This document shows, one piece after another, positions 1-64,000 of a stretch of 64,000 bases of DNA (positions within the stretch are counted from its first letter, which is position 1; the number at the start of each line of letters is the position of its first letter). The stretch spans positions 1 to 64,000 of the forward strand of contig JANBPK010000706.1 of the NCBI GenBank assembly GCA_027579435.1, written 5' to 3'. This DNA is from Candolleomyces eurysporus (Eukaryota; Basidiomycota; Agaricomycetes; Agaricales; Psathyrellaceae). The notes under the pieces are model-generated. The model was not told the DNA's origin. It ran no database searches and worked only from the letters and a program-made list of their open reading frames with translations. A program made the translations under genes and the position numbers.

Positions 1-898
1 ATGTTAGTGAACAACACAAGTGGACAATCCATACAACTTCCGGACTGAATTGGGTGTGGGTAAACCCCACCCCGGAAGTCCTACAATTCTTCATTACGTT
101 CAATAAGACATGTTTGAAGGTGAGTCCCTCTTCCAACATCTCGTTATAAGTGCAGTATGGTGCTGCTGAAATCCTCTAAGTCGTTTAGCTCAACTATCAC
201 GAAGTTCATGCACTATGAATTCTACAGCGGAATACGGTGCTTGGCATTCTTGGTTACTTCCATTCCTGAGCTACGAGCGCTATAGGTGCTCAGATGACCT
301 TCAGCTTTTGAGGTGATTTTACGACAGAGGTTTCAGGAGCCTTCATGACAGTTCAACCAAGATTATGTAGGAACCTCTGTGAATAGCTCTGCGACAGCAG
401 CACCGTTTGCCTTCTGTATTGACAGGGTCAGAGATCCAGGAAGCGACACATACCTTCAAGATCTACATTTATTATCACTGGAAGGCTCGGTGCCCTTCCT
501 CACCCTACCGACATTTCGAAAACCAAGGGCCGACGTCTTTGATACCTTCCAATGTGTGCAGGCCTTCGGCTGGAAGTACGAACCTGCTTCCATCAAGCGT
601 GAGAGAACGGCTTGTGGTTGTCGAGTACTTTCGGTGAGCCATCTCTGGAATCTTTTGCTGCCATGAGAGCCTTCCAGGTGGACTGTGTGACGTCCCCAAC
701 GCCTTCCTGTATTACATTTCATTTTTATGTTACACCATTACGGAGTACGGTATACAGCAGCCAGTGCAATTTATATTATCCCCTCTGGCTTCCCACCGCT
801 TTCACGTGTTTGAAGTCACGCAAACCCCCACCAGTGGGGGTCAGAGAAGCCCACTGGTTGGGGCTGTTTAGTCCCACAGGTGATTCAACGGTTATCCG
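1..898 (-). mobile_element. End of a second KDZ-type element copy, inverted, runs off left edge
   Basis: This stretch is the reverse complement of 31914-32811 (paired coordinates sum to 32812). The ~110 bp at the left edge and the three-frame translations across 379-722 are identical in the two copies, and no difference was found where compared. It contains the terminal inverted repeat (about 815-898) and one subterminal ~460-bp repeat unit. Identity stops between 898 and 899, the same terminal base defined by the target-site duplication of the complete copy. The rest of this element lies outside the window, so its own duplication (expected 899-906) cannot be checked. Near identity implies recent transposition or a segmental copy. 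Confidence 0.93.
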
Positions 899-2160
899 CC
901 CCAGGCAGAGGAGTGACTTACAGAAGGTCAGTGGCACCATCACCACTAAATCTAAATAGATGGGGTAAATCTCCTCCGGTACCATGCATCATAGTCTTAG
1001 ATTGAGGGCTGCTTTCAAAAAGAGACGGGAGTGGGTAGAGGAGTTTGGATCTAGGCAGAAGAAACGACTCGATGCTCCTCACACAGTGAGAACCAGACTT
1101 ACGGCCTCTTCTACAGGGAAGAACTCACAAAAGGGGTCAAATGTTCTTCGAAGGCGAAATTTCGTAACTTTATTCGTAATACCAAGATGTTTCATATAGC
1201 GAAAAACAGAAATATCTAACTCCTACATGATTCTTCCTGATATTACAACCGGCTCATGTAGTCTGTGCTGAAGAAAACAGGTAGACGTGAGGAATTGTAC
1301 GGGAGATCGACGGGTGTAAATACATCTTGCGACGCGGGGTGGCGTTCATGGTAAAGCTCGGGAACCCCTTCTGAGCTCTATGTAGAACTCATCTAGGAGG
1401 TCTTTGGGTGAGCTCCACGTCCCGTTCAGCCGCTCAACTGAGGTGTCCTCTCCCAATGATTTTCCGAAGTTACTGCCCCGGGCCACTTCCCCAACCCTTT
1501 GAGGTTGCATACAAGCCTCATGGCTGAGACTCGTACGCCGTCACACTGGTATATAGCTCCACATTTGTGGATAGCAGACTTCTTTTTTACGTGAAACACT
1601 GGATAGAGATCTTGAGGTTGTCGGTTACATTGATAAGTCACAGAATGGTAGTGAATGATCATGATGAAGAAACAGGCGAGCACTTTTAAGTGTCTTCACC
1701 ACTTCACAAGAGTCTGCATGGGTTGGATTGATTAGATTGCAAGGCAGCTGTGTGTTCTACATTATGACAGATTGCCTGTACTTCTCTGCCTTAGACGTAC
1801 ATCACGAGGTGTCAGCCTCGCATGGCTAATGTCGTACTGCAGATCATTACCGCGTCTTGTGATTGCATAATCTGTCTATCAGGGGATGGAAGGTCATCAT
1901 TCATGGCTTCGTCGAGCCATTCCAGTCGTAATTTGATTTCCATTTTGAAGATCCACTGAACTGATGCCGTGCACCTCAGCGTGAGCGCGAGGTAAACGCG
2001 GGAACCATTCACGAATGAGTGCATCGCTGGTAACCAGCGTCACCATTGAATCTTGGCTAATTACATTATCCAGACTTTCGATGAATACCATGTGCTGCTG
2101 TTCAGCTAGCATGAGATGTACTCTCAGTTCATCTTTTATTTGTCTGTCTTTTCCAAATAC
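899..2160. other. Intergenic, no convincing gene
   Basis: Host sequence next to the inverted element end. Only short unstructured open frames are present. A minus-strand frame of 88 codons (1897-2163) starts just upstream of, and divergent to, the CFEM-like gene. It has no recognisable domain and could be chance. Confidence 0.4.
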
Positions 2161-2167
2161 CATGGAC

Positions 2168-2176
2168 TATATAAAT
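2168..2176 (+). promoter_or_regulatory. TATA box of the CFEM-like gene
   Basis: TATATAAAT sits 90 bp upstream of the ATG at 2266, a spacing seen for several other genes in this window (17793 to 17885, 44732 to 44834). Confidence 0.5.
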
Positions 2177-2265
2177 CCCTGAGTCGTCTTTTTCCATCCT
2201 CAAGGTCTCCACCAACCAACTAAATAGCTCACCGAGTCCATATTCACTCTTCGTTACCGCCAAAA

Positions 2266-2918
2266 ATGTTCAAGTTTGCAACTGTCGTCTCTCTTCTGTC
2301 CTTCTTCATTCCGTCCGCCATGGCTACCGGCTCCGCACCGGCCTGCTTCAGTGGATGTGTGGAGAAGGCTGTTGCTACTGTTGGCTGCGCGATGTTTGTA
2401 CTCCCACTCATTTTATTGCCCTCTTTTACTCACTTTTGCTGCAGAACTGACCACCGTTGCGTCCAACAAGCCTTCGGGACGTTTGAGCCCGCCGTTCTTG
2501 AGTGCATGGAAGCGCAAGCTTGCAAGACGTGTAGGCACATCCATTGCTGGTACTCTATGTGAAGCTGATTCGGGACTCTCCAACAGTGGGTGAAGGCACG
2601 CAAGCTGACGTTGATGCCGCCGCAGAGGCTTTCGCTCTGCGCACTGCAATCATTCCGGCTAACGAATTTGACGGAATGTTGAGCGATAACGCTAGCGCCG
2701 TCATGAGTCGTGTTACGCCGCGTGGCTCCAGTCTCACCGAGCGCCAGAGCTGTAACACGGGGGACAACCTTTGTGTCAGTCTCACGTCCGCTCGCTGCAA
2801 CACCTATTGCCAGAGGTGCCACGTATCTGGAACCCGTTGTGTTGATTGCTCCGAGGGAATTTGTGCTGGCACCTTCGGTTTGACTTGTGTTTGTCAGACG
2901 CCGTGTGTTGGCTGTTGA
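2266..2918 (+). CDS. Secreted cysteine-rich protein with CFEM-like N-terminal domain
   Basis: Three exons: 2266-2393, 2445-2530 and 2587-2918, with phases that join cleanly. The protein starts with a hydrophobic signal peptide (MFKFATVVSLLSFFIPSAMA). Next comes a CFEM-like core with PAC-x3-C, x9-GC, TDHRC and LEC-x4-C spacing. The usual second Cys of the CLC pair is missing (CVQQ), so about six of the canonical eight cysteines are present. After a linker, the last ~50 residues form a second Cys-rich tail with about a dozen cysteines, ending CVGC. CFEM proteins are fungal surface or secreted proteins, some of which bind haem. Function here is not known. A decayed copy lies at 3916-4370. Confidence 0.7.
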
Positions 2919-2929
2919 TAACGATTTGC

Positions 2930-3915
2930 CTCAAGTCTTCAAGAGTATGTAGGAGTGGCCGAGTTGAGAACGGTTCTCCACCATTAATTGTCCATCTTTG
3001 TATTGGCTTCCTCTTAGTCCCTCTAACACCCGTGTATGATAGCTTTGTCGGGTACAGAAAGAACTTGAATGTGAATCACCTTGTGTCATCACTCCGACCA
3101 TTGTAGTACTAGGCAGTGCCTGCAAGCTGTAGCGTGTTAACAGCGCTTGTTATGCAGATCTGCTCAGGGAAATAAAAAGAGCCTGTATGCTCTAACCATG
3201 TCATCTAATTAGCAGTCCAACGCTGGGCAGGACTACATCTTACGAGAAACTGTCGACCACTATGTCATATGTAAGTCGTCAACCAGCATAAGGCGACATT
3301 TGAGGCTTGGCACCAGGCACATGGGTGCACTTTTTGAAGTCCGAAGCTCGTTCTGGGATATTCTTCTTGTAATCTCTACCTCCCACTCCAACACGTAACT
3401 TTGGTAACCTTTCATCATGTCTTTGAGATGGCTTCTCCATCTCACTCTTTGTCATGGTTGCGTCTTGTCCCATTTGATGTTTTGAATAACTATATGGTCG
3501 TATAGCGCAGCTGAGTCCTTTGTTGGCAGTATTGGGGAGTTTATAGAGTTTCATAGTCAATGAATATGTCCTCAGGAGATCCAGCCTCCACAGAGTCTCC
3601 ATGATTGAGGGCGTCTGATTATTGTGATAGTCGGTAATGAGTGGGATGGCAAGTGATATATGAGGAGGGCTTAGGATAATGATAGACACTCAATTTCTCG
3701 AGACGGGCCGACCAGCGAGATGTGAGGGGGCGGAACGAGTGTGTTTGAACGTATTCTAGGTATAGAGAAGAGTGACGACGACGAAAGGCGAGACCAATTG
3801 AAACGAATGAACATGAATGCGAAACGTCTCCTTGAGTCTGAGGGAATGGAGCTGGAAAAGTCGGATGTGAAGAGCGAGCCTCCAAAAAGAGAGTCCTCCA
3901 TGAGCTGATCGACTC
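2930..3915. other. Intergenic, no convincing gene
   Basis: Short overlapping minus-strand frames exist at 3260-3885 but lack domains, splice continuity or start context. Nothing supported. Confidence 0.4.
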
Positions 3916-4370
3916 CGAGTCGGGTTTAACAAGCCGTCGGGACCTTTGAGTCCGCCGTCGCTCAATGTGGGGAAAACACAGGATTGTAAGAGTCTAAGAC
4001 GTGGAGGTAAAGCCGATTCTGATTCTTATGACAGCTCAGCTCAGTCACACTCACAGACGCTATCGCTCAACTCACTGCTCTCGTCCCGGCCAACCACTTC
4101 GACGGTATGCTTACCAACAAGGCCAGCACCTTAATAGGTCGCGTTATGCCTCTAGGCCCCAGTCTGACTGAGCGTCAATACTGTGATACGATCGAGCAAT
4201 CTCTGCTTTCCGTCGGCTTCTCACTGCAACACCTATTATCAGAGGCGCCATTGGTCAGGAAGCAGACGTCGATTTCTGCGAAGGAATTTGCACTGGCTCC
4301 TAGGGTCTGGCTTGCGTCTGTAAGATGCCCTGCATTTCCCGTTAATTTGCCAAGAAGCTTGTGGAGTTTG
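3916..4370 (+). pseudogene. Degenerate copy of the CFEM-like gene
   Basis: From about 3930 the sequence follows exons 2-3 of the gene at 2266-2918. Shared stretches include aacaagccgtcgggaccttt, the Asn-His-Phe-Asp-Gly segment, LTERQ and the CNTYCQR-coding region. Indels and stops break the frame in several places, and the signal-peptide exon is absent. It is a 5'-truncated tandem duplicate in the same orientation, about 1.5 kb downstream of the parent. Confidence 0.7.
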
Positions 4371-5672
4371 TAACGGTCGAGCTGAAAACAGTCTCCCAGA
4401 TTGATTCGATCTGTCTTCGTATGAGCCTTGGTTTGTCTTTCTACCAGCTGTTGGTAGTAAGGATGCAAGTATTGTGCTATGGTTCTGAAGTTGCATTTAG
4501 TGGTGTCTGCAAACTCTAGCTTGTTAACGGCACTCCTTACAACGCAGTGAGTCGGTCAGGAGATCATGAGTATGTCAATTGGACTGATATCATTTAGATC
4601 GGTGATTCACATAGAGAGATGGTTCTCGGCATCTGCATCAGAAAAATTTGGCGGTCTGGGCCACCCTTGAGAGCTTGGACAATCAGCGAATCTAGAATGG
4701 TGCATCAGCCGAATACCCTAGAACCTGAAAGGCGCCGAGGGGTCGCGGGTACGACCAAATCAATGTCAATTCAAATCCTCCTCAGGCACAACTTGAAACA
4801 CACACCTCAACACCAATAGCGCCCACCCAACCCGCCTAGGAGTAACCACCGCCCATCATATGCATCCCATCGACACTGTTCCGGGACTTTCTCACCACAG
4901 ACACACCTCGGGCCAAAGAATGGGATCACTGCGTAATGCCGGGAGAAGCTACCCTATTTTCGTGGTACATGAGCGATATTGCACGTACGTACGTGGGGTC
5001 CTACACGTGCAAAGATAATTCAGGGCCCTCTTAGGCGCTTATCGATTCCCAAACCCTGTTCAAAGGGTTTTGGGGGTGTCAAGGGTGCCTCCTTCCAGTG
5101 ATTTTTTAACAATGAGTCAGTGATCTCCGACGGGAGAAACAGATAGCGAATCTGCAGGTGCAACGATGACTCACTTGTGCCGTAGACTCCACTGGCATGA
5201 GGCCACCGCCCATTTCACAGGACGTTTAAACCCTCGATCGATCTACCCAAATCAATGGCATGTTTCATGGAGTACACATGTAGAACGGCAGGCGCTGATG
5301 TCGAATGACATGCGGTAAGCAAGCAGTAGAATAGTAGCACCAAGAGGAAAGTGGCGCTTACACAGGAGGCTTCACAAGTTTGACTGATTGACACCCTTGT
5401 CAAATGCGCAATACACGCTTATACCCATTGCCGGTACGCCTTGGTCAATCTGATCACATTGCCTGTATTTCTTGTGAAGGTCCGGGCGGAGGTTACTTGA
5501 GCGCTATCTCGGTTGACATGAATCGTCAGTGATTCCTACCTCCCCGAGTCAAATCCGATTCCTCCCATTTTTCAGTCGTTGTCGAATTATCCACGATCGA
5601 TGGATCCTGGTCACGGAGGTGATTTATTCATCCTTGGAGCCATTTTCGTTTACGGACACACCCTCACGATGC
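4371..5672. other. Intergenic, no gene seen
   Basis: Low-complexity-free, non-coding looking sequence with no frame above ~70 codons that resembles protein. Confidence 0.4.
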
Positions 5673-5832
5673 CTTGTGTCAACGCCACACAGAGAAAGGC
5701 CCTGCGAGCGAACATGGTCCTCAACATCATATCCATGAGGAAACTCCTCAAGATACGCTGAAAGTCGACGCCAAGAATGGCAGAGAAGGGGGTAGAAGCG
5801 CAAATACTTCCTTCATCGTCCAAGACAGTCCC

Positions 5833-6921
5833 ATGGAGCTTCCTGGTACGTATACCTGCTTTACCGTCCAATCGATGAGTAGGTCTCATAGGGAGGCGTC
5901 TGCAGATTCTCGAGGGCAATATACCACCTTCTATAACCAATTCGCAAATCTCATCATGATCGTAAGTCAATAATTATTCTAAACGCGAATTGCAAATGAC
6001 CGCGGACCTTACACCATTGCCAAACAGTCAACCTTTACCGGAGGCGTCCAAGCTGCCGTGCTCTCCTTCATGAACGACCTCCTCTCTGGTGAGGCTCTCA
6101 AAGTCCAACTTTTCCCATTAGACCCCGCAGATCCATCCCGCACCCTCTACTCCTCATTTTCCCTGGGCCTCATGCTCGGTCTACTCGCCGTAGCACTCAA
6201 CTTGACTGTCGCGGCAATCGCAGCCGTCAACGCTGCCCTTGCCTGCCACTTCTCTTTGCACCTCCCACCGGCGGACCACAAACCCTCGATGGAAGCCCGA
6301 ATAGTATTCTGCATGCTCATTCAATTTATGGCCTCCGGTCTCGCCGGCATTTCTCTTGTCCTCCTCTCTCTAAGCTTCGACAAAGCCTTCACAATCGTTA
6401 CTGCCATTTTGTTCTTTGCGGGGATCATCATCTCGGCGTACCACCTCGTAGCGCTATTTGGCTCGCAGTGGTTTACCAAGTTGCGAGGACAACCATTGCA
6501 CAGTATATCACTCGTCATTTCGACATGTGCATTTGGGTTCGATGTGTCGACCCCTTCGCCTTCTTCCTGGTTCACCATCACTACCTTCGGGTTCACCGTC
6601 ACATATCATATGCTCGCTGTACTCCACAATAGGAGCTCCAAGGGCGATCGACCGAGGAGGTTGGCGATTTTCGGCGTAGCGTTGATCGCTGGGTGTTGGG
6701 TTGGGTGTGCGATCGTCACTGCCACGTTGGGCCATTTTCGTGAAGCGCATTGGCATCGGGATAGAGTGGTGATGTATCTCGTTATTTCGCTGGCGAGTGC
6801 GGAGGCTGCAGTTTTGGTGGCGATTGGAGGGTTTGATTATAGAGCGAAGGCAAGTTGGGAGAAGAACCGCCCTAACCAGGCTCCGTCCTCGCCCCATGAC
6901 TCTTCTTATTTGAAGAAGTAA
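5833..6921 (+). CDS. Polytopic membrane protein, paralogue 1
   Basis: Homologous to the genes at 9515-10663 and 57506-58861. The second exon (5906-5961, 56 nt) and last exon (6028-6921) match their lengths and splice phases exactly. The ATG at 5833 is the first in frame, but the frame is open upstream to 5674. The paralogues have a 118-nt first coding part, so an upstream exon may be missing. The shared block is NQFANLIMI followed by STFTGGVQAAVLSFMNDLL. Six or seven hydrophobic segments follow, with a conserved FDVSTPSPSSWFTIT loop. No family name recognised; probably an integral membrane protein of unknown role. Confidence 0.75.
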
Positions 6922-8883
6922 AGGGAGATTGCACGTGCAAGTTTAGGGTTCTGTGATGGTTTTCATGGCCGATTTCTATCATGTGTGTATTTTAGAGTAG
7001 TCTTCTTCCGTGAATGAAGCAAAGACTAGTCGTACCGGTGTTGAAGTCATGTCGACATTGCGGTTCCAACCAGATCAAACCACCGGCATTCCCAGTAGCA
7101 GAACTGTTGGGTGTTTGCAATGGATGAATATGCAATCCTTCTCCTGCGAGAAGTGACAACAATTCAAAATTGGTTGAGGAGGTGAAGGTCAAAACTAAGG
7201 AGAAGATGGCACAAACCACGCGCCTCACGGCCACATAATTCATCGTAGCGCCATACCAGGTGGGAATCCAGGCTATAATGTGGGTTTGGTGCCAAACGTG
7301 TAAGAATAATTGGTGTATAACTAGTAGAAGGTATCGGCCCTAAAGTGAGTACAGGGGCCCTAGCTTCAAGATATAAGTTGAAGAAGAAGTAATAAACTGC
7401 GTTCAGAGAGGTATTCAAGGTGTAGCGGTGTAAGGTTTTTAACCATGGTCGCGGAGGAAAAGGATACAACACGAACAGCAGTGACACATCATTACCGGGG
7501 CCGGCAGTAATACCCCCGGGGCCAGAAAGTCCGGCGACACTCGGCATTGCATGGCAAGAGACGCTAGACATCGAAAGCGCCTCCGCCAACTGCCACCAAT
7601 GTCACCGTTCCACGCCAACATACAGCGAAAGTCGGTGTATCCAATTCCGGTACGCCGAATGACAGCGACACTTGCCGACAGCCGGTGAAACTTGTTAACA
7701 GTTGCCGCTAAATGTGTATACCAGGCGTATGCAGCTATGCTCTTGTCCCTTTGGTCATCCCCTAGTACTGTCTCATGCGATAACCTCGGATATTAGAGTC
7801 GAGTATGTTGTCGAGTATGTTGCTTTGCACATCTTGAGTAATATTGTTTACTCTCGGAAGCCAAGTACTTGTGTTGTGCTGCTCGCTGCACTGTATCAAG
7901 TATGATAGGAGTTGTTGGGACCGTATTTTGGTGAAATGTTATTGTGGGTTCATTTGTAGAGCGAGTACAAGGTCGAAATAGTGTAGCGTATCCATTTAGG
8001 TACCTAACAGACCTTAGTCAGGTCCATATCCGTGTCAAATGCTTCTGCATTTTAATTGAAACACCTCAGATCACGACAGGTAATGCTGCAACAACAGAAA
8101 TTTATTTTGAATTGAGCACTAAACTAGATTTCTCCCACAACAGCAGCAATACATGAATGAAAAAATCGAAGATGACATCGGTCATTTACCTCAACATCAA
8201 TGGCCGACCACCGACACCGAAAGACTGCGGCATTCAGTGGCCATTGTCGAAGAGAACCAGCGCAAGTCGGTGACTGTCGGCGTTAGTTGCCGAATAGTGC
8301 CCAGGTTGATCGCTGCCAGTCGTCGAGCTCCTACAGTTGATGCTGGGAGCTGTTGACAAATAATACCATACGCCGTTCACCGATGAACGTCGACGACAAT
8401 CGACGACATCCGCCGTCATCCTTCGACAAACTTCGGGGTTCCGGGCATATAACTCCAAGCCGGTGCGACACATCACACGGGCGCTAACTGTGAGTAGTAA
8501 CTCAACAGCAACTCCCGCAACGGATATTCAATAGTCAGCGCTCTGTCTATGTCCTGGAATGATTGGAGCACCTCCATGATACCCGCACGATATCTCTTCC
8601 AGCGAGCACTGTACGTGATCGACAGGAAGATGAACGCCCTGTACCTCGGCTTACGCTCGGCCTCTGACTAGTTCTGTCGTTTTTCCCAGTGCCGCCTTAC
8701 TTGTTGAACTGCCAGATGTCGCACACGACACACCACGACACCTGTCGGAGAGAAAAATTGATTGACAGGCGGCCTGAACTAAGTATTAGTATTTAACCCG
8801 CGAGATTGCTGCTCATCCTACCGCATCACAGCTGGTCTGTGTACCATCCTCCAATCCTGTCAGTGAAAGATCGGGCGATCACC
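6922..8883. other. Intergenic, no gene seen
   Basis: About 2 kb without a supported frame. The last ~80 bp before 8884 share ACAGCTGGTCTGTGT with the region upstream of the peptide gene at 16199, a shared promoter segment. Confidence 0.45.
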
Positions 8884-9209
8884 ATGCGTCTCTGTGGTAA
8901 ATCGCTACTTCTTGTCCTCTCTTTGACCACTTCGTTGGCAGTGTCTGCCCCGGTTCAAAATAATCATTCTCGAATATCGCTTCCGGAGGGTCTTTTAACC
9001 GTTGCCAGTACGAGTCCCAGTCAGCTGCGAGAAAGGGGACTCAAAGCAGAGCTGTTCATGAGGAGGTGGGACATATCGGTGAGTATGCAAATTGATACTA
9101 GATCGTAGTCTCCGACCAACCCCCTCCATAGAGCCTTTGGAATACCCTCCAGCAACCAGGCATGGGCAAGCAACCGCCGAATAACAACAGGAATGGGAGG
9201 AGGGGATAG
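8884..9209 (+). CDS. Small secreted peptide precursor, family member 1
   Basis: Two exons (8884-9078 and 9132-9209, phase 0) encode 90 aa. A signal peptide (MRLCGKSLLLVLSLTTSLAVSA) is followed by a spacer. A dibasic MRR site precedes a C-terminal peptide of about 28 residues containing WDIS and GKQPP and ending in a basic GRRG. Gene 16199 starts with the same MRL and SLLL..SLA..AP signature and shares an upstream segment. Exon boundary, dibasic position and GK-x-P motif are shared, so the family assignment is stronger than any single member. Kex2-type processing and secretion are inferred from the sequence. Confidence 0.65.
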
Positions 9210-9514
9210 CGTTGATTGTCTCGCGGGTCATTGCGCATTTTGGGCAGAAGTTGCTTGGCTTTCAGGGACGAACACTTCAAATCGTGTCGTGATTTGCTAT
9301 AATCATTTCTACTTAGACATGTCAATGATGCTCTCTGGCGCCACCACCAGAATGCAACGGCTATCTACTGTGTGGCTATCAATGCCTTTCATCTGATCCC
9401 AAAGCATAATCAACCCAGAAAGTAGATGTGATCTAAGTCAAAAGCTCAGAGAATGATAAAAGATCAAGGAGACGTTGCAAATTTACATTGATTCGGGATG
9501 ATCATATTCGGACA

Positions 9515-10663
9515 TCATTGTCCGGCTGTCTTCGGGTTCCTTCCGCTCTCTACCCTTTTGGCCAAATCCCAGAATCCGATCGCCAACAAAATCGCCCCCT
9601 CCACGCTCGCTAGGGTGAGAACCACATAACGACAAGCGTTCTCCCACTGTCCATGAGGTTCACTTAGCGTCGCCGTCACAGCCGCACACCCAGCCCAACA
9701 GCCCGCAATCAATAGCACACCAACAATGTAGACCCTCCTTGGTGATGTATCCTCTTTCTGAGTCCGGTTGTGGAGGACTGCAAGCATATGGTATATCATC
9801 GTAAATCCGTAGGTGGTGATGGTAAACCAAGACGACGGAGATGGTGTCGACACGTCGAACCCGAACGCCGCCGTAGAAATGATGAGGGATACAACGTGCA
9901 AGGGCTGTTTCGTGAGCTCGCTGAACCATTCCTCAGCAAAGAGCGCTACGAGGTGGTACGTTGATATCACGATGCCCGCGAAGAACAGGATGGAGGTCAC
10001 GATCATAAACGGCTTGTCGAGATTTAAGCAAAGAAGGATTAAGGATATTCCAGCCACGCCTGACGCCATAAACTGGATGAGCATGCAGAGCGTGATCCGA
10101 GCTTCCATGGTCGGATTGTATTTTGTGGGTTTGTTGAGCGTGAAGTGGCAGGCGAGGGCAGCGTTGACAGCTGCTATGGCTGCGACTGTCAAGTTGAGTG
10201 CGATAGCCAACAGACCGAGCATCAGGCCGAGGGAGAAGGTAGAATAGGTTTTGCCGGAGCGTTTTGAAGAGTCCACTGGGAAGAGTTCAACTTGGAGTGC
10301 GTCTCCGGAGAGGAGGTCATTCATAAAGGAGAGAACAGCGGCTTGGACACCTCCGGTAAAAGTTGCCTGAATGTACAGATCGCCGATATTGAGCATTGTC
10401 AGCGTCGAGCAAGATCATACGCGACTTACGACCATGATCAAGTTCGCAAACTGGGTGTAAAAGGTTTGAAAATAATTTCGATGATCTGAAAGAATCGTCT
10501 TGGTTAGCAAGCCGTACTATCGGATGGCAAGTATTTAGAGCGTACCATCTCCCCAAGGAAACTGGGTGGCAACTTGCCCTTTCGGGCCATCACCAGGATC
10601 TTCTTTGACGTCTGTTAGGGTCTCAGCCCCAGTACTGGCGCGGATGTGTTGGCTGATTGACAT
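9515..10663 (-). CDS. Polytopic membrane protein, paralogue 2
   Basis: Three exons on the minus strand: 10663-10546 (118 nt), 10485-10430 (56 nt) and 10366-9515 (852 nt), giving 341 aa. The N-terminus is short and hydrophilic (MSISQHIRASTGAETL). Next is the conserved TQFANLIMV/ATFTGGVQAAVLSFMNDLL block, then six or seven membrane segments with FDVSTPSPSSWFTITTYGF between them. It faces the peptide gene 8884-9209 convergently. The exon lengths match paralogue 3 exactly, which supports the model. No known family recognised; unrelated by eye to classic transporters. Confidence 0.85.
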
Positions 10664-11930
10664 CGCTGTAGCACGAGTATTCACTGTAAATTGTAGAAAT
10701 CAGGGTTCCCCAACGCTAACGTTCTTGAAGCAAAATACTGGTGTTATACCTACCGATGTGGCAGCCACGTTTAAATATCCGGGGAGCAGAGTGAGAATGA
10801 TTGAGAATGTCAACGCCTATGTCGCTCGTTTAAGTACCATACACGCTTGTTGCTTGACACGCAACTTCCTCGCCATGTTGCAGGGCGTCTATTGAAGCTA
10901 ATTAACACGCCTCCCGAATAAGCCACCGCACTGTCTTCATCTTTTGTGTGCCGGCGCAGTACTTGCGCCCTCCTCATTGAATTGATGACACGCCACAGCG
11001 TGCCCATCACGTAGAGAAACGCACGGTCTGGGCGGAACTCATGCTCACTCGACCTTCGTGCCGTACGCCAGGTTCAGCAAACGTCAATCAGATGATCCAC
11101 GACATTCTAAAGTAGCTTGTCATTGGCCAACGTATCTCTCATTGTGGATGCCTCGTTTTCCGTAGCTCATGCAAGGAAGTCAATGACTTTGAGCGATCGG
11201 TGCTTCGTTAATTTTAGTCGACAAACGTGTTCGATCTACGATGCTATTCGGTAAGTGATTCCTACCTATAGAGCCCAAGGAGTCCGAGCCAATTACAATA
11301 ATCATCCAACGGCCCCTGAAGTCATATAAGATTGCTGATTCGAGGTGCTTCGGGATGAAATGGAAAGGCACTGATAGGGGCCGCTGCAGACACCTCACGC
11401 TATTGAACGCTCTCAGCAAGCCATCGAGGAGCGCTTTACAAGACTGTCACCTGACAGAAGTGTGGACGTCGTCCAGGCATTGTTTGGTTGTGTTATGGAC
11501 AGCCCTGCCGGGACCGTGCCGATCGTTTCGCACGTTTCACGATCTTTTCCTCGACTTTCGACCATGGCCTGACTAGTTTCCCGTACTCAGTCGACGAACA
11601 TTCTTCCATTTTTGGGTTGCATCCTAGATGGAATGAATGGACCTTTGAAAGCGACCGATGAACACTAATTCAAGTGACATCACCCCTAGGACAGGTGTCC
11701 ATTCAGCACATTCGGAAAGCAAGGCGGAGCAGGATAGATCATCTGGTTTCTCCAGCAACCTCAAGATGCTCATTCTCTTGCCTTCCCTAGAGGCTCCTCT
11801 CCCCAAGAAACGTTCGGTTTTTCGCTGTCCTTATTCATACATGCTACCCTAGAACCTGGGTCTGTGGCACAACGTCAAACATAGTCCCTGAATAATGCTG
11901 ATAGCGGCCATCTCCTAGGTTTCCAACTAG
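10664..11930. other. Intergenic, no gene seen
   Basis: No frame with domain, signal or splice support. Confidence 0.4.
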
Positions 11931-12272
11931 ATGACATCTTCCGGCTCGGAGCTCCAGGGCACCGCGCCAGGTGCGGGCATACCCGACAATGAGATTGAGT
12001 ACGGTCGCTAGGTCCCTAGGTCAGGAGAGAGCAGCCTCGGTGTGCAGACACATGTTCCGCGGATCCTTCATAACTTCCTAACCGACCATCCTGCAGACTC
12101 TGATTACTACGACGAATTGAAGCAAGGCTTTCTCCCCGAAGAAGCGTTGACTTGCTGCCCGGCTATAGCGCGGACGTCTGGATCTCGGGATGTGATTACG
12201 CTGGACCCGACTCAACACGTCTGGTGTTTTTTAGGCTCGAGTCCGAATCCAGCACCGCTACCGCCTGACTGA
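11931..12272 (+). pseudogene. Possible decayed or unresolved small gene
   Basis: An ATG at 11931 opens MTSSGSELQGTAPGAG and reaches a stop after about 26 codons. A second, protein-like frame follows (residues such as HVPRILHNFLTDHPADSDYY) and runs to 12272. A very short or missing intron would be needed to join them. Either a broken gene or chance; nothing recognised. Confidence 0.25.
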
Positions 12273-12739
12273 CGATGGCATAGAGCAATCAAAGCCAACA
12301 CGCGACCAGCACTGACATGTTCGACATCAACGCTCAAGATCCCAACCGAGCCTCGTGTCGAAACAAGTCGGTAAGTGTAAGATGGGACTACTCTCCCCAG
12401 TTGCCACACCAAATTCAAAATACGTCCTTGCCAGTCTTTTGTCAACGACTTAGACGAGCTGACCGCCACCAGGCTTACTAACTACGATTGATCAAATTGG
12501 CACAGCTACTTGCGGCTGGATGTGCAGCGGGAAATTTGACTATCGGACGTGCTGCTGTTGTTAAGAAGCAGTAGCCTTGAACCAAGTAGGAGATTAGTGG
12601 TCTGGGCCATGAAATTTGATACAGTACTATTCTACAAGCCATATGGGCATACACTCGTGCAGGGGTCAAAGACGTTTCATTGTTTTCTAATATTCGTTCC
12701 ATCCGATCGCATTCTGTGTTGCTGGTGCGTTCACAATCA

Positions 12740-12965
12740 TCAGTATTCTTCCATAGTCCATATGTTATTGTCTTTGATAGGAGCCTTCTTTACTGTCAAC
12801 GAATGACGAGTTGTTAGCCTTCGGGATGCTTTTAAGATATTCACCCCACTTACTTTGCTCTCGAGAACCAAGGCCGTGGATAGGGACAGCAGCGCTTCCT
12901 GGTATGAAGGTCAGGAGAACGATGAAGACCGCTGAGAGGGCAGAGACAAAGGTCAAGCGGTGCAT
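12740..12965 (-). CDS. Small secreted peptide precursor, possible family member 5
   Basis: Exon 1 (12965-12854) encodes a strong signal peptide (FVSALSAVFIVLLTFIPGSA) and VPIHGLGSREQ. A consensus donor GTAAGT follows. Exon 2 (12792-12740) adds about 17 residues and ends at TGA, for 54 aa in all. It shares the two-exon signal-peptide layout of the other peptide genes but lacks a clear Kex2 site and the GK-x-P motif, so family membership is weak. Reading through the intron would give a 66-aa product instead. Confidence 0.4.
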
Positions 12966-14009
12966 GACGGTGATAACTGGTAGAGGTTCGTGGTTCTGGG
13001 GAACAAAGGTCTCTGCCCCAGCCCTTACTTTTATGTGAGGGAATTAATGGTTGACACTCGTGGCATCCTTTTACCCCTAGAATCGGTCGATACTGGATAC
13101 GTCACGAATCGTGAACCGTAATCAAAGCAAGCTTCGTGATTTGTCTCGCCAGGGCTTCGATGGTCCTCGATGTTCGGCTCTAATTCCCCGTTCGAATTCT
13201 TTTGTGTGCCCCATCGATATGGTGGTCGTCAACTCGAACGAGGATTTCAAAATTGGGCAGCTCCGGAGATTTCGAGGGACATGGAACTCTATCGCGTTTG
13301 AGAGGCTGTGAGACAGAACCCTAATTTCTCCCATGCATAGTGGGAATGAGTTGAAAGAAATGGCGAATGCTTCATTCAGTAGTGAGTTGGGAGAAGCCGA
13401 TCTTCGCCCGTTTGGTCTCATCTAGAATATAATTTATTCTACGAAGAAGGCCCAATAATGGTGCTCTACTTGGCTGCTAGAACGGCATCTGTAACAGATG
13501 CTTGGGTATCCGAATACACGGCCACAGTAAATGTTATTGTGCGAGAAGTCACACCGAGCGTTGACAAGAAGTCCCGATTCGAGGATTCTCCGAGGGAGTT
13601 AATTTATGAGTGCATGACTTGTGGGTGCACAGACATATTGAATCTCAGTGACTATTCCTGAGTATCTCCGACTTCAAGTAACCAGTGAAATTTCCATACG
13701 TTACGAGACAGGTTAGGTTCAGAGGCAGGCGGATTCACAGGCTTCTCTTCCAGGTGCATTCAAAGCAAACATTGACGAAAAACAGTTATGCCGATCGAAG
13801 ATCTCGGTGAGATTCTTCGTAGTGACACAACTTGCGAGATATTTTGACACCTAACATGATCATGGTGCCCCTCCCTAGGCAGATACCTTGACAAACCTTT
13901 CCCAAAGCTAATCTGACGATTCGGTTCCATATCCCTTAGATTTTTTGTTCTCGGTACAGGAGGATTCTAGAAGACTGAGGGTCTCAGCCATTGAGCGGTC
14001 GGGCCCTCG
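12966..14009. other. Intergenic, no gene seen
   Basis: Overlapping ~65-100 codon frames on both strands at 13111-13421, none with support. Confidence 0.35.
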
Positions 14010-14498
14010 CTAAACCTCTGCCTGTTGATCATGGCAGACGGAGAGTGGGATTTNCCCCCTTTCCAGAGTGCCCTGTGCGATATGTGAGTACGCGATCATG
14101 CTCCATGAATCATAAGCTTCAAACTCACTCGGCCCAATCCTACGATGAACCTCTTCAGGTGTGGGAGCAGCTTGTTCTACTGCCTCTTCTGAGTCAATCA
14201 AGGAGTTGAAGAGGAACGCAGGCTGATTATCATAAAGCTGGCACTCTAGTTAGTAAGCATGGACACAGAGATGTCTGCCCAAAGGTCTGCGAACAGGGAA
14301 AGATCTGTGAAAACGAGGGCAGAGATGCTGACCTTCAACTAGGTTGGAGTTGTTGTTCAGAGAGGAGTTCGAAGAAGCGCTTGTTGTCTATCTGATTATT
14401 CTTATAAGACCATGTTTGATCCAAGAATTGCATTTGGTGTATCCAAAAACGGTAGGCTACACGCAGAGCGTATACAGATACAAGCGAACTGGGGATTG

Positions 14499-15089
14499 TC
14501 AAGGAAAATCATCATTGAAATACACAGCGAGATCTTCAACTTTCGGTCTATTCCCCTCTTCAAACATTGGATTGAACACAACTGACTCGATAAGCAGCTG
14601 ATTCTCGGGCTCTTGAATTATCCAGCCACAGTTTGGGTCCGAGTCAATTGACCCAAAGTGCCTAGCTGTATGGCTCGTAGTGGGGTCTGGGACCCCGTTC
14701 CAGCTCGCTTGGGCCTTCTGACGCTCAAAGAGTCGGTGCTGTCTTCTCGGAGGTACGGTGGAAGATGTGGCGCCAGTACGAAACAAACTCAAAGCAGCTT
14801 TGAACTTCTCCGGAGTGAGAGTGTCTTCGCGGTCCCAACGAAAGTGAGGGGAGGTAACACTTGGCTGGGGAGAAGAGCCTTTTAGTGACCTTTGATCTAA
14901 AGCGTCCGTCACAAGCGAGTCCCATAATTCGTCAGATATCAATGACTCCTTGAACTTGAGTGTGTTGAGGGCAGTGACTGGGAACTGTTTGGCTGTTTCT
15001 GTTCGCGCCCATGCACGGCGTCGAGGCTTGGGGTGGTGGCAAGGAGGATGTCCTACAAGCTCCTCCAGTTCCAAATCCACAATCACCAT
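14499..15089 (-). CDS. Hypothetical protein, 196 aa
   Basis: Long uninterrupted minus-strand frame beginning MVIVDLELEELVGH. It is hydrophilic and rich in Pro, Ser and charged residues, with no signal peptide or membrane segment. A second protein-like stretch lies downstream on the same strand (about 14228-14060, including LIDSEEAVEQAAPTPEEVH) after a good acceptor. The gene may therefore extend to about 14010, where an N at 14054 obscures the frame. No family recognised. Confidence 0.5.
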   Translation of the reverse strand: MVIVDLELEELVGHPPCHHPKPRRRAWARTETAKQFPVTALNTLKFKESLISDELWDSLVTDALDQRSLKGSSPQPSVTSPHFRWDREDTLTPEKFKAALSLFRTGATSSTVPPRRQHRLFERQKAQASWNGVPDPTTSHTARHFGSIDSDPNCGWIIQEPENQLLIESVVFNPMFEEGNRPKVEDLAVYFNDDFP

Positions 15090-16198
15090 ACTTGTGTCGC
15101 AATCTGTTTATCTCTTGAGTACATTGAATCCTGCAGTCCCTTCAAGACTCACCGCTCGGAGGGCAAACAGTGGTCAAAGGACCAAGACCCGAGGGCATGA
15201 CGGACCTGAAGTGAGAGCGGCTTAGAGAAAGAGAGAGATTAGTGTTAGTTGGATCGTAAGTATAGTGTCAAATGCCACCAAGAGATAATTGCGGTCCAAG
15301 CCCAGGTGACCGGAGGTCCTCGAGTATCGGTGGCAATTGTTGATTGCAGTGATGGCATCCCGTATTAGGGTGACAATGTCCATACAATGGACACAAATGG
15401 CTCGGAAGAGCCGATACGCACCTTTACTTGGAGACCTTCCTATGTGACTGCGGGGTCCTGAGGCCTTAGGCTGAGTCAATTCTAAATGATATGATTCGAG
15501 TTAGCACACCACAAGCTTTAACTCTCGTTGCATGTTGCATACGCTCTGGCTTGAGGAATCGAGGACACAGACTCAAACCTGTCGTAAGATGGTCATCATA
15601 CAATGCATTTCGGCACTCGGGCCTCAGGCATATTTTTGGAAGCAGCTGGCCAGGGCGTTCTCGGTCGGCAATCCCGATCCGATATCTCGTCCATGACATG
15701 TTGACATCGGATGATCCGCTCAAAGCCTTCGCGCGCCTGCTTCCAAACATACAAACATAAAACATGTAGCCCCCGGCCCCTTCAATTGCGAGTTTTCAGT
15801 CGGTCGCTTTCAACCACACATCAAATTGAATGGCTAGACTATGCTACATCATGAAGATTGGTCTATTCTACCGAACGACGAAGAAACCGCTTGGCATGTA
15901 TCAGGTCAAGGACCTCCAAGAACGGACAGCATGTACTTGGCCTCCAGTAGAGCGCGAACGCCGAGCTCGGGCGCTCGAATTCATTATCCAATTTTTGATC
16001 TCCTGCATCCTTCCGACGATTCTTCACGTCGGCGCCCGTCAAAGAATGGAGCGCACCTGGCAGCTGCCAGGGTGAGCGCGGCATCTGTCCAGCCGTGAAG
16101 TATTTATTGAGGCTCTGGCTACCTCAATCCTCACAGCTGGTCTGTGTTTCCCAATAGTCCTTGCACGACGTCCGAGCATCAGGGGGAGCAATTTTCGC
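15090..16198. other. Intergenic, no gene supported
   Basis: Frames on both strands at 15466-15765 overlap each other and carry no recognisable features. The last 80 bp resemble the upstream region of the peptide gene at 8884. Confidence 0.4.
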
Positions 16199-16544
16199 AT
16201 GCGCCTCGCCCACTCGCTACTTCTCATCTGCACCTTGACTGCCTCGCTGGCGGCCTCGGCCCCTCTTCGACAAGTTTTGGAATCACCATCAAGGCCCTCA
16301 GCTGGATATGCATCTCCAAACGGAGAGGAAAGAGACCTCTTAACGAGAGACTGGGATTGGACCTCATCGGTATGTGTCGGCTTTAACATGTCGGATGGAG
16401 TTTTGTTGACCATAGACCATCTGTTAACAGGTGCGCTGGGCGACAGGCTTTGGTAGCCCAATTTTGGGAAAACGACCGCCGAAGAAAGGGGACGGAGCGA
16501 AGCCGCCACTACAGTATTCACCTCTCCGAAGAGTTCGACTTTGA
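16199..16544 (+). CDS. Small secreted peptide precursor, family member 2
   Basis: Exons 16199-16369 and 16431-16544 join in phase 0 to give 94 aa. The signal peptide is MRLAHSLLLICTLTASLAASA. The sequence then reaches DLLTR, a Kex2-like site, followed by DWDWTSVRWATGFGSPILGK and a basic tail. Exon 2 has WAT-x-F-x-SPI-x-GK-x-P, matching exon 2 of the gene at 17885 (WATTYFSPIGGKTP) despite dissimilar signal peptides. This conservation across the intron supports the splicing. A 212-codon frame on the opposite strand is judged a shadow. Confidence 0.7.
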
Positions 16545-17098
16545 AAATACCCTCGTGTAGTATCAACTTAGCGTGGGATGGTACGAAAAATGCGACTTCA
16601 CGCCGCGCCATGGCCTGTGGTGAACAGATGTGATGTAAGCAAATTGTCAGTCGAATGATGCGCCCGCTCTCAAACATTACCTTAATAATCGGACGGAAAT
16701 ACCTTGGTTTGATGGACAGTCTTCAGTACGGTGAAATCTTAAAAAAAAGCTTTTGGTAATAGTGCCGAGTGCCGAGTACAATTTAGTCTATTTGCTTATG
16801 GCCTTCCTGATAACCCATCTTTCTCTGCTGAGCAATGATATATTCAGCTCGCTACGATCATCTTAGCATCGTCTCGATTTGCTCGAACGGGTAGTATGGT
16901 GCTACGGCCTCTCCGAGAATGACTGTCCTGTCTTCATGTATACTATACGTCGTGAAGACTGATTCAGACAACAGCATTATGTCGCAATATGTAGTCATGC
17001 TGATATCATCCGCACAGTGTCACTTACACATTGCTCATACCTCCGTTTTATCCGAAGCGCTCTAGCCATTAAATCCAGGTTGTGTTAATACTCCAAGC
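16545..17098. other. Intergenic
   Basis: AT-richer than its surroundings, with a run of nine A at about 16741. No gene seen. Confidence 0.4.
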
Positions 17099-17305
17099 AT
17101 GAAGCTTATTACCGACGACGTAGGTCCCTTTCTTTTTCATCTCATTCATCTTGACATCCTATTAAAACAGGAACTCGCAGACCTCATTAAAGTCCCGGAC
17201 CAAGTCTCTTCGAAAGACTACGTCGTGATCGACGTCCGTGATATTGACTTTGTTGGAGGAAATATTCGAGGAGCAGTCAACGAGCCACTTGGACTACTCC
17301 AATGA
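17099..17305 (+). pseudogene. Truncated rhodanese/Cdc25-like domain gene
   Basis: Exons 17099-17119 and 17171-17305 encode about 51 residues: ELADLIK, then KDYVVIDVRDIDF, then GGNIRGAVNEP. This is the start of a rhodanese fold as in Cdc25/Acr2-type phosphatases. The part carrying the catalytic Cys-x5-Arg loop is absent. The frame ends within a few codons of the left border of the 17.3-kb segmental duplication. The break therefore looks like a rearrangement junction, not an assembly end. Confidence 0.65.
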
Positions 17306-17792
17306 GACTCTCTCATAGCCATTAATCTTCATTATTCAAGAAATGCGTTGAGATTTGATCAGTTGCGGTCCTCTAGGCACCTTCTGCAAAATGCTGGAAA
17401 CTTATCACCTGCATATTCCAGTAATATTTCCATGCCGTTCCGACAGGAAGCTTGCTTGTTGGGCGATTACGAATGTAGAGCGGCGATACGCCACTTGATC
17501 ACCAAAACTGGAACCGCCAGTATCGTGCTGGCATTCGTCAAGCGGAGAAACATCTCGTGAAAATTAGGCACGAGAACCTTATCATCGGGAGGAAGCGATC
17601 ACCGAGCAGAGTTGCACTACTCGGCTTCCGCGCAATAGTTTTGAGCGGATTTCGGTCATAGCATCTATCCATCAGCAGTCTGCTGTGGTTTGGTTGTGGA
17701 CATGCCAAGCAGCCCCCGGATTGCCCGATTTGTGAGTACCCCGACGTCGCCTGAGCGCTCTACAAGCCTACAACATCGGGGTGCTGGAAAGG

Positions 17793-17799
17793 TATAAAT
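17793..17799 (+). promoter_or_regulatory. TATA box of peptide gene 17885
   Basis: TATAAAT 92 bp upstream of the ATG. The duplicated copy has TATAAGT at about 23192 in the equivalent place. Confidence 0.5.
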
Positions 17800-17884
17800 G
17801 AGGGCTAGTAAATAGAGTGGTTTTTCAGATACAGCTGGACTGTACCGGAATTCCCAGAGGTTGACCTCGTAATCCACCAACGGC

Positions 17885-18141
17885 ATGTACTATCTCAAGC
17901 TTTGGTTTTTCCTCTACCTCGTTGCGGCGGCATCCTGTGCTGTCTTTGCGATTCCCATCTCACTGGAGAACGGGGGAACGGGTCTACTAAAAAGGTCGTG
18001 GCGAGACTACAGAACGGAGGTGTGTCATTTTTCGAGTGAATGATTCACTATAGGATCTGACCAACTTGGTACGATGCGCAGGGGTGGGCAACAACGTATT
18101 TCTCGCCGATCGGCGGAAAGACGCCAGTTCGGAGATCGTAG
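17885..18141 (+). CDS. Small secreted peptide precursor, family member 3
   Basis: Exons 17885-18019 and 18082-18141 (phase 0) give 64 aa. After a hydrophobic signal peptide ending about SCAVFA comes IPISLENGGTG. LLKR, a Kex2-like site, precedes a C-terminal peptide of 27 residues beginning SWRDYRTEGW and ending PVRRS. Exon 2 aligns with member 2 (WAT..F/SPI/GK-x-P). The gene lies inside duplication copy A. Its counterpart in copy B is 23284. Confidence 0.7.
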
Positions 18142-18516
18142 ACAAGATGGTGACACGCCGCTATAGCGCTATATATTTACTCTTCATATGAATATTCTCC
18201 TTGCTTATGGGAATGTATAGAAAGATTCTGGTTTTCTGTCTTGACTGCCCCATTGTGCCGGATGCGATGTCTGGCTTTGCTTGTATTTGAGGACGATGGC
18301 GCCATCGAATAGTGATTGGGTGCAGCCGGCGAGTCCCTCGTTCTCGCTCACACATTGTACTCATCTGAATGTCAATATCAACCTCGAGCCCACTGTACGG
18401 TTCTCCCCAGGAACCATTGATTGATCCGCTCATGACTAAATGCGGGTCAGGGTATGGAATAACCCGATCATAGCGGTCGCAACGTGCAGGACGTTTACAC
18501 TCTCGTTCTTCATCCC

Positions 18517-18645
18517 ATGAGCCACCTCGGCCAACCATCCGCTACGGTATCTTCCCCCCACGAACTCATTTTAAAAACCACCAGCGAGCTCCATAAAGGG
18601 AATATCTGACTCTGGCACGAGAAGCAAAGGAATCATTGAAAAATC
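18517..18645 (+). pseudogene. 5' fragment of the neighbouring F-box-like gene
   Basis: Begins ATGAGCCACCTCGGC and follows the first ~45 codons of the gene at 18806 with substitutions, a stop at 18607-18609 and indels. The similarity to the ESLKN region then ends. A short tandem duplicate in the same orientation. Confidence 0.7.
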
Positions 18646-18805
18646 GCTCACTAGGATAATGTCCGTTGAAGGGTGCTTCAGAAGTCTTGAACGCGTGCCG
18701 TTTTTGCGGCTGATGCACGACGATATTCGGATCTAACCGATCTGATCAAATGACGACATAGGCGTGGCTCTGACGGCGTTGAAAACGCTTGTTCTTCGTT
18801 CCACT

Positions 18806-20179
18806 ATGAGCCGCCTTGGCGAATCATCCCCTACGCTACCTTTCCCATACGAACTTATTGGAAAAATCACCACCGAACTTGTAGAAAGAGATTACCTCGA
18901 TAATCTGACGCCAGAGTCAGCGGAATCATTGAAGAACTGCGCACTGGTCGACAGCATCTTTCGTCTCTGTTCACAACCGCATTTGTTCTGGCATCTTGAC
19001 CTAGATGATAAGGAGAAGCTGTTTGATCGTGCATCGGCACTACTCAGTGCCTCTGAGCACATTCGAAGTATGATCAGCTCGTTGTATTTTTGTGATTGGG
19101 CTGGCTCGCGTGCGTCATTATCTCGCCTTTTCATATAAGCGACCTTCGTGACACCGCGATGCGTATTGACTGCTGACTGGCCAACCTACCCATTTTAACA
19201 GGTCCGGGGATTGAACGATGTCAAGCCCTCCTTCAATGTACCAATATAAGCCGACTATTCATAGGAAGCCGCGACGAAGGCAACTATTTGCATTGGCCGC
19301 GAACCAAAAAGGAATTCTACGCGAACCTGTTGAGCCTTCCAGAGCTTTCCCACATCTCCATCGCACAAAAGGATCTCCCTGTACAGCTACTTAGGCGCTG
19401 CCACGCACTAAATTCGCTGTGGTTCAACGGTTGCGTTTCCAATGACGACAGTCAGCTCATTGGGTTAAACAGCGCGAAGGTTGAGCTGCGAGACCTCGAA
19501 CTCAATCTGAAATCCCCACAATTCTTGCCTTTTTTGACGTGGCTCTCCAATCCTACAACATCTTTCATTGATATCCATGGCTTGCAAAGCCTCCGTGTAT
19601 ACTGCATCGTCGATAGTAAGGACCAGGCGAAGGAAGTCATGCGGGCCCTTATCCATCGATCTAAGGCGTTGCGATTTCTGTCGGTCGTCGATTTCTCCCG
19701 TGAGTGGCTACGAATTATCTCACGGCTTTTGAACGCTCGGTGTATCGATATTTACATTTTCTTCCTTTTCAGTTCTCCTCTCGCTCGACCTCAAACCTCT
19801 TGAGCACCTCAGACGTATCGAGGTGAATTTCCGCCTCACTGATGGAGAGAAAGCCCCATCTTTCATCCGGTGGCTCAAATCCTCCACATCGGGCTTGACG
19901 GGCATCGTGATCAGGGCGAACGTAGCTGAGGGTGAGCAGGTAGACCAGGAAGCCCTCCAATCTCACCACGATTGCTATATGGGATCCAACTCGCCACCGT
20001 CTCGAAGTTTGAGGGAATTCGATGATGCCTTTCGGGACGCGCAGTTAACGATTGTCGAGAATCTGCGAATAGACGCAGCGTGGTATGGCCAGCCGCATGA
20101 TCATGCTCAGTGCGTTCGGAACCATATGCCTTATTTATCATCCCAGCCATATTTCGAGGTTTTGTCGTCTCGTCGCTAG
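18806..20179 (+). CDS. F-box-like protein
   Basis: Exons 18806-19109, 19202-19699 and 19783-20179, with all phases consistent. The N-terminus LPFPYELIGKITTELV and the following LKNCALVDSIFRLCSQPHLFW have the F-box pattern used by the expanded Agaricomycete F-box families. The rest is LRR-like without regular repeats. F-box proteins normally recruit substrates to SCF ubiquitin ligases; the substrate here is unknown. The ATG at 18806 is chosen because the duplicated fragment at 18517 starts at the equivalent codon. Confidence 0.75.
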
Positions 20180-22670
20180 GCTTCAAATAGATACGACAAC
20201 GCGTGCATTTTGTACTCACAAACTCTAGGAGGGATAAACCGCTTATAGTACGTCGGCTGGGTTCTTCCCCGACAAGTCGTCCACCTAGTTCTAAGCCTTG
20301 TGTGTAACAATCAGCCTCAGATCTTTCCGATCCACTTCCCACTTCAGGCACTGTCCCTCAACTCTTGGCAACCCATGCTGTGCGCAGAGGGCATCATATA
20401 GCTTACTTTTGGATATGATGCGGATTCGGCCTTGGTATGAGCGCGTCAATGTATGAGCGCGTCAATGTATGCTAAAGTCCTGGAATCGGACCTCATATAC
20501 GCGGCACCTGGTGGGTATAGGCACGCATTAATCTTAATGAGTTAACAACCTTCGAGCCAACCCACTCAAAGCTAATATTTATTGATGTAAGATGAAAAAT
20601 AAGGTACTTCTCTGTGCACATCACCACGGCCCCTTCCTGCTCCAAGGTGTATATTCAGGCGCATTTAACCCTCGTATGTCGAGGGTCTCGTTAGCACTTC
20701 GTCTACACCACCAATGCAACCAAGTATTCCCAGGGTGAAGTTGTAAGCATGACCTGGTAGGAAGATCTTGATAGGACGTCACAAAAGTGTCAGTATGATG
20801 CGGCGGCCAAAAAGTGAAGTCTAGAGAGTCATGAATTGTCTGCAATCCATACTGAGCAACAAGTACTGGTGTGACAAGCTCAAAGCGCATCGAAATGACG
20901 CTCGATCCGTATTTCTAAAGCACTCTACCACATAATCATAATTTCATGCCTTTACAGAGTCTCGTGAGCTTCGAAGGGGCAAAGACGGGGCACTCCCGTC
21001 CTCAAACTTAGTGTGGATCAACGAATTCCTTTTCCACGGTTGAAAATGAGATAGATGAACCAAAAGCCATCGCTCATTCCTTGGCTTGAACTTTGTGGTT
21101 TCAACCTCCCCTTCTCAGTTCTCCACCCCATTTTCCTGCTTCAACAAATAGACGGTTCTTTACTTAAGTCTCGTTTTCCCAAATCTCCTTTTCAGACCTC
21201 TACTAACCACCGTCTAGTATTCACCATTGCTCAGCATTACCCCGCTTCCCTCATTGCCTCATTAGTGTTTGGATGGTGTCTGTAAGTCCCCGTATAATAT
21301 CACCCAAAATTCGTCCTGACTTCTTAACCAGCATCTGTAATCCCATTATCACCGTCTTCATACAGTTCCCCNGGGGGGGACATAGGAACTTCAGTTGACC
21401 AGGCCGTCCAACAACGGTAGATTTGTTTGCATGATGGACCATATTCAACCGCAATCGCTGACCTAAACTTGAGGCGCCCAGTTCGTTGAGAGACCGAAGC
21501 TATCAATGCAGCTGCGATCGCAATTGCACACGGAGACCAACAGTGAGCCAGTACTCACCCACATGAATTGAAGGTGCCGAGACTCCGGTGAGCAGAACTC
21601 TTGTATGTGAGCTGCAGTGTAAAGTATTGCTCCCTTCCCTCGTTAAAATATTGCTAGTGTTGTTTTGTCTTGCGTACCGTTATTTTCAGGTCAATATACA
21701 TGATTTATTACTGCTTTTCTCCCCATTATTAAATAATATCAAGTGGGAGCATCATTGGAGGAAGCAGGCGGGTATACGTTTAAATAACCCACGGATGGTG
21801 TGGGTGATTGCTCAATCAGGTCTCAAGAAGATGATGGCGAAGTCTCGCAGCAATGCGCATTGGGAAGTCTCGCGCTGATACTCGCTCTCAAAGAATGATT
21901 TTTTGTTACGGGAAATGTGGTCGAATTGAGACTTTGTGGGTGGCGCAGTCACAGGCCGCGGCTCTCCTCCCTACGATCACTCCAAAGTATTTCTAAGATA
22001 CTTGGCCACCTTGGTGGTGTAGTGGCCTCTAATCCTCCACTTACGGCGTTGAAAACATCATAATCAGATTCCCTCGCGGTGGTCATCTCAGAGTTTTTTC
22101 CACTCCTCCAGGATTGTTATTCAGGGCTATTGTTTGATCATAGTCGAAAGTGGAGAGAAATCGATGGCGTATAAATCCCAGCCCGTATAGATATCCTGAT
22201 TCTGTCTCTAAGTTTGCTTCTTGCTGAACCTTTAGCACTTCACTTATTTACAAATCGTGAAGTTGATGAACTAGATGACTCTAGCCTATGTCCTACGTCG
22301 GCACCTGGTCGCGGTCTAATGTCCCTAACATTGCGAGCTTTACCCTCGGTTGTGAGGAGGGAGGTCTGTTGATGACGCTTTTCGTGAGATGCAATTGCCG
22401 GTGCTCCACTGGGTGCAACTATTGGTTCAGTGGAGGAATCGGGAGTACCCACAGCCCCATTGTATCTGTCAAGTAAAGTCCTATCTGGTCGTGGACAGGA
22501 ATGTCCTAGTGGTAATTGACGGAAATGATGGTTGGGGACACAGGAATACGTAAGTAGTTCAGCTGTAGGTCAAAGTTCCGTCAGCTGTGATGGTGGTGAA
22601 TAACTAGTCGGAAGGCTGCTGATGTTAGTGTACAAATGTCTTCTCTTGCGCTCATGAGACTTTGACGGTC
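20180..22670. other. Intergenic, no gene supported
   Basis: About 2.5 kb. It includes a 16-bp tandem duplication (GTATGAGCGCGTCAAT, about 20435-20470), an N inside a C/G run at 21372 and an AT-rich patch near 21650-21760. Frames up to 96 codons lack support. Confidence 0.4.
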
Positions 22671-22674
22671 AGTG

Positions 22675-23910
22675 ACGAGACTGTCCCATAGCTATTAATC
22701 TTCATGATTCTGGGGATGCGTTGAGGTTTGACGCGGCCTCTTGGGCCTTCTGCAGACTATGAAAGCTCGTCACCTACATATTCCGGCGATATTTCTGTGT
22801 CGTTCCGACAGGGAAATTTGCCTGTTGGAAGATCACGAATGTGGCGCGGCGATACGACACTTGATCTTGATTAACGTAATTGACCTCAAGGTTGTAAAGA
22901 TGCCTTCTCAGGAGCCGCCATGACGGTACTGGCGTCCGTCAATCCGAGAAACATCTGGTCAACAATCAGCCATTAGAAGCCCTATCATCCGGAGTAGACA
23001 ATTGCGAGCTGAGCCGAGTTGCACTATTGGGCGCGACATAGTTTTGAGCGTACTTATTTCCGTCCTGGCATCTATCCATCATAACAGTCTGTGTTGGTTC
23101 CCCCAACCAAACCCCCGAACTGACCGATTCGTGCTTGCTCCGGCGTCATATAGGCACTCTAAGAGCCTACAACAACGGGGTGCTGGCAAGGTATAAGTAA
23201 GGGCTAGTCAAATAGAGTGCTTGTTTAACACAGCTGGACTGTGCCGCAATTTCCTGAGGCTGGCCTCGCAATCAGCAAACGACATGCATCATTCCCGGCT
23301 TTGGCTTCTTCTCTGCCTCTTCGCGGCAACATCCCGTACTATTCTTGCGATTCCCATTGTACCGGAGCATGAGGGAGTGAGTCTGCTGCAAAGATCGCTA
23401 CGGAATCGCAGAACGGAGGTGCGTCATTCTTCGAACTTATGGTTCAGTTAGGATCTGACCGACGTAGCATGACGCGCCGAGGTGGACGTCGTATCACACC
23501 TCGGGTGTGGGAAGGGTGATGTTAAAGAGAGGATAGTCGTTATAACGCTATGTATGGACATGGAAGACTCCTTGCCAAATCTGTTCATGTCTGATATTTG
23601 GTCTTGCTTGGATGTAAGGACGATGGCACCATCAAAACACGTTTGTTGCGGCAGCTGACGGGCTTCGCTCTCGTTCAATTTTGCCAAAATCTGAATGCGA
23701 GTGTCGTATATCTTGGTGAGCCCCTTCTAATGCCGATATGTATGAAGTTCTGTGAAGTTTTCATTCTATACGGACTGCATTGCCCAGTATCCTCAAAGCA
23801 TCAACCCCGAACCCTCTGTCCAGTTCCTCCAAGAACCATCGACTGATCTGCTCACCACTGAATGTGGGCCAGGGTATGGGATAACCCGATCATGGCGGTC
23901 GCAACGCACA
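22675..23910 (+). repeat. Segmental duplication, copy B (pairs with 17303-18490)
   Basis: Direct repeat of copy A, with the peptide-gene promoter, exon 1 of the peptide gene and the AT-rich 3' part in the same order. Confidence 0.85.
23284..23540 (+). pseudogene. Secreted peptide precursor, member 4 (probably broken)
   Basis: Exon 1 (23284-23418, 135 nt as in member 3) encodes a signal peptide, IPIVPEHEGVSLLQR and SLRNRRTE. After the expected acceptor at 23481, exon 2 has lost two bases relative to member 3. The family frame (WTSYHTSGVG...) is therefore out of phase, and the in-phase frame diverges. Either a recent pseudogene or a member with a different C-terminus. Confidence 0.55.
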
Positions 23911-24259
23911 GGATTGGCGCATGCTCTTGGGAGCGACGCGCTCTTTCTCACTCCTTCACGAATCCCGATCTCCCGCTGCTTGCGGCCGCTAGGACCCTCC
24001 CATTGGTAATTACGCGAACAGATGGCTACCATACTAACCGCCTCGCCTAGTCGCTCTGGGCGAGGCCCGACAGCGACCACAATTCATTCTACCCACTTCT
24101 TGATGCTGGCCAGGCATCGGCTTGATGTCGACGAAGCAGTCATTGAGCCCTGATGCTATTGGGACCGTCAAGTAGGCAGCACGGCCGTGTTTCTGAACCA
24201 GTACAAATACCCATGAATTCTGGACGATTCTCTCTATTAATCTTCCCATCGAAACGAAG

Positions 24260-26570
24260 ATGGTTAGAGCTTCACTATCGTCTCTCGTCTTAACCGCTCT
24301 TTTGCTTCCGAGTGCCACTTTCGGCGGTGTTGTTCCAAGGGCCCCGGAGTCGTTCGATTATGTTATCGTTGGAGGTGGGTATCCTTAGTCTTGTTATGTC
24401 ACGAACCTTATTGGCTTACGACGTCTGACATAGGTGGTGCTGCTGGGTCTGTTCTCGCAAGTAGGCTGTCAGAAAACAGCGGTGTCTCCATTCTTCTCTT
24501 AGAGGCGGGCCCTGAGTACGTGCTTTGTTTGTCTCATAGACTAAGATCTCTGATACCATTCTTTAATAGTAACCAGGGCGTGCCAGAAGGTATAATCCCC
24601 TACATCTATGGTCGCAACTTCTTCAGTCGTTATGACTGGAACTACACTCTCGTTCCGACACCTGGTCTCAACAATCGCCAGAATATGCCATACTTCAAGG
24701 GTCACGTTCTCGGTGGTTCGACCGCTATCAGTACGCCACTACTGCTGCCTCTAATCAACTAAAGTTGCGTTGCTAACTTGTCCATTTCAGATGGTATGAC
24801 CTATACTCGTGGACCCGCCTCGGACTGGGATCGAATCGCTTCCTACCTTGGGGATTCAAGTTGGACCTGGAACAACCTTCAAACTTTCTTCAAGAGGGTA
24901 GGATTCATTCGCTGTTTTATCAACAACAAGATTTCATCGCTGACTTCGTGACATGCAGAGCGAAGCGTTCGAGGCTCCACCTGGTCCGCCCAACAACCGA
25001 TACACCCCAAGTGTACACGGAACGACAGGCAACATTGGTGTTTCCCTGAATCTGAACAACCCATGGATCGTTCCCCCCACACTCCAAGCTGCCAGCGATG
25101 TCGGTTTGCCGTACAACCAAGACGTCAACTCGGGCAACCCCATCGGAATCAGCTGGCAACAATTCGCAATCAAGAACGGTGAACGGTCAAGTGCCGCATT
25201 TGGATACCTGACGGCTCAGAATGCTGCTAGGAGCAACTTGAACGTGAGGGTGAATGCGAAGGCGACAAGGCTTATTCCGGAGTCTGGCTCTCCGTTAACG
25301 TTCAAGACTGTTGAGTACGTGGATCAGGTTACTGGAAGTAAGTCGTCTTTCCTTCGTTCTGGGTTTCCTCTCATTGCTCTTGAATCTTGTAGGCACTGTT
25401 CAGGTTGTCGCCAATCGAGAGATCATCGTCAGCGCCGGCGTCGTTGAAACGCCTGTTCTTCTCCAGAAAAGTGGTCTTGGCGACGCAGCTGAACTCCAAG
25501 CCGCTGGTATTACCGTTCGTCTCAACATTCCTGCCGTTGGAAAGAGTGCGTTCCATGATTCACTTGTCGATACTTCTGCCTCTAATAATACCTTTTTGCG
25601 CTTGCAGACTTCATCGAACATCCGGGTGTCCCGCTATCCTGGTCTGTCAACACGACTCTCACCGATGACGAAATCGATAGGAACACAAATGGCCTGTTTG
25701 ACCAAGAGTTGCAACAATGGCAGAACTCCAGGACTGGCCGCCTTGCTCAGACTAGCTTGACGCATATCATGTACGGCCGAATCCCGTCGAACCACTCAAT
25801 TTTCCAGACAGTTGCAGACCCAAGTGGAGGACCTAATGCCCCTCATTTCGAACTCATTGTCGCGGTATGTTGCATCTCGTTTGCGATATCCTTACTCAAT
25901 ATTGTTAACTGACGCTTCGCTTATGTGCGCTCAGAACAAATGGACGACACAGACCCCTCGCCCCGCGACAGGAAACTTCATTGGGATGACCAACTTTGTC
26001 ATGTCGTCCACTTCAGGTACGAGCTTCCCTGCCTCTTCTCGAATAGTGCTTCTAATATCGGGATTTCTAGCTGGCTCAATCAGGGTTAACCCGTCCAACC
26101 CTAGCGGTCCTCCTCTTATCCACACCAACTCCCTGAACACCGCGATTGACAGAGTCATCATGCGTCATGCTCTTCGAACTGCAATTGCGTATATGAGGAG
26201 TCCTGCTTGGGCACCTTTCAATATCCAACCTGCATTCGACGCTTCCGTTGCCAATTCCGATGCAACCTTGGATGCTTTCATTGCCTCCAATGCGTTCGGT
26301 GGTAGGTCTATGCTCAAACTTTGAACCTTCGGAGGATTCTCTGACGTTCCTGCCCTTTAGGTGCTCATGGTGTTGGCACAGCTAAGATCGGTCGAGCGAA
26401 CAGCCCAGCTGGGCAAGACGTCGTTGGACCCAACTTCAAGGTGAAGGGCGTTCAAGGTGTCCGAGTTGTTGATGCCTCTATCTTGCCTTTCGTTCCCAAT
26501 GGGCATGCGATGGTGCCCGTTTATATTGTTGCGGAAAAGGCCGCGGATTTGATCAAGTCGGGGAACTAGG
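24260..26570 (+). CDS. Secreted GMC oxidoreductase (aryl-alcohol-oxidase-like, AA3_2 type)
   Basis: Multi-exon gene. A signal peptide (MVRASLSSLVLTALLLPSATFG) leads to the FAD-binding start FDYVIVGGG, with GGAAGSVLASRLSE and LLLEAGP. Then come YFKGHVLGGSTAIN and MTYTRGPASDWDRI (GMC signature 1), and the second signature EIIVSAGVVETPVLLQKSG. Near the end, AHGVGTAKIG and NGHAMVPVYIVAEKAADLI carry the two conserved active-site His positions. The canonical HPVGT is HGVGT here. Length is near 590 aa, usual for this family, which oxidises alcohols and supplies H2O2 in lignocellulose decay. At least eight introns. Stop at 26568-26570. Convergent with the paralogue at 27448-30015. Confidence 0.9.
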
Positions 26571-26768
26571 TGATGTGTCAATGAGCTAGTGAAGGGCGCT
26601 AGCTGTTTCATGGACGAAAGATCAAGAAGCACAACTCAAGTCATATCCTTGCTCATGTTTTCTCTCAATTAGCTACGCATTCCACCCTCATTTAATTGAC
26701 TTTATAATTTAACATTCATATCCTCACCTTCGTTCATTATTTATGCACCATAATACATTATCTCTGTT

Positions 26769-27053
26769 TCACAACCGTTTCGAACCGCTAAACTCTGGCC
26801 GGAAGTCGCGGCTCTTCGTTGGCTCCATCTCAGCGATCTGACTTGTGAAGTTATGCGCCGAAAATTCGGGATCTGGATCACTAGACATATCCGAATATAT
26901 TTTCAAAGCCCTCCCTTCGAAATCGTCAGGAATCGTCCCGGATTCTCTTGAGATGGTATATGTCTCTCCAGACACTATAACAGATAAAATAGGGCTTGGG
27001 ATTGCGAACAACTTCAACCTCTGGACTTTTGTCTGTGGGATGGCTGAAGCCAT
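26769..27053 (-). CDS. Hypothetical small protein between the GMC genes
   Basis: Single minus-strand frame of about 94 codons beginning MASAIPQTKVQRLKLFA. Acidic and polar after a short hydrophobic stretch (PSPILSVIVSGETYT), with no signal or domain recognised. It could be the last exon of a longer gene starting near 27240. Codon pattern looks protein-like, but there is no independent support. Confidence 0.35.
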   Translation of the reverse strand: MASAIPQTKVQRLKLFAIPSPILSVIVSGETYTISRESGTIPDDFEGRALKIYSDMSSDPDPEFSAHNFTSQIAEMEPTKSRDFRPEFSGSKRL

Positions 27054-27447
27054 CACCGTTGCTACTGGACGGGCTGGAGAGACCTTTGACGGTCCTAGGT
27101 CCGGTGTTACTTGGAATTCTCACAGCTTTACCTGCTAGATATACTCTGTCCGTGAAGAAGGAGGAAAAGGAGGGACGGTGTTTGATTATGGAGGCACGAA
27201 AATATTTATGTGCGAAACGTGAGTGACGACTACGCGAGTTCACGGTCTATAGTACAGACAAACAATGCATAAACGCCTTTTTATTGATTTTACAAGACAA
27301 AAACATGGCAGTCGTGACTCAAAATTTTTTAGAGGTGGTAGAGGTGCTTCACCCTCCGACGGGTAGTCTCCGAGTAGGCAAGACGGTCTATCCAAATCGG
27401 AAAGCCATCGAGCCACTCTGCGAGGACGTCTGCACACGTACGACTCG

Positions 27448-30015
27448 CTACGAGTTCTCAATCAAGTCGGCAGCCCGCTCTGCGAGCGCATATACTGCAG
27501 CCTGCGTATGAGCACCTGGAACGTGTGGCTGATTCAGAAAAAGAACCAGAGGGTCATCATCAGTCTCTGACCATCATCCCGAAACAATAGGCAAACATGA
27601 GGTACTTACTATCACAGATGCGTCAACCACGCGTAAGCCCTTCACTCCTCTCACTTTCAACTCTCCGTCCACCACCCTTCCCAACGCCGCAGTCCCAACA
27701 ACGTGCCAATAAGGATTCGAGATGGCTTTTAACCTGTCCTCGAACTCGCTCTTTGAGAGTACATCCGGATCTGGTCCTAGAAACCCTGTGATGTATCCAT
27801 CATGTGTCCAAGCGGAGGAGTTGAGAAAACGTTTGGTGATTCTGATGGCTTCGGTAAGTGCCAGAATGTCGAACGGATGCCGAAGGAACCCTAGGTCAAC
27901 GAGAGGTGGGTCGAGGAGATTTGAGGAGCGTAGAGCCACCGAGCCTCCTGTTGGAGTCGATTTTAGTCAGGCCACCATCTCAGGAGGCTGTAATGAGAAG
28001 AAACAAATGGAAGGAGGCGTGCGTACGAGATCTTGGGGTTAATAAGACAATTCGCACGTTGAGGTTCGGACCTGCTGGCTACGATAGTAGGGTCCCAAGG
28101 ATGTGGTTGGTAAGTGATATAAAGCATGCACAGTACAGAAAGAGTGGAATTACCAGTAATACAACCTCAAAATGCGCTGAGTTCTTCCCAGCAGATGGAT
28201 CGCCGTACAATTTGAACCCACTCCAATCATTGTGGAACCTCCCAAATACCAAGTGGTGCGCCGACACCGACTCAGCAAGCGGCCCTGTTCGGTCGAGTTG
28301 CCATTGTGCAAGAGCTGCAGCAGGATCGACACTGGGTAGTAGAGCATCTCACTTCATTAACATCTGAATGAGGCAGATGACGTGCCACCGAAAACGACTT
28401 ACGAAACTGCGGTATCATTTCTCGTCCAAGTGAGGAGGACAGAAATATGCTCGCTCATACCCTTCCCGACTTCTGGAAGGTCCACGGTTTGCTTCACACC
28501 GATGTTCTCGAGGTCAGGTTTATGTCCAATTCCGGAGTTGAGAAGAATGTGAGGCGTTCCAATCGTTCCTGCTGTGAGTATGAGCTCCTTCTTCGCAGTT
28601 GTTAATACACTTGAAGAATCGGGTTGGCCTACGTCAATCATCCAAGAATTAGCGACGGAGAGCCTAACTTCGAGGATGCTCACTTCGCGTGGCCCTGAGC
28701 TCTACAGATCTGATTTCCACACTCTTCGATGAGCTGTTAGTGGAGGGTTGCACTCGAGTCGCGACGGTATTCAGAAGAATGTCGAGGTTCAACCTCTGCC
28801 TGACGTCCTTCCCAAGGTACGCTTTAGCAGAACTACTTCGTTCTCCATTCGCTATAGTCCACTGCGCCCACGCTTCGATATACGAAAATGAAGGAATGCA
28901 TTATCAGCCCATTCAAACTAGGATTAAGTGAACTAAAATTCACTCACACAATCCAAGAGCATTCCCATCGTTCAGCTCCAAATTAAACCCTCTTCCAAAT
29001 CCTCCACCAGTGGCCAATTCAAGTTCATCCTCTTCAATGGCTCTCAAAGCTCGCAAGTCGAATGCGGACGGACCACCCCAGGAGAGGCTGACACCAACGT
29101 TTCCTTCATACCCGTGGAATTTGGGATCGAATTGACCCAAGATGGAGCGGTTGCCGACTGGGGGTCTCCAGCGTTCGTGCTAGACAACGGCTCAAGTTTC
29201 GTTCAGATGAATCTCTCCGAACATCTGGGACTGACCTTCTTCATCCAAGGCCACAATGCGTCCCACGACCAAACCCTCTTATTCTGCCCACTCGATGATA
29301 ACAATGCCTTTCCCCAGGAGTCGTAATCGTCTTTCGAGCCTCGAGTGTAGATCATCGCGTCTGTATAGTCAGTCAACAAACAATTTCGTGACCGGGGGTC
29401 GTGGCAGAATAAACTTCGGACAAAAAGTATTGAAAGAGTATTGAGATGACTCACTAACAGAGCTACTCCCACCCAGTACCTTCCCTCTTGAATACACAAT
29501 TGTCCTATTCCCAAGTCCCACCTGCGGTATCGTTTCGTAGTTCCAATTGAAGGTGGAAGCGTCGATCTGGGTGAAGAGACCCGGGGCGGTCAAGTTCAAG
29601 ACGCCTTCATTGCTACCGACGGGATGGTGGGGTGCCAGTGCGCGCGGGAGAGAGAGGAGCCAGTCAGTATATAAGCAAGCAAAAACAGGATACTGACTCA
29701 GGACCGGCTTCGACGAGCAGCACCCTCTTCCTTGCATCTTCGGATAGCCTGTTGGCAAGTACGGAGCCTCCAACTCCACCTACATTGACACAGAGTCTGG
29801 ATTCTACATCTTATGGAAACTGTACAAAACACCGACCACTCACCACCGACGAGAACGAAGTCGTAGGCCCTGGTCCCCTTAGACGAGTCTGATGTGAACT
29901 CTTCGAGACTCTGATACACCTTTGCGTCGGCGTTGTTAATCTGCAAATTGAGTACGCCCACGACGAGCACTAAGCTCAGAGACCGGAACCGAGACAGATA
30001 TACAGAGGAGACCAT
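27448..30015 (-). CDS. Secreted GMC oxidoreductase, second copy
   Basis: Starts at 30015 with a signal-like N-terminus (MVSSVYLSRFRSLSLVLVVG). FAD motif: YDFVLVGG then, after an intron, GVGGSVLANRLSE and LLVEAGPE. Then SRGKVLGGSSSV, DAMIYTRGSKDDYDSWG, ELILTAGTIGTPHILLNSGIG and, near the end, WHVVGTAALG and GAHTQAAVYALAERAADLI with both catalytic His positions. The last exon ends at 27448. About ten introns. The two GMC proteins are clearly divergent in sequence, so this is an old pair, not a recent tandem copy. Confidence 0.88.
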
Positions 30016-30441
30016 GTCCAGTGGATTTCGCGCGGTTCAACTTACGAACCTCGATTTGAGAGTTTATATATGGATTGAATGAACCTCGAAAAAGATGATC
30101 CTTACCACGACCACTACAACGTCCGAGAGAATTAGAACAAATCAAGACACAGAAAGACCACCTGCTTTCCTTTTTGACAGAGTCCTTGCTGACGAGTTCT
30201 TCCGACCAAGTAGGAGGTTCCTGGGGGCATGAACGGCGGCCGACAGCCTTGCCGTGATGAGTGAAACTCGAGAGCTCTTGACCCTTGATAAACACGTNTT
30301 TTTTTTTTTTTTGAAAAGAGACGATGGGTATAATAATCGTGCAGAGTACCCGAAGACGACACCATGAACCCGAAATATGAACATCTAGCGCCTTCACAAT
30401 CAGGCGCTCGCAAATCCACTCGAACACAGTATGAGCTCACC

Positions 30442-30759
30442 TCAAAATCTGCTCGTCGAAGTCAACGTGGGCTCCTTGTACATCTTTGCCACAAGCGCGA
30501 TCAAACACGCAAACATGCCCAGCTGGATAATCGTTTGCACTGCAGCCATAAACTTGAAGTATTCAATGCCTCTCCAGTCTTGTGGTAGAATCATTGCGGC
30601 GGGGCCGGGCTGATTGTGTGGAATAACGGTTGTACCAGTGGTATTGGTAGACGTCGGCGCTAGGTACGTAGCCGGCTCGCCCCGTTTAGAAAAGTAAGCT
30701 TGTTGGACGGGTGGAAGGTTTTTGACTTCGTAGCCTTGGGGTCGAGGCGCGTTTGACAT
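30442..30759 (-). CDS. 105-aa single-pass membrane protein, intact paralogue
   Basis: Uninterrupted 105-codon frame. N-terminus MSNAPRPQGYEVKNLPPVQQ, then a YFSKRGEPATYLAP segment and a Pro/Thr-rich linker. One membrane helix near the C-terminus lies within EYFKFMAAVQTIIQLGMFA and the residues after it. It is the closest relative of the gene interrupted by the KDZ element (pieces at 31636-31913 and 51074-51121), which rejoins to the same length. Function unknown. Confidence 0.75.
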   Translation of the reverse strand: MSNAPRPQGYEVKNLPPVQQAYFSKRGEPATYLAPTSTNTTGTTVIPHNQPGPAAMILPQDWRGIEYFKFMAAVQTIIQLGMFACLIALVAKMYKEPTLTSTSRF

Positions 30760-30863
30760 GGCGGCGGGATGATAGGGAAGGGGAAAGAAAGATCTACTTC
30801 GGAGTATCCTTCATAAATGTAAATGCCCATTGCAAGCGCGGCGCCAACGTTGTTGGATGGTTA

Positions 30864-31245
30864 TCAACTCGATTGTCGTGACGACGAAGGAGCCGGCGAT
30901 GAGACGATAGCCAAGTGGTATATGATGAGAAATTTGGAGCAATGATTCCGAAGCAGCGAGATCCTTACCATCACGGCATTTGATCTGGAATAACTGTCAT
31001 ACATACGTGAACAGACCATTGCTGCCACCCAGAATGTGAGGGGTTGAACAAGGGCAGCATGAAAGATGTAAGACAGAGAACCTGGAAAACCGACTGTCAG
31101 TTGACTATTCCGGGATGCCCAAAAGATCGTACTGACGCCATCATACTAGTGGTGTGGGCCCATTCATGGACGGGGACAGTCGGTCAGATTTGAACAGATT
31201 GTGGATTTGAGGCTCGTTAATGCCAAGGCGCGGAATGGAAGCCAT
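30864..31245 (-). CDS. Possible small membrane protein upstream of the 105-aa gene
   Basis: An ATG at 31245 opens MASIPRLGINEPQIHNL. A probable later exon (about 31090-30864) encodes SLSYIFHAALVQPLTFWVAA and further hydrophobic residues to a stop at 30864. The splice joining the two in frame could not be fixed, so the model is provisional. Same strand as, and directly upstream of, the 105-aa protein gene. Confidence 0.3.
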
Positions 31246-31635
31246 CCTTTGCCCTCGGGGCTATACGAGGTGTTAGCCTGCTGACCAGCCAGCCTTGCAT
31301 TGAGGTGTCCATCTGGACTACTCTACAAGCTATCTGGCGGCAATCGCGAACACACCCAACCTGTCGCGATAAAACAGCTTGGACGAGTGCGAGGTCAATG
31401 TGTTTATATCGAGCCTGAGGAGACTGCCAGATGGAGTCTTATCGTTGCGATGGCGAACCGGGAATGCTTCTTATGAGACGGAATTATTATACATAGGGGG
31501 CGACAGGTCGCCAGGAATTGAGGCCCAAGCCCCCAAGATCGCTTCATCCTTCCATCCTATGCCTCCTATTGTATCGCGAAGTCAGCTCATCGCGACTCAG
31601 TTTGTATAAACAGGAACTCACGCACGATTACGGGA

Positions 31636-31913
31636 TCATCGTATCCTTCTAAGAGTGATTGTCACCGTATCTCCATACAGCCTCACCACAACCGCTATCA
31701 AGCACGCAAACATCCCAAGCTGAATAACTGTCTGGGCAGCAGCCATAATCTTGAAGTACCGCATCCCTCTTCCCCGGTGTGGAATGATTGTCATCGAGTT
31801 CGTATCGGGGCCGTCATGTGGGATGGCGTCTTGACCGTTGCGTGCGGGGGCTAGATATGTGGTTGGTTCGTTACGTTTCGAAAAGTAGACTTGCTGGACG
31901 GGTGGGAGGTTGC
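31636..31913 (-). pseudogene. 3' part of the gene interrupted by the KDZ element
   Basis: Carries codons 14-105 of a paralogue of the 105-aa protein at 30442: NLPPVQQVYFSKRNEPTTYL through the membrane helix (YFKIMAAAQTVIQLGMFACL) to the stop at 31636. The first 16 codons are 19 kb away at 51074-51121. The target-site duplication (31906-31913) accounts for the shared eight bases. This piece lacks a start codon of its own; the in-frame ATG upstream lies inside the transposon terminus. Confidence 0.9.
31906..31913. repeat. Target-site duplication, left copy
   Basis: GAGGTTGC, identical to 51074-51081. Removing one copy with the element restores the host reading frame. Confidence 0.95.
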
Positions 31914-31997
31914 CGGATAACCGTTGAATCACCTGTGGGACTAAACAGCCCCAACCAGTGGGCTTCTCTGACCCCCACTGGTGGGGGTTTGCGTGAC
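31914..31997 (+). repeat. Left terminal inverted repeat
   Basis: Pairs with 50990-51073 in inverted orientation. The best-conserved blocks are GTGGGAC at 31935, AAACA, CCCCCAC, GTGGGGGTT and GCGTGAC. It contains a palindrome of the form CCCCCAC-TGG-TGGGGG, also present (with changes) in the right repeat, which could form a hairpin. Confidence 0.92.
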
Positions 31998-32351
31998 TTC
32001 AAACACGTGAAAGCGGTGGGAAGCCAGAGGGGATAATATAAATTGCACTGGCTGCTGTATACCGTACTCCGTAATGGTGTAACATAAAAATGAAATGTAA
32101 TACAGGAAGGCGTTGGGGACGTCACACAGTCCACCTGGAAGGCTCTCATGGCAGCAAAAGATTCCAGAGATGGCTCACCGAAAGTACTCGACAACCACAA
32201 GCCGTTCTCTCACGCTTGATGGAAGCAGGTTCGTACTTCCAGCCGAAGGCCTGCACACATTGGAAGGTATCAAAGACGTCGGCCCTTGGTTTTCGAAATG
32301 TCGGTAGGGTGAGGAAGGGCACCGAGCCTTCCAGTGATAATAAATGTAGAT

Positions 32352-33287
32352 CTTGAAGGTATGTGTCGCTTCCTGGATCTCTGACCCTGTCAATACAGAA
32401 GGCAAACGGTGCTGCTGTCGCAGAGCTATTCACAGAGGTTCTTACATAATCTTGGTTGAACTGTCATGAAGGCTCCTGAAACCTCTGTCGTAAAATCACC
32501 TCAAAAGCTGAAGGTCATCTGAGCACCTATAGCGCTCGTAGCTCAGGAATGGAAGTAACCAAGAATGCCAAGCACCGTATTCCGCTGTAGAATTCATAGT
32601 GCATGAACTTCGTGATAGTTGAGCTAAACGACTTAGAGGATTTCAGCAGCACCATACTGCACTTATAACGAGATGTTGGAAGAGGGACTCACCTTCAAAC
32701 ATGTCTTATTGAACGTAATGAAGAATTGTAGGACTTCCGGGGTGGGGTTTACCCACACCCAATTCAGTCCGGAAGTTGTATGGATTGTCCACTTGTGTTG
32801 TTCACTAACATCTGAAGGGATGGGCCGCTTCCTGTATCTCTGACCCTGTCGGTATGGAAAGCAAGCGGTGCTCTCACCGTGGAGCTGTTCACACACTGAA
32901 GAATAGGTTCCTACATAGCCATGATCGAGCTGTACACGAAGGCTCCTGAAACCTCTGTTGTGAAATCACCTCATAAGCTGAAGGTAATCGGAGCATCTAT
33001 AGCACTCAGAGCTCAAGAATGGAAGTGACCAAGAACACCAAGTGCCAGATTCCATTGGAAAATGCATAGCACATGAGCTTCGTAATGGTTGAGCAGCACA
33101 ACTCGGAGGATGTCAGCAGCACCGTGTTAGACTCACGGCAAGATGTCGGAAGAGGGACTGACCTTTGACTACGTCTTATTGAAAGCAACACGGAACTGTA
33201 GGACTTCTGAGGTGGGCTACTACCCAGACCCAATTTGGTCTGCAAGTTGTATGGATCATCCACATAGGCCATTTCCCTGACATCCAA
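32352..33287 (+). repeat. Two tandem ~460-bp subterminal repeats
   Basis: Unit 1 (32352-32811) and unit 2 (32812-33287) share CGCTTCCTG, TCTCTGACCCTGTC, GGCTCCTGAAACCTCTGT, GGAAGAGGGACT and AGTTGTATGGAT in order with an offset near 460 bp. Unit 1 is also present in the inverted copy at 1-460. Position just inside the terminus suggests transposase-binding or spacer sequence. Confidence 0.85.
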
Positions 33288-34285
33288 AGCAGACGAGAAG
33301 AACAATCTTCCCTAATCAATTGTTTGCAACCCACATGTTGGGGAAGCTGAGAAGAGCTTCAGGTCTGACCAGATTAGTTCTGAGAGGTGCCAGAGGACAC
33401 CTGTAGTCCCTACCACCTGTTGTCTGATGTTGATGGGAACTCCGAGGAAGCTTGTGACGTGATGGGAGGGCCTTTTCAACTTCCAGTAAGAGGAATGATG
33501 TGAATTCTGAATGTTGGAGTGCCTTCGTCCATCCCATGATGTTAGCATGGAAGTTAAATTTATAGAGGGTTCCATGGGCAGGAAGTGGACTGTCTGTTCG
33601 TGACTTGGACAGGAGCGACTATGATGATTGAATATTGAGTCACAGTGGCTCTGACAACTTCTGGTATGAAAACGCATGGGAGCAGAAGTTGCTGATAACT
33701 TCACTGACTGCAAGACTGCTCCTTGGAAAGTGCCCTGCATGCCTAAATTGTACTCAGGTTAAAACGAGAAGTGAGCTGGAACTCCTGCCTTGTTCTATTC
33801 AGTAAACAGATGCTTTGAGACAGAGGGTAGTGTGATCCAGAGGTATCTGGTTAGTGCTGTGAGTGGGTGCTAATAGCCCATTACCTGAGCTCTGAAGACC
33901 AACAGAGCACTGACACTTCAAGCAATTTGCAAAATGAAAGCATCATGGTAGCATTGATGCTCACCTACATTCATGGGAAGTCTGGGTATGCTTCTCAACT
34001 CATATTGGAATCAATCTTGGTAGTTGTCCGCAACACTTACATGTGCCAATTGCCTGAAGTCTGAAGTTGACGGAAAAATTGACCGAATCATGTCAGCTCT
34101 TTTTTAGGATGTGTCTGTCTCACATGAGGGATATGAAGTTGGCGGGCGCTTCCTCTCAAGCGCGCACATCAGTCAGCTGTAAAAGGAAGTTGGGATCACC
34201 TGACTGTTGTGAATGAGCTGGTTATTGCCTCCGAAAACTATTGGCAGCCGGCGCCCTGTCATCACTTTGTCCATTCCTGCCGGCA
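33288..34285. other. Non-coding left arm of the element
   Basis: About 1 kb without a supported gene, between the subterminal repeats and the first cargo ORF. Confidence 0.45.
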
Positions 34286-35022
34286 ATGTCGTACATTTCC
34301 ACTGAGGATCAAGACCTATGGCATGCTCTTCAACAAATAGGAAATCTCTTTCTCTATTCAACGACTCATTCGGGGCTCTATTGGGCTTTTTGGTATGTCT
34401 TTCTATTGATTGGAAAAACCCGCAAACCTGACTAACCATCTAATATCCAGGCCATACGATGAGGAGGAGGGTGGACCCGTTCATCCTGCCCGTCTTGTGC
34501 AGTGGTTAAATGTTCGAAAGTTAGGCTGGCCCTGCTTTTGCACCGTGGACGGCAAGGCACCGTTTTGCACTTTTGTCAAGAAGCCCGATGAGTGCAGAAT
34601 GGCATACTGTGGCCAGATCCCGTCCAAATGCTCTTTTCAAAGTCAGTATTAGCATCCTAGTGTAAGGTAGAAGCTTCACTGACTACACTTCTTCAGTAAA
34701 TCTTTCAAGTGCATATCTCTACTCAGCCAACTTGGCTGAGTTTCCAGATATGGTTCCCGGTCAACTCAAAGCCGACTTCGAGCGAGCTGCACTCTGTCAA
34801 CAGGTTGTCTTCCAGGCTGAAGATTTCGAAAGGTGTGAAAGGATTCAATCTGGGGAGGAAGATGGGAACCCTCAGGATGTGTTTGGGTACTTAGTGGGAT
34901 GGATTGGAGAATATACTGACATGCCACAAGATGAACACGAGTGGGAACCAGAAGTTTATGGATGGCCAACCCGAGATAACAATCCAAATTATGTGGATGA
35001 AGGCGAGGAATATGACGAGTAA
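34286..35022 (+). CDS. KDZ-element cargo protein A, acidic, Cys-containing
   Basis: Exons 34286-34392, 34451-34641 and 34697-35022 join in phase to about 207 aa, starting MSYISTEDQDLWHALQQIG. The central part has several cysteines (WPCFCTVDGK, FCTFVKKPDEC, YCG). The C-terminal third is very acidic (EHEWEPEVYGWP, DEGEEYDE). No domain recognised. It is tail-to-tail with the transposase, with 90 bp between stop codons. Its place between the subterminal repeat and the transposase makes it an element gene, not host sequence. Confidence 0.65.
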
Positions 35023-35112
35023 TACAACTGTCGTGCAATCAATGTATTCCCTACCAGAATAGATCGTTCTAATGGCGCCTCGTTTTTCAAAGCTCTCCAA
35101 AAAAGCAAGATA

Positions 35113-38100
35113 TCATTTGAGTTTCTGTATACGAAGACGATTCCACATGGACAGGAAAACCTTTGTGTAAATAATAGCTCGCTCTTGCGACATATAGCTA
35201 ACCGATTTTCGGATTCGCCTCAGCCCACTATTTCCGCACTCCCCAGCACTTGAATTGATAGCCACCAGTCGAGGGTCAACATTGGCGTACTCGGATAAGA
35301 ACGCAGCTGGACTACACTTGGTGTGACCTGCCGAATGGAAGTGGTTGATCGCAAAGAGCGTATTCTTGAAGAATTCAGGTTCTCGTAGCATGCAGTAGGG
35401 GCCAAGAGCACAGGCAAAATCATAGATCACCTGCCTGGGTGCCACCGGCCACCGCGTCACCATCGCAGAAAACACATCGTTCCGTCCTTCACTTTCCGGT
35501 ATGCAGTGGAAGCCATAGCATACACTGTGTGTGCACCAAGCAACCATGATACCTCCTGTGAGTCTTCGCTCGCCATACTGGCTGTAGTACTTCCCGCACC
35601 TATCCCCACGACGTGTTGAACTTGATGTATCTTTTCCCTGGTCGCCTTTAAGACGTGGATACTGTGGTCGGTGCCGTATTTGGGGTAAGCTGTAGTAACA
35701 TCCAGTCTGAGAAGAAAAGAATGAGTGTGCAGCCACAATGAATACACCATTCTTGTTGGGTAATGATGGCGTACTTACCAGCTTCCAGTCAGATGCTGGG
35801 TCTTCACTACTGAGCTTAGATTTGGGGTCATCTAAACGGAGGGTTTCGACCGAAAGTCCCTTGAGAGTCCTGGACGCCTTTTCATGGAGCCATCGAGCTA
35901 CCGGAATGAGAGGCTCTATGTCAGAGTCTGACTGAAGAACTTGATAGAGCGCCGGTATTGTCACGAGCTTGGTGACCTGAGCTCGACACGGATTGGAAAG
36001 GAAAAGGCCGAGATCCTCCAATGAAGATCCGTTAATCATCTGTAGGACAGACTCCTCCGCCGCAATCTAGGGAGAGTCAGCTTAGAAAACAGAGCAATTG
36101 AGAACCGTACCTGTCGAAAGAGATTACGATAGGGCGCAGGTACGGCCTTCTTGTTCAAGATGGCAACGGCGCCAAAGGTCTCCCGAAAAAGTGTCGCCAA
36201 AGCGGAACATTCAATATTCAGTTTCTCGTAAACATCGTCGACACGATTCAGATGTTCGAGCATGTGTTGTGATTGGCGATGGCGATGTTCTTTGTCTTGG
36301 TCAGAATTGGGGGGCTCGGTGTCACTCCCCTCATCCGAAAGACTCTCGTCAAGCTTAGGCCCCTTCAAGACCTGTCGGAGTTTTGTTCTGAGCCGTGTAT
36401 CGGGAATGAGTTGTTGCTTTGGAAGTCTTTTCACGTTACTTCGAATGATTGACTGAGGTGAGTGTTCAGTTGGTGGAGTAAGGGTTGATGAAACATGTTT
36501 TCGCCCGAATGCGAGTGTTATTCCATCCCAAATGACTGTTTCGGGAGATAACCCACAGCGAACGCAAGTCATGTCATCCTCCAAAGCCATTTGTCCAGCA
36601 TAGGAGAACCAGACGGATCGAAATAGATCCTCACCCATAAACACAGCTCCAGAGACAGAGTACCTATGCGCAACAACAGCTACAAAGGCAGTGAAGGGCG
36701 TCTCCGAGGTTACGAATGATATTGTGTACTCGTCCAGTAGCTCGTGCGAGACCAGAATACTGTTGTTGTAGTTGAATAGACCCTGGGTACGCAAGTCGGG
36801 ACCAATGTAGCGACGTCGGTTACGGGGGCAAGTTGGGCAGCGTTGGAGCTCAATCTGAGCATGAAATACCGTGTGTAGAGCAAAGATACGACATTGTCGA
36901 ACTACCGTTGGATCGGATGGATTGTGGAATGTCCGTCCTGAGGGGCATGGGCATGACGCCTGAGGATCAAGAGCTATAGTCACAGATGGAGGGGAACGGA
37001 ATGGTGGAGGACGAGGGTACAACTGGGGGTCCGATTTCAGCGATATTGACGCTGGGGGCAGCACTGGCAGATGGGAAACTGCTTCTTTCCGAGTAATAGA
37101 AGCTAAAAGATTGACAATTAGACCTCATAATGAGGATATTAAAGCCAACAGACCTAGTGCTTGGGCGGTCTCAGCCCCTTCTAGAACTTCATCCAAGTCT
37201 CCCTCGGGTGTTGTAGTGAGCTCTTCAAGGATCTTGAAGCAGGCTTGAACATGAACACATATCGTCTTGCTGTTCGGATCTTTTGAGCATCGCCAAAGCC
37301 CAGCTGAATAAGCTCTTCCGGTATGTGTGACAATGGCCCTGCCCTTCAGCTGCGAGGATGAGAAGCTTCGGACTGAAAACATAGTGACAAACTCGTTCAC
37401 ATTGGGAACTTGTTGTCGGAAGTATAGTACAGCGTCTATAGTCATAGATATAAACATGGACTGACTGTGATTAATAACAACATACCGGTAGAATCAACTC
37501 TCAGAGTCCTTCCTTGCAACAGCCTTTCTACATCATACTCCTTGAAGAAAGTCTGATGGATACAGAAGTTGCGTACTGCTTGAGGACAGGTACACGCAAC
37601 ATGGAGCTCAGAGTTGATGATGAGGTGCTGCAAATGATACCAGCCGGCCTGGACAAAAGGTGTGAAGAAGGCGAGTGAAGCGTAAAGGTCAAACTTACAG
37701 TGGCCTGGCAGCGCTGAGTATCCCATCCCTCAACAGCAAAAATAGACTCTCCCACTTGGTAGAACCCAGCAGCAAAGGACTCCACTGCGTCCAGATAGGA
37801 TGCAACATCATTATCGGAGAATCCAACTGCTGAATTAGCGCCCAAGATCACTGCCGCGGCATCATCGGCAAGGTCCGTCCCTGATGAACTGGCCAACCCA
37901 AAATCGTCAAAGGCCTCCCATGGCCCTACCACAGGTGCCGGTGTTGTTGGATGACCCCAGTCCTCCTCTCCTCCAGTTTCGGTTTCGGTTTCCCGTTCCA
38001 TTGGTATAGCCCTTGGCCGACGTTTCAAAGGCCTGACATACCTCTTGGTTGCCTTGGTGGGCGACGAATCAAAGTTGCCCTTGGCAGAGCTAACCAGGCT

Positions 38101-38175
38101 GTCTGGATAGTCGAAAGACTGAGCTTCCACAGGGTCGTCAAGATCCAAAACCTTGGATGACCGCTTCCGAGACAT
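35113..38175 (-). CDS. KDZ transposase with CxC4-like cysteine cluster
   Basis: Six exons: 38175-37699, 37648-37486, 37435-37154, 37102-36111, 36066-35779 and 35706-35113. All join in phase to 931 aa with no stop. Residues about 355-520 carry the CxC4-like cluster: CPCPSGRTFH, CRIF, RCPTCP, YIGPDLRTQGLFNYNNS, SHELLDEYT, SETPFTAFVAVV and CVRCG. The C-terminal catalytic region (last ~200 residues) has GCYYSLPQIRHRPQYP, KYYSQYGERRLTGGI, CYGFHCIPESEGRNDVFSA, YDFACALGPYC, FHSAGHTKCSPA and AGECGNSGLRRIRKS, the typical order of this family. The Asp of YDFAC and Glu of GECGNS are plausible catalytic acids. It should mediate cut-and-paste mobilisation of this element. Confidence 0.93.
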
Positions 38176-38421
38176 TGGGTGGGAGGGAGCAACTAAGTCC
38201 GTGGCGTACGGTTCATCTTTCTCAAATATTGTTGATTATTGTGTCCACCTTTGCACTTCATCATTTTCTCATCATTCCCCATTTGCGATCTCATTACCAC
38301 TTTCACCGCATGGTTGAGATCTGAAAGATCTCAAAGAAACCTTGAGGTCCGGTGGGACCGCTCAACGACGTCTATCCAGCATAAGTACAGCTCGAACTCA
38401 AGATGTAAGCTCCCCATAACT

Positions 38422-39591
38422 ATGCCTGTCACCCCCCGTAAATCGCGAAACCGAGACCGTCCCCCAGCCGCTATTAAGGCAACTCGACAACCTCAGCGTT
38501 GTCGTAGGTGCCCGAACGCACCTTTACGCTCTGAATGTGAGCATGGATTTGGACGACGTGGCTCTATGGTGAGTATAGATTGTGATATCTATTTCTTTTG
38601 AGTACTCAACACCTTGCATACAGAACGCTGCTGGAACTCATTCCCCTCAAGAACCGTCGTCTGAGTCTCTGCCTGAGCTCAGCATGAATTTATCCTCTGC
38701 TCAGGAGCTCGGTGCACCACCAACTTCACCAGGTCTGTTTCCTGCCGCTGAGATCCTGGTTGAGGCAAACTCTGCTTCTGGCCGGGATATTGGTTTGACT
38801 CCGACTGTCACTGTGGAGCTTGGTACCACCAGTGTCTCTGCTCCACCCGACCCCGTGCCCGAGCAGAGTATGGTGATTGATCCCGCCCTTATTGCCCTTG
38901 GTCCAAGTCCCTTGTCGTTGGATCTATTGGACAGCCCTCAGATTGCAGGGTCAGTTTCTTCCCGCCGCGTATACCCTTCGGACACACGGGCCATCCATGG
39001 CTATATCGAAGGCATGGGTCGAGGAAACGAACCTGCTCGTAAGTCTACAATATTGAATCACCTTCCATCTTCTGACATTCGTATCAGAAATGGCTCGAGT
39101 TCGTCCTGCAAAGCCGCTGGATAGGGATCAGAAGAAGGCCATGAAGCATTACGACAAATGGACCAGAGATCTTTTCACGCGGGTGAGTTATGCTTGAACC
39201 TGTTTCATGGATTTGACTGATCGTGCCATAGTGCAAATCCATTTCGAATAGTACCGGATGCTGGATGTACGTCGCCATCCAGCATCCGTCATCACGGACT
39301 CCCTTCCTCCACTTTGCATCTCGAAAGATTCGCAGGGAAGCTCCCGAAGAACTCAAGGACATTCACCAAGACATTAGCCGCATGATGGTACTACTCAAGC
39401 GTGCTGATCGATCCAAGAACCTCGACTTCCATCGGCAGCATCAAGAGGCTGAAGAACAGGCAAGGCTTGCCACTGCTCGGGCGACAAGGGCCGAGTCCGA
39501 GGCTGAACGCTTGCAAGCTGAGTTGGCTGCTCGTGAGCGCATCATCAGCGCGCTACTTTCAGCTGCGAAAACCCCTTCCACGATAAATTAG
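38422..39591 (+). CDS. KDZ-element cargo protein B, basic N-terminus and coiled-coil C-terminus
   Basis: Four exons: 38422 to about 38570, then exons starting near 38627, 39089 and 39231, ending 39591; phases consistent. The N-terminus is basic with a small Cys/His group (RCRRCPNAPLRSECEHGFG), possibly metal- or DNA-binding. The middle is Ser/Pro-rich and disordered. The last exon has HFASRKIRREAPEELKD and a long charged coiled coil (HQEAEEQARLATARATRAES to the end). Divergent from the transposase start by 247 bp, so the two may share a promoter. Function unknown. Confidence 0.65.
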
Positions 39592-39974
39592 ATTAGTATC
39601 ATATTTCGCTTTAGCTTCAATAGATTCTTATGTTATTTGTACAAAATGAACTTTGATGCGAAAACAGCACGCCGACGAGAGTCAGCTTGGATGGGCCTTA
39701 GCTGTCAATGAGCTCTTATCCCGTTCAGACGACACTCTCCGAGCGAAAAATACACGAGTCATAAACTCAGATATGCAAAGGCACGGGAATTTTAGCCATG
39801 TACACCGAATGGCTGTCAAACGTAGGACTCAGTTGCGTCGTTGTTTCATCAAACCTGATCTTAGATACGGTGGAATGTATGGATACGGATTAAATAAAAT
39901 CGAGTAGATCCGAGCATTTGAACAGCATTGTATACGTCTCAATATTGCGTCACTTGGCACTGGGCCTGGGTTAC

Positions 39975-40640
39975 TCAAGGAACTACCAACATGTTTTCGA
40001 CCAACTCCTCCTCCTCGGCCTCGTTGTACGCCCTGTCGAATTCCTCCCATAGAGCATCCCATTCCCTTAGAGAGTACTGAAGTTAGGATTCAATTTAAAA
40101 CAAGGAATAGTAAGATCGTACCGTTCTCTTCGCTTGGGGTCAGGATCTGGAACTGAGTCTGGCTCGGGGAGAGGTGGCCAGTACCACCGTGAATTTGGGC
40201 TGATGGATTGCTTGCCACGCCTGGCATACTCAGATTTCCTCGTCCGAGGAGGAAGCGAAGTATTTGCGGGAGTCAATGGGGCCGACATCATCTCCCAGTT
40301 GACCGGACTGAGTGAACACTTTGAATCAACGGCCATTGGCAAAGACTGGACGGTGGTCGGAGGGACTTTCTTAAGCCTAGAGTCACTCGAGTAAATTGGT
40401 GTTGGAGGAGGTGAGTAAGCAGTTGACTTACTGCTTGATTCTTTCTCGATACTTTTGACTCCTCACTCGACTGTCTTGGCGAGCTTTTTCCAGGTGACTG
40501 AGTATGCATTTGGGCGACGTTGAAAATAGAGCAGATAAGTCTGATAAAGGACTTACTTGTAGTAGTACTTCTTTGAGGACTTACGGCTAGCCTGCCGTAG
40601 CTTCTCTAGGCTTGAANTTTTTTTCGTGTTCAGCCTGCAT
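39975..40640 (-). CDS. KDZ-element cargo protein C, basic/acidic coiled-coil protein
   Basis: Four exons on the minus strand from an ATG at 40640 to TGA at 39975-39977. Exon 1 (SLEKLRQASRKSSKKYYY) contains an N at 40617 in an A/T run; ignoring the N keeps the frame. Then come ARQDSRVRSQKYRERIKQ, a Pro/Ser-rich middle with RTRKSEYARRGKQ, and an acidic C-terminus (EWDALWEEFDRAYNEAEEEE). About 165 aa. Basic then acidic coiled-coil character suggests a nucleic-acid or protein-binding partner. No family recognised. Confidence 0.5.
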
Positions 40641-40650
40641 TTGGAGAGGA

Positions 40651-40785
40651 TGGTGAAGGCGAGAGGAAGAGGCAGACCACGCCACTCTAAATTGCCACCC
40701 ACGCACGGCGCATCATCAATTGGTAGCCTCGGCAGCCCGGCAACTCACGTCGACCAATTGTCAATCATCGCGTCACTGACATGAC
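40651..40785 (+). CDS. Possible AT-hook mini-ORF or upstream exon
   Basis: An ATG at 40651 begins MVKARGRGRPRHSK, containing the AT-hook core GRGRPR, and reads about 44 codons to a stop. It starts only 10 bp from the divergent start of protein C. It could be a first exon of the TET/JBP gene, a separate micro-ORF or chance. No splice joining it to 41567 was established. Confidence 0.25.
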
Positions 40786-41030
40786 CTGTCAGTGATGCGC
40801 CGTAACCTGCCGTCACTGATTTTCTGCCGTTTTCATCCCAATCGTCCTCCGTGTTCATCCTTGCCTGCCTCTCTCTTGTCCTTCCTCAAGAAGCTTTTGG
40901 CCATCTTCTCATGTCAGTAATTTGTCTCCCCTTTATTCTATTTCTCTATATCCTTTGCGACGTACGGTGTATGGGACATCTTGTCCAGATCTCGGTGGAT
41001 TGGTGTATTACCTCGGGAGGGGAACGCCCA

Positions 41031-41466
41031 CGGATCTCACAAAAGGTCCTAGCGTTCCTCGATGGGCTCGCATTTTCTTTTTGACCATGCGCTCTGTTTT
41101 TCTGGTGGATCCTGGCGAGTTGCGATGGGCGAGCGAAAATTTTCTCCGCGGTAAGCCTACATCGCGTCGATATGCTGGGAAAGTGACTGCCGTTAACTGG
41201 AGGGTAATGCCTATGGATCTCACTCAAAGGTCCTAGCACCTTCAGCTAACAGAACGTCTATTCCAAACGGTTAGACACGAGCACATACTTAGACGTTGGC
41301 TGTTGTCGTTGAGCGGATGCGTATGGATCTCACACAAAGGTCCTAGCATATCTTGACAACAGGTTTATGTTTTTTTTGCCTCTTTTCGTATCACTCGAAC
41401 ATTCTATTTGTCTTTCAATTTAATTTTTAAGGAGGTGTATGTGGATCTCACACAAAGGTCCTAACA
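41031..41466 (+). repeat. Four copies of a ~26-bp motif upstream of the TET/JBP gene
   Basis: The core GGATCTCACACAAAGGTCCTA occurs, with one to three changes, at about 41032, 41215, 41325 and 41442. In copies 2-4 it reads as DLTQRS followed by a stop codon. Two of these are preceded in frame by ATGxxxATG (MPMDLTQRS and MRMDLTQRS). Copies are spaced 183, 110 and 117 bp apart in the 540 bp before the TET/JBP start. Confidence 0.85.
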
Positions 41467-41566
41467 TCGCCGTGTGTTTCATATGTTCGATATTATTCAT
41501 TATAACCCGAGACAGTATGCCGATTTTCATGCTAACCCTCATTAATTCCACAGCACGCGTAGGGCG

Positions 41567-43323
41567 ATGGGCAGGGTAAGTAATTTAGGGCACTACTACT
41601 GCGTGAACTACCACTTAATTCGCTGACGTTTTAATTCCAGACGCGTTCCGGCGTTCAATTCTCCCCACTCAGCAACGATCCTTCCGGAGAGGATATTTCG
41701 TTCATCCAAACGGAATGGGACAGCACCAACGCCTTTGGGGTGGCTGCAACGCAGGAGGAGGGCTTTGGGGATGGCGGGGAGCTCGATCCACATGTTCGAA
41801 TCGCAGAGTGTGCACCTACGCCTATTCCAGATGAGGAGTTATACCTTGCCATTTCAGGTTCACGGCATACAGTAAGTTTTCAATTCCAACTCACGTATGC
41901 TTGAATAACGAGTGCTAGATTCCTGTGTCCGCGTCAACCACTCGCCGGTGCGAGGACATGAACAATCCGTCAACCTCGCCGTCAGCGAACACTGGATCTA
42001 GTCGCCGTCGGCGCGCTCGACGGATCACCGCCAAGTTAGCCAAAGTAATGCCGCACACAGACAATCAAGCGCTACACTATCGACCCAAGCCTTCAACTCT
42101 TCGCAAGTACAGCAAGTTTCATCGCACGTTCTCCTCGTTCAACTCGAAGGACTTCTCCCATTGTGGTGGTGGCTCGTGGACTGGGAAGCGCGATTCGAGC
42201 AAGAACTTGAGGTCGTACACGATACCTGAGTTGGAAAAGATGGGGTTCACATATGTTCCGTATGAACCTGGGTTCGTCACATTCTCTTTCAATCTTCTCG
42301 TCGTTTCACTGATTTTTGAGAAATCCTCAGGCGCAATGTACTATTTTCGGACTCTCAAACCCGTATTGTTGGAGGGTTGGTAGACGGGATACCGGGGGAA
42401 GAGTGGAAGTTGATCAAGGAAGACGCATCTGCGAGCCTTCGAAATGCTCTCAACATCGGAGCAGACACTGGCGCATTTTTGAAGAAAGACCTGAAGCATC
42501 GTCGTGGTCAGTATTTCTCGTTACTCACAGGCGTCTCGATGGGAGGAGGTCAGAAGGTGAGTCTATATTTCCATTCTTGGTTTAGAACAGTCGCTAACTA
42601 GGCTTAAGCGCCCAGGAAATCTCGCTCAGCGCCTTCGCTCCAGGTGTAAGCTTGTGCAATCAATTCTCCTCAACAAGTCCATAAAGCGAATCGCAGGATT
42701 CCAGTCATGTAAACGATGTTATTTTTCTGATTACTGAAAAGTGGAGCTAACCAGAGGTCTTGACAGCCGCCTTTTACTTCCTTGCCCCAAAGCTATACCG
42801 GCGCTATGCTCATGACCTTGGACGACTTTACGAGAGCCAGCCAGAGCTCTGTTGGAACTTCGACAGCAGTATCTATCCATGCGTCGCTTTCAACTGCGGT
42901 CCTCAATCCGTCACTACTCTCCACTTTGACCAAAGTAACCTCTCGCATGGTCTCTGTGCTGTTACACCTCTTGGAAACTTCGATTGGAAGAAAGGTGGGC
43001 ATCTGGTACTGTGGGAACTCAAGCTAGTCCTTGAGTTCCCTCCTGGAACAGTTGCGCTATTACCTTCGGCGGCCGTACGACACTGCAACACCCCGATTCA
43101 GAAAGGCGAAGAACGAATGTCGATTACGCAGTTTGCTGCTGGTGGTCTCTTCCGATGGGTTGCGTATGGGATGAAGTCGGCAAAGGAGGTTGGGTCCGTG
43201 AAAGCTAGTGATGGTCAAACCTTGAAGGAGAAAGCCGATAAATGCGCGGAAGAGCGGTGGATGGAAGGTCTCAGCTTATTTTCCACCACTACCTCCTTGG
43301 AGCAGGACTATCGCACTGATTAA
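41567..43323 (+). CDS. TET/JBP-family 2-oxoglutarate/Fe(II) dioxygenase
   Basis: Six exons: 41567-41575, 41641-41871, 41919-42271, 42331-42556, 42609-42708 and 42767-43323, in phase, 491 aa. The N-terminal ~180 residues are low complexity with a basic patch (SSRRRRARRITAKLAK). The dioxygenase core begins at SDSQTRIVGGLVDGIPGEEW, then SLLTGVSMGGGQKRPGNL, RIAGFQSSAFYFLAPKLY and FNCGPQSVTTLHFDQSN. H359 and D361 form the HxD pair and GNFDWKKGGHLVLW follows. H412 in PSAAVRHCN is the distal iron ligand and R422 in EERMS is the probable 2-oxoglutarate-binding Arg. These enzymes oxidise 5-methylcytosine or thymine in DNA. All expected catalytic residues are present. Start codon is tentative; the tiny first exon could be replaced by an upstream one. 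Confidence 0.92.
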
Positions 43324-43513
43324 TTACCTCCCACCTCTCTTGTGTGAGGAGGTTTCTCCTAGCGCATGCCACATGGTGGCGATTGTTTCTATCGTATCAG
43401 AATCTGATTTTATGTCTTCCCATTTGTGTACTGGAGCCGATGGCTATGCGAAGAAGAGGGATCTGGAGGTCAAAAGACGTTGAGCCGACGATGGATTCTC
43501 ATTCATTCCTCCG

Positions 43514-44189
43514 ATGCCCACCCCCGACGACATCTGTACATCTGCATTTGTTAGATCGCAGGCTGCTAGATGGCTCGAGGCCATCGACGGCAGTCTGCCT
43601 GACGACATTCAGGATCACAACACCCAGCTCTTTCTCTACGAAGTCATCCATGGATTGCCAGACCATGATGATATCGTGGATATCAGTCGACAACTGACCG
43701 AAGAATCCTGGTTCATGGACCCTGATTCCTCGGGGGATGTCTACTATCGGAGAAACTGTAGTAAGTTGCACCATGCTTTGATAAATTCGTAACATGCTAA
43801 CAACTGCTTTCTTGTCGCAGTTACGGGGGCGGTCGGTCAGTATTAACTTCNTTTTTTTTTGGTATTGTCTCCGTACACCACATGGCTGACTCGAAACGTT
43901 TACAGATACTTCAAAGGCCTGGACCCTTGACGACTGGAGCAATGATCAAGAACGGACGTACGATGAATGGAGCAAGGGCCCAGATACCTTTCAAGAAGGA
44001 CGCTTCGGACCTGGTTTCATGCGCTTCACCTTATTCAACGAGAGCTCACGAAAACGCGGGTCAATGAAGGACAGGGTTGAGACTTGTATCGAAAGCCGCC
44101 TTTCCTTGGGAGTTTTAACGAGGGTACCCACTAAGTTCGACGTGAAGAAAAAGGTTCTTCGAGTAGGATATTACTTAGACTTGTGCTAG
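43514..44189 (+). CDS. KDZ-element cargo protein D, hypothetical
   Basis: Starts MPTPDDICTSAFVRSQAARW. Exons 43514-43760, a 15-nt micro-exon 43821-43835 and 43906-44189 join in phase to 181 aa. The sequence is acidic, with WLEAIDGSLPDDIQDHN, GLPDHDDIVDISRQ and DDWSNDQERTYDEWSKGPD, and a basic tail. The second intron contains an N beside a T run (43851). It begins 190 bp after the TET/JBP stop on the same strand. No domain recognised. Confidence 0.5.
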
Positions 44190-44731
44190 GATGCTGTACT
44201 TCGGGTTTTTAGATCCGAAAAAGATTGTTCAAGACTCATACAAGAAATATCTCCGACATTGACCCACTGACCACATGCTCTTTGAATGAGAATGTTGCGG
44301 AAACTTTGTTTTGGTGAGTGCAGCTCCACTGTGAGGGAACTGGATTCTCGATTTATCTCGTTTTGAGTTCTTAACTCATGTTTCATGTTCAAGCGACGCT
44401 CGGTGTACCAAGAGATCCCACAAAGGTAGCGAAATATGGGCCCATCCCCGAATTAATCGCAAACTGGGGAGGACTGAGGCCCATTGCACGGTACTTATTG
44501 TCATTCAGGGTGCCAATATCACACTTGGGTTAAGCGAACTTCCTGTTCTGGATATGATATGGGATCGGAGCCAATCACTCAATGGTGCCTGCGGCGCTTA
44601 CCCACACTGCTCTTCTCTTTCTATCGTCGAATTTCCGACAACCATATGACAGTCCCTGATCGAAAAGCACTTTTGAGATCTGGTGTGAAAGCCAAGGATG
44701 TAAGATAACCCAAGAAAAGGCCTCTGCCGTC

Positions 44732-44738
44732 TATAAAA
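44732..44738 (+). promoter_or_regulatory. TATA box of cargo gene E
   Basis: TATAAAA about 100 bp upstream of the ATG at 44834, followed by a pyrimidine-rich leader. Confidence 0.5.
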
Positions 44739-44833
44739 CCGCAAGCAGTCGCATTCAACTTCCAACCTTTGCCACCCTTAGCCCCCGAAGTTCATCAACA
44801 CAACTAACGTTCTATTCCTATCTCATTCCCTCA

Positions 44834-47207
44834 TGTCGGAAGTCGCTGCCACCACCCCTTCTCTGGTAATCGGTGATGAAAATCCAGTCTTCAAGAAGCG
44901 TGAGTGGTTCACAATTCCTTCGAAACATCTCTGCTAACACCAGGCTTCAGTCGAAACTAGGATGAAGCGTTACCCAGGAGACCTTGCTGCTGTCCAAGAG
45001 TTGATTCAACAGGCGGAAAGCCGCGTTGAAGCTCTTGATGCTCACATTCAAGATCAGACTAGTAAGTGTTATAATTCATACCGTCTCTATTGGACATTAA
45101 TTCAGAGGTTACTAGGCGCTGGTAACACGGATGCCATTCAAGCGCTTGCAGAGAAGAAGAAGATCGTCTCTGCTAATGCTGCCGGTCTCAAACGTCGTCA
45201 AGGCCAACTCTTAAAAGGGACCAACAAACGTCCCCGGGTTGCCAAGCGGACCCGTTCAACTGCGGCGGAGAGTGGTGAGTATTAATTCAATGTTTACGCT
45301 CAACATCTCAAGATGCTCACTCTTTTAATAATCCAGACTTGATGGAAGTCGACACCATTCCCGATTCTGTCAATCTCACCACCCAGTCTACTGCACCACC
45401 TTCAGCCCCGAATGTCACCGCCTCCACATCTGCACCTTCCGCTGCTGTCTCCGTCATTGAGCCGGTTGGTGCTGGCAACGTTCCTCAGGCCACCACTCCA
45501 ACTTCTGCGCAGACTAGCTCCACTTCTGTGCCAACTGCTGTGCTGTCTGTTCCGGTATCAGCAGATCCTTCCCTGCCAGCGACCCCTTCGGCCTCTGTCC
45601 CTACCGGTCAACTCACCCTCGACAATGGTGCTCCTCAGGCTATCATTGAAGCAGCAGCTCCTCTAACCTCCATGCCGGCCAACGCACCTACTTCCAACGT
45701 TAGTGCTGCTCAGGCTGCCATTCAAGCACCGGCCCTTTCAGCCTCTGTCCCAACCGGCACACCTCCTCCCAACGTTAGTGTTGCTCAAGCTATTGTTCAA
45801 GCAGCAGCCCCTTCAGCCTCCATCCAGGCCAGCGCACCTACTCGGGACGTTAGCATCGCTCAGGCTGCCGTTCAAGTCTCTGTCCCCAACCCAGTTGTCG
45901 AAGCTACCATGTCTCAAGTCGTTTCAAGGACAACCAGTAGTGGTCCTTCTCGTACTCAACCTGAGCACAACCTTGCAAACGTTGCTGGTCTGATCTCAAT
46001 GGTAAGCTTCGTTATTTTTTATTACTTTTGCACGCTCAAACACACTCTCTTATTTCAGGATAATACTGAGTCTGACGAGAGCGAGTGGTTCGAAGACATG
46101 GTGAGTTTATCAGTCCCGACAATTTGCTCAGGCCTCTAGCTAATACTTGTGGGATAGGACGTCGAAAGCAGCAATTCCAACTCTGGGGATAGCGACAGCG
46201 ACATCGTCGAACTCAAGGCTGCTGTAGGCAAGGCTCATTTCCCAAGCTACTGGAAGAATTTGGACCTTCCCCAGCAAGGGAAGCTACTGAGTACGTACTC
46301 ACTCTCCCATAATTCCATTCAGAACTAATATCCTTGCTTAGACAGTGGTGCTGAGGCGTTCCAAGCCTTCCGGGATAAGAACATTCCGCTGCCTGACCGA
46401 GTATGTTTCTGATCATCATGTCTTTCCCGGCTACTGCTCATTAGTTCACTCATTTATCAGGTTCGCACTTGGGTCCGCCGACACTCAGACTATTTGCCAG
46501 AGGTCAGCGGCTGGAGCGAGAAGCTAGCAGCCTCTTGCTTTATCCTTGGCAATGGGCGAACAGTCTGCCAGTACCACACGGTTTACGAGCATGGAAAGAA
46601 AACCACCCACGACGGAAATCTCAACGACAAGTCCGACCTCAGTGTAACTGGCGTTCCCTACCCTCCTTCTTTCCTTCCACTCGCCCAATATAGCACCCTC
46701 CTTCCCCCTNCCCCGGTTACCTGGTCAACGTGAACGACCCAAGAACCCAAACTTCACCCTCGAAAACGTTCTCAAGTTCTTTCCAATGAAGCACGGTCGT
46801 CGTATTCTTCACTGCGGGTGTCTCTATGAACACGTACTGATCGACTTCTGGTTGTGGAAGGGCTTTGCTCTGACTTCTCTATCACACCCGGAAAGGATGG
46901 AAGGCTTTGGAATGCCCTTGAAACCCCGCGAACGTTATCTCTTTTGCCTGGGCCTCAAGAGCTTCTGTGTTACGCTTGAAAACCTCTACGAGTACGACCA
47001 CGAAGACAACGAGATCTCTCATGTGAAGTTCAGGGAGCGCCATGTGATGAAGCTGGTGGCAGATATCAAGAAATCCAGGCGAGAGGAGGCAGAGAGAGCG
47101 GCGAAGATTCGTCAGCAGCAGTTAAAGAAGGATAAGAGGAAGATGGTTTACGTGGAGCTCGCTGAAAATGTTTCTGAATTTGACGCTAATGAATTCTTTG
47201 ATGATTA
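44834..47207 (+). CDS. KDZ-element cargo protein E, repeat-containing, frame broken at an N
   Basis: About eight exons starting MSEVAATTPSLVIGDENPVF. An N-terminal helical segment (VQELIQQAESRVEALDAHI) is followed by a basic patch (KRPRVAKRTRS). A ~200-residue Ala/Pro/Ser/Thr-rich region has about three repeats of the type PTSNVSAAQAAIQA. An acidic stretch (DNTESDESEWFEDM) leads to a globular C-terminal part with WKNLDLPQQGKLL, WVRRHSDYLPEVSGWSEKL, CQYHTVYEHGKKTTHDGN, then MKHGRRILHCGCLYEHVLID and a basic coiled coil. The frame changes at N46710 within a C run, probably a sequencing gap, since both sides are clearly coding. An intron at 45062-45115 is optional. Family unknown. Confidence 0.6.
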
Positions 47208-47559
47208 GTACTTTGCCTGTATTCCTTAGCTATAATAATTATGTTGGTTTGTTATCGTATATGCTCATGAGGAAAGATAAATTGACGTAATTGAGTTGTA
47301 ATGACTTCATGTGTTGGGAACTTCGAATCGAAAACCTGAAGTCAATGAAACCTTCCTAGTTATACATCAGTGGGGGCAAGAAGATGACGACAACTTCTCA
47401 TCTTGACCAGACCTGAGCACCGATACAAGAGGCAGCTTCTGATCGACACTTCCAACAGCCCAAGTTAGATTATTGTATCCCATTGCATTTGCTTCTGTGC
47501 TTGAATCATCAAAAGCTGATGAAATGCCTTTCACATTCTCTTAATTTTGACGACTTGGT

Positions 47560-50500
47560 CCAATTTTCAGAGGTCATACAGAGCTTCCACATCTTGTCTA
47601 CACAGCTTTGGAGGTAACACAGAACTTCTGCCTTTCTCCCAGATTACGGTGGAAGTTCAACCAAGCTTCCATCCATCTCTTAGTGAAGTGCAAGGCAAAG
47701 GTTTGCTGTTCAGCCAGAAAACCTTGGAAGTTCAACTCTGCTTCCCAAGGTAATCATATGACTTGTGTAGAGGTAATATGGAACTTCTGCTACTCAATTC
47801 CATGGCTTTGGAAGTTCATGCCACCTTTTTAAAGGCTATGTAGGGCTTCCACCTTTCATCTGGATGACTCTGGATGTTGATCCTACCTTCCCAGATTTAT
47901 CTGCAGCTTTTTGGAGGTTACATGAGGCTTCCATCCTTCTTCTTCACAACTCTGGGTGTTCACCCCACCTTCTCATATTGGCTCTCAGCCTATTTGGAAG
48001 AGATGCAGAGCTTCTTCCCTTCATTCCATCTTCTCAGATTTGCTTTCAGATTTGCTTTCAGATTGTTCAGATCCCATGCAGAGATACTGCCCTTCATCTG
48101 GACAACCCTCATACCACCTCTCAAGTTATGCCCTGAGCTTGTTTGGCAGTCATGCAGAGCGCTTCCACCCTTCATCTGGACAATCTGGAAGATGATCTAA
48201 GCTTCCCAAAGTTGCTTCTAGTATGTTCAGAGGTCACCCAAAGCTTCCACCATTCTTCTGCACAACTTTGGATGTTCATCCCACCTTTCCAGGGGTACTT
48301 TAGCTTGCTTAGAGGTCATGGGGAGCTTCCACCTCTCATCTGGACAACTTTGGATGTTTGTCTCATTTTCCCAGATTTGCTTTTGGCTTGCTTGGAAGCT
48401 GTATGGAGCTTCTACCCTTCTTCTGTACAACCTTGGATGCTCACACCACCTTCTAGATTTGCTCTTGGCTTGTGCAGAGGTGATTTGTAGTTTCTACTTC
48501 ACTTCTGCACAATTTGGGATGTTCATCTCACCTTCCCAGATTTCTTTTCAACTTTTTTTTGAAGCCATACAGAGCTTCCGCCCTTCTTCTACACAAATCT
48601 GGATGTTCATCCCACCTTCCCAGATGTACTTTAGCTTGCTTAGAGGCCATGGGGAACTTCCACCTCTCATCTGGACAACTTTGGATGTTCATCCCACCTT
48701 CCCAGACCTCTTTCAGTTTGTTTGGAAGCCATGCAGAGCCTTTGCCCTCCATCTGGATAACCTTGGATGTTCATACCACCTTTCTATATTTGCTCTTAGC
48801 TTGCTCAAAGGTCATGCAAGCTTTTGTATTTGATCTCAACAACTTTGGATATTCATCCCACTTTCCCATAGGTAATTTAGCTTGCTTAGAGGGCATGTGG
48901 AGCTTCCATATATCATCTAGACAACATTGGGTGTTTGCATCACCTTCCTACATTTCCTTTCAGATTGTTTTGAAGCCATACAGANGCTTTTGCCCTTCTT
49001 CTGTACAGCCCTGGAGGTTCACACAACCTTTCTAGATTTGCTCTCAGCTTGTTGAGAGGTCACCCAGAGCTTCCACCATTCTTCTTCCTGACTTTGGAGG
49101 TTCATCCCATTTTCCCATAGGTAATTTAGCTTGNTTNGAGGCCATATGGAGCTTCCACACATCATCTGGACAACATTGGATGTTTGCATCACCTTCCTAG
49201 ATNTCATTTCAAGTTGTTTTGAAGACATGCAGAGCTTCTGCCCTTCTTCTGTACAGCCCTGGAGGTTCACACAACCTTTCTAGATTTGCTCTCAGTTTGT
49301 TCAGAGGTCATCCAGAGCTTCCACCATTCTTCTACCCAACTTTGGATGTTCATCCCACTTTCCCATAGGTAATTTGGCTTGCTTGGAGGGCATGTGGAGC
49401 TTCCATACATCATCTGGATAACATTGGATGTTTGCATNCANNTTCCTACATTTCCTTTCAGGTTGTTTTGAAGCCATATGGAGCTTCTACCCTTCTTCTG
49501 TACAGCCCTGGATGTTCATACCACCTTTCTAGATTTGCTCTCATTTTGTTCAGAGGTCATCCAGAGCTTCCACCATTCTTCTACCCAACCCTGGATGTTC
49601 ATCCCACTTTCCCAGAGGTACTTTTGCTTGCTTAGAAGTCATGGGAAGCTTCTACCACTCATCTGGACAACCTTGGATGTTTGTTCCATCTTCCCACATT
49701 TACTTTCAGCTTGTTTGGAAGCCATTTGGAGCTTCCGCCCCTCATTTGGACAACCTTGGATGATCATGCCACCTTTCTAGATTTGCTCCCAGGTTGTTCA
49801 GAGGCCATTCAGATCTTCTTTCTTTCTTTTACACAACTTTAGATGCCTATTCCACCTTCCCAGAGGCACTTTAGCTTGCTTAGAGGTTATGTGGAGCCTC
49901 CACTTTTTATCTGGACAAGTTTGGATATTCATCTCACCTTCCCAGATTTCCTTTCAGCTTGTTTTGAAGCCATTCAGAGCCTCTGCCTTTCCTCTACACA
50001 ACTTTGGATGTTCATCCCACCTTCCCAGAGGTACTTTAGCTTGCTCAGAGGTCATTTGGCGCTTCCACCTCTAATCTGTACAGGTTTGGACGTTCATCTC
50101 ACCTTCCCAACCTTTTTTTCAGGCTGTTTGGAAGCCATAAAGAGCTTCTACCCTCATCTGGACAACCTTGGAAGTTTATCCCATCTTTCCAGATTTTATT
50201 ATTGCTTATTTAGAGGCAATGCAGAACTCTCATATTTCATCAGGACAACTTTAGAGGTCTGTACCATCTTCCCAGGTATATTTGTGACTTGCTTGAAGGT
50301 CATGCATAGCTTCCATCCTCCATTTCACCACTCTGGAAGCTTTACCAACCTGCCAAAGTATTCTCATGCCTTCTTGGAAGCCATAGGGAACTTCCCTCTC
50401 CACCCACACAACTTTGGAAGGTCATCCCACCTTTCCAGATAATCTTGTGGCTTTTCTGGGGTCATGTGGAACCTGCTGTCTTCAATCAAACAACCTTGGA

Positions 50501-50780
50501 AGGTCATCCCACCTTCAAAGTATCTGTAGGGTTTGTTTGCCACACCAAGCTTCCACCCATCCTTATTTTGTTGAGATGCCAGTCACGCCATATGCTTATT
50601 CAGTTTTGGAAATTCATAGCACCTTCCAGGATATGAGTTTGGCTTCTTCAGAGGTGATATGGAGCTCTGACCCCATCTCTCAAACCCTTGCCCCACCCTT
50701 CAGGAAGTTATACAGAGCCTCTACTGAACTTTCAAGCTTCTGAGGTTCTTAATTCGAAGTTGTCTGCCCCTTCTCCCTAC
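47560..50780 (+). repeat. ~82-bp tandem repeat array, about 39 degenerate units
   Basis: Recurring blocks GAGCTTCCACC, CATCTGGACAAC, TTGGATGTTCATCCCACC, TTCCCAGA, TTTGCTT and TTGGAAGCCATGCA reappear every 82-83 bp (for example the AGCTTC block at about 48324, 48406, 48571, 48654 and 48736). Units at the edges are more diverged than those in the centre. Several Ns (48985, 49135-49442) show assembly trouble. The array gives rise to spurious repetitive open frames. It ends 200 bp from the right terminal inverted repeat. Confidence 0.9.
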
Positions 50781-50989
50781 AACCATACCAGGTAATGAAG
50801 CTGAACAGCCTTTCCACATTTGAGCTCCGAAGCTGAATAATTGAAACAAATACTTCAAAGATCATCGCTGGAGGATGTAGGCTACTTCAGTTGTGTAGCT
50901 GTCCATCCTGACATCCAGTATGTGTTGCATGTGCTGTGACAGATATATAAATAGTAATAGTAAGCATTGACGTCCTTCACATGTCTGAG

Positions 50990-51073
50990 GTCACGCTAAC
51001 CCCCACAGGTGGGGGTCTTTATGTCCCACCAGCCGGGGTTGTTTGGTCCCACCTGGCTATCAGCGGCTGCCCC
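50990..51073 (-). repeat. Right terminal inverted repeat
   Basis: Inverted match to 31914-31997, 84 bp with no gaps and about 27 mismatches. Begins GTCACGCTAACCCCCAC and ends GGCTGCCCC at the duplication. Confidence 0.92.
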
Positions 51074-51081
51074 GAGGTTGC
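51074..51081. repeat. Target-site duplication, right copy
   Basis: GAGGTTGC, identical to 31906-31913. Confidence 0.95.
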
Positions 51082-51121
51082 GGACTTCGTAGCCCTGAGT
51101 CAATGGTGCTTCGGTGGCCAT
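51074..51121 (-). pseudogene. First 16 codons of the interrupted 105-aa membrane-protein gene
   Basis: ATG at 51121 opens MATEAPLTQGYEVRNL, matching the paralogue start (QGYEVKNL). It then runs into the transposon terminus and stops inside the inverted repeat. Joined to 31636-31905 it gives 318 nt, exactly the paralogue length. The promoter of this gene should lie in 51122-51450. Confidence 0.9.
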
Positions 51122-51583
51122 GGGATTCGAACGGCAGTGAGGCTGGTCCGATGAGTGGCTCTGAGTGCGTTGAAGGGGCGAGAACTCGAGAATAGGACAG
51201 GAGAGGGCGAAAGATATAGAATCGGTGGTTAAAGGCTGTGTTCCATGCTGCGATGGTGATCAGACAGTCCTTTGCAAGTTTTACAGCCATCCGCGATGGT
51301 ACTGGCTCCATTACGGCACTAGTCCTGCATCTAAGCGGTACAGTCGAGGCACGAAACATGGCATGCGTGAGTTCATTGCCGCTACGAGGGGAAGCGCGGG
51401 AAGAAACTTCAGATGCTGGCCATTATTATGAGCGTTATTATGACCATGCTTGAGGGAGAAGAATAAGCCAATGAAGGCGACAAACTCACAGACGTCGACT
51501 TGGCCGAAGACCGGCTGAGCTCTGGTGGCGGTGACCGTTCTATGTACCTAGACCATGCCTAGCTGATATGTGTAGTTGGTAGT
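51122..51583. other. Upstream region of the interrupted gene
   Basis: No separate gene supported; frames on both strands are short. Confidence 0.4.
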
Positions 51584-51683
51584 GCTTTGCGCTGATTAAC
51601 AATAACTTGCACTGACTGACGGTAACTTGCGCTGATTGACGGTATCCTGGACTGACTGACGGGAACTTGCGCTGAATGACGGT
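51584..51683 (+). repeat. 20-bp tandem repeat, five units
   Basis: Unit AACTTGCGCTGATTGACGGT, with substitutions, in five head-to-tail copies (51584, 51604, 51624, 51644, 51664). No coding sense seen. Confidence 0.85.
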
Positions 51684-51867
51684 AAATCGTCGCGTTGCCA
51701 GGTTGGTGGTTGGTTTGGTATCAATTTCAAGCAAACCAATTCATGTAGGGAATTAAACAAGGGCGGGATTGCGGTGTGATAGGGAGCGTTATCAAGCTAT
51801 GTACATAGCCTCTGTTTTTCAGTCTTGGAAGGATCCCAAAGTCAACCAGACGTACTACTAGAACCAC

Positions 51868-52185
51868 CTAGGCGGAGAGTCTAGGTAGATTTCCACAGCA
51901 ATCGCGTGCAAAAATGCCAAATTGGGAGACTGGTTTCAGCGTAATCATGGCCTTGATGTACGATGTGTCTTGGAATTTCACCGTTGGAGCAGTGATATCG
52001 GAGGAGGCGAGTAGCGGTCCCTTGTCTTCGGCGGGCGCAAAGTATGTCGACAAGTGTTGGGCCAAGTAATTCTGCTGAGCTGGTGAAAAATGGCGCGATT
52101 CTAAATTTTTGGGGTCGATTCCGCGGTAATGAAGGTCATTGGAATCGAAGCGGACCGTCCACCCTGGCACGGGGAATCTAGGCAT
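51868..52185 (-). CDS. Divergent relative of the 105-aa membrane protein
   Basis: The frame from MPRFPVPGWTVRFDSND contains FSPAQQNYLAQHLSTYFAPAED and SYIKAMITLKPVSQFGIFAR. These align with LPPVQQAYFSKRGEPATYLAP and EYFKFMAAVQTIIQLGMFA of the intact paralogue. The alignment is offset at both ends, so the equal codon count is coincidental. The membrane helix is interrupted by charged residues, and the 3' end may be spliced or decayed. The frame is open further upstream to 52383. Confidence 0.4.
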   Translation of the reverse strand: MPRFPVPGWTVRFDSNDLHYRGIDPKNLESRHFSPAQQNYLAQHLSTYFAPAEDKGPLLASSDITAPTVKFQDTSYIKAMITLKPVSQFGIFARDCCGNLPRLSA

Positions 52186-52383
52186 ATGAACGATTCTTGG
52201 GGGTCGAGGCAGGGGATTTCGCCTACATGCGGCCGGTTGGGATTTCGCCAGGCCTCTAAATAGCAGACCGAGAAGCCCCCACTTCACAACCCTTCTTGCC
52301 CGAACGGCAGCTTTGAGAAAAAGCAATTCCGTGGAGAGCTTCGGTCTACCAAGGTGCATAGTATCAGGCCCTTTGGAGCACAT

Positions 52384-52981
52384 CAGGCTCCCAGGTCACT
52401 GGCTCGAGCGCAATTGGTGGTCCGTTTGGACAGATTCTGACCCTCATGGACCAAAAGGAAAAGGTAGTAGGTGCAGGGGGCAACGGGCAACAGTCCCGGG
52501 ATCAATTGTTTGTCTCTGTTGCGCGACGGCCTTGAGACGGCATTGGTTGCCGGGGCGTGTTGTTAAAGAGAGCGGCCAGTTCCTTAGTAGGCTAAAAGCT
52601 TTCATCGGACAATCTCGACCGCTTCATGGATGTGCGCTATCCAAAGGCCTTCGGTACGGTGTTACTTGAACCTTGCGACTCATAACTCACAGCTAATTTT
52701 TAATATGTTCGATAGATATGCGATCTGAGTTAGAATGTGCTACATTCCCATTGTCGTTGGAAATGCCCGGCTTCCGAGTTTTTGTGGACTTCCATTGTCA
52801 GAGTCATTAACGCCCAAACATGGTACGCCATATATGTGTCAACGTTAACCATTGCCACCGATACATCAGCCAAGACACCTGGTCTTGGACCCGTTATTTT
52901 TCGACTACTACCGCCACTCCGTGGTGGCAGTTGATCTCCCTCCCACATTCCAAGCTTTTCCTCTCCTTTTCATTTATTCCT
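52384..52981. other. Intergenic
   Basis: Short frames only; includes the leader of the MIF4G-like gene. Confidence 0.35.
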
Positions 52982-53763
52982 ATGAAATCTAGTCTCAGTC
53001 AATCAACTACAACCCCCAATGTCGCGCTTTCACAGGTCGACGACCTCCTCCAAGGTCGCACATTCGACATCGCGTCGCGAGAACAGATCGACACCACGGG
53101 AAATGAAGTACTTGAGCTCATTTTGAACAGTCCAGATGTCCTACGCAGCCTCATCTTAACATCCCGGATGCTCTTCAAAGGAGCAGTTAGAAACACCGAG
53201 TACTCTAGAACCGTATCGTTTGTCGCAGAGGAGGTTTACTCCCGGCTCAGAACTGAGGACAAAGAGGTCGCGTGTGACCTCCAATACGAATTACAGAACT
53301 TGGCTGTTGGCGAATTCACACGTGCATGGAAGGTATGGGATTCAGATACCTGCCCAGTGGCTCGAGGCTCTCTGACGGTTAGATGTAGGACGCGACAAAA
53401 GACAGCATCAAAAATGCAGTTCACGAGCCGTGGCTTCGGGTCTCACTTCAATATCTCGAAACATACCACCACCTCAAAGATCTGTCAATCGTCGTCTCCG
53501 ACTTCTACGCCATGGGATTCGTCTCCCCTCGAGCCTTCCAGAAAGCCGTTGAGGTCATTGTTGAGCGCTTCGCTCAAAGAGACCACCTAATTTGCCTTAT
53601 GATTATGCTCAGCCGTGCTAATTCGCATTGCGGAAAATCTTTTGCACATACTTGGTATTTGGATCTCGTTTGGCAGATAAGGACGAGATGCTTAAACCTT
53701 TTGGGTGATATAGAGCCAAAAGAGGCGTGTTACTCTATCCTCACAATTGCAACAGCTTACTGA
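52982..53763 (+). CDS. MIF4G-like protein
   Basis: Exons 52982-53332 and 53389-53763 (phase 0) give about 241 aa, near the size of one MIF4G domain. VDDLLQGRTFDIASREQI resembles the LLNKLTxEKFD start of eIF4G MIF4G. VSFVAEEVYSRL and ELQNLAVGEFTRAW resemble its MYARLCRxL and LLNRCQEEFERGW helices, and FYAMGFVSPRAFQKAVEVIV the matching later repeat. Such short MIF4G-like proteins may act in mRNA binding or translation. Assignment is by pattern only. Possible further exons lie at 53782-54600. Confidence 0.5.
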
Positions 53764-53781
53764 CTTTGCTGTGACCCACAG

Positions 53782-54600
53782 GAAGAAAGCTGTTTGGTCC
53801 GGCTCGTCCGTGGACTCATCAGTGACTTCAACGAAAACGGCGAGTCTTCAAGGCACTGCAAGATCCCGGTGTCATACTGCGTCATCCAAGAATGGGATAC
53901 CGAGGTGATGATTGCCAAGGCATGGGACGAGATCGACGAGCTATATCTTCTGATACGCGTGCACCGGGCAAGGAGCCACTCGACGAAGACGATTCGGACT
54001 CGGATTGTCCAGGCTCCCCTCCTCCTGCCATCACCTCAGTAGATCTTACACGAGATGCTGGCAACAAAGGACCTGTTCTCTATGACTCACCAGAGGAAGA
54101 CGTGGAAGAGAAAGCGTCAAAGACATTGACGAAAAAAAATCCTCCAGTCGACAACCAACACCGACATACATTGGAACGCACAGAAACAGTCAAACAACTC
54201 CGCTTCTAACTCCTCATCCCCGGTCACGCATCTGAAAGAGTCGTGGGCATTCAGTGGTTTTAATGTTAACTGCCCGACTCCCTTACGGCGAAGCACTAGT
54301 GCAAATTGTGGGGTGCGCGAAGCAGCATTACTACCAGGAAATTTCCAAACCGAATTACGCCTCCACACGGCCCTTTCCACAGCTTCTCGCGTCGCGGCCC
54401 GAAGACCTTTCAATCCTCAGAGGACCGAAGCGAGTACGAGCATTTTATCGGAGTCTCTGGCTCAGTACGTTGTTGAGTCCAGGCCTCCTCTATTGAATCT
54501 GGCAAAGCCTGAGGAGCCGCATGGCGAAATGCGCTTGTCTGACCTTATTATTACGTCGAAGTCGGACTCGTCACTTCCACCCCGGATATTCGAACACTAG
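53782..54600 (+). other. Possible C-terminal exons after the MIF4G-like gene
   Basis: Protein-like but discontinuous frames: an ESCLVRLVRGLISDFNENGE segment, an acidic DEDDSDSDCPGSPPPA stretch, and a final frame ending LSDLIITSKSDSSLPPRIFEH at 54598. A run of seven A near 54133 sits at one frame change. Either low-complexity tail exons of the upstream gene or an independent hypothetical gene. Confidence 0.3.
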
Positions 54601-55406
54601 CATATCGCTTCGGAACTGGCGCTTGAAGTGTCGAGTAGACACAGAGTAGCAGATCTGGCTGCATATTTTCGATGCAACTTTTGAAGTTTGTCTCAAAGCC
54701 AGAGTTTCCGTTTTAATTAATCTTTTTCTCTCTGCGTTATCGAGGACCCGTTGAATCTTCATTGTATTCCACGAATTTTTCGCTGAGACGGATCTTTCCT
54801 TACTGAATATACTGAATAGGGTCAATGATTGTCAATGTATTTTATCCTCGAGCACTCGGGCAGTCCCCTAGTTCGACAGCGCAAATCAGCCCTTCGAATT
54901 TCAGCGATGATATTCGAGCTCATTGTCGCCGTCCTGATTGTCTGCCCCTACGTCCATGCACTCCAGCGATTGAGCGCTTAGGCCTGACGTTTTCATTCAG
55001 CTGACCTTGAGCTTCGGCTTGCACCGGCCGACGGAGCTGGCTCCTATCTTTCGGCGCCTTTCATTCCTTTCCGCCATGAAATGACAGGGGAGAAAGGAAG
55101 CTGCCCTCGCGCAGAAATCCCGCAGCCATTCATTGAGCCTTCACATTTAATAGACCTCATGACCTCCCGAGGTAATTCAATTTTCTGCCAGTCAAGCGTC
55201 TCAATCTCAAGTTCGGTTTACCCTTCATACACCTGGGTAGAAAAGACCGAAAAGAACGAAAAAAAGAATTCCAATCCCGGCCAAAAGAGGAAGTTGGTCA
55301 CGTCTTGCCTCAAATCACCTCGCGGTTGGCAATGGCCCAAGAAAAACACCATTACCATTAAATACACATCGATTAAGTAGCGAAAGAGTGCAGAAATATA
55401 CTCAAA
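54601..55406. other. Intergenic, no gene seen
   Basis: Nothing supported on either strand. Confidence 0.4.
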
Positions 55407-55943
55407 CTAAAGAGGACTTGCAAACGAACACTTCCGACCATTATCGACCCCTTGACACCCCTCTGTCCGGTGGCACTTCTTACAAGGAAGCTTGCAAGGC
55501 TCGCGGCATCGGAGGATGTCGTTCAATCCTGGGCAATCTGTCTGGCCACAGCACCGACACCTTTTCAGTCTTCGTATACGTTGATCCGTGGCCACCACGC
55601 GGCGTCGTTTTGAAGGGGAAGGATTGTTCGAATCTGAGTTGTTACCGTTGTCATCTATCGGCACTGGGACTGGGACTGGGACAGTGATGGTGGCGGGCTG
55701 CGCAAGGCCTCCAGCAAGAGCGGGTAGCGATGACATTGAAGCAAGGAGGGCACCAGTGAAGGGTTCGGTGCTCACTGCCGTCAGCGGAAGGTCTGTCACC
55801 AAGGATTCGGGTATTTCACTAGTGTTGTCAAAGTTGAGCAGACCTTCATTTGGATGTGGTTGGGTGGGGCTACCAGTGAGATGTGGTGGGAACGGTTGAC
55901 TTTCGGCTGCAAATATACGCATTGAAATGCTTGAGGTACTCAT
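55407..55943 (-). CDS. Cysteine-cluster protein, probable zinc-binding C-terminus
   Basis: 178-codon frame on the minus strand. The first ~120 residues are Ser/Pro/Thr-rich with a VPVPVPVP run and a basic patch (PSKRRRVVATDQRIRRLK). The last ~50 residues hold a dense Cys cluster: CRCCGQTDC, CREPCKLPCKKC and GCQGVDNGRKC. This C-terminal pattern is reminiscent of Cys knuckles at the ends of some fungal transposon and regulatory proteins. An upstream acidic exon candidate (56034 to about 55925, FIDDLLFDDYFGDEQL) could not be spliced in frame. Confidence 0.5.
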   Translation of the reverse strand: MSTSSISMRIFAAESQPFPPHLTGSPTQPHPNEGLLNFDNTSEIPESLVTDLPLTAVSTEPFTGALLASMSSLPALAGGLAQPATITVPVPVPVPIDDNGNNSDSNNPSPSKRRRVVATDQRIRRLKRCRCCGQTDCPGLNDILRCREPCKLPCKKCHRTEGCQGVDNGRKCSFASPL

Positions 55944-56429
55944 CTGTCAACTGTTCATCGCCGAAGTAGTCATCAAACAGCAGATCATCTATAAAGCGCG
56001 ATTCAGCACGCTCATCTGTCACTGGCACCAACATGTTATGAAAGTGTTCACATACCTGTCGGTATCACATACGCATTGGGCTTTGCTGTCTGTGAATCAC
56101 ATCGCTGTTTCTTCAGTCGGCCTCTTGGAGGCGCGTTCTCAGGCCTTGGCCCATCTTTTGAGCCCTTGGGTCGGCCGGGAAGGCAAGGTCATGGTGCCGG
56201 TGGACGCATTATTGGCTCAACTTGGCTTGGAGGAGTGGTCATGATTATGCTGGGGGGNAAAGGACTGAGCTCGAGATGGGTGATAATTGAAAATAGACAC
56301 ACCAGAGTTATTCTTGCTGGTAAAAGTATGCTTTGCCAGTCCGTGTTTGAGTGAATTCTGTGCCAATCAACGCGTCTCTGTGTCTGACTCAAGCTCATTT
56401 AGTTCTCAGTGGCTGTGTGGCAGATAACA

Positions 56430-56470
56430 TGGCAGATAACATCCAATCCCGGGACGGATGTTATCTGCCA
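56430..56470. repeat. Perfect 15-bp inverted repeat (hairpin) with 11-bp loop
   Basis: TGGCAGATAACATCC (56430-56444) pairs with GGATGTTATCTGCCA (56456-56470). A direct partial copy GTGGCAGATAACA precedes it at 56418, and a GGGCAGATAAC relative lies at about 56646. Confidence 0.85.
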
Positions 56471-56479
56471 TTGAGGCGA

Positions 56480-57505
56480 GAAACCAATTCAAGCTTGCTC
56501 AACGGTGAACTAATGGATGGTTGATTCTGAAATTTCGCAGGAACAAGCCTCTCAGTCGTATGCATGTATTCCGCAAGAATTTACTCTCAGAAACTGTAGG
56601 GCTACGCAACAAATGGCCCAACAGGCTCGGACTCGGCAATTGCCGGGCAGATAACTACCCAGGTGTATGAAGGGTAAACCTCAAGTTCGGCTCCTAGCAG
56701 ATATACCTAACTAGGAATGTACCATGTCGTCTCGAAGCTGGCGCTATTCTCCCCACTTCCGAGAGTCCGAAGCCAAGACTTCTAACCATCGTGCCGCAGA
56801 ACCTTACCTCCCAATTTTGGTCTGAGCAATGAGCGGATTCACTACCACACCTCGTGAGGTTGTAGAACAACTATGATGCTTGATTCATGCTAGCAGTGTA
56901 GCACCCCTGTCTTTAGTATCATACGCCACTGTCGCTTAGATAAACGCACGAGGCCTAGAATGTAATTATCTCACCAGGTCCGAAGCTATGACCAGTTGCT
57001 GGCCGTTCATGTCCCTGGCCCCCACCCCATCTGTTCTCCGTGGTCTCACTGTTTGGAGGTATGTGACTTCAGGGCTGTTTGGATGTTCATGCTGTGAGCT
57101 GACCGCGCTCTCGGTAGCAGAGTCAGCCTTCCGAGCTTCAGAGCATCCGTCTTTGACATGCACAATGTTAGGTGAACATGTTTGGCCTCCTTGGGACAAA
57201 GAAGGCCCCGCTTTCAGCCTAAATACGACACGTTGCGAAGTTGTTCACAACATCATTCCAGCCCTAGTTGGCCTTATGGGGAGGAAATATGTCCGATAAA
57301 AGCGGCCAGATTGATGGAAAGTTCTGGTAACCTGACGAGCAGTTCGTTCAAATGGGCGCTTCCAGCGTTCATTTCCAGATAAGCCTTCTTCCTTAACCTT
57401 AAAAGACCATGTCGGCACTAATTGAGAATACTCAAAAGCCGATGGTCGGAAGATCCAAGATGCAGTCAGCGTTGTTTTCACCACATCTTCCGCTCCAACA
57501 GCAAC
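56480..57505. other. Intergenic, no gene seen
   Basis: Short frames only; N at 56258 lies just upstream beside a G run. Confidence 0.4.
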
Positions 57506-58861
57506 ATGAAAGAAGGTAAGCTATAACTACGCTGTTCATCCTTGCTGTGGAAGGTCGCCAATGTTCTCAGACCGCCCGATAGGTGTCCATGACCGTGTTC
57601 GCTCCGACGAAACTGCAGTCGATGAGACTGAACGGAACGGCCACGATTCAAAAAGAGCGTCGACTGCGGCGAACGACAAGCAACCTACAGGTGAAGGTGG
57701 GATCTCACTTGCCTAGCTTTTGCCGAGCACATACCCAACCATAGTCTCGTTTCAGGCCGCAGTACACAGAAACACTCTCAGAACCCGAGAGGTGGAATTT
57801 TGCTCCTTACGCTCTTCGATCGGTGCACGGCTAATCCCTATCTCGTTCAGATCCTCACGCCTACTACACTGCATTCTATGACCAGTTCACCAATATCATC
57901 ATGATCGTACGGTCCCTGTATATTTCGTCAGCCTGTGTTGTCATTGATTAGTGCACAGTCCACTTTCACGGGGGGTGTAGAAGCGGCTATTCTCGCGTTT
58001 ATGCGCGACCTCCTTGCTGATGACCCATTCAAGACACAGATGTGGCGATACGACCCACGGCAGCCAGACATCTCTCTATACTCCACATATTCTCTCGGAT
58101 TGATGCTCGGACTACTCGCGGTCGCTCTCAACATTACAGTGGCAGCCGTAGCAGCAGTCAACGCGGCCATCGCATGCCATTTCTCCCTACTCGAAGAGGT
58201 CACCCACGAGCGCACCATGATGCCGTATCGAGTCGTGTTCTGCATGCTCGTTCAATTCATGGCGTCTGGTGTCTCTGGCATGTCCCTCATTCTCCTTGCC
58301 ATCAACTTTCATTGGCCGTTCGCGATTGTCGCTGCATTCCTATTCTTCGCAGGAACCCTTGTTGCGGCGTACCATCTTGTCTCCCTTTTTGGGACTCAGT
58401 GGTTCACGAAGCTCAAGGGACAACCGTTACACACCGTCTCATTGGTACTCTGCTCTACTGCCTTTGCCTTCGATCTTTCCACCCCCTCCAGGAGCTCGTG
58501 GTTTACAATCACCACTTTCGGCGTCACAATCATATATCATATGATTGCAGTCCTTTACAATGCTTCCTCACATCAAGACCACCCTAGTATCCTTGGGATA
58601 TGCAGTGTTTTTGTCATATCAGGGTTCTGGGCTGCTTGCACCGTTACCACTCGGATTCTGAGCCGGTGGTTCAGTGGCCACTGGGGTCAAGCTAATATGT
58701 ATGTAGTTTGTGTTCTTTGTGGGGTGGAGGCAGCGGTGCTCTTTGGGATAGGGATATATGATTCTATTCAATTGGATAAGTGGCACAAGAGTCATCCTCA
58801 GAGTAATACTACTCCTGGGCATATGGACCAAGTGAATGACAAAGTCAAAGGATCCTCCTAG
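57506..58861 (+). CDS. Polytopic membrane protein, paralogue 3
   Basis: Exons 57506-57515, 57583-57690, 57851-57906 and 57959-58861 give 358 aa. Exons 1+2 total 118 nt and exon 3 is 56 nt, exactly as in paralogue 2, which supports the model. Conserved blocks: DQFTNIIMI, STFTGGVEAAILAFMRDLL, GLMLGLLAVALNITVAAVAA, LVQFMASGVSGMSLILLA, FDLSTPSRSSWFTIT. Six or seven hydrophobic segments. The extra intron in the 118-nt part distinguishes it from paralogue 2. Function unknown. Confidence 0.85.
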
Positions 58862-59061
58862 ATACTTTTGTTCTATTCTTCATCCTTGCCTCTTCCCTCT
58901 CACAATTGTATCCTCCTTGGTAATAGGAGATGCTTTCATATTCAACTGTGTTGACAATCATTGTATGCTATAATGACTTCTATCTATGAAAAAATCAAGG
59001 AAGGGGTAGGAATTACTTTTTGAAGAGTTGATAATTGGCATTCCGGCCACAACTGCAGCAC

Positions 59062-59348
59062 TGACACTGCTGGGATCCAACTATTCTGCGGTATGCAAGA
59101 TGCATGCAAAACGAATCCAAAAAATCTTGGGTTTTGAAAACCCTCTTGCAACGCGCAAAAGACAATTATTTGCGTATTGCCGCCCGCAAAACGCCAGATT
59201 CCGCATATTGCAGGCTGCAAAACACAAATAATCGCGTTTTGCATCACATTTTGGCCCAATGAAGAATAGTATCAAAATTTTTGTAATGAAAGGATGTGTT
59301 TTGCAACGATCTTGCCGTATGCAGAAAAATTGGATCCCAGCAGTGTGA
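59062..59348. mobile_element. 281-bp MITE with CACTG termini (59065-59345) and TGA target duplication
   Basis: Ends are CACTGCTGGGATCCAA (59065-59080) and its perfect inverse TTGGATCCCAGCAGTG (59330-59345), flanked by TGA at 59062-59064 and 59346-59348. The interior has repeated TGCAAAAC/GTTTTGCA subterminal motifs and no coding capacity. CACTA/CACTG ends with a 3-bp duplication fit the CMC (EnSpm/CACTA) superfamily. Confidence 0.8.
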
Positions 59349-59626
59349 GGGCTCTAGATCTGGAAGGACGCTTACATACCTGGCGCTTAACCCATCACAC
59401 GATTAGACGAATCAGGCTCACGGAGTCAATTGAACATTCGGGACCATTCCGGGAACGGCCTCGTTTAAGGTGTACTGTTTCTATTGTGCTGCTGTACCGG
59501 TGACTGGGGAACTTGGCTCGGGATATCTCATATATATAGGCCAGGCTCTGAACAACATTACCCTACAACCTCCCCAAGTGTATCCAAAAACTCCCTTTCC
59601 CCTCCACAGTACGCACACCTGCTTCC

Positions 59627-59852
59627 ATGTCCTCGAACTCTTCTAGACCAATCACGATCACTCGACCGCAATGCGCAGTCGAAATTAGCGACTCCGAATC
59701 ATCTCCCAGAACTGACAAGTCGGGCTGGGTCATCTGTGACAGGAGTATGGGGGGNATGCTGCCACTGCTACGGGCAAGACAGCCACACGGCTGACTGCCC
59801 TTTCAATGCAGAGGCCGTGAAGCAGAACAATGAGAACGTGCTGGAATATTAG
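59627..59852 (+). CDS. Small protein with zinc-knuckle-like Cys/His motif, frame break at N
   Basis: ATG at 59627 opens MSSNSSRPITITRPQCAVEI and an acidic Ser-rich part. At N59755 in a G run the frame changes to CCHCYGQDSHTADCPFNAEA, which ends at the stop at 59852. The Cys/His spacing is close to, but not exactly, a CCHC knuckle. The N is probably a homopolymer miscall. Confidence 0.4.
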
Positions 59853-60795
59853 ACTCGACATTGTTGTTATCATAGGAGTCATATACCAGGCCTTAAGCAT
59901 CACGCTTGGGTTCTTCGACGCACTCGGAGCGCCCTGCAAAGTTGCTAGATACCCTGACTAACGTTCGTATATCGCATTCTCTGTTTAATATTTCTTTTTG
60001 ACCTCATCATGCTCTCTGTTAGGTTTTTTGCCGCCATATGTCTATCAAATTTGTCCCATTACACATTCTTCCCGGCTTTCGGTCATCACTAGAATTGAGC
60101 AAGGTGTTGCTCGGGGTCAACGTGACGTCGAAGTCGCCACCCACACTCCCAGTCACCGCCACGGTCCTTGGAATTCCTATAACTACGGGCGAGCACCTCC
60201 CCAGAAAGGTATCAACTCTTTGCACAGGTGCTCGCAGCACTTTTGTCTCGTCCTCTTCGTCTCGCGTTCTCTGTCTTTTTCCTCACCTATCTCCCTTTTA
60301 TTCATATTACTAATAACGTGAGTTTTTTTTNGCCTTTACATACTTTTTCGATCCCATCCTATAGTAGTTACCTTGAGTTCGTCCCTTCGTCTGCTCAAGT
60401 GCTCTGTTGTGCTGTACTCATGAGTTACACACGCACTTGGCAACGGGGGGCGGCCTAGAGAGGTCTCACCATTGCAATAATGATCCTCGTTGCCCCCCAA
60501 TTCACTCCTGATTAACGCTTCCCATTCATAAAAGGAGAGTCCTCGTTGATTCGTCTCGCTTCTCCCTTTGTCACCGGGTGTTCTGTGATATATCATGTTC
60601 GTCCCAATTATGCGGTATAGGCAATATACTCTATCACGCATACGCCGCTTGGGATCTCGTTTTCCAGGCTTGCTGGTCTGATGAAAGGCTTCGTTACGTC
60701 ACAATAATCCTCAAATATACATGCAATACAGTCACATATGCAACAATCAAACGCGAAAAGGACCAAGTCAACGTTTCTCGGGCGTCCAAGCTCCG
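59853..60795. other. Intergenic
   Basis: No supported gene; an N at 60331 follows a T run. Confidence 0.35.
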
Positions 60796-62728
60796 CTAAT
60801 CATAGACCGGCCGCACAACCTCCTTTGCCTTCATCCTAAAAGTGTCTGACCTCGTCCTGACGAAGTCATCAAACCTTCCAGGCACCATCCTCTCCGTAAT
60901 CGCATCCACCACAAACGAGATCGTCATCAGCCTCGGCAACAACCCTCTCTCATTAAGCTTCTCCAAAAACATAGCCCTCGTCGAGTAGTCCTTCAAGTGT
61001 AATGTCCGCAGCTTCTCAACACGCTCGAAAATCCGGAGGTACTCTGCGTCCTTGATGAGTGGAGTCGCCATTCGACGAAAACGCGTGTTTTCGAAGCATA
61101 GGTTCAGGTAGGTGAGAGGTAGACTATTCCTGGCGCTGTGAGATCGAGCCATTTCGTGGGTACCATCCCGAGCGAGAGGGCCAGATTCAGCAGAAGGACT
61201 GCTACGATCGAGGAAGTCAATGAAAGTTTCACCAAGGTACGGCTCAGGTTCGGCAATTGGAGAAACCATAATGACGAGTCTCCGAAGGGACGGTAAGGTG
61301 AGTCTGGATAACAGGGGCCCGACATACGTGATTTTCTTCAACGTCAACTCCTTCAACCCAGCGAGGCGAATGTAATAATCTGTTTGATTGGTGTCCAGTT
61401 CTGACTCATCGCCCGCGACTACTTCGAGGAAGCCCATCACCGATCCATTATCACCCAAGTCCTCAGGATCGTCATGTCCGTTTCCAAGTTCGATGAAAGG
61501 GTCGTCCCCGCCATCGCTCGTATCGGTCTCGGAATCATCGAAGGTGTCGTGTGAAAGAAAATGGGGTGAAAGTGCATGAGGAACGATGGCAGTAGGTGGA
61601 GGCTCCCTCGGTGTGAATACCACAGAGCAGGTGATTAGAGCATCCGAGCAATTCGACAAGATGGCGACGATATCCTCGTAAGAGTCTCCCGTCTTCAAGT
61701 CAAGGTCCGCGATTTGCACCCAGGGCACCCAATTCCACTTCGAGACCTTCTGACAAGGCATATCGAGGATCAAGGAGGTGAGGGAAGGCATGGCGCCATG
61801 CATGTGTAGGGATTGGGGTATCCTCAATGGCGCCTCCGGATGACGAGGGGTGTCGTCCAGGTGGGACCAAGGTTTGACTTTCGCGCCTCCAAAAAACCAA
61901 CCATCAAGCCAGAAGACTTCGAGTTGGGACCAGGGGCGAGCGTATGATTCCCGCTTCGGTATGGCCAAGGTACGGTGGCCTTTCCTGGTACCCGCCTCGC
62001 CCAGATAGAAAAGAGGTCCCAGCACGTCCAAGTCTTGCATGTAAAACTTGAGGGACTTCCATTTGAAAGAGTTCCGACCGATGAACGACGCAAAGCGAGG
62101 AGAATGAAGCTGTCGTCTGGAAGAAATAAGCTTCAGGGACCACGGCAGGCTGCCAGAGCGCTTGAACCATCTCTCGAGCCGGGGGGCAAATGCGTCGAGT
62201 CCGTGGTCGTTGGCGTAAACGTGAAGCTCCAGAGAGCACCAAAAAATCCCGGTGGAAAGGAGAAGTGACCTCCACCCCTTGCAAACTCGAGTAAGAACCG
62301 ACAGTTGGTGGCTCTCGGGCCAGTTGCGGAGTTCCTCAGCGAGGTCAGAAAAGCTGACGTGGCTCAGAGAACAGGAGCGGGGAAAAGTGGAAGAGACCTT
62401 GGTACTCCATCTTGAAGAGTAAGGAAGGTATTCATGGGGCCTAGGAGGCGTGTTCGAGCTCCAGACAGCGAACTTCATGATCTCGATCCATAGGTCCACG
62501 GGGAGTCGACGAAGGGGGGGACATGATGCAAACATAGGCATTCCTTGTTTCTCGCAGTATTGACTGCCGAAAACTGAGATCTTCAAGAGCCCTACGGGCC
62601 AGCGCTAGTTCGACGTCTATTCGGGCCATAGAATCATCGAGAGACGATATGCCTTGAAGAAGGATGGTCTCTTCGTGTTCTGAGGGAGCAGCATTGCTGT
62701 AGAAGAGGCGTTCGAGGTCAGCGTCCAT
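60796..62728 (-). CDS. F-box protein with homopolymer frameshift near the N-terminus
   Basis: The N-terminus starts at 62728 (MDADLERLFYSNAAPSEHE) with a coiled coil (RIDVELALARRALEDL) and reads to NAYVCIMSP. The main frame picks up at PLRRLPVDLWIEIMKFA, the classic Agaricomycete F-box start, and continues ~570 codons of LRR-like sequence to 60796. The two frames meet at a run of seven G (62514-62520 on the plus strand); six would restore one open frame. Presumably an SCF substrate-recognition subunit. The shift is either a sequencing error or a recent null allele. Confidence 0.75.
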
Positions 62729-63314
62729 CGTCGTTGATTGGCAGCAGTAGTCAAGAGGAGAGTTCACCGTTGCGGTTTCGTTCAAGTGTCTCAGGACTTA
62801 TAGCGTTTACGAGACAGTGTTCTCCTTAACTTGATTCAGGGGGCCCGTTCCCAGGGCCTACCTTCTGAAAAATTGCAGCAACGGTTGAATACTTATTTCA
62901 TGAAGGCCACGCTCCTCAGAAGTAAGCGATAGATTGAGCGGAAATTGACACCGAGAACTGGCACATGGGGGGTGTAGTTGAATCTTGAGTCGAGTCGAAA
63001 TCTCAGGTGCTGGCTTGGTGCATATGCTGCACTGCACTGCCGACTCGGCACACTCAACTGTTCTCACACATGTTCAAGGCTCTCTAAAAAGTGTCAATCG
63101 TCCACAAAAAACTCTTATTACGAGAGCTCATATAGGAGGAGGGGATGAGGCACGGGGCATGCACTCAAGATGCTCCGAATACATTCAGGAACAATTGCGC
63201 CAGGTAATAAATTCAAACTCTGGGTTTCTACGCTGGCCTTTCCCAAAAATAGACCTAAGGACGCAGACTCGAGGAAATACAATTGAGTTTTGTAGAGTAT
63301 CATTATTGCAACCG
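62729..63314. other. Intergenic
   Basis: No supported gene between the two minus-strand F-box-like genes. Confidence 0.4.
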
Positions 63315-64000
63315 CTAAAAAGTCGTTCGCCTTGCATCGGTTATCTCGAGTATCTTCCGCTGAAGATATAAGTGAGGCATTTCATTCCGAATACGATCAT
63401 TGTGAGCATCGCCAATGAACCATTCAATTAAGAAAACCACCTTCCGAAGCTCTGATAAATCCTTTTCAGAAGCTTCAAACGCATCGTCAACAGCCTTCCA
63501 TCTCGCAAAAAAGTTATCGCGCTGTCCAACCTCGCCCGCAAAGGCGACTGTAGGGTGAACCGTACACTTGATGATAAGGGTCTTGATCCGCAACATGTTG
63601 TTTTTCATCCACTCGAGGATGGTGGGAAATAGCTCGAGAGCCGGTCTGAATGATGGAGAGGGTAGCAGGAGGCGTAGCTCGGACATATTTTCGAATTGCC
63701 TAAGATTCAAAGAGAGGCAAACTTTCAATCAGTGCTCTACACATTGCTCGTTGAAAGATAATATAAAAACGACTTACCCGATAGTTCGTCAATGGAAAAC
63801 GACGAGAGTGTCTCCTTTGCAAGATCTATCACAGCCTGAAGAGGTTCTATGATAATCTCGGCATCCCTGGGATCGGTGCCACGAAACGTAAGCTCCTTCA
63901 GACCCCGAATGTCCAAAAAACATTCACTTTGGATATTGGACCCTAATAGCCAATGAAAGAAAGGTATCCACTGATTCCTCTGGCGAAGGGAAATTTCAAG
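63315..64000 (-). CDS. C-terminal part of an F-box/LRR-like protein, runs off right edge
   Basis: An exon from the window edge to about 63780 encodes IPFFHWLLGSNIQ, LDIRGLKELTFRGTDPRD and LAKETLSSFSIDEL. After an intron, the last exon encodes FENMSELRLLLPSPSFRPAL to the stop at 63315. The pattern (short hydrophobic LRR-like segments, GLKELTFRG) is that of Agaricomycete F-box proteins. The F-box itself lies outside the window. The exact splice phase was not resolved. Confidence 0.55.

Follow-up and report, generated by a model that had tools for sequence, protein, structure and literature searches.

A complete 19-kb KDZ transposon of the CxC4 clade with a TET/JBP-like gene and recently moved copies in Candolleomyces eurysporus

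Introduction

Zisupton, a transposon of fish, is about 11 kb long, contains one gene and is accompanied by 8-bp duplications and subterminal inverted repeats of about 99 bp; to our knowledge, no TET cargo is known for it. Among fungi, the Psathyrellaceae include the model mushroom Coprinopsis cinerea. Complete TET-carrying KDZ elements of fungi have already been described (Kojima 2025, PMC12730594), and the same work proposes that TET relieves methylation silencing of the transposons that carry it, and gives 8-bp duplications for members of Zisupton and Dileera. Its main text, as distinct from its supplementary tables, contains neither the word Candolleomyces nor the word Psathyrella. The Cryptococcus elements KDZ1-3 are about 9.2-11 kb long, with a CxC1 cluster and terminal inverted repeats (TIRs) of 139-241 bp, and KDZ1 is a mobile element of about 11 kb that has 241-bp TIRs and makes duplications of 8 bp (PMC12810828). 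The excerpts of PMC7641404 and PMC9674265 do not describe where KDZ elements end, and the excerpted literature searched on CxC4/KDZ transposases yielded no description of the ends of a CxC4-type element.

Here, we analyse a 64,000-bp stretch of the C. eurysporus genome (the window, C983:1-64000, in an assembly of 65.85 Mb and 1296 contigs) that contains a 19-kb element. Annotated C. eurysporus proteins (P0001, P0121 and P0241) are 84-97% identical to gene models of the window, from which their own models differ. As in the TET-carrying KDZ transposons described, a KDZ-class transposase and a TET/JBP dioxygenase-like gene are combined in one element with defined ends (PMC12730594). Unlike the TET-carrying Kyakuja elements of Laccaria, which lack TIRs, end in CA..TG and make duplications of 7 bp (PMC12730594), this element has 8-bp duplications, CGG..CCCC ends and inverted repeats. 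With Cryptococcus KDZ1, KDZ2 and KDZ3, which have been shown to be mobile, it shares a KDZ transposase with a cysteine cluster, TIRs and duplications of 8 bp (KDZ1) or 4-8 bp; it differs from them in having a CxC4 rather than a CxC1 cluster and a TET-like gene, of which the excerpted account of KDZ1-3 makes no mention (PMC12810828). An assignment to Kyakuja was rejected on the 8-bp duplication, the inverted ends and the CGG..CCCC termini. Judged by its ends, this KDZ transposon probably belongs near Zisupton, with which it has the 8-bp duplication and the inverted ends in common.

Results

Ends, target-site duplication and interrupted host gene

The element proper occupies positions 31914-51073 (19,160 bp; Table 1) and is flanked by GAGGTTGC, present twice and exact on both sides, as an earlier note on this DNA had stated for its 8-bp flanks. 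The two ends are inverted, with a local inverted score of 62, where none of 5000 control pairs drawn from the window exceeded 33, but the match is imperfect (57/84 over the 84-bp inverted termini of the note and 68/98 over the first 98 positions, ungapped). By zone, 10/21 of the outermost positions match, compared to 58/77 at positions 22-98, where each end contains three GTGGG units with 23-bp spacing. The terminal core pattern occurs eight times in the genome, in every case at an end of this element family, while the reversed control pattern gave no occurrence. The end position that had been drawn from the loss of identity to a second copy also holds, the match ceasing at 898/899. Two ends, a duplication and an intact transposase gene (below) together support the view, already put forward in the note, that this is a complete KDZ transposon with exact ends, here placed in the CxC4 clade. 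Its size was likewise rightly called unusual, 19 kb being large beside the approximately 9-11 kb of Cryptococcus KDZ1-3, and much of it comes from the TET/JBP-like gene, the partner genes and the repeat array, none of which the note mentions.

Table 1 Features of the element and its surroundings in the window; genes were modelled with a simple splice finder and adjusted by eye.
Feature	Position	Strand	Remarks
Left end of copy 2, at contig edge	1..898	-	right end at C572:27632-28242
Target-site duplication of copy 2 (CCCCAGGC)	899..906	.	matched at C572:27624-27631
Tandem paralog of interrupted host gene	30448..30756	-	continuous across insertion point
Host ORF, downstream part	31639..31913	-	apparent membrane segment, by eye
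Target-site duplication, left copy (GAGGTTGC)	31906..31913	.	
Left terminus, inverted repeat	31914..32011	+	GTGGG at 22/45/68
Subterminal direct repeats	32350..33263	.	two of about 450 bp, 77%: 32350-32792, 32810-33263
g34k, small gene convergent with transposase	34286..35022	+	relatives at 7/18 CxC4 loci, this one included
CxC4-KDZ transposase	35113..38175	-	931 aa, six exons; proposed triad D500-D830-E890
Transposase exons	38175-37699, 37648-37486, 37435-37154, 37102-36111, 36066-35779, 35706-35113	-	
CxC4 domain	36600-36995		within transposase gene
g38k, partner gene divergent from transposase	38422..39591	+	
Possible gene	39975-40716		tentative
TET/JBP-like 2OG-Fe(II) dioxygenase	41567..43323	+	491 aa, six exons
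g43k, cargo ORF	43514..44649	+	tentative model
g45k, cargo gene	44833..47208	+	low-complexity middle, conserved C-terminal domain; tentative model
Subterminal array	47560..50700	.	~82-83-bp units, bounds approximate; TRF row 48161-50252
Right terminus	50976..51073	-	GTGGG at 22/45/68, reading inwards
Target-site duplication, right copy (GAGGTTGC)	51074..51081	.	
Host ORF, upstream part	51074..51121	-	likely ATG, by eye

The element inserted into a short gene whose product, by eye, seems to have a membrane segment. When the flanks are joined with one copy of the duplication, the frame is matched across the junction by the tandem paralog (30756-30448, 61/104 residues), and it is this alignment, not the length of the open frame, that bears out the restored host frame proposed in the note; the 151-aa length of the joined frame was rejected as evidence, being equalled by 36% of 2000 random joins. 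The interrupted gene is the middle member of a small tandem family that includes the paralog and a weak match at 51907-52110 (E 0.003). A search of the assembly for an empty site gave none, since 120 bp taken from about 270 bp beyond the left end have a single occurrence.

Further copies in the genome

In reverse complement, window positions 1-898 match 31914-32811 at all but one base; they represent the left end of a second copy (copy 2). The right end of copy 2 starts at C572:27632, 611 bp from the end of that contig; its end bases differ from those of the window copy at 1/898 and 1/611 positions, and its interior is not assembled. As CCCCAGGC lies outside both ends, in C983 and in C572, the simplest view is that both ends belong to a single insertion. 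By eye, copy 2 apparently sits near the 3' terminus of a reading frame that closes with ..INDPQAEE and a stop (C572:27592-27631 and C983:899-920). A third locus, C830:5386-9249, is a 3,864-bp relative that has both ends and the repeat array, gave no gene match in the BLAST comparison, and is flanked by duplications of CCCCTATT. A recurrence of the same termini elsewhere, as anticipated in the note, was therefore found twice, with different duplications (CCCCAGGC and CCCCTATT), and all three end pairs that are readable, the window copy included, have exact 8-bp duplications of differing sequence. Two copies with near-identical ends and their own 8-bp duplications show recent transposition, and the unit, in full or shortened form, has been inserted at least three times with such duplications.

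Only one end was found at four further places (C284, C217, C452 and C1133). The left ends at C284 and C217 have one 30-bp flank in common and were rejected as independent insertions; at C1133, g45k and the array precede the same right end. An older relative, about 83% identical and split over C1061 and C1292, retains g34k, transposase, TET, g43k and g45k in unchanged order (dS 0.31-0.61), with stops or frameshifts in most genes. The interrupting sequence, at about 4300-4500 in C1061 and from 23650 onward in C1292, is a retroelement that looks Ty3/Gypsy-like by eye; its 192-bp repeats are 96% identical, and AGCAC is apparently duplicated beside it. At five other places where part of the context is present (C1220, C96, C279, C1061 and C1292), no enclosing inverted ends were found, and for this reason the structure is not extended to other CxC4 elements.

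A CxC4-type KDZ transposase

The transposase matches CxC4 (PF18717), a KDZ-associated cysteine cluster, at E 1.9e-43. Its match to Pfam KDZ (PF18758) was below the cut-off (17.8 versus 26.6 bits), and the spliced model, scanned in a form nine residues short of the 931-aa model, gave no KDZ row; its relatedness to KDZ is seen via the family, in which 25/48 homologues match at E <= 0.01 and the profile matches canonical KDZ with probability 91.5. The fold match was weak, with an unrelated helical protein at equal Z. Compared with 48 homologues (alignment A2, a full realignment of 48 of the best 120 of 214; alignment A4 holds 17 of those 48), the transposase keeps 159/161 of the residues conserved in at least 90% of them, in agreement with the intact transposase claimed previously, and has N855 where 47/48 have D. 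The autonomy suggested in the note is likely, as judged from the intact gene.

At least 75 KDZ, at least 19 CxC4-type (18 domains and a transposase fragment at C1292) and at least 25 TET-family loci were located in the genome. Each locus was counted at one place, and the counts are lower bounds since the searches score best candidates; protein searches scored the best 8000 candidates by shared words (7998 for one).

Partner genes, cargo and repeats

At 15 of the 18 CxC4 loci found, including this one, a g38k homologue lies 2.5-3.0 kb from the CxC4 domain in divergent orientation; among the 18, no divergent g38k homologue was present at C247, C1061 and C162. Relatives of g34k, where present, sit beyond the 3' end of the transposase. 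With g38k at 15/18 and g34k at 7/18 loci, a typical CxC4-KDZ element in this genome seems to consist of two or three genes. The ~82-83-bp array recurs in the C830 and C1133 relatives. In the assembly, an N at 46710 breaks the g45k frame; 15 other isolated Ns lie in the window, several of them inside the repeat array.

The TET/JBP-like gene

The likeness to TET is seen from the fold only; searches of solved-structure sequences with the protein and with a 62-member profile gave no TET match. A fold model of P0003, a 45%-identical paralog from the same genome, had CcTET, NgTET1, TET2 and CMD1 as its top rows, with 15% identity between the family and CcTET (PDB 8jkk, 7w5p, 7vpn) over the fold alignment. 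Pfam Tet_JBP (PF12851) matched 14/62 family members at E <= 0.01 (best 2.3e-6) and neither the window protein nor P0003; the window protein had a sub-cut-off match to 2OG-FeII_Oxy_3 (19.3 versus 27 bits). Its iron triad reads HxD...H (H359-x-D361 and H412, plus R423). Based on the model, the gene encodes a dioxygenase resembling the TET/JBP type.

In CcTET of Coprinopsis cinerea, Gly331 and Asp337 are linked to the handling of 6mA/5mC (PMC12730594); the corresponding residues here are Asn and Cys. The protein also differs from two described TET types, the AG-type, whose Kyakuja members have Asp at the position of CcTET Asp337, and the PE-type, which has HxE (PMC12730594), in combining HxD with Asn and Cys at the CcTET sites. 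In the family alignment (A1, 62 of the best 120 of 162 relatives), Cys occupies the Asp337 site in 62/62 members, counting from the HxD motif, and the HxD Asp is kept in 61/62. Both types were rejected on these grounds, AG-type by Cys in place of Asp and PE-type by HxD in place of HxE.

Of the 25 TET-family loci found, seven lie within 10 kb of a KDZ-class gene, five of them canonical KDZ and two CxC4-type (one a fragment). The canonical cases, at C988, C502, C580, C992 and C1051, have the TET-family gene 2.6-8 kb from the KDZ domain, so that two KDZ lineages in one genome seem to carry the same TET family. In a tree of 107 of the best 120 rows (13 without an organism name were left out), the window TET and a canonical-KDZ-linked paralog fall within one 14-row clade with SH-aLRT 100. 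TET exchange between the transposon lineages was considered and is unsupported, the order inside the clade being partly unresolved. In Tephrocybe rancida, a TET-family protein (P0096) and a CxC4 transposase (P0237) have locus numbers two apart, both on 12,343-bp contigs, and the pairing of TET and CxC4 may, from this case, extend beyond the Psathyrellaceae.

Selection

For the transposase, dN/dS was 0.13 against C1061 (760 codons) and 0.29 against C1292 (148 codons), and for the TET-like gene 0.16 (410-413 codons) between the window copy and diverged relatives; wrong-frame controls for these two genes gave 1.1-1.8. The corresponding values for the other genes were 0.26 for g34k, 0.31 for g43k, and 0.33-0.34 and 0.20 for two parts of g45k, the second being its end, where wrong-frame controls gave 0.81 and 1.14; g38k could be compared over 12 codons only and has no dN/dS. 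Some of the relatives are partly decayed, which should raise dN/dS if anything. At the level of codon comparisons, these values show purifying selection on the transposase and the TET-like gene.

Discussion

Taken together, our data make it very likely that this is a CxC4-clade KDZ DNA transposon that recently moved by DDE-type double-strand transposition with an 8-bp duplication, through a mechanism that we propose as follows. The transposase would recognise the three 23-bp-spaced repeats in each end, pair the ends, and then cut and join by DDE cut-and-paste using D500-D830-E890; the product of the divergent gene g38k would presumably help. The TET-like dioxygenase could lessen host silencing by oxidising methylated bases in the element or its vicinity. 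The repeat array and the left repeats might offer extra binding sites or act as spacers. Several observations weigh against this reading: the gap in the assembly inside copy 2, N855 in the transposase and its weak fold match, the 10/21 agreement of the outermost end positions, and the negative search for enclosing ends at five other places. For the TET part, they are the 15% identity to CcTET, the negative searches of solved structures and of Pfam Tet_JBP with the window protein, and the finding that 2/25 TET-family loci, one of these with a transposase fragment, are less than 10 kb from a CxC4-type transposase.

A broader and more tentative reading, which we consider possible without favouring it, is that CxC4-KDZ elements form a distinct lineage, in which the first catalytic Asp directly follows the cysteine-cluster domain at a distance of 330 residues from the second, and the divergent partner is obligate. 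At least one of them would then have taken up a TET enzyme of a fourth, so far unclassified transposon-borne type, which shields it against cytosine methylation.

For a TET-carrying KDZ element of the Psathyrellaceae, exact ends, target duplications, a gene-less derivative and two recent copies are now available. The element makes it testable whether a transposon-borne TET shields the transposon that carries it from methylation, and what a KDZ transposase of the CxC4 type requires for movement. The divergent g38k at 15/18 CxC4 loci points clearly to a candidate second protein of transposition.

Could the TET-like enzyme instead serve the host, or be a passenger, with no role in the persistence of the element? 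The family is widespread in the protein search, mostly in unplaced context; for 16/25 loci, neither a KDZ nor a CxC4 match was detected on the contig, and two more are over 20 kb from such a match. The dN/dS of 0.16, measured between two transposon copies, the 7/25 loci close to KDZ-class genes of two transposase lineages, and the published association of TET with many transposons (PMC12730594) argue against this, and we regard it as unlikely.

It is also quite unlikely that the resident transposase is nonfunctional and the copies, mobile but non-autonomous, were moved by a related KDZ transposase encoded elsewhere. At least 18 CxC4 loci, this one included, exist in the genome, the 3.86-kb gene-less derivative has a target duplication of its own, and N855 is a departure from the family. 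On the other hand, the transposase keeps nearly all conserved residues and the proposed triad, at a dN/dS of 0.13, and the exact core end pattern is confined to ends of this family.

A nested composite, in which a shorter CxC4-KDZ element received a separate TET-carrying insertion, would fit the recurrence of the core genes, g38k at 14 and g34k at six other CxC4 loci, where no TET-family match lies closer than 10 kb. We consider it improbable in view of the gene order kept in the C1061/C1292 relative, the g45k and array retained before the same right end at C1133, and the ends of the whole, both of which are common to both copies. An assembly artefact or segmental duplication, for which single Ns and the break inside copy 2 might speak, is scarcely credible given unrelated flanks with 8-bp duplications of their own, one matching across two contigs, and a third in C830.

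Outside the single transposon that we thus favour, the window contains diverged duplicates (73-83%) at 17304-18491/22677-23913 and 6025-6629/9768-10369, perhaps tandem and inverted gene duplicates.
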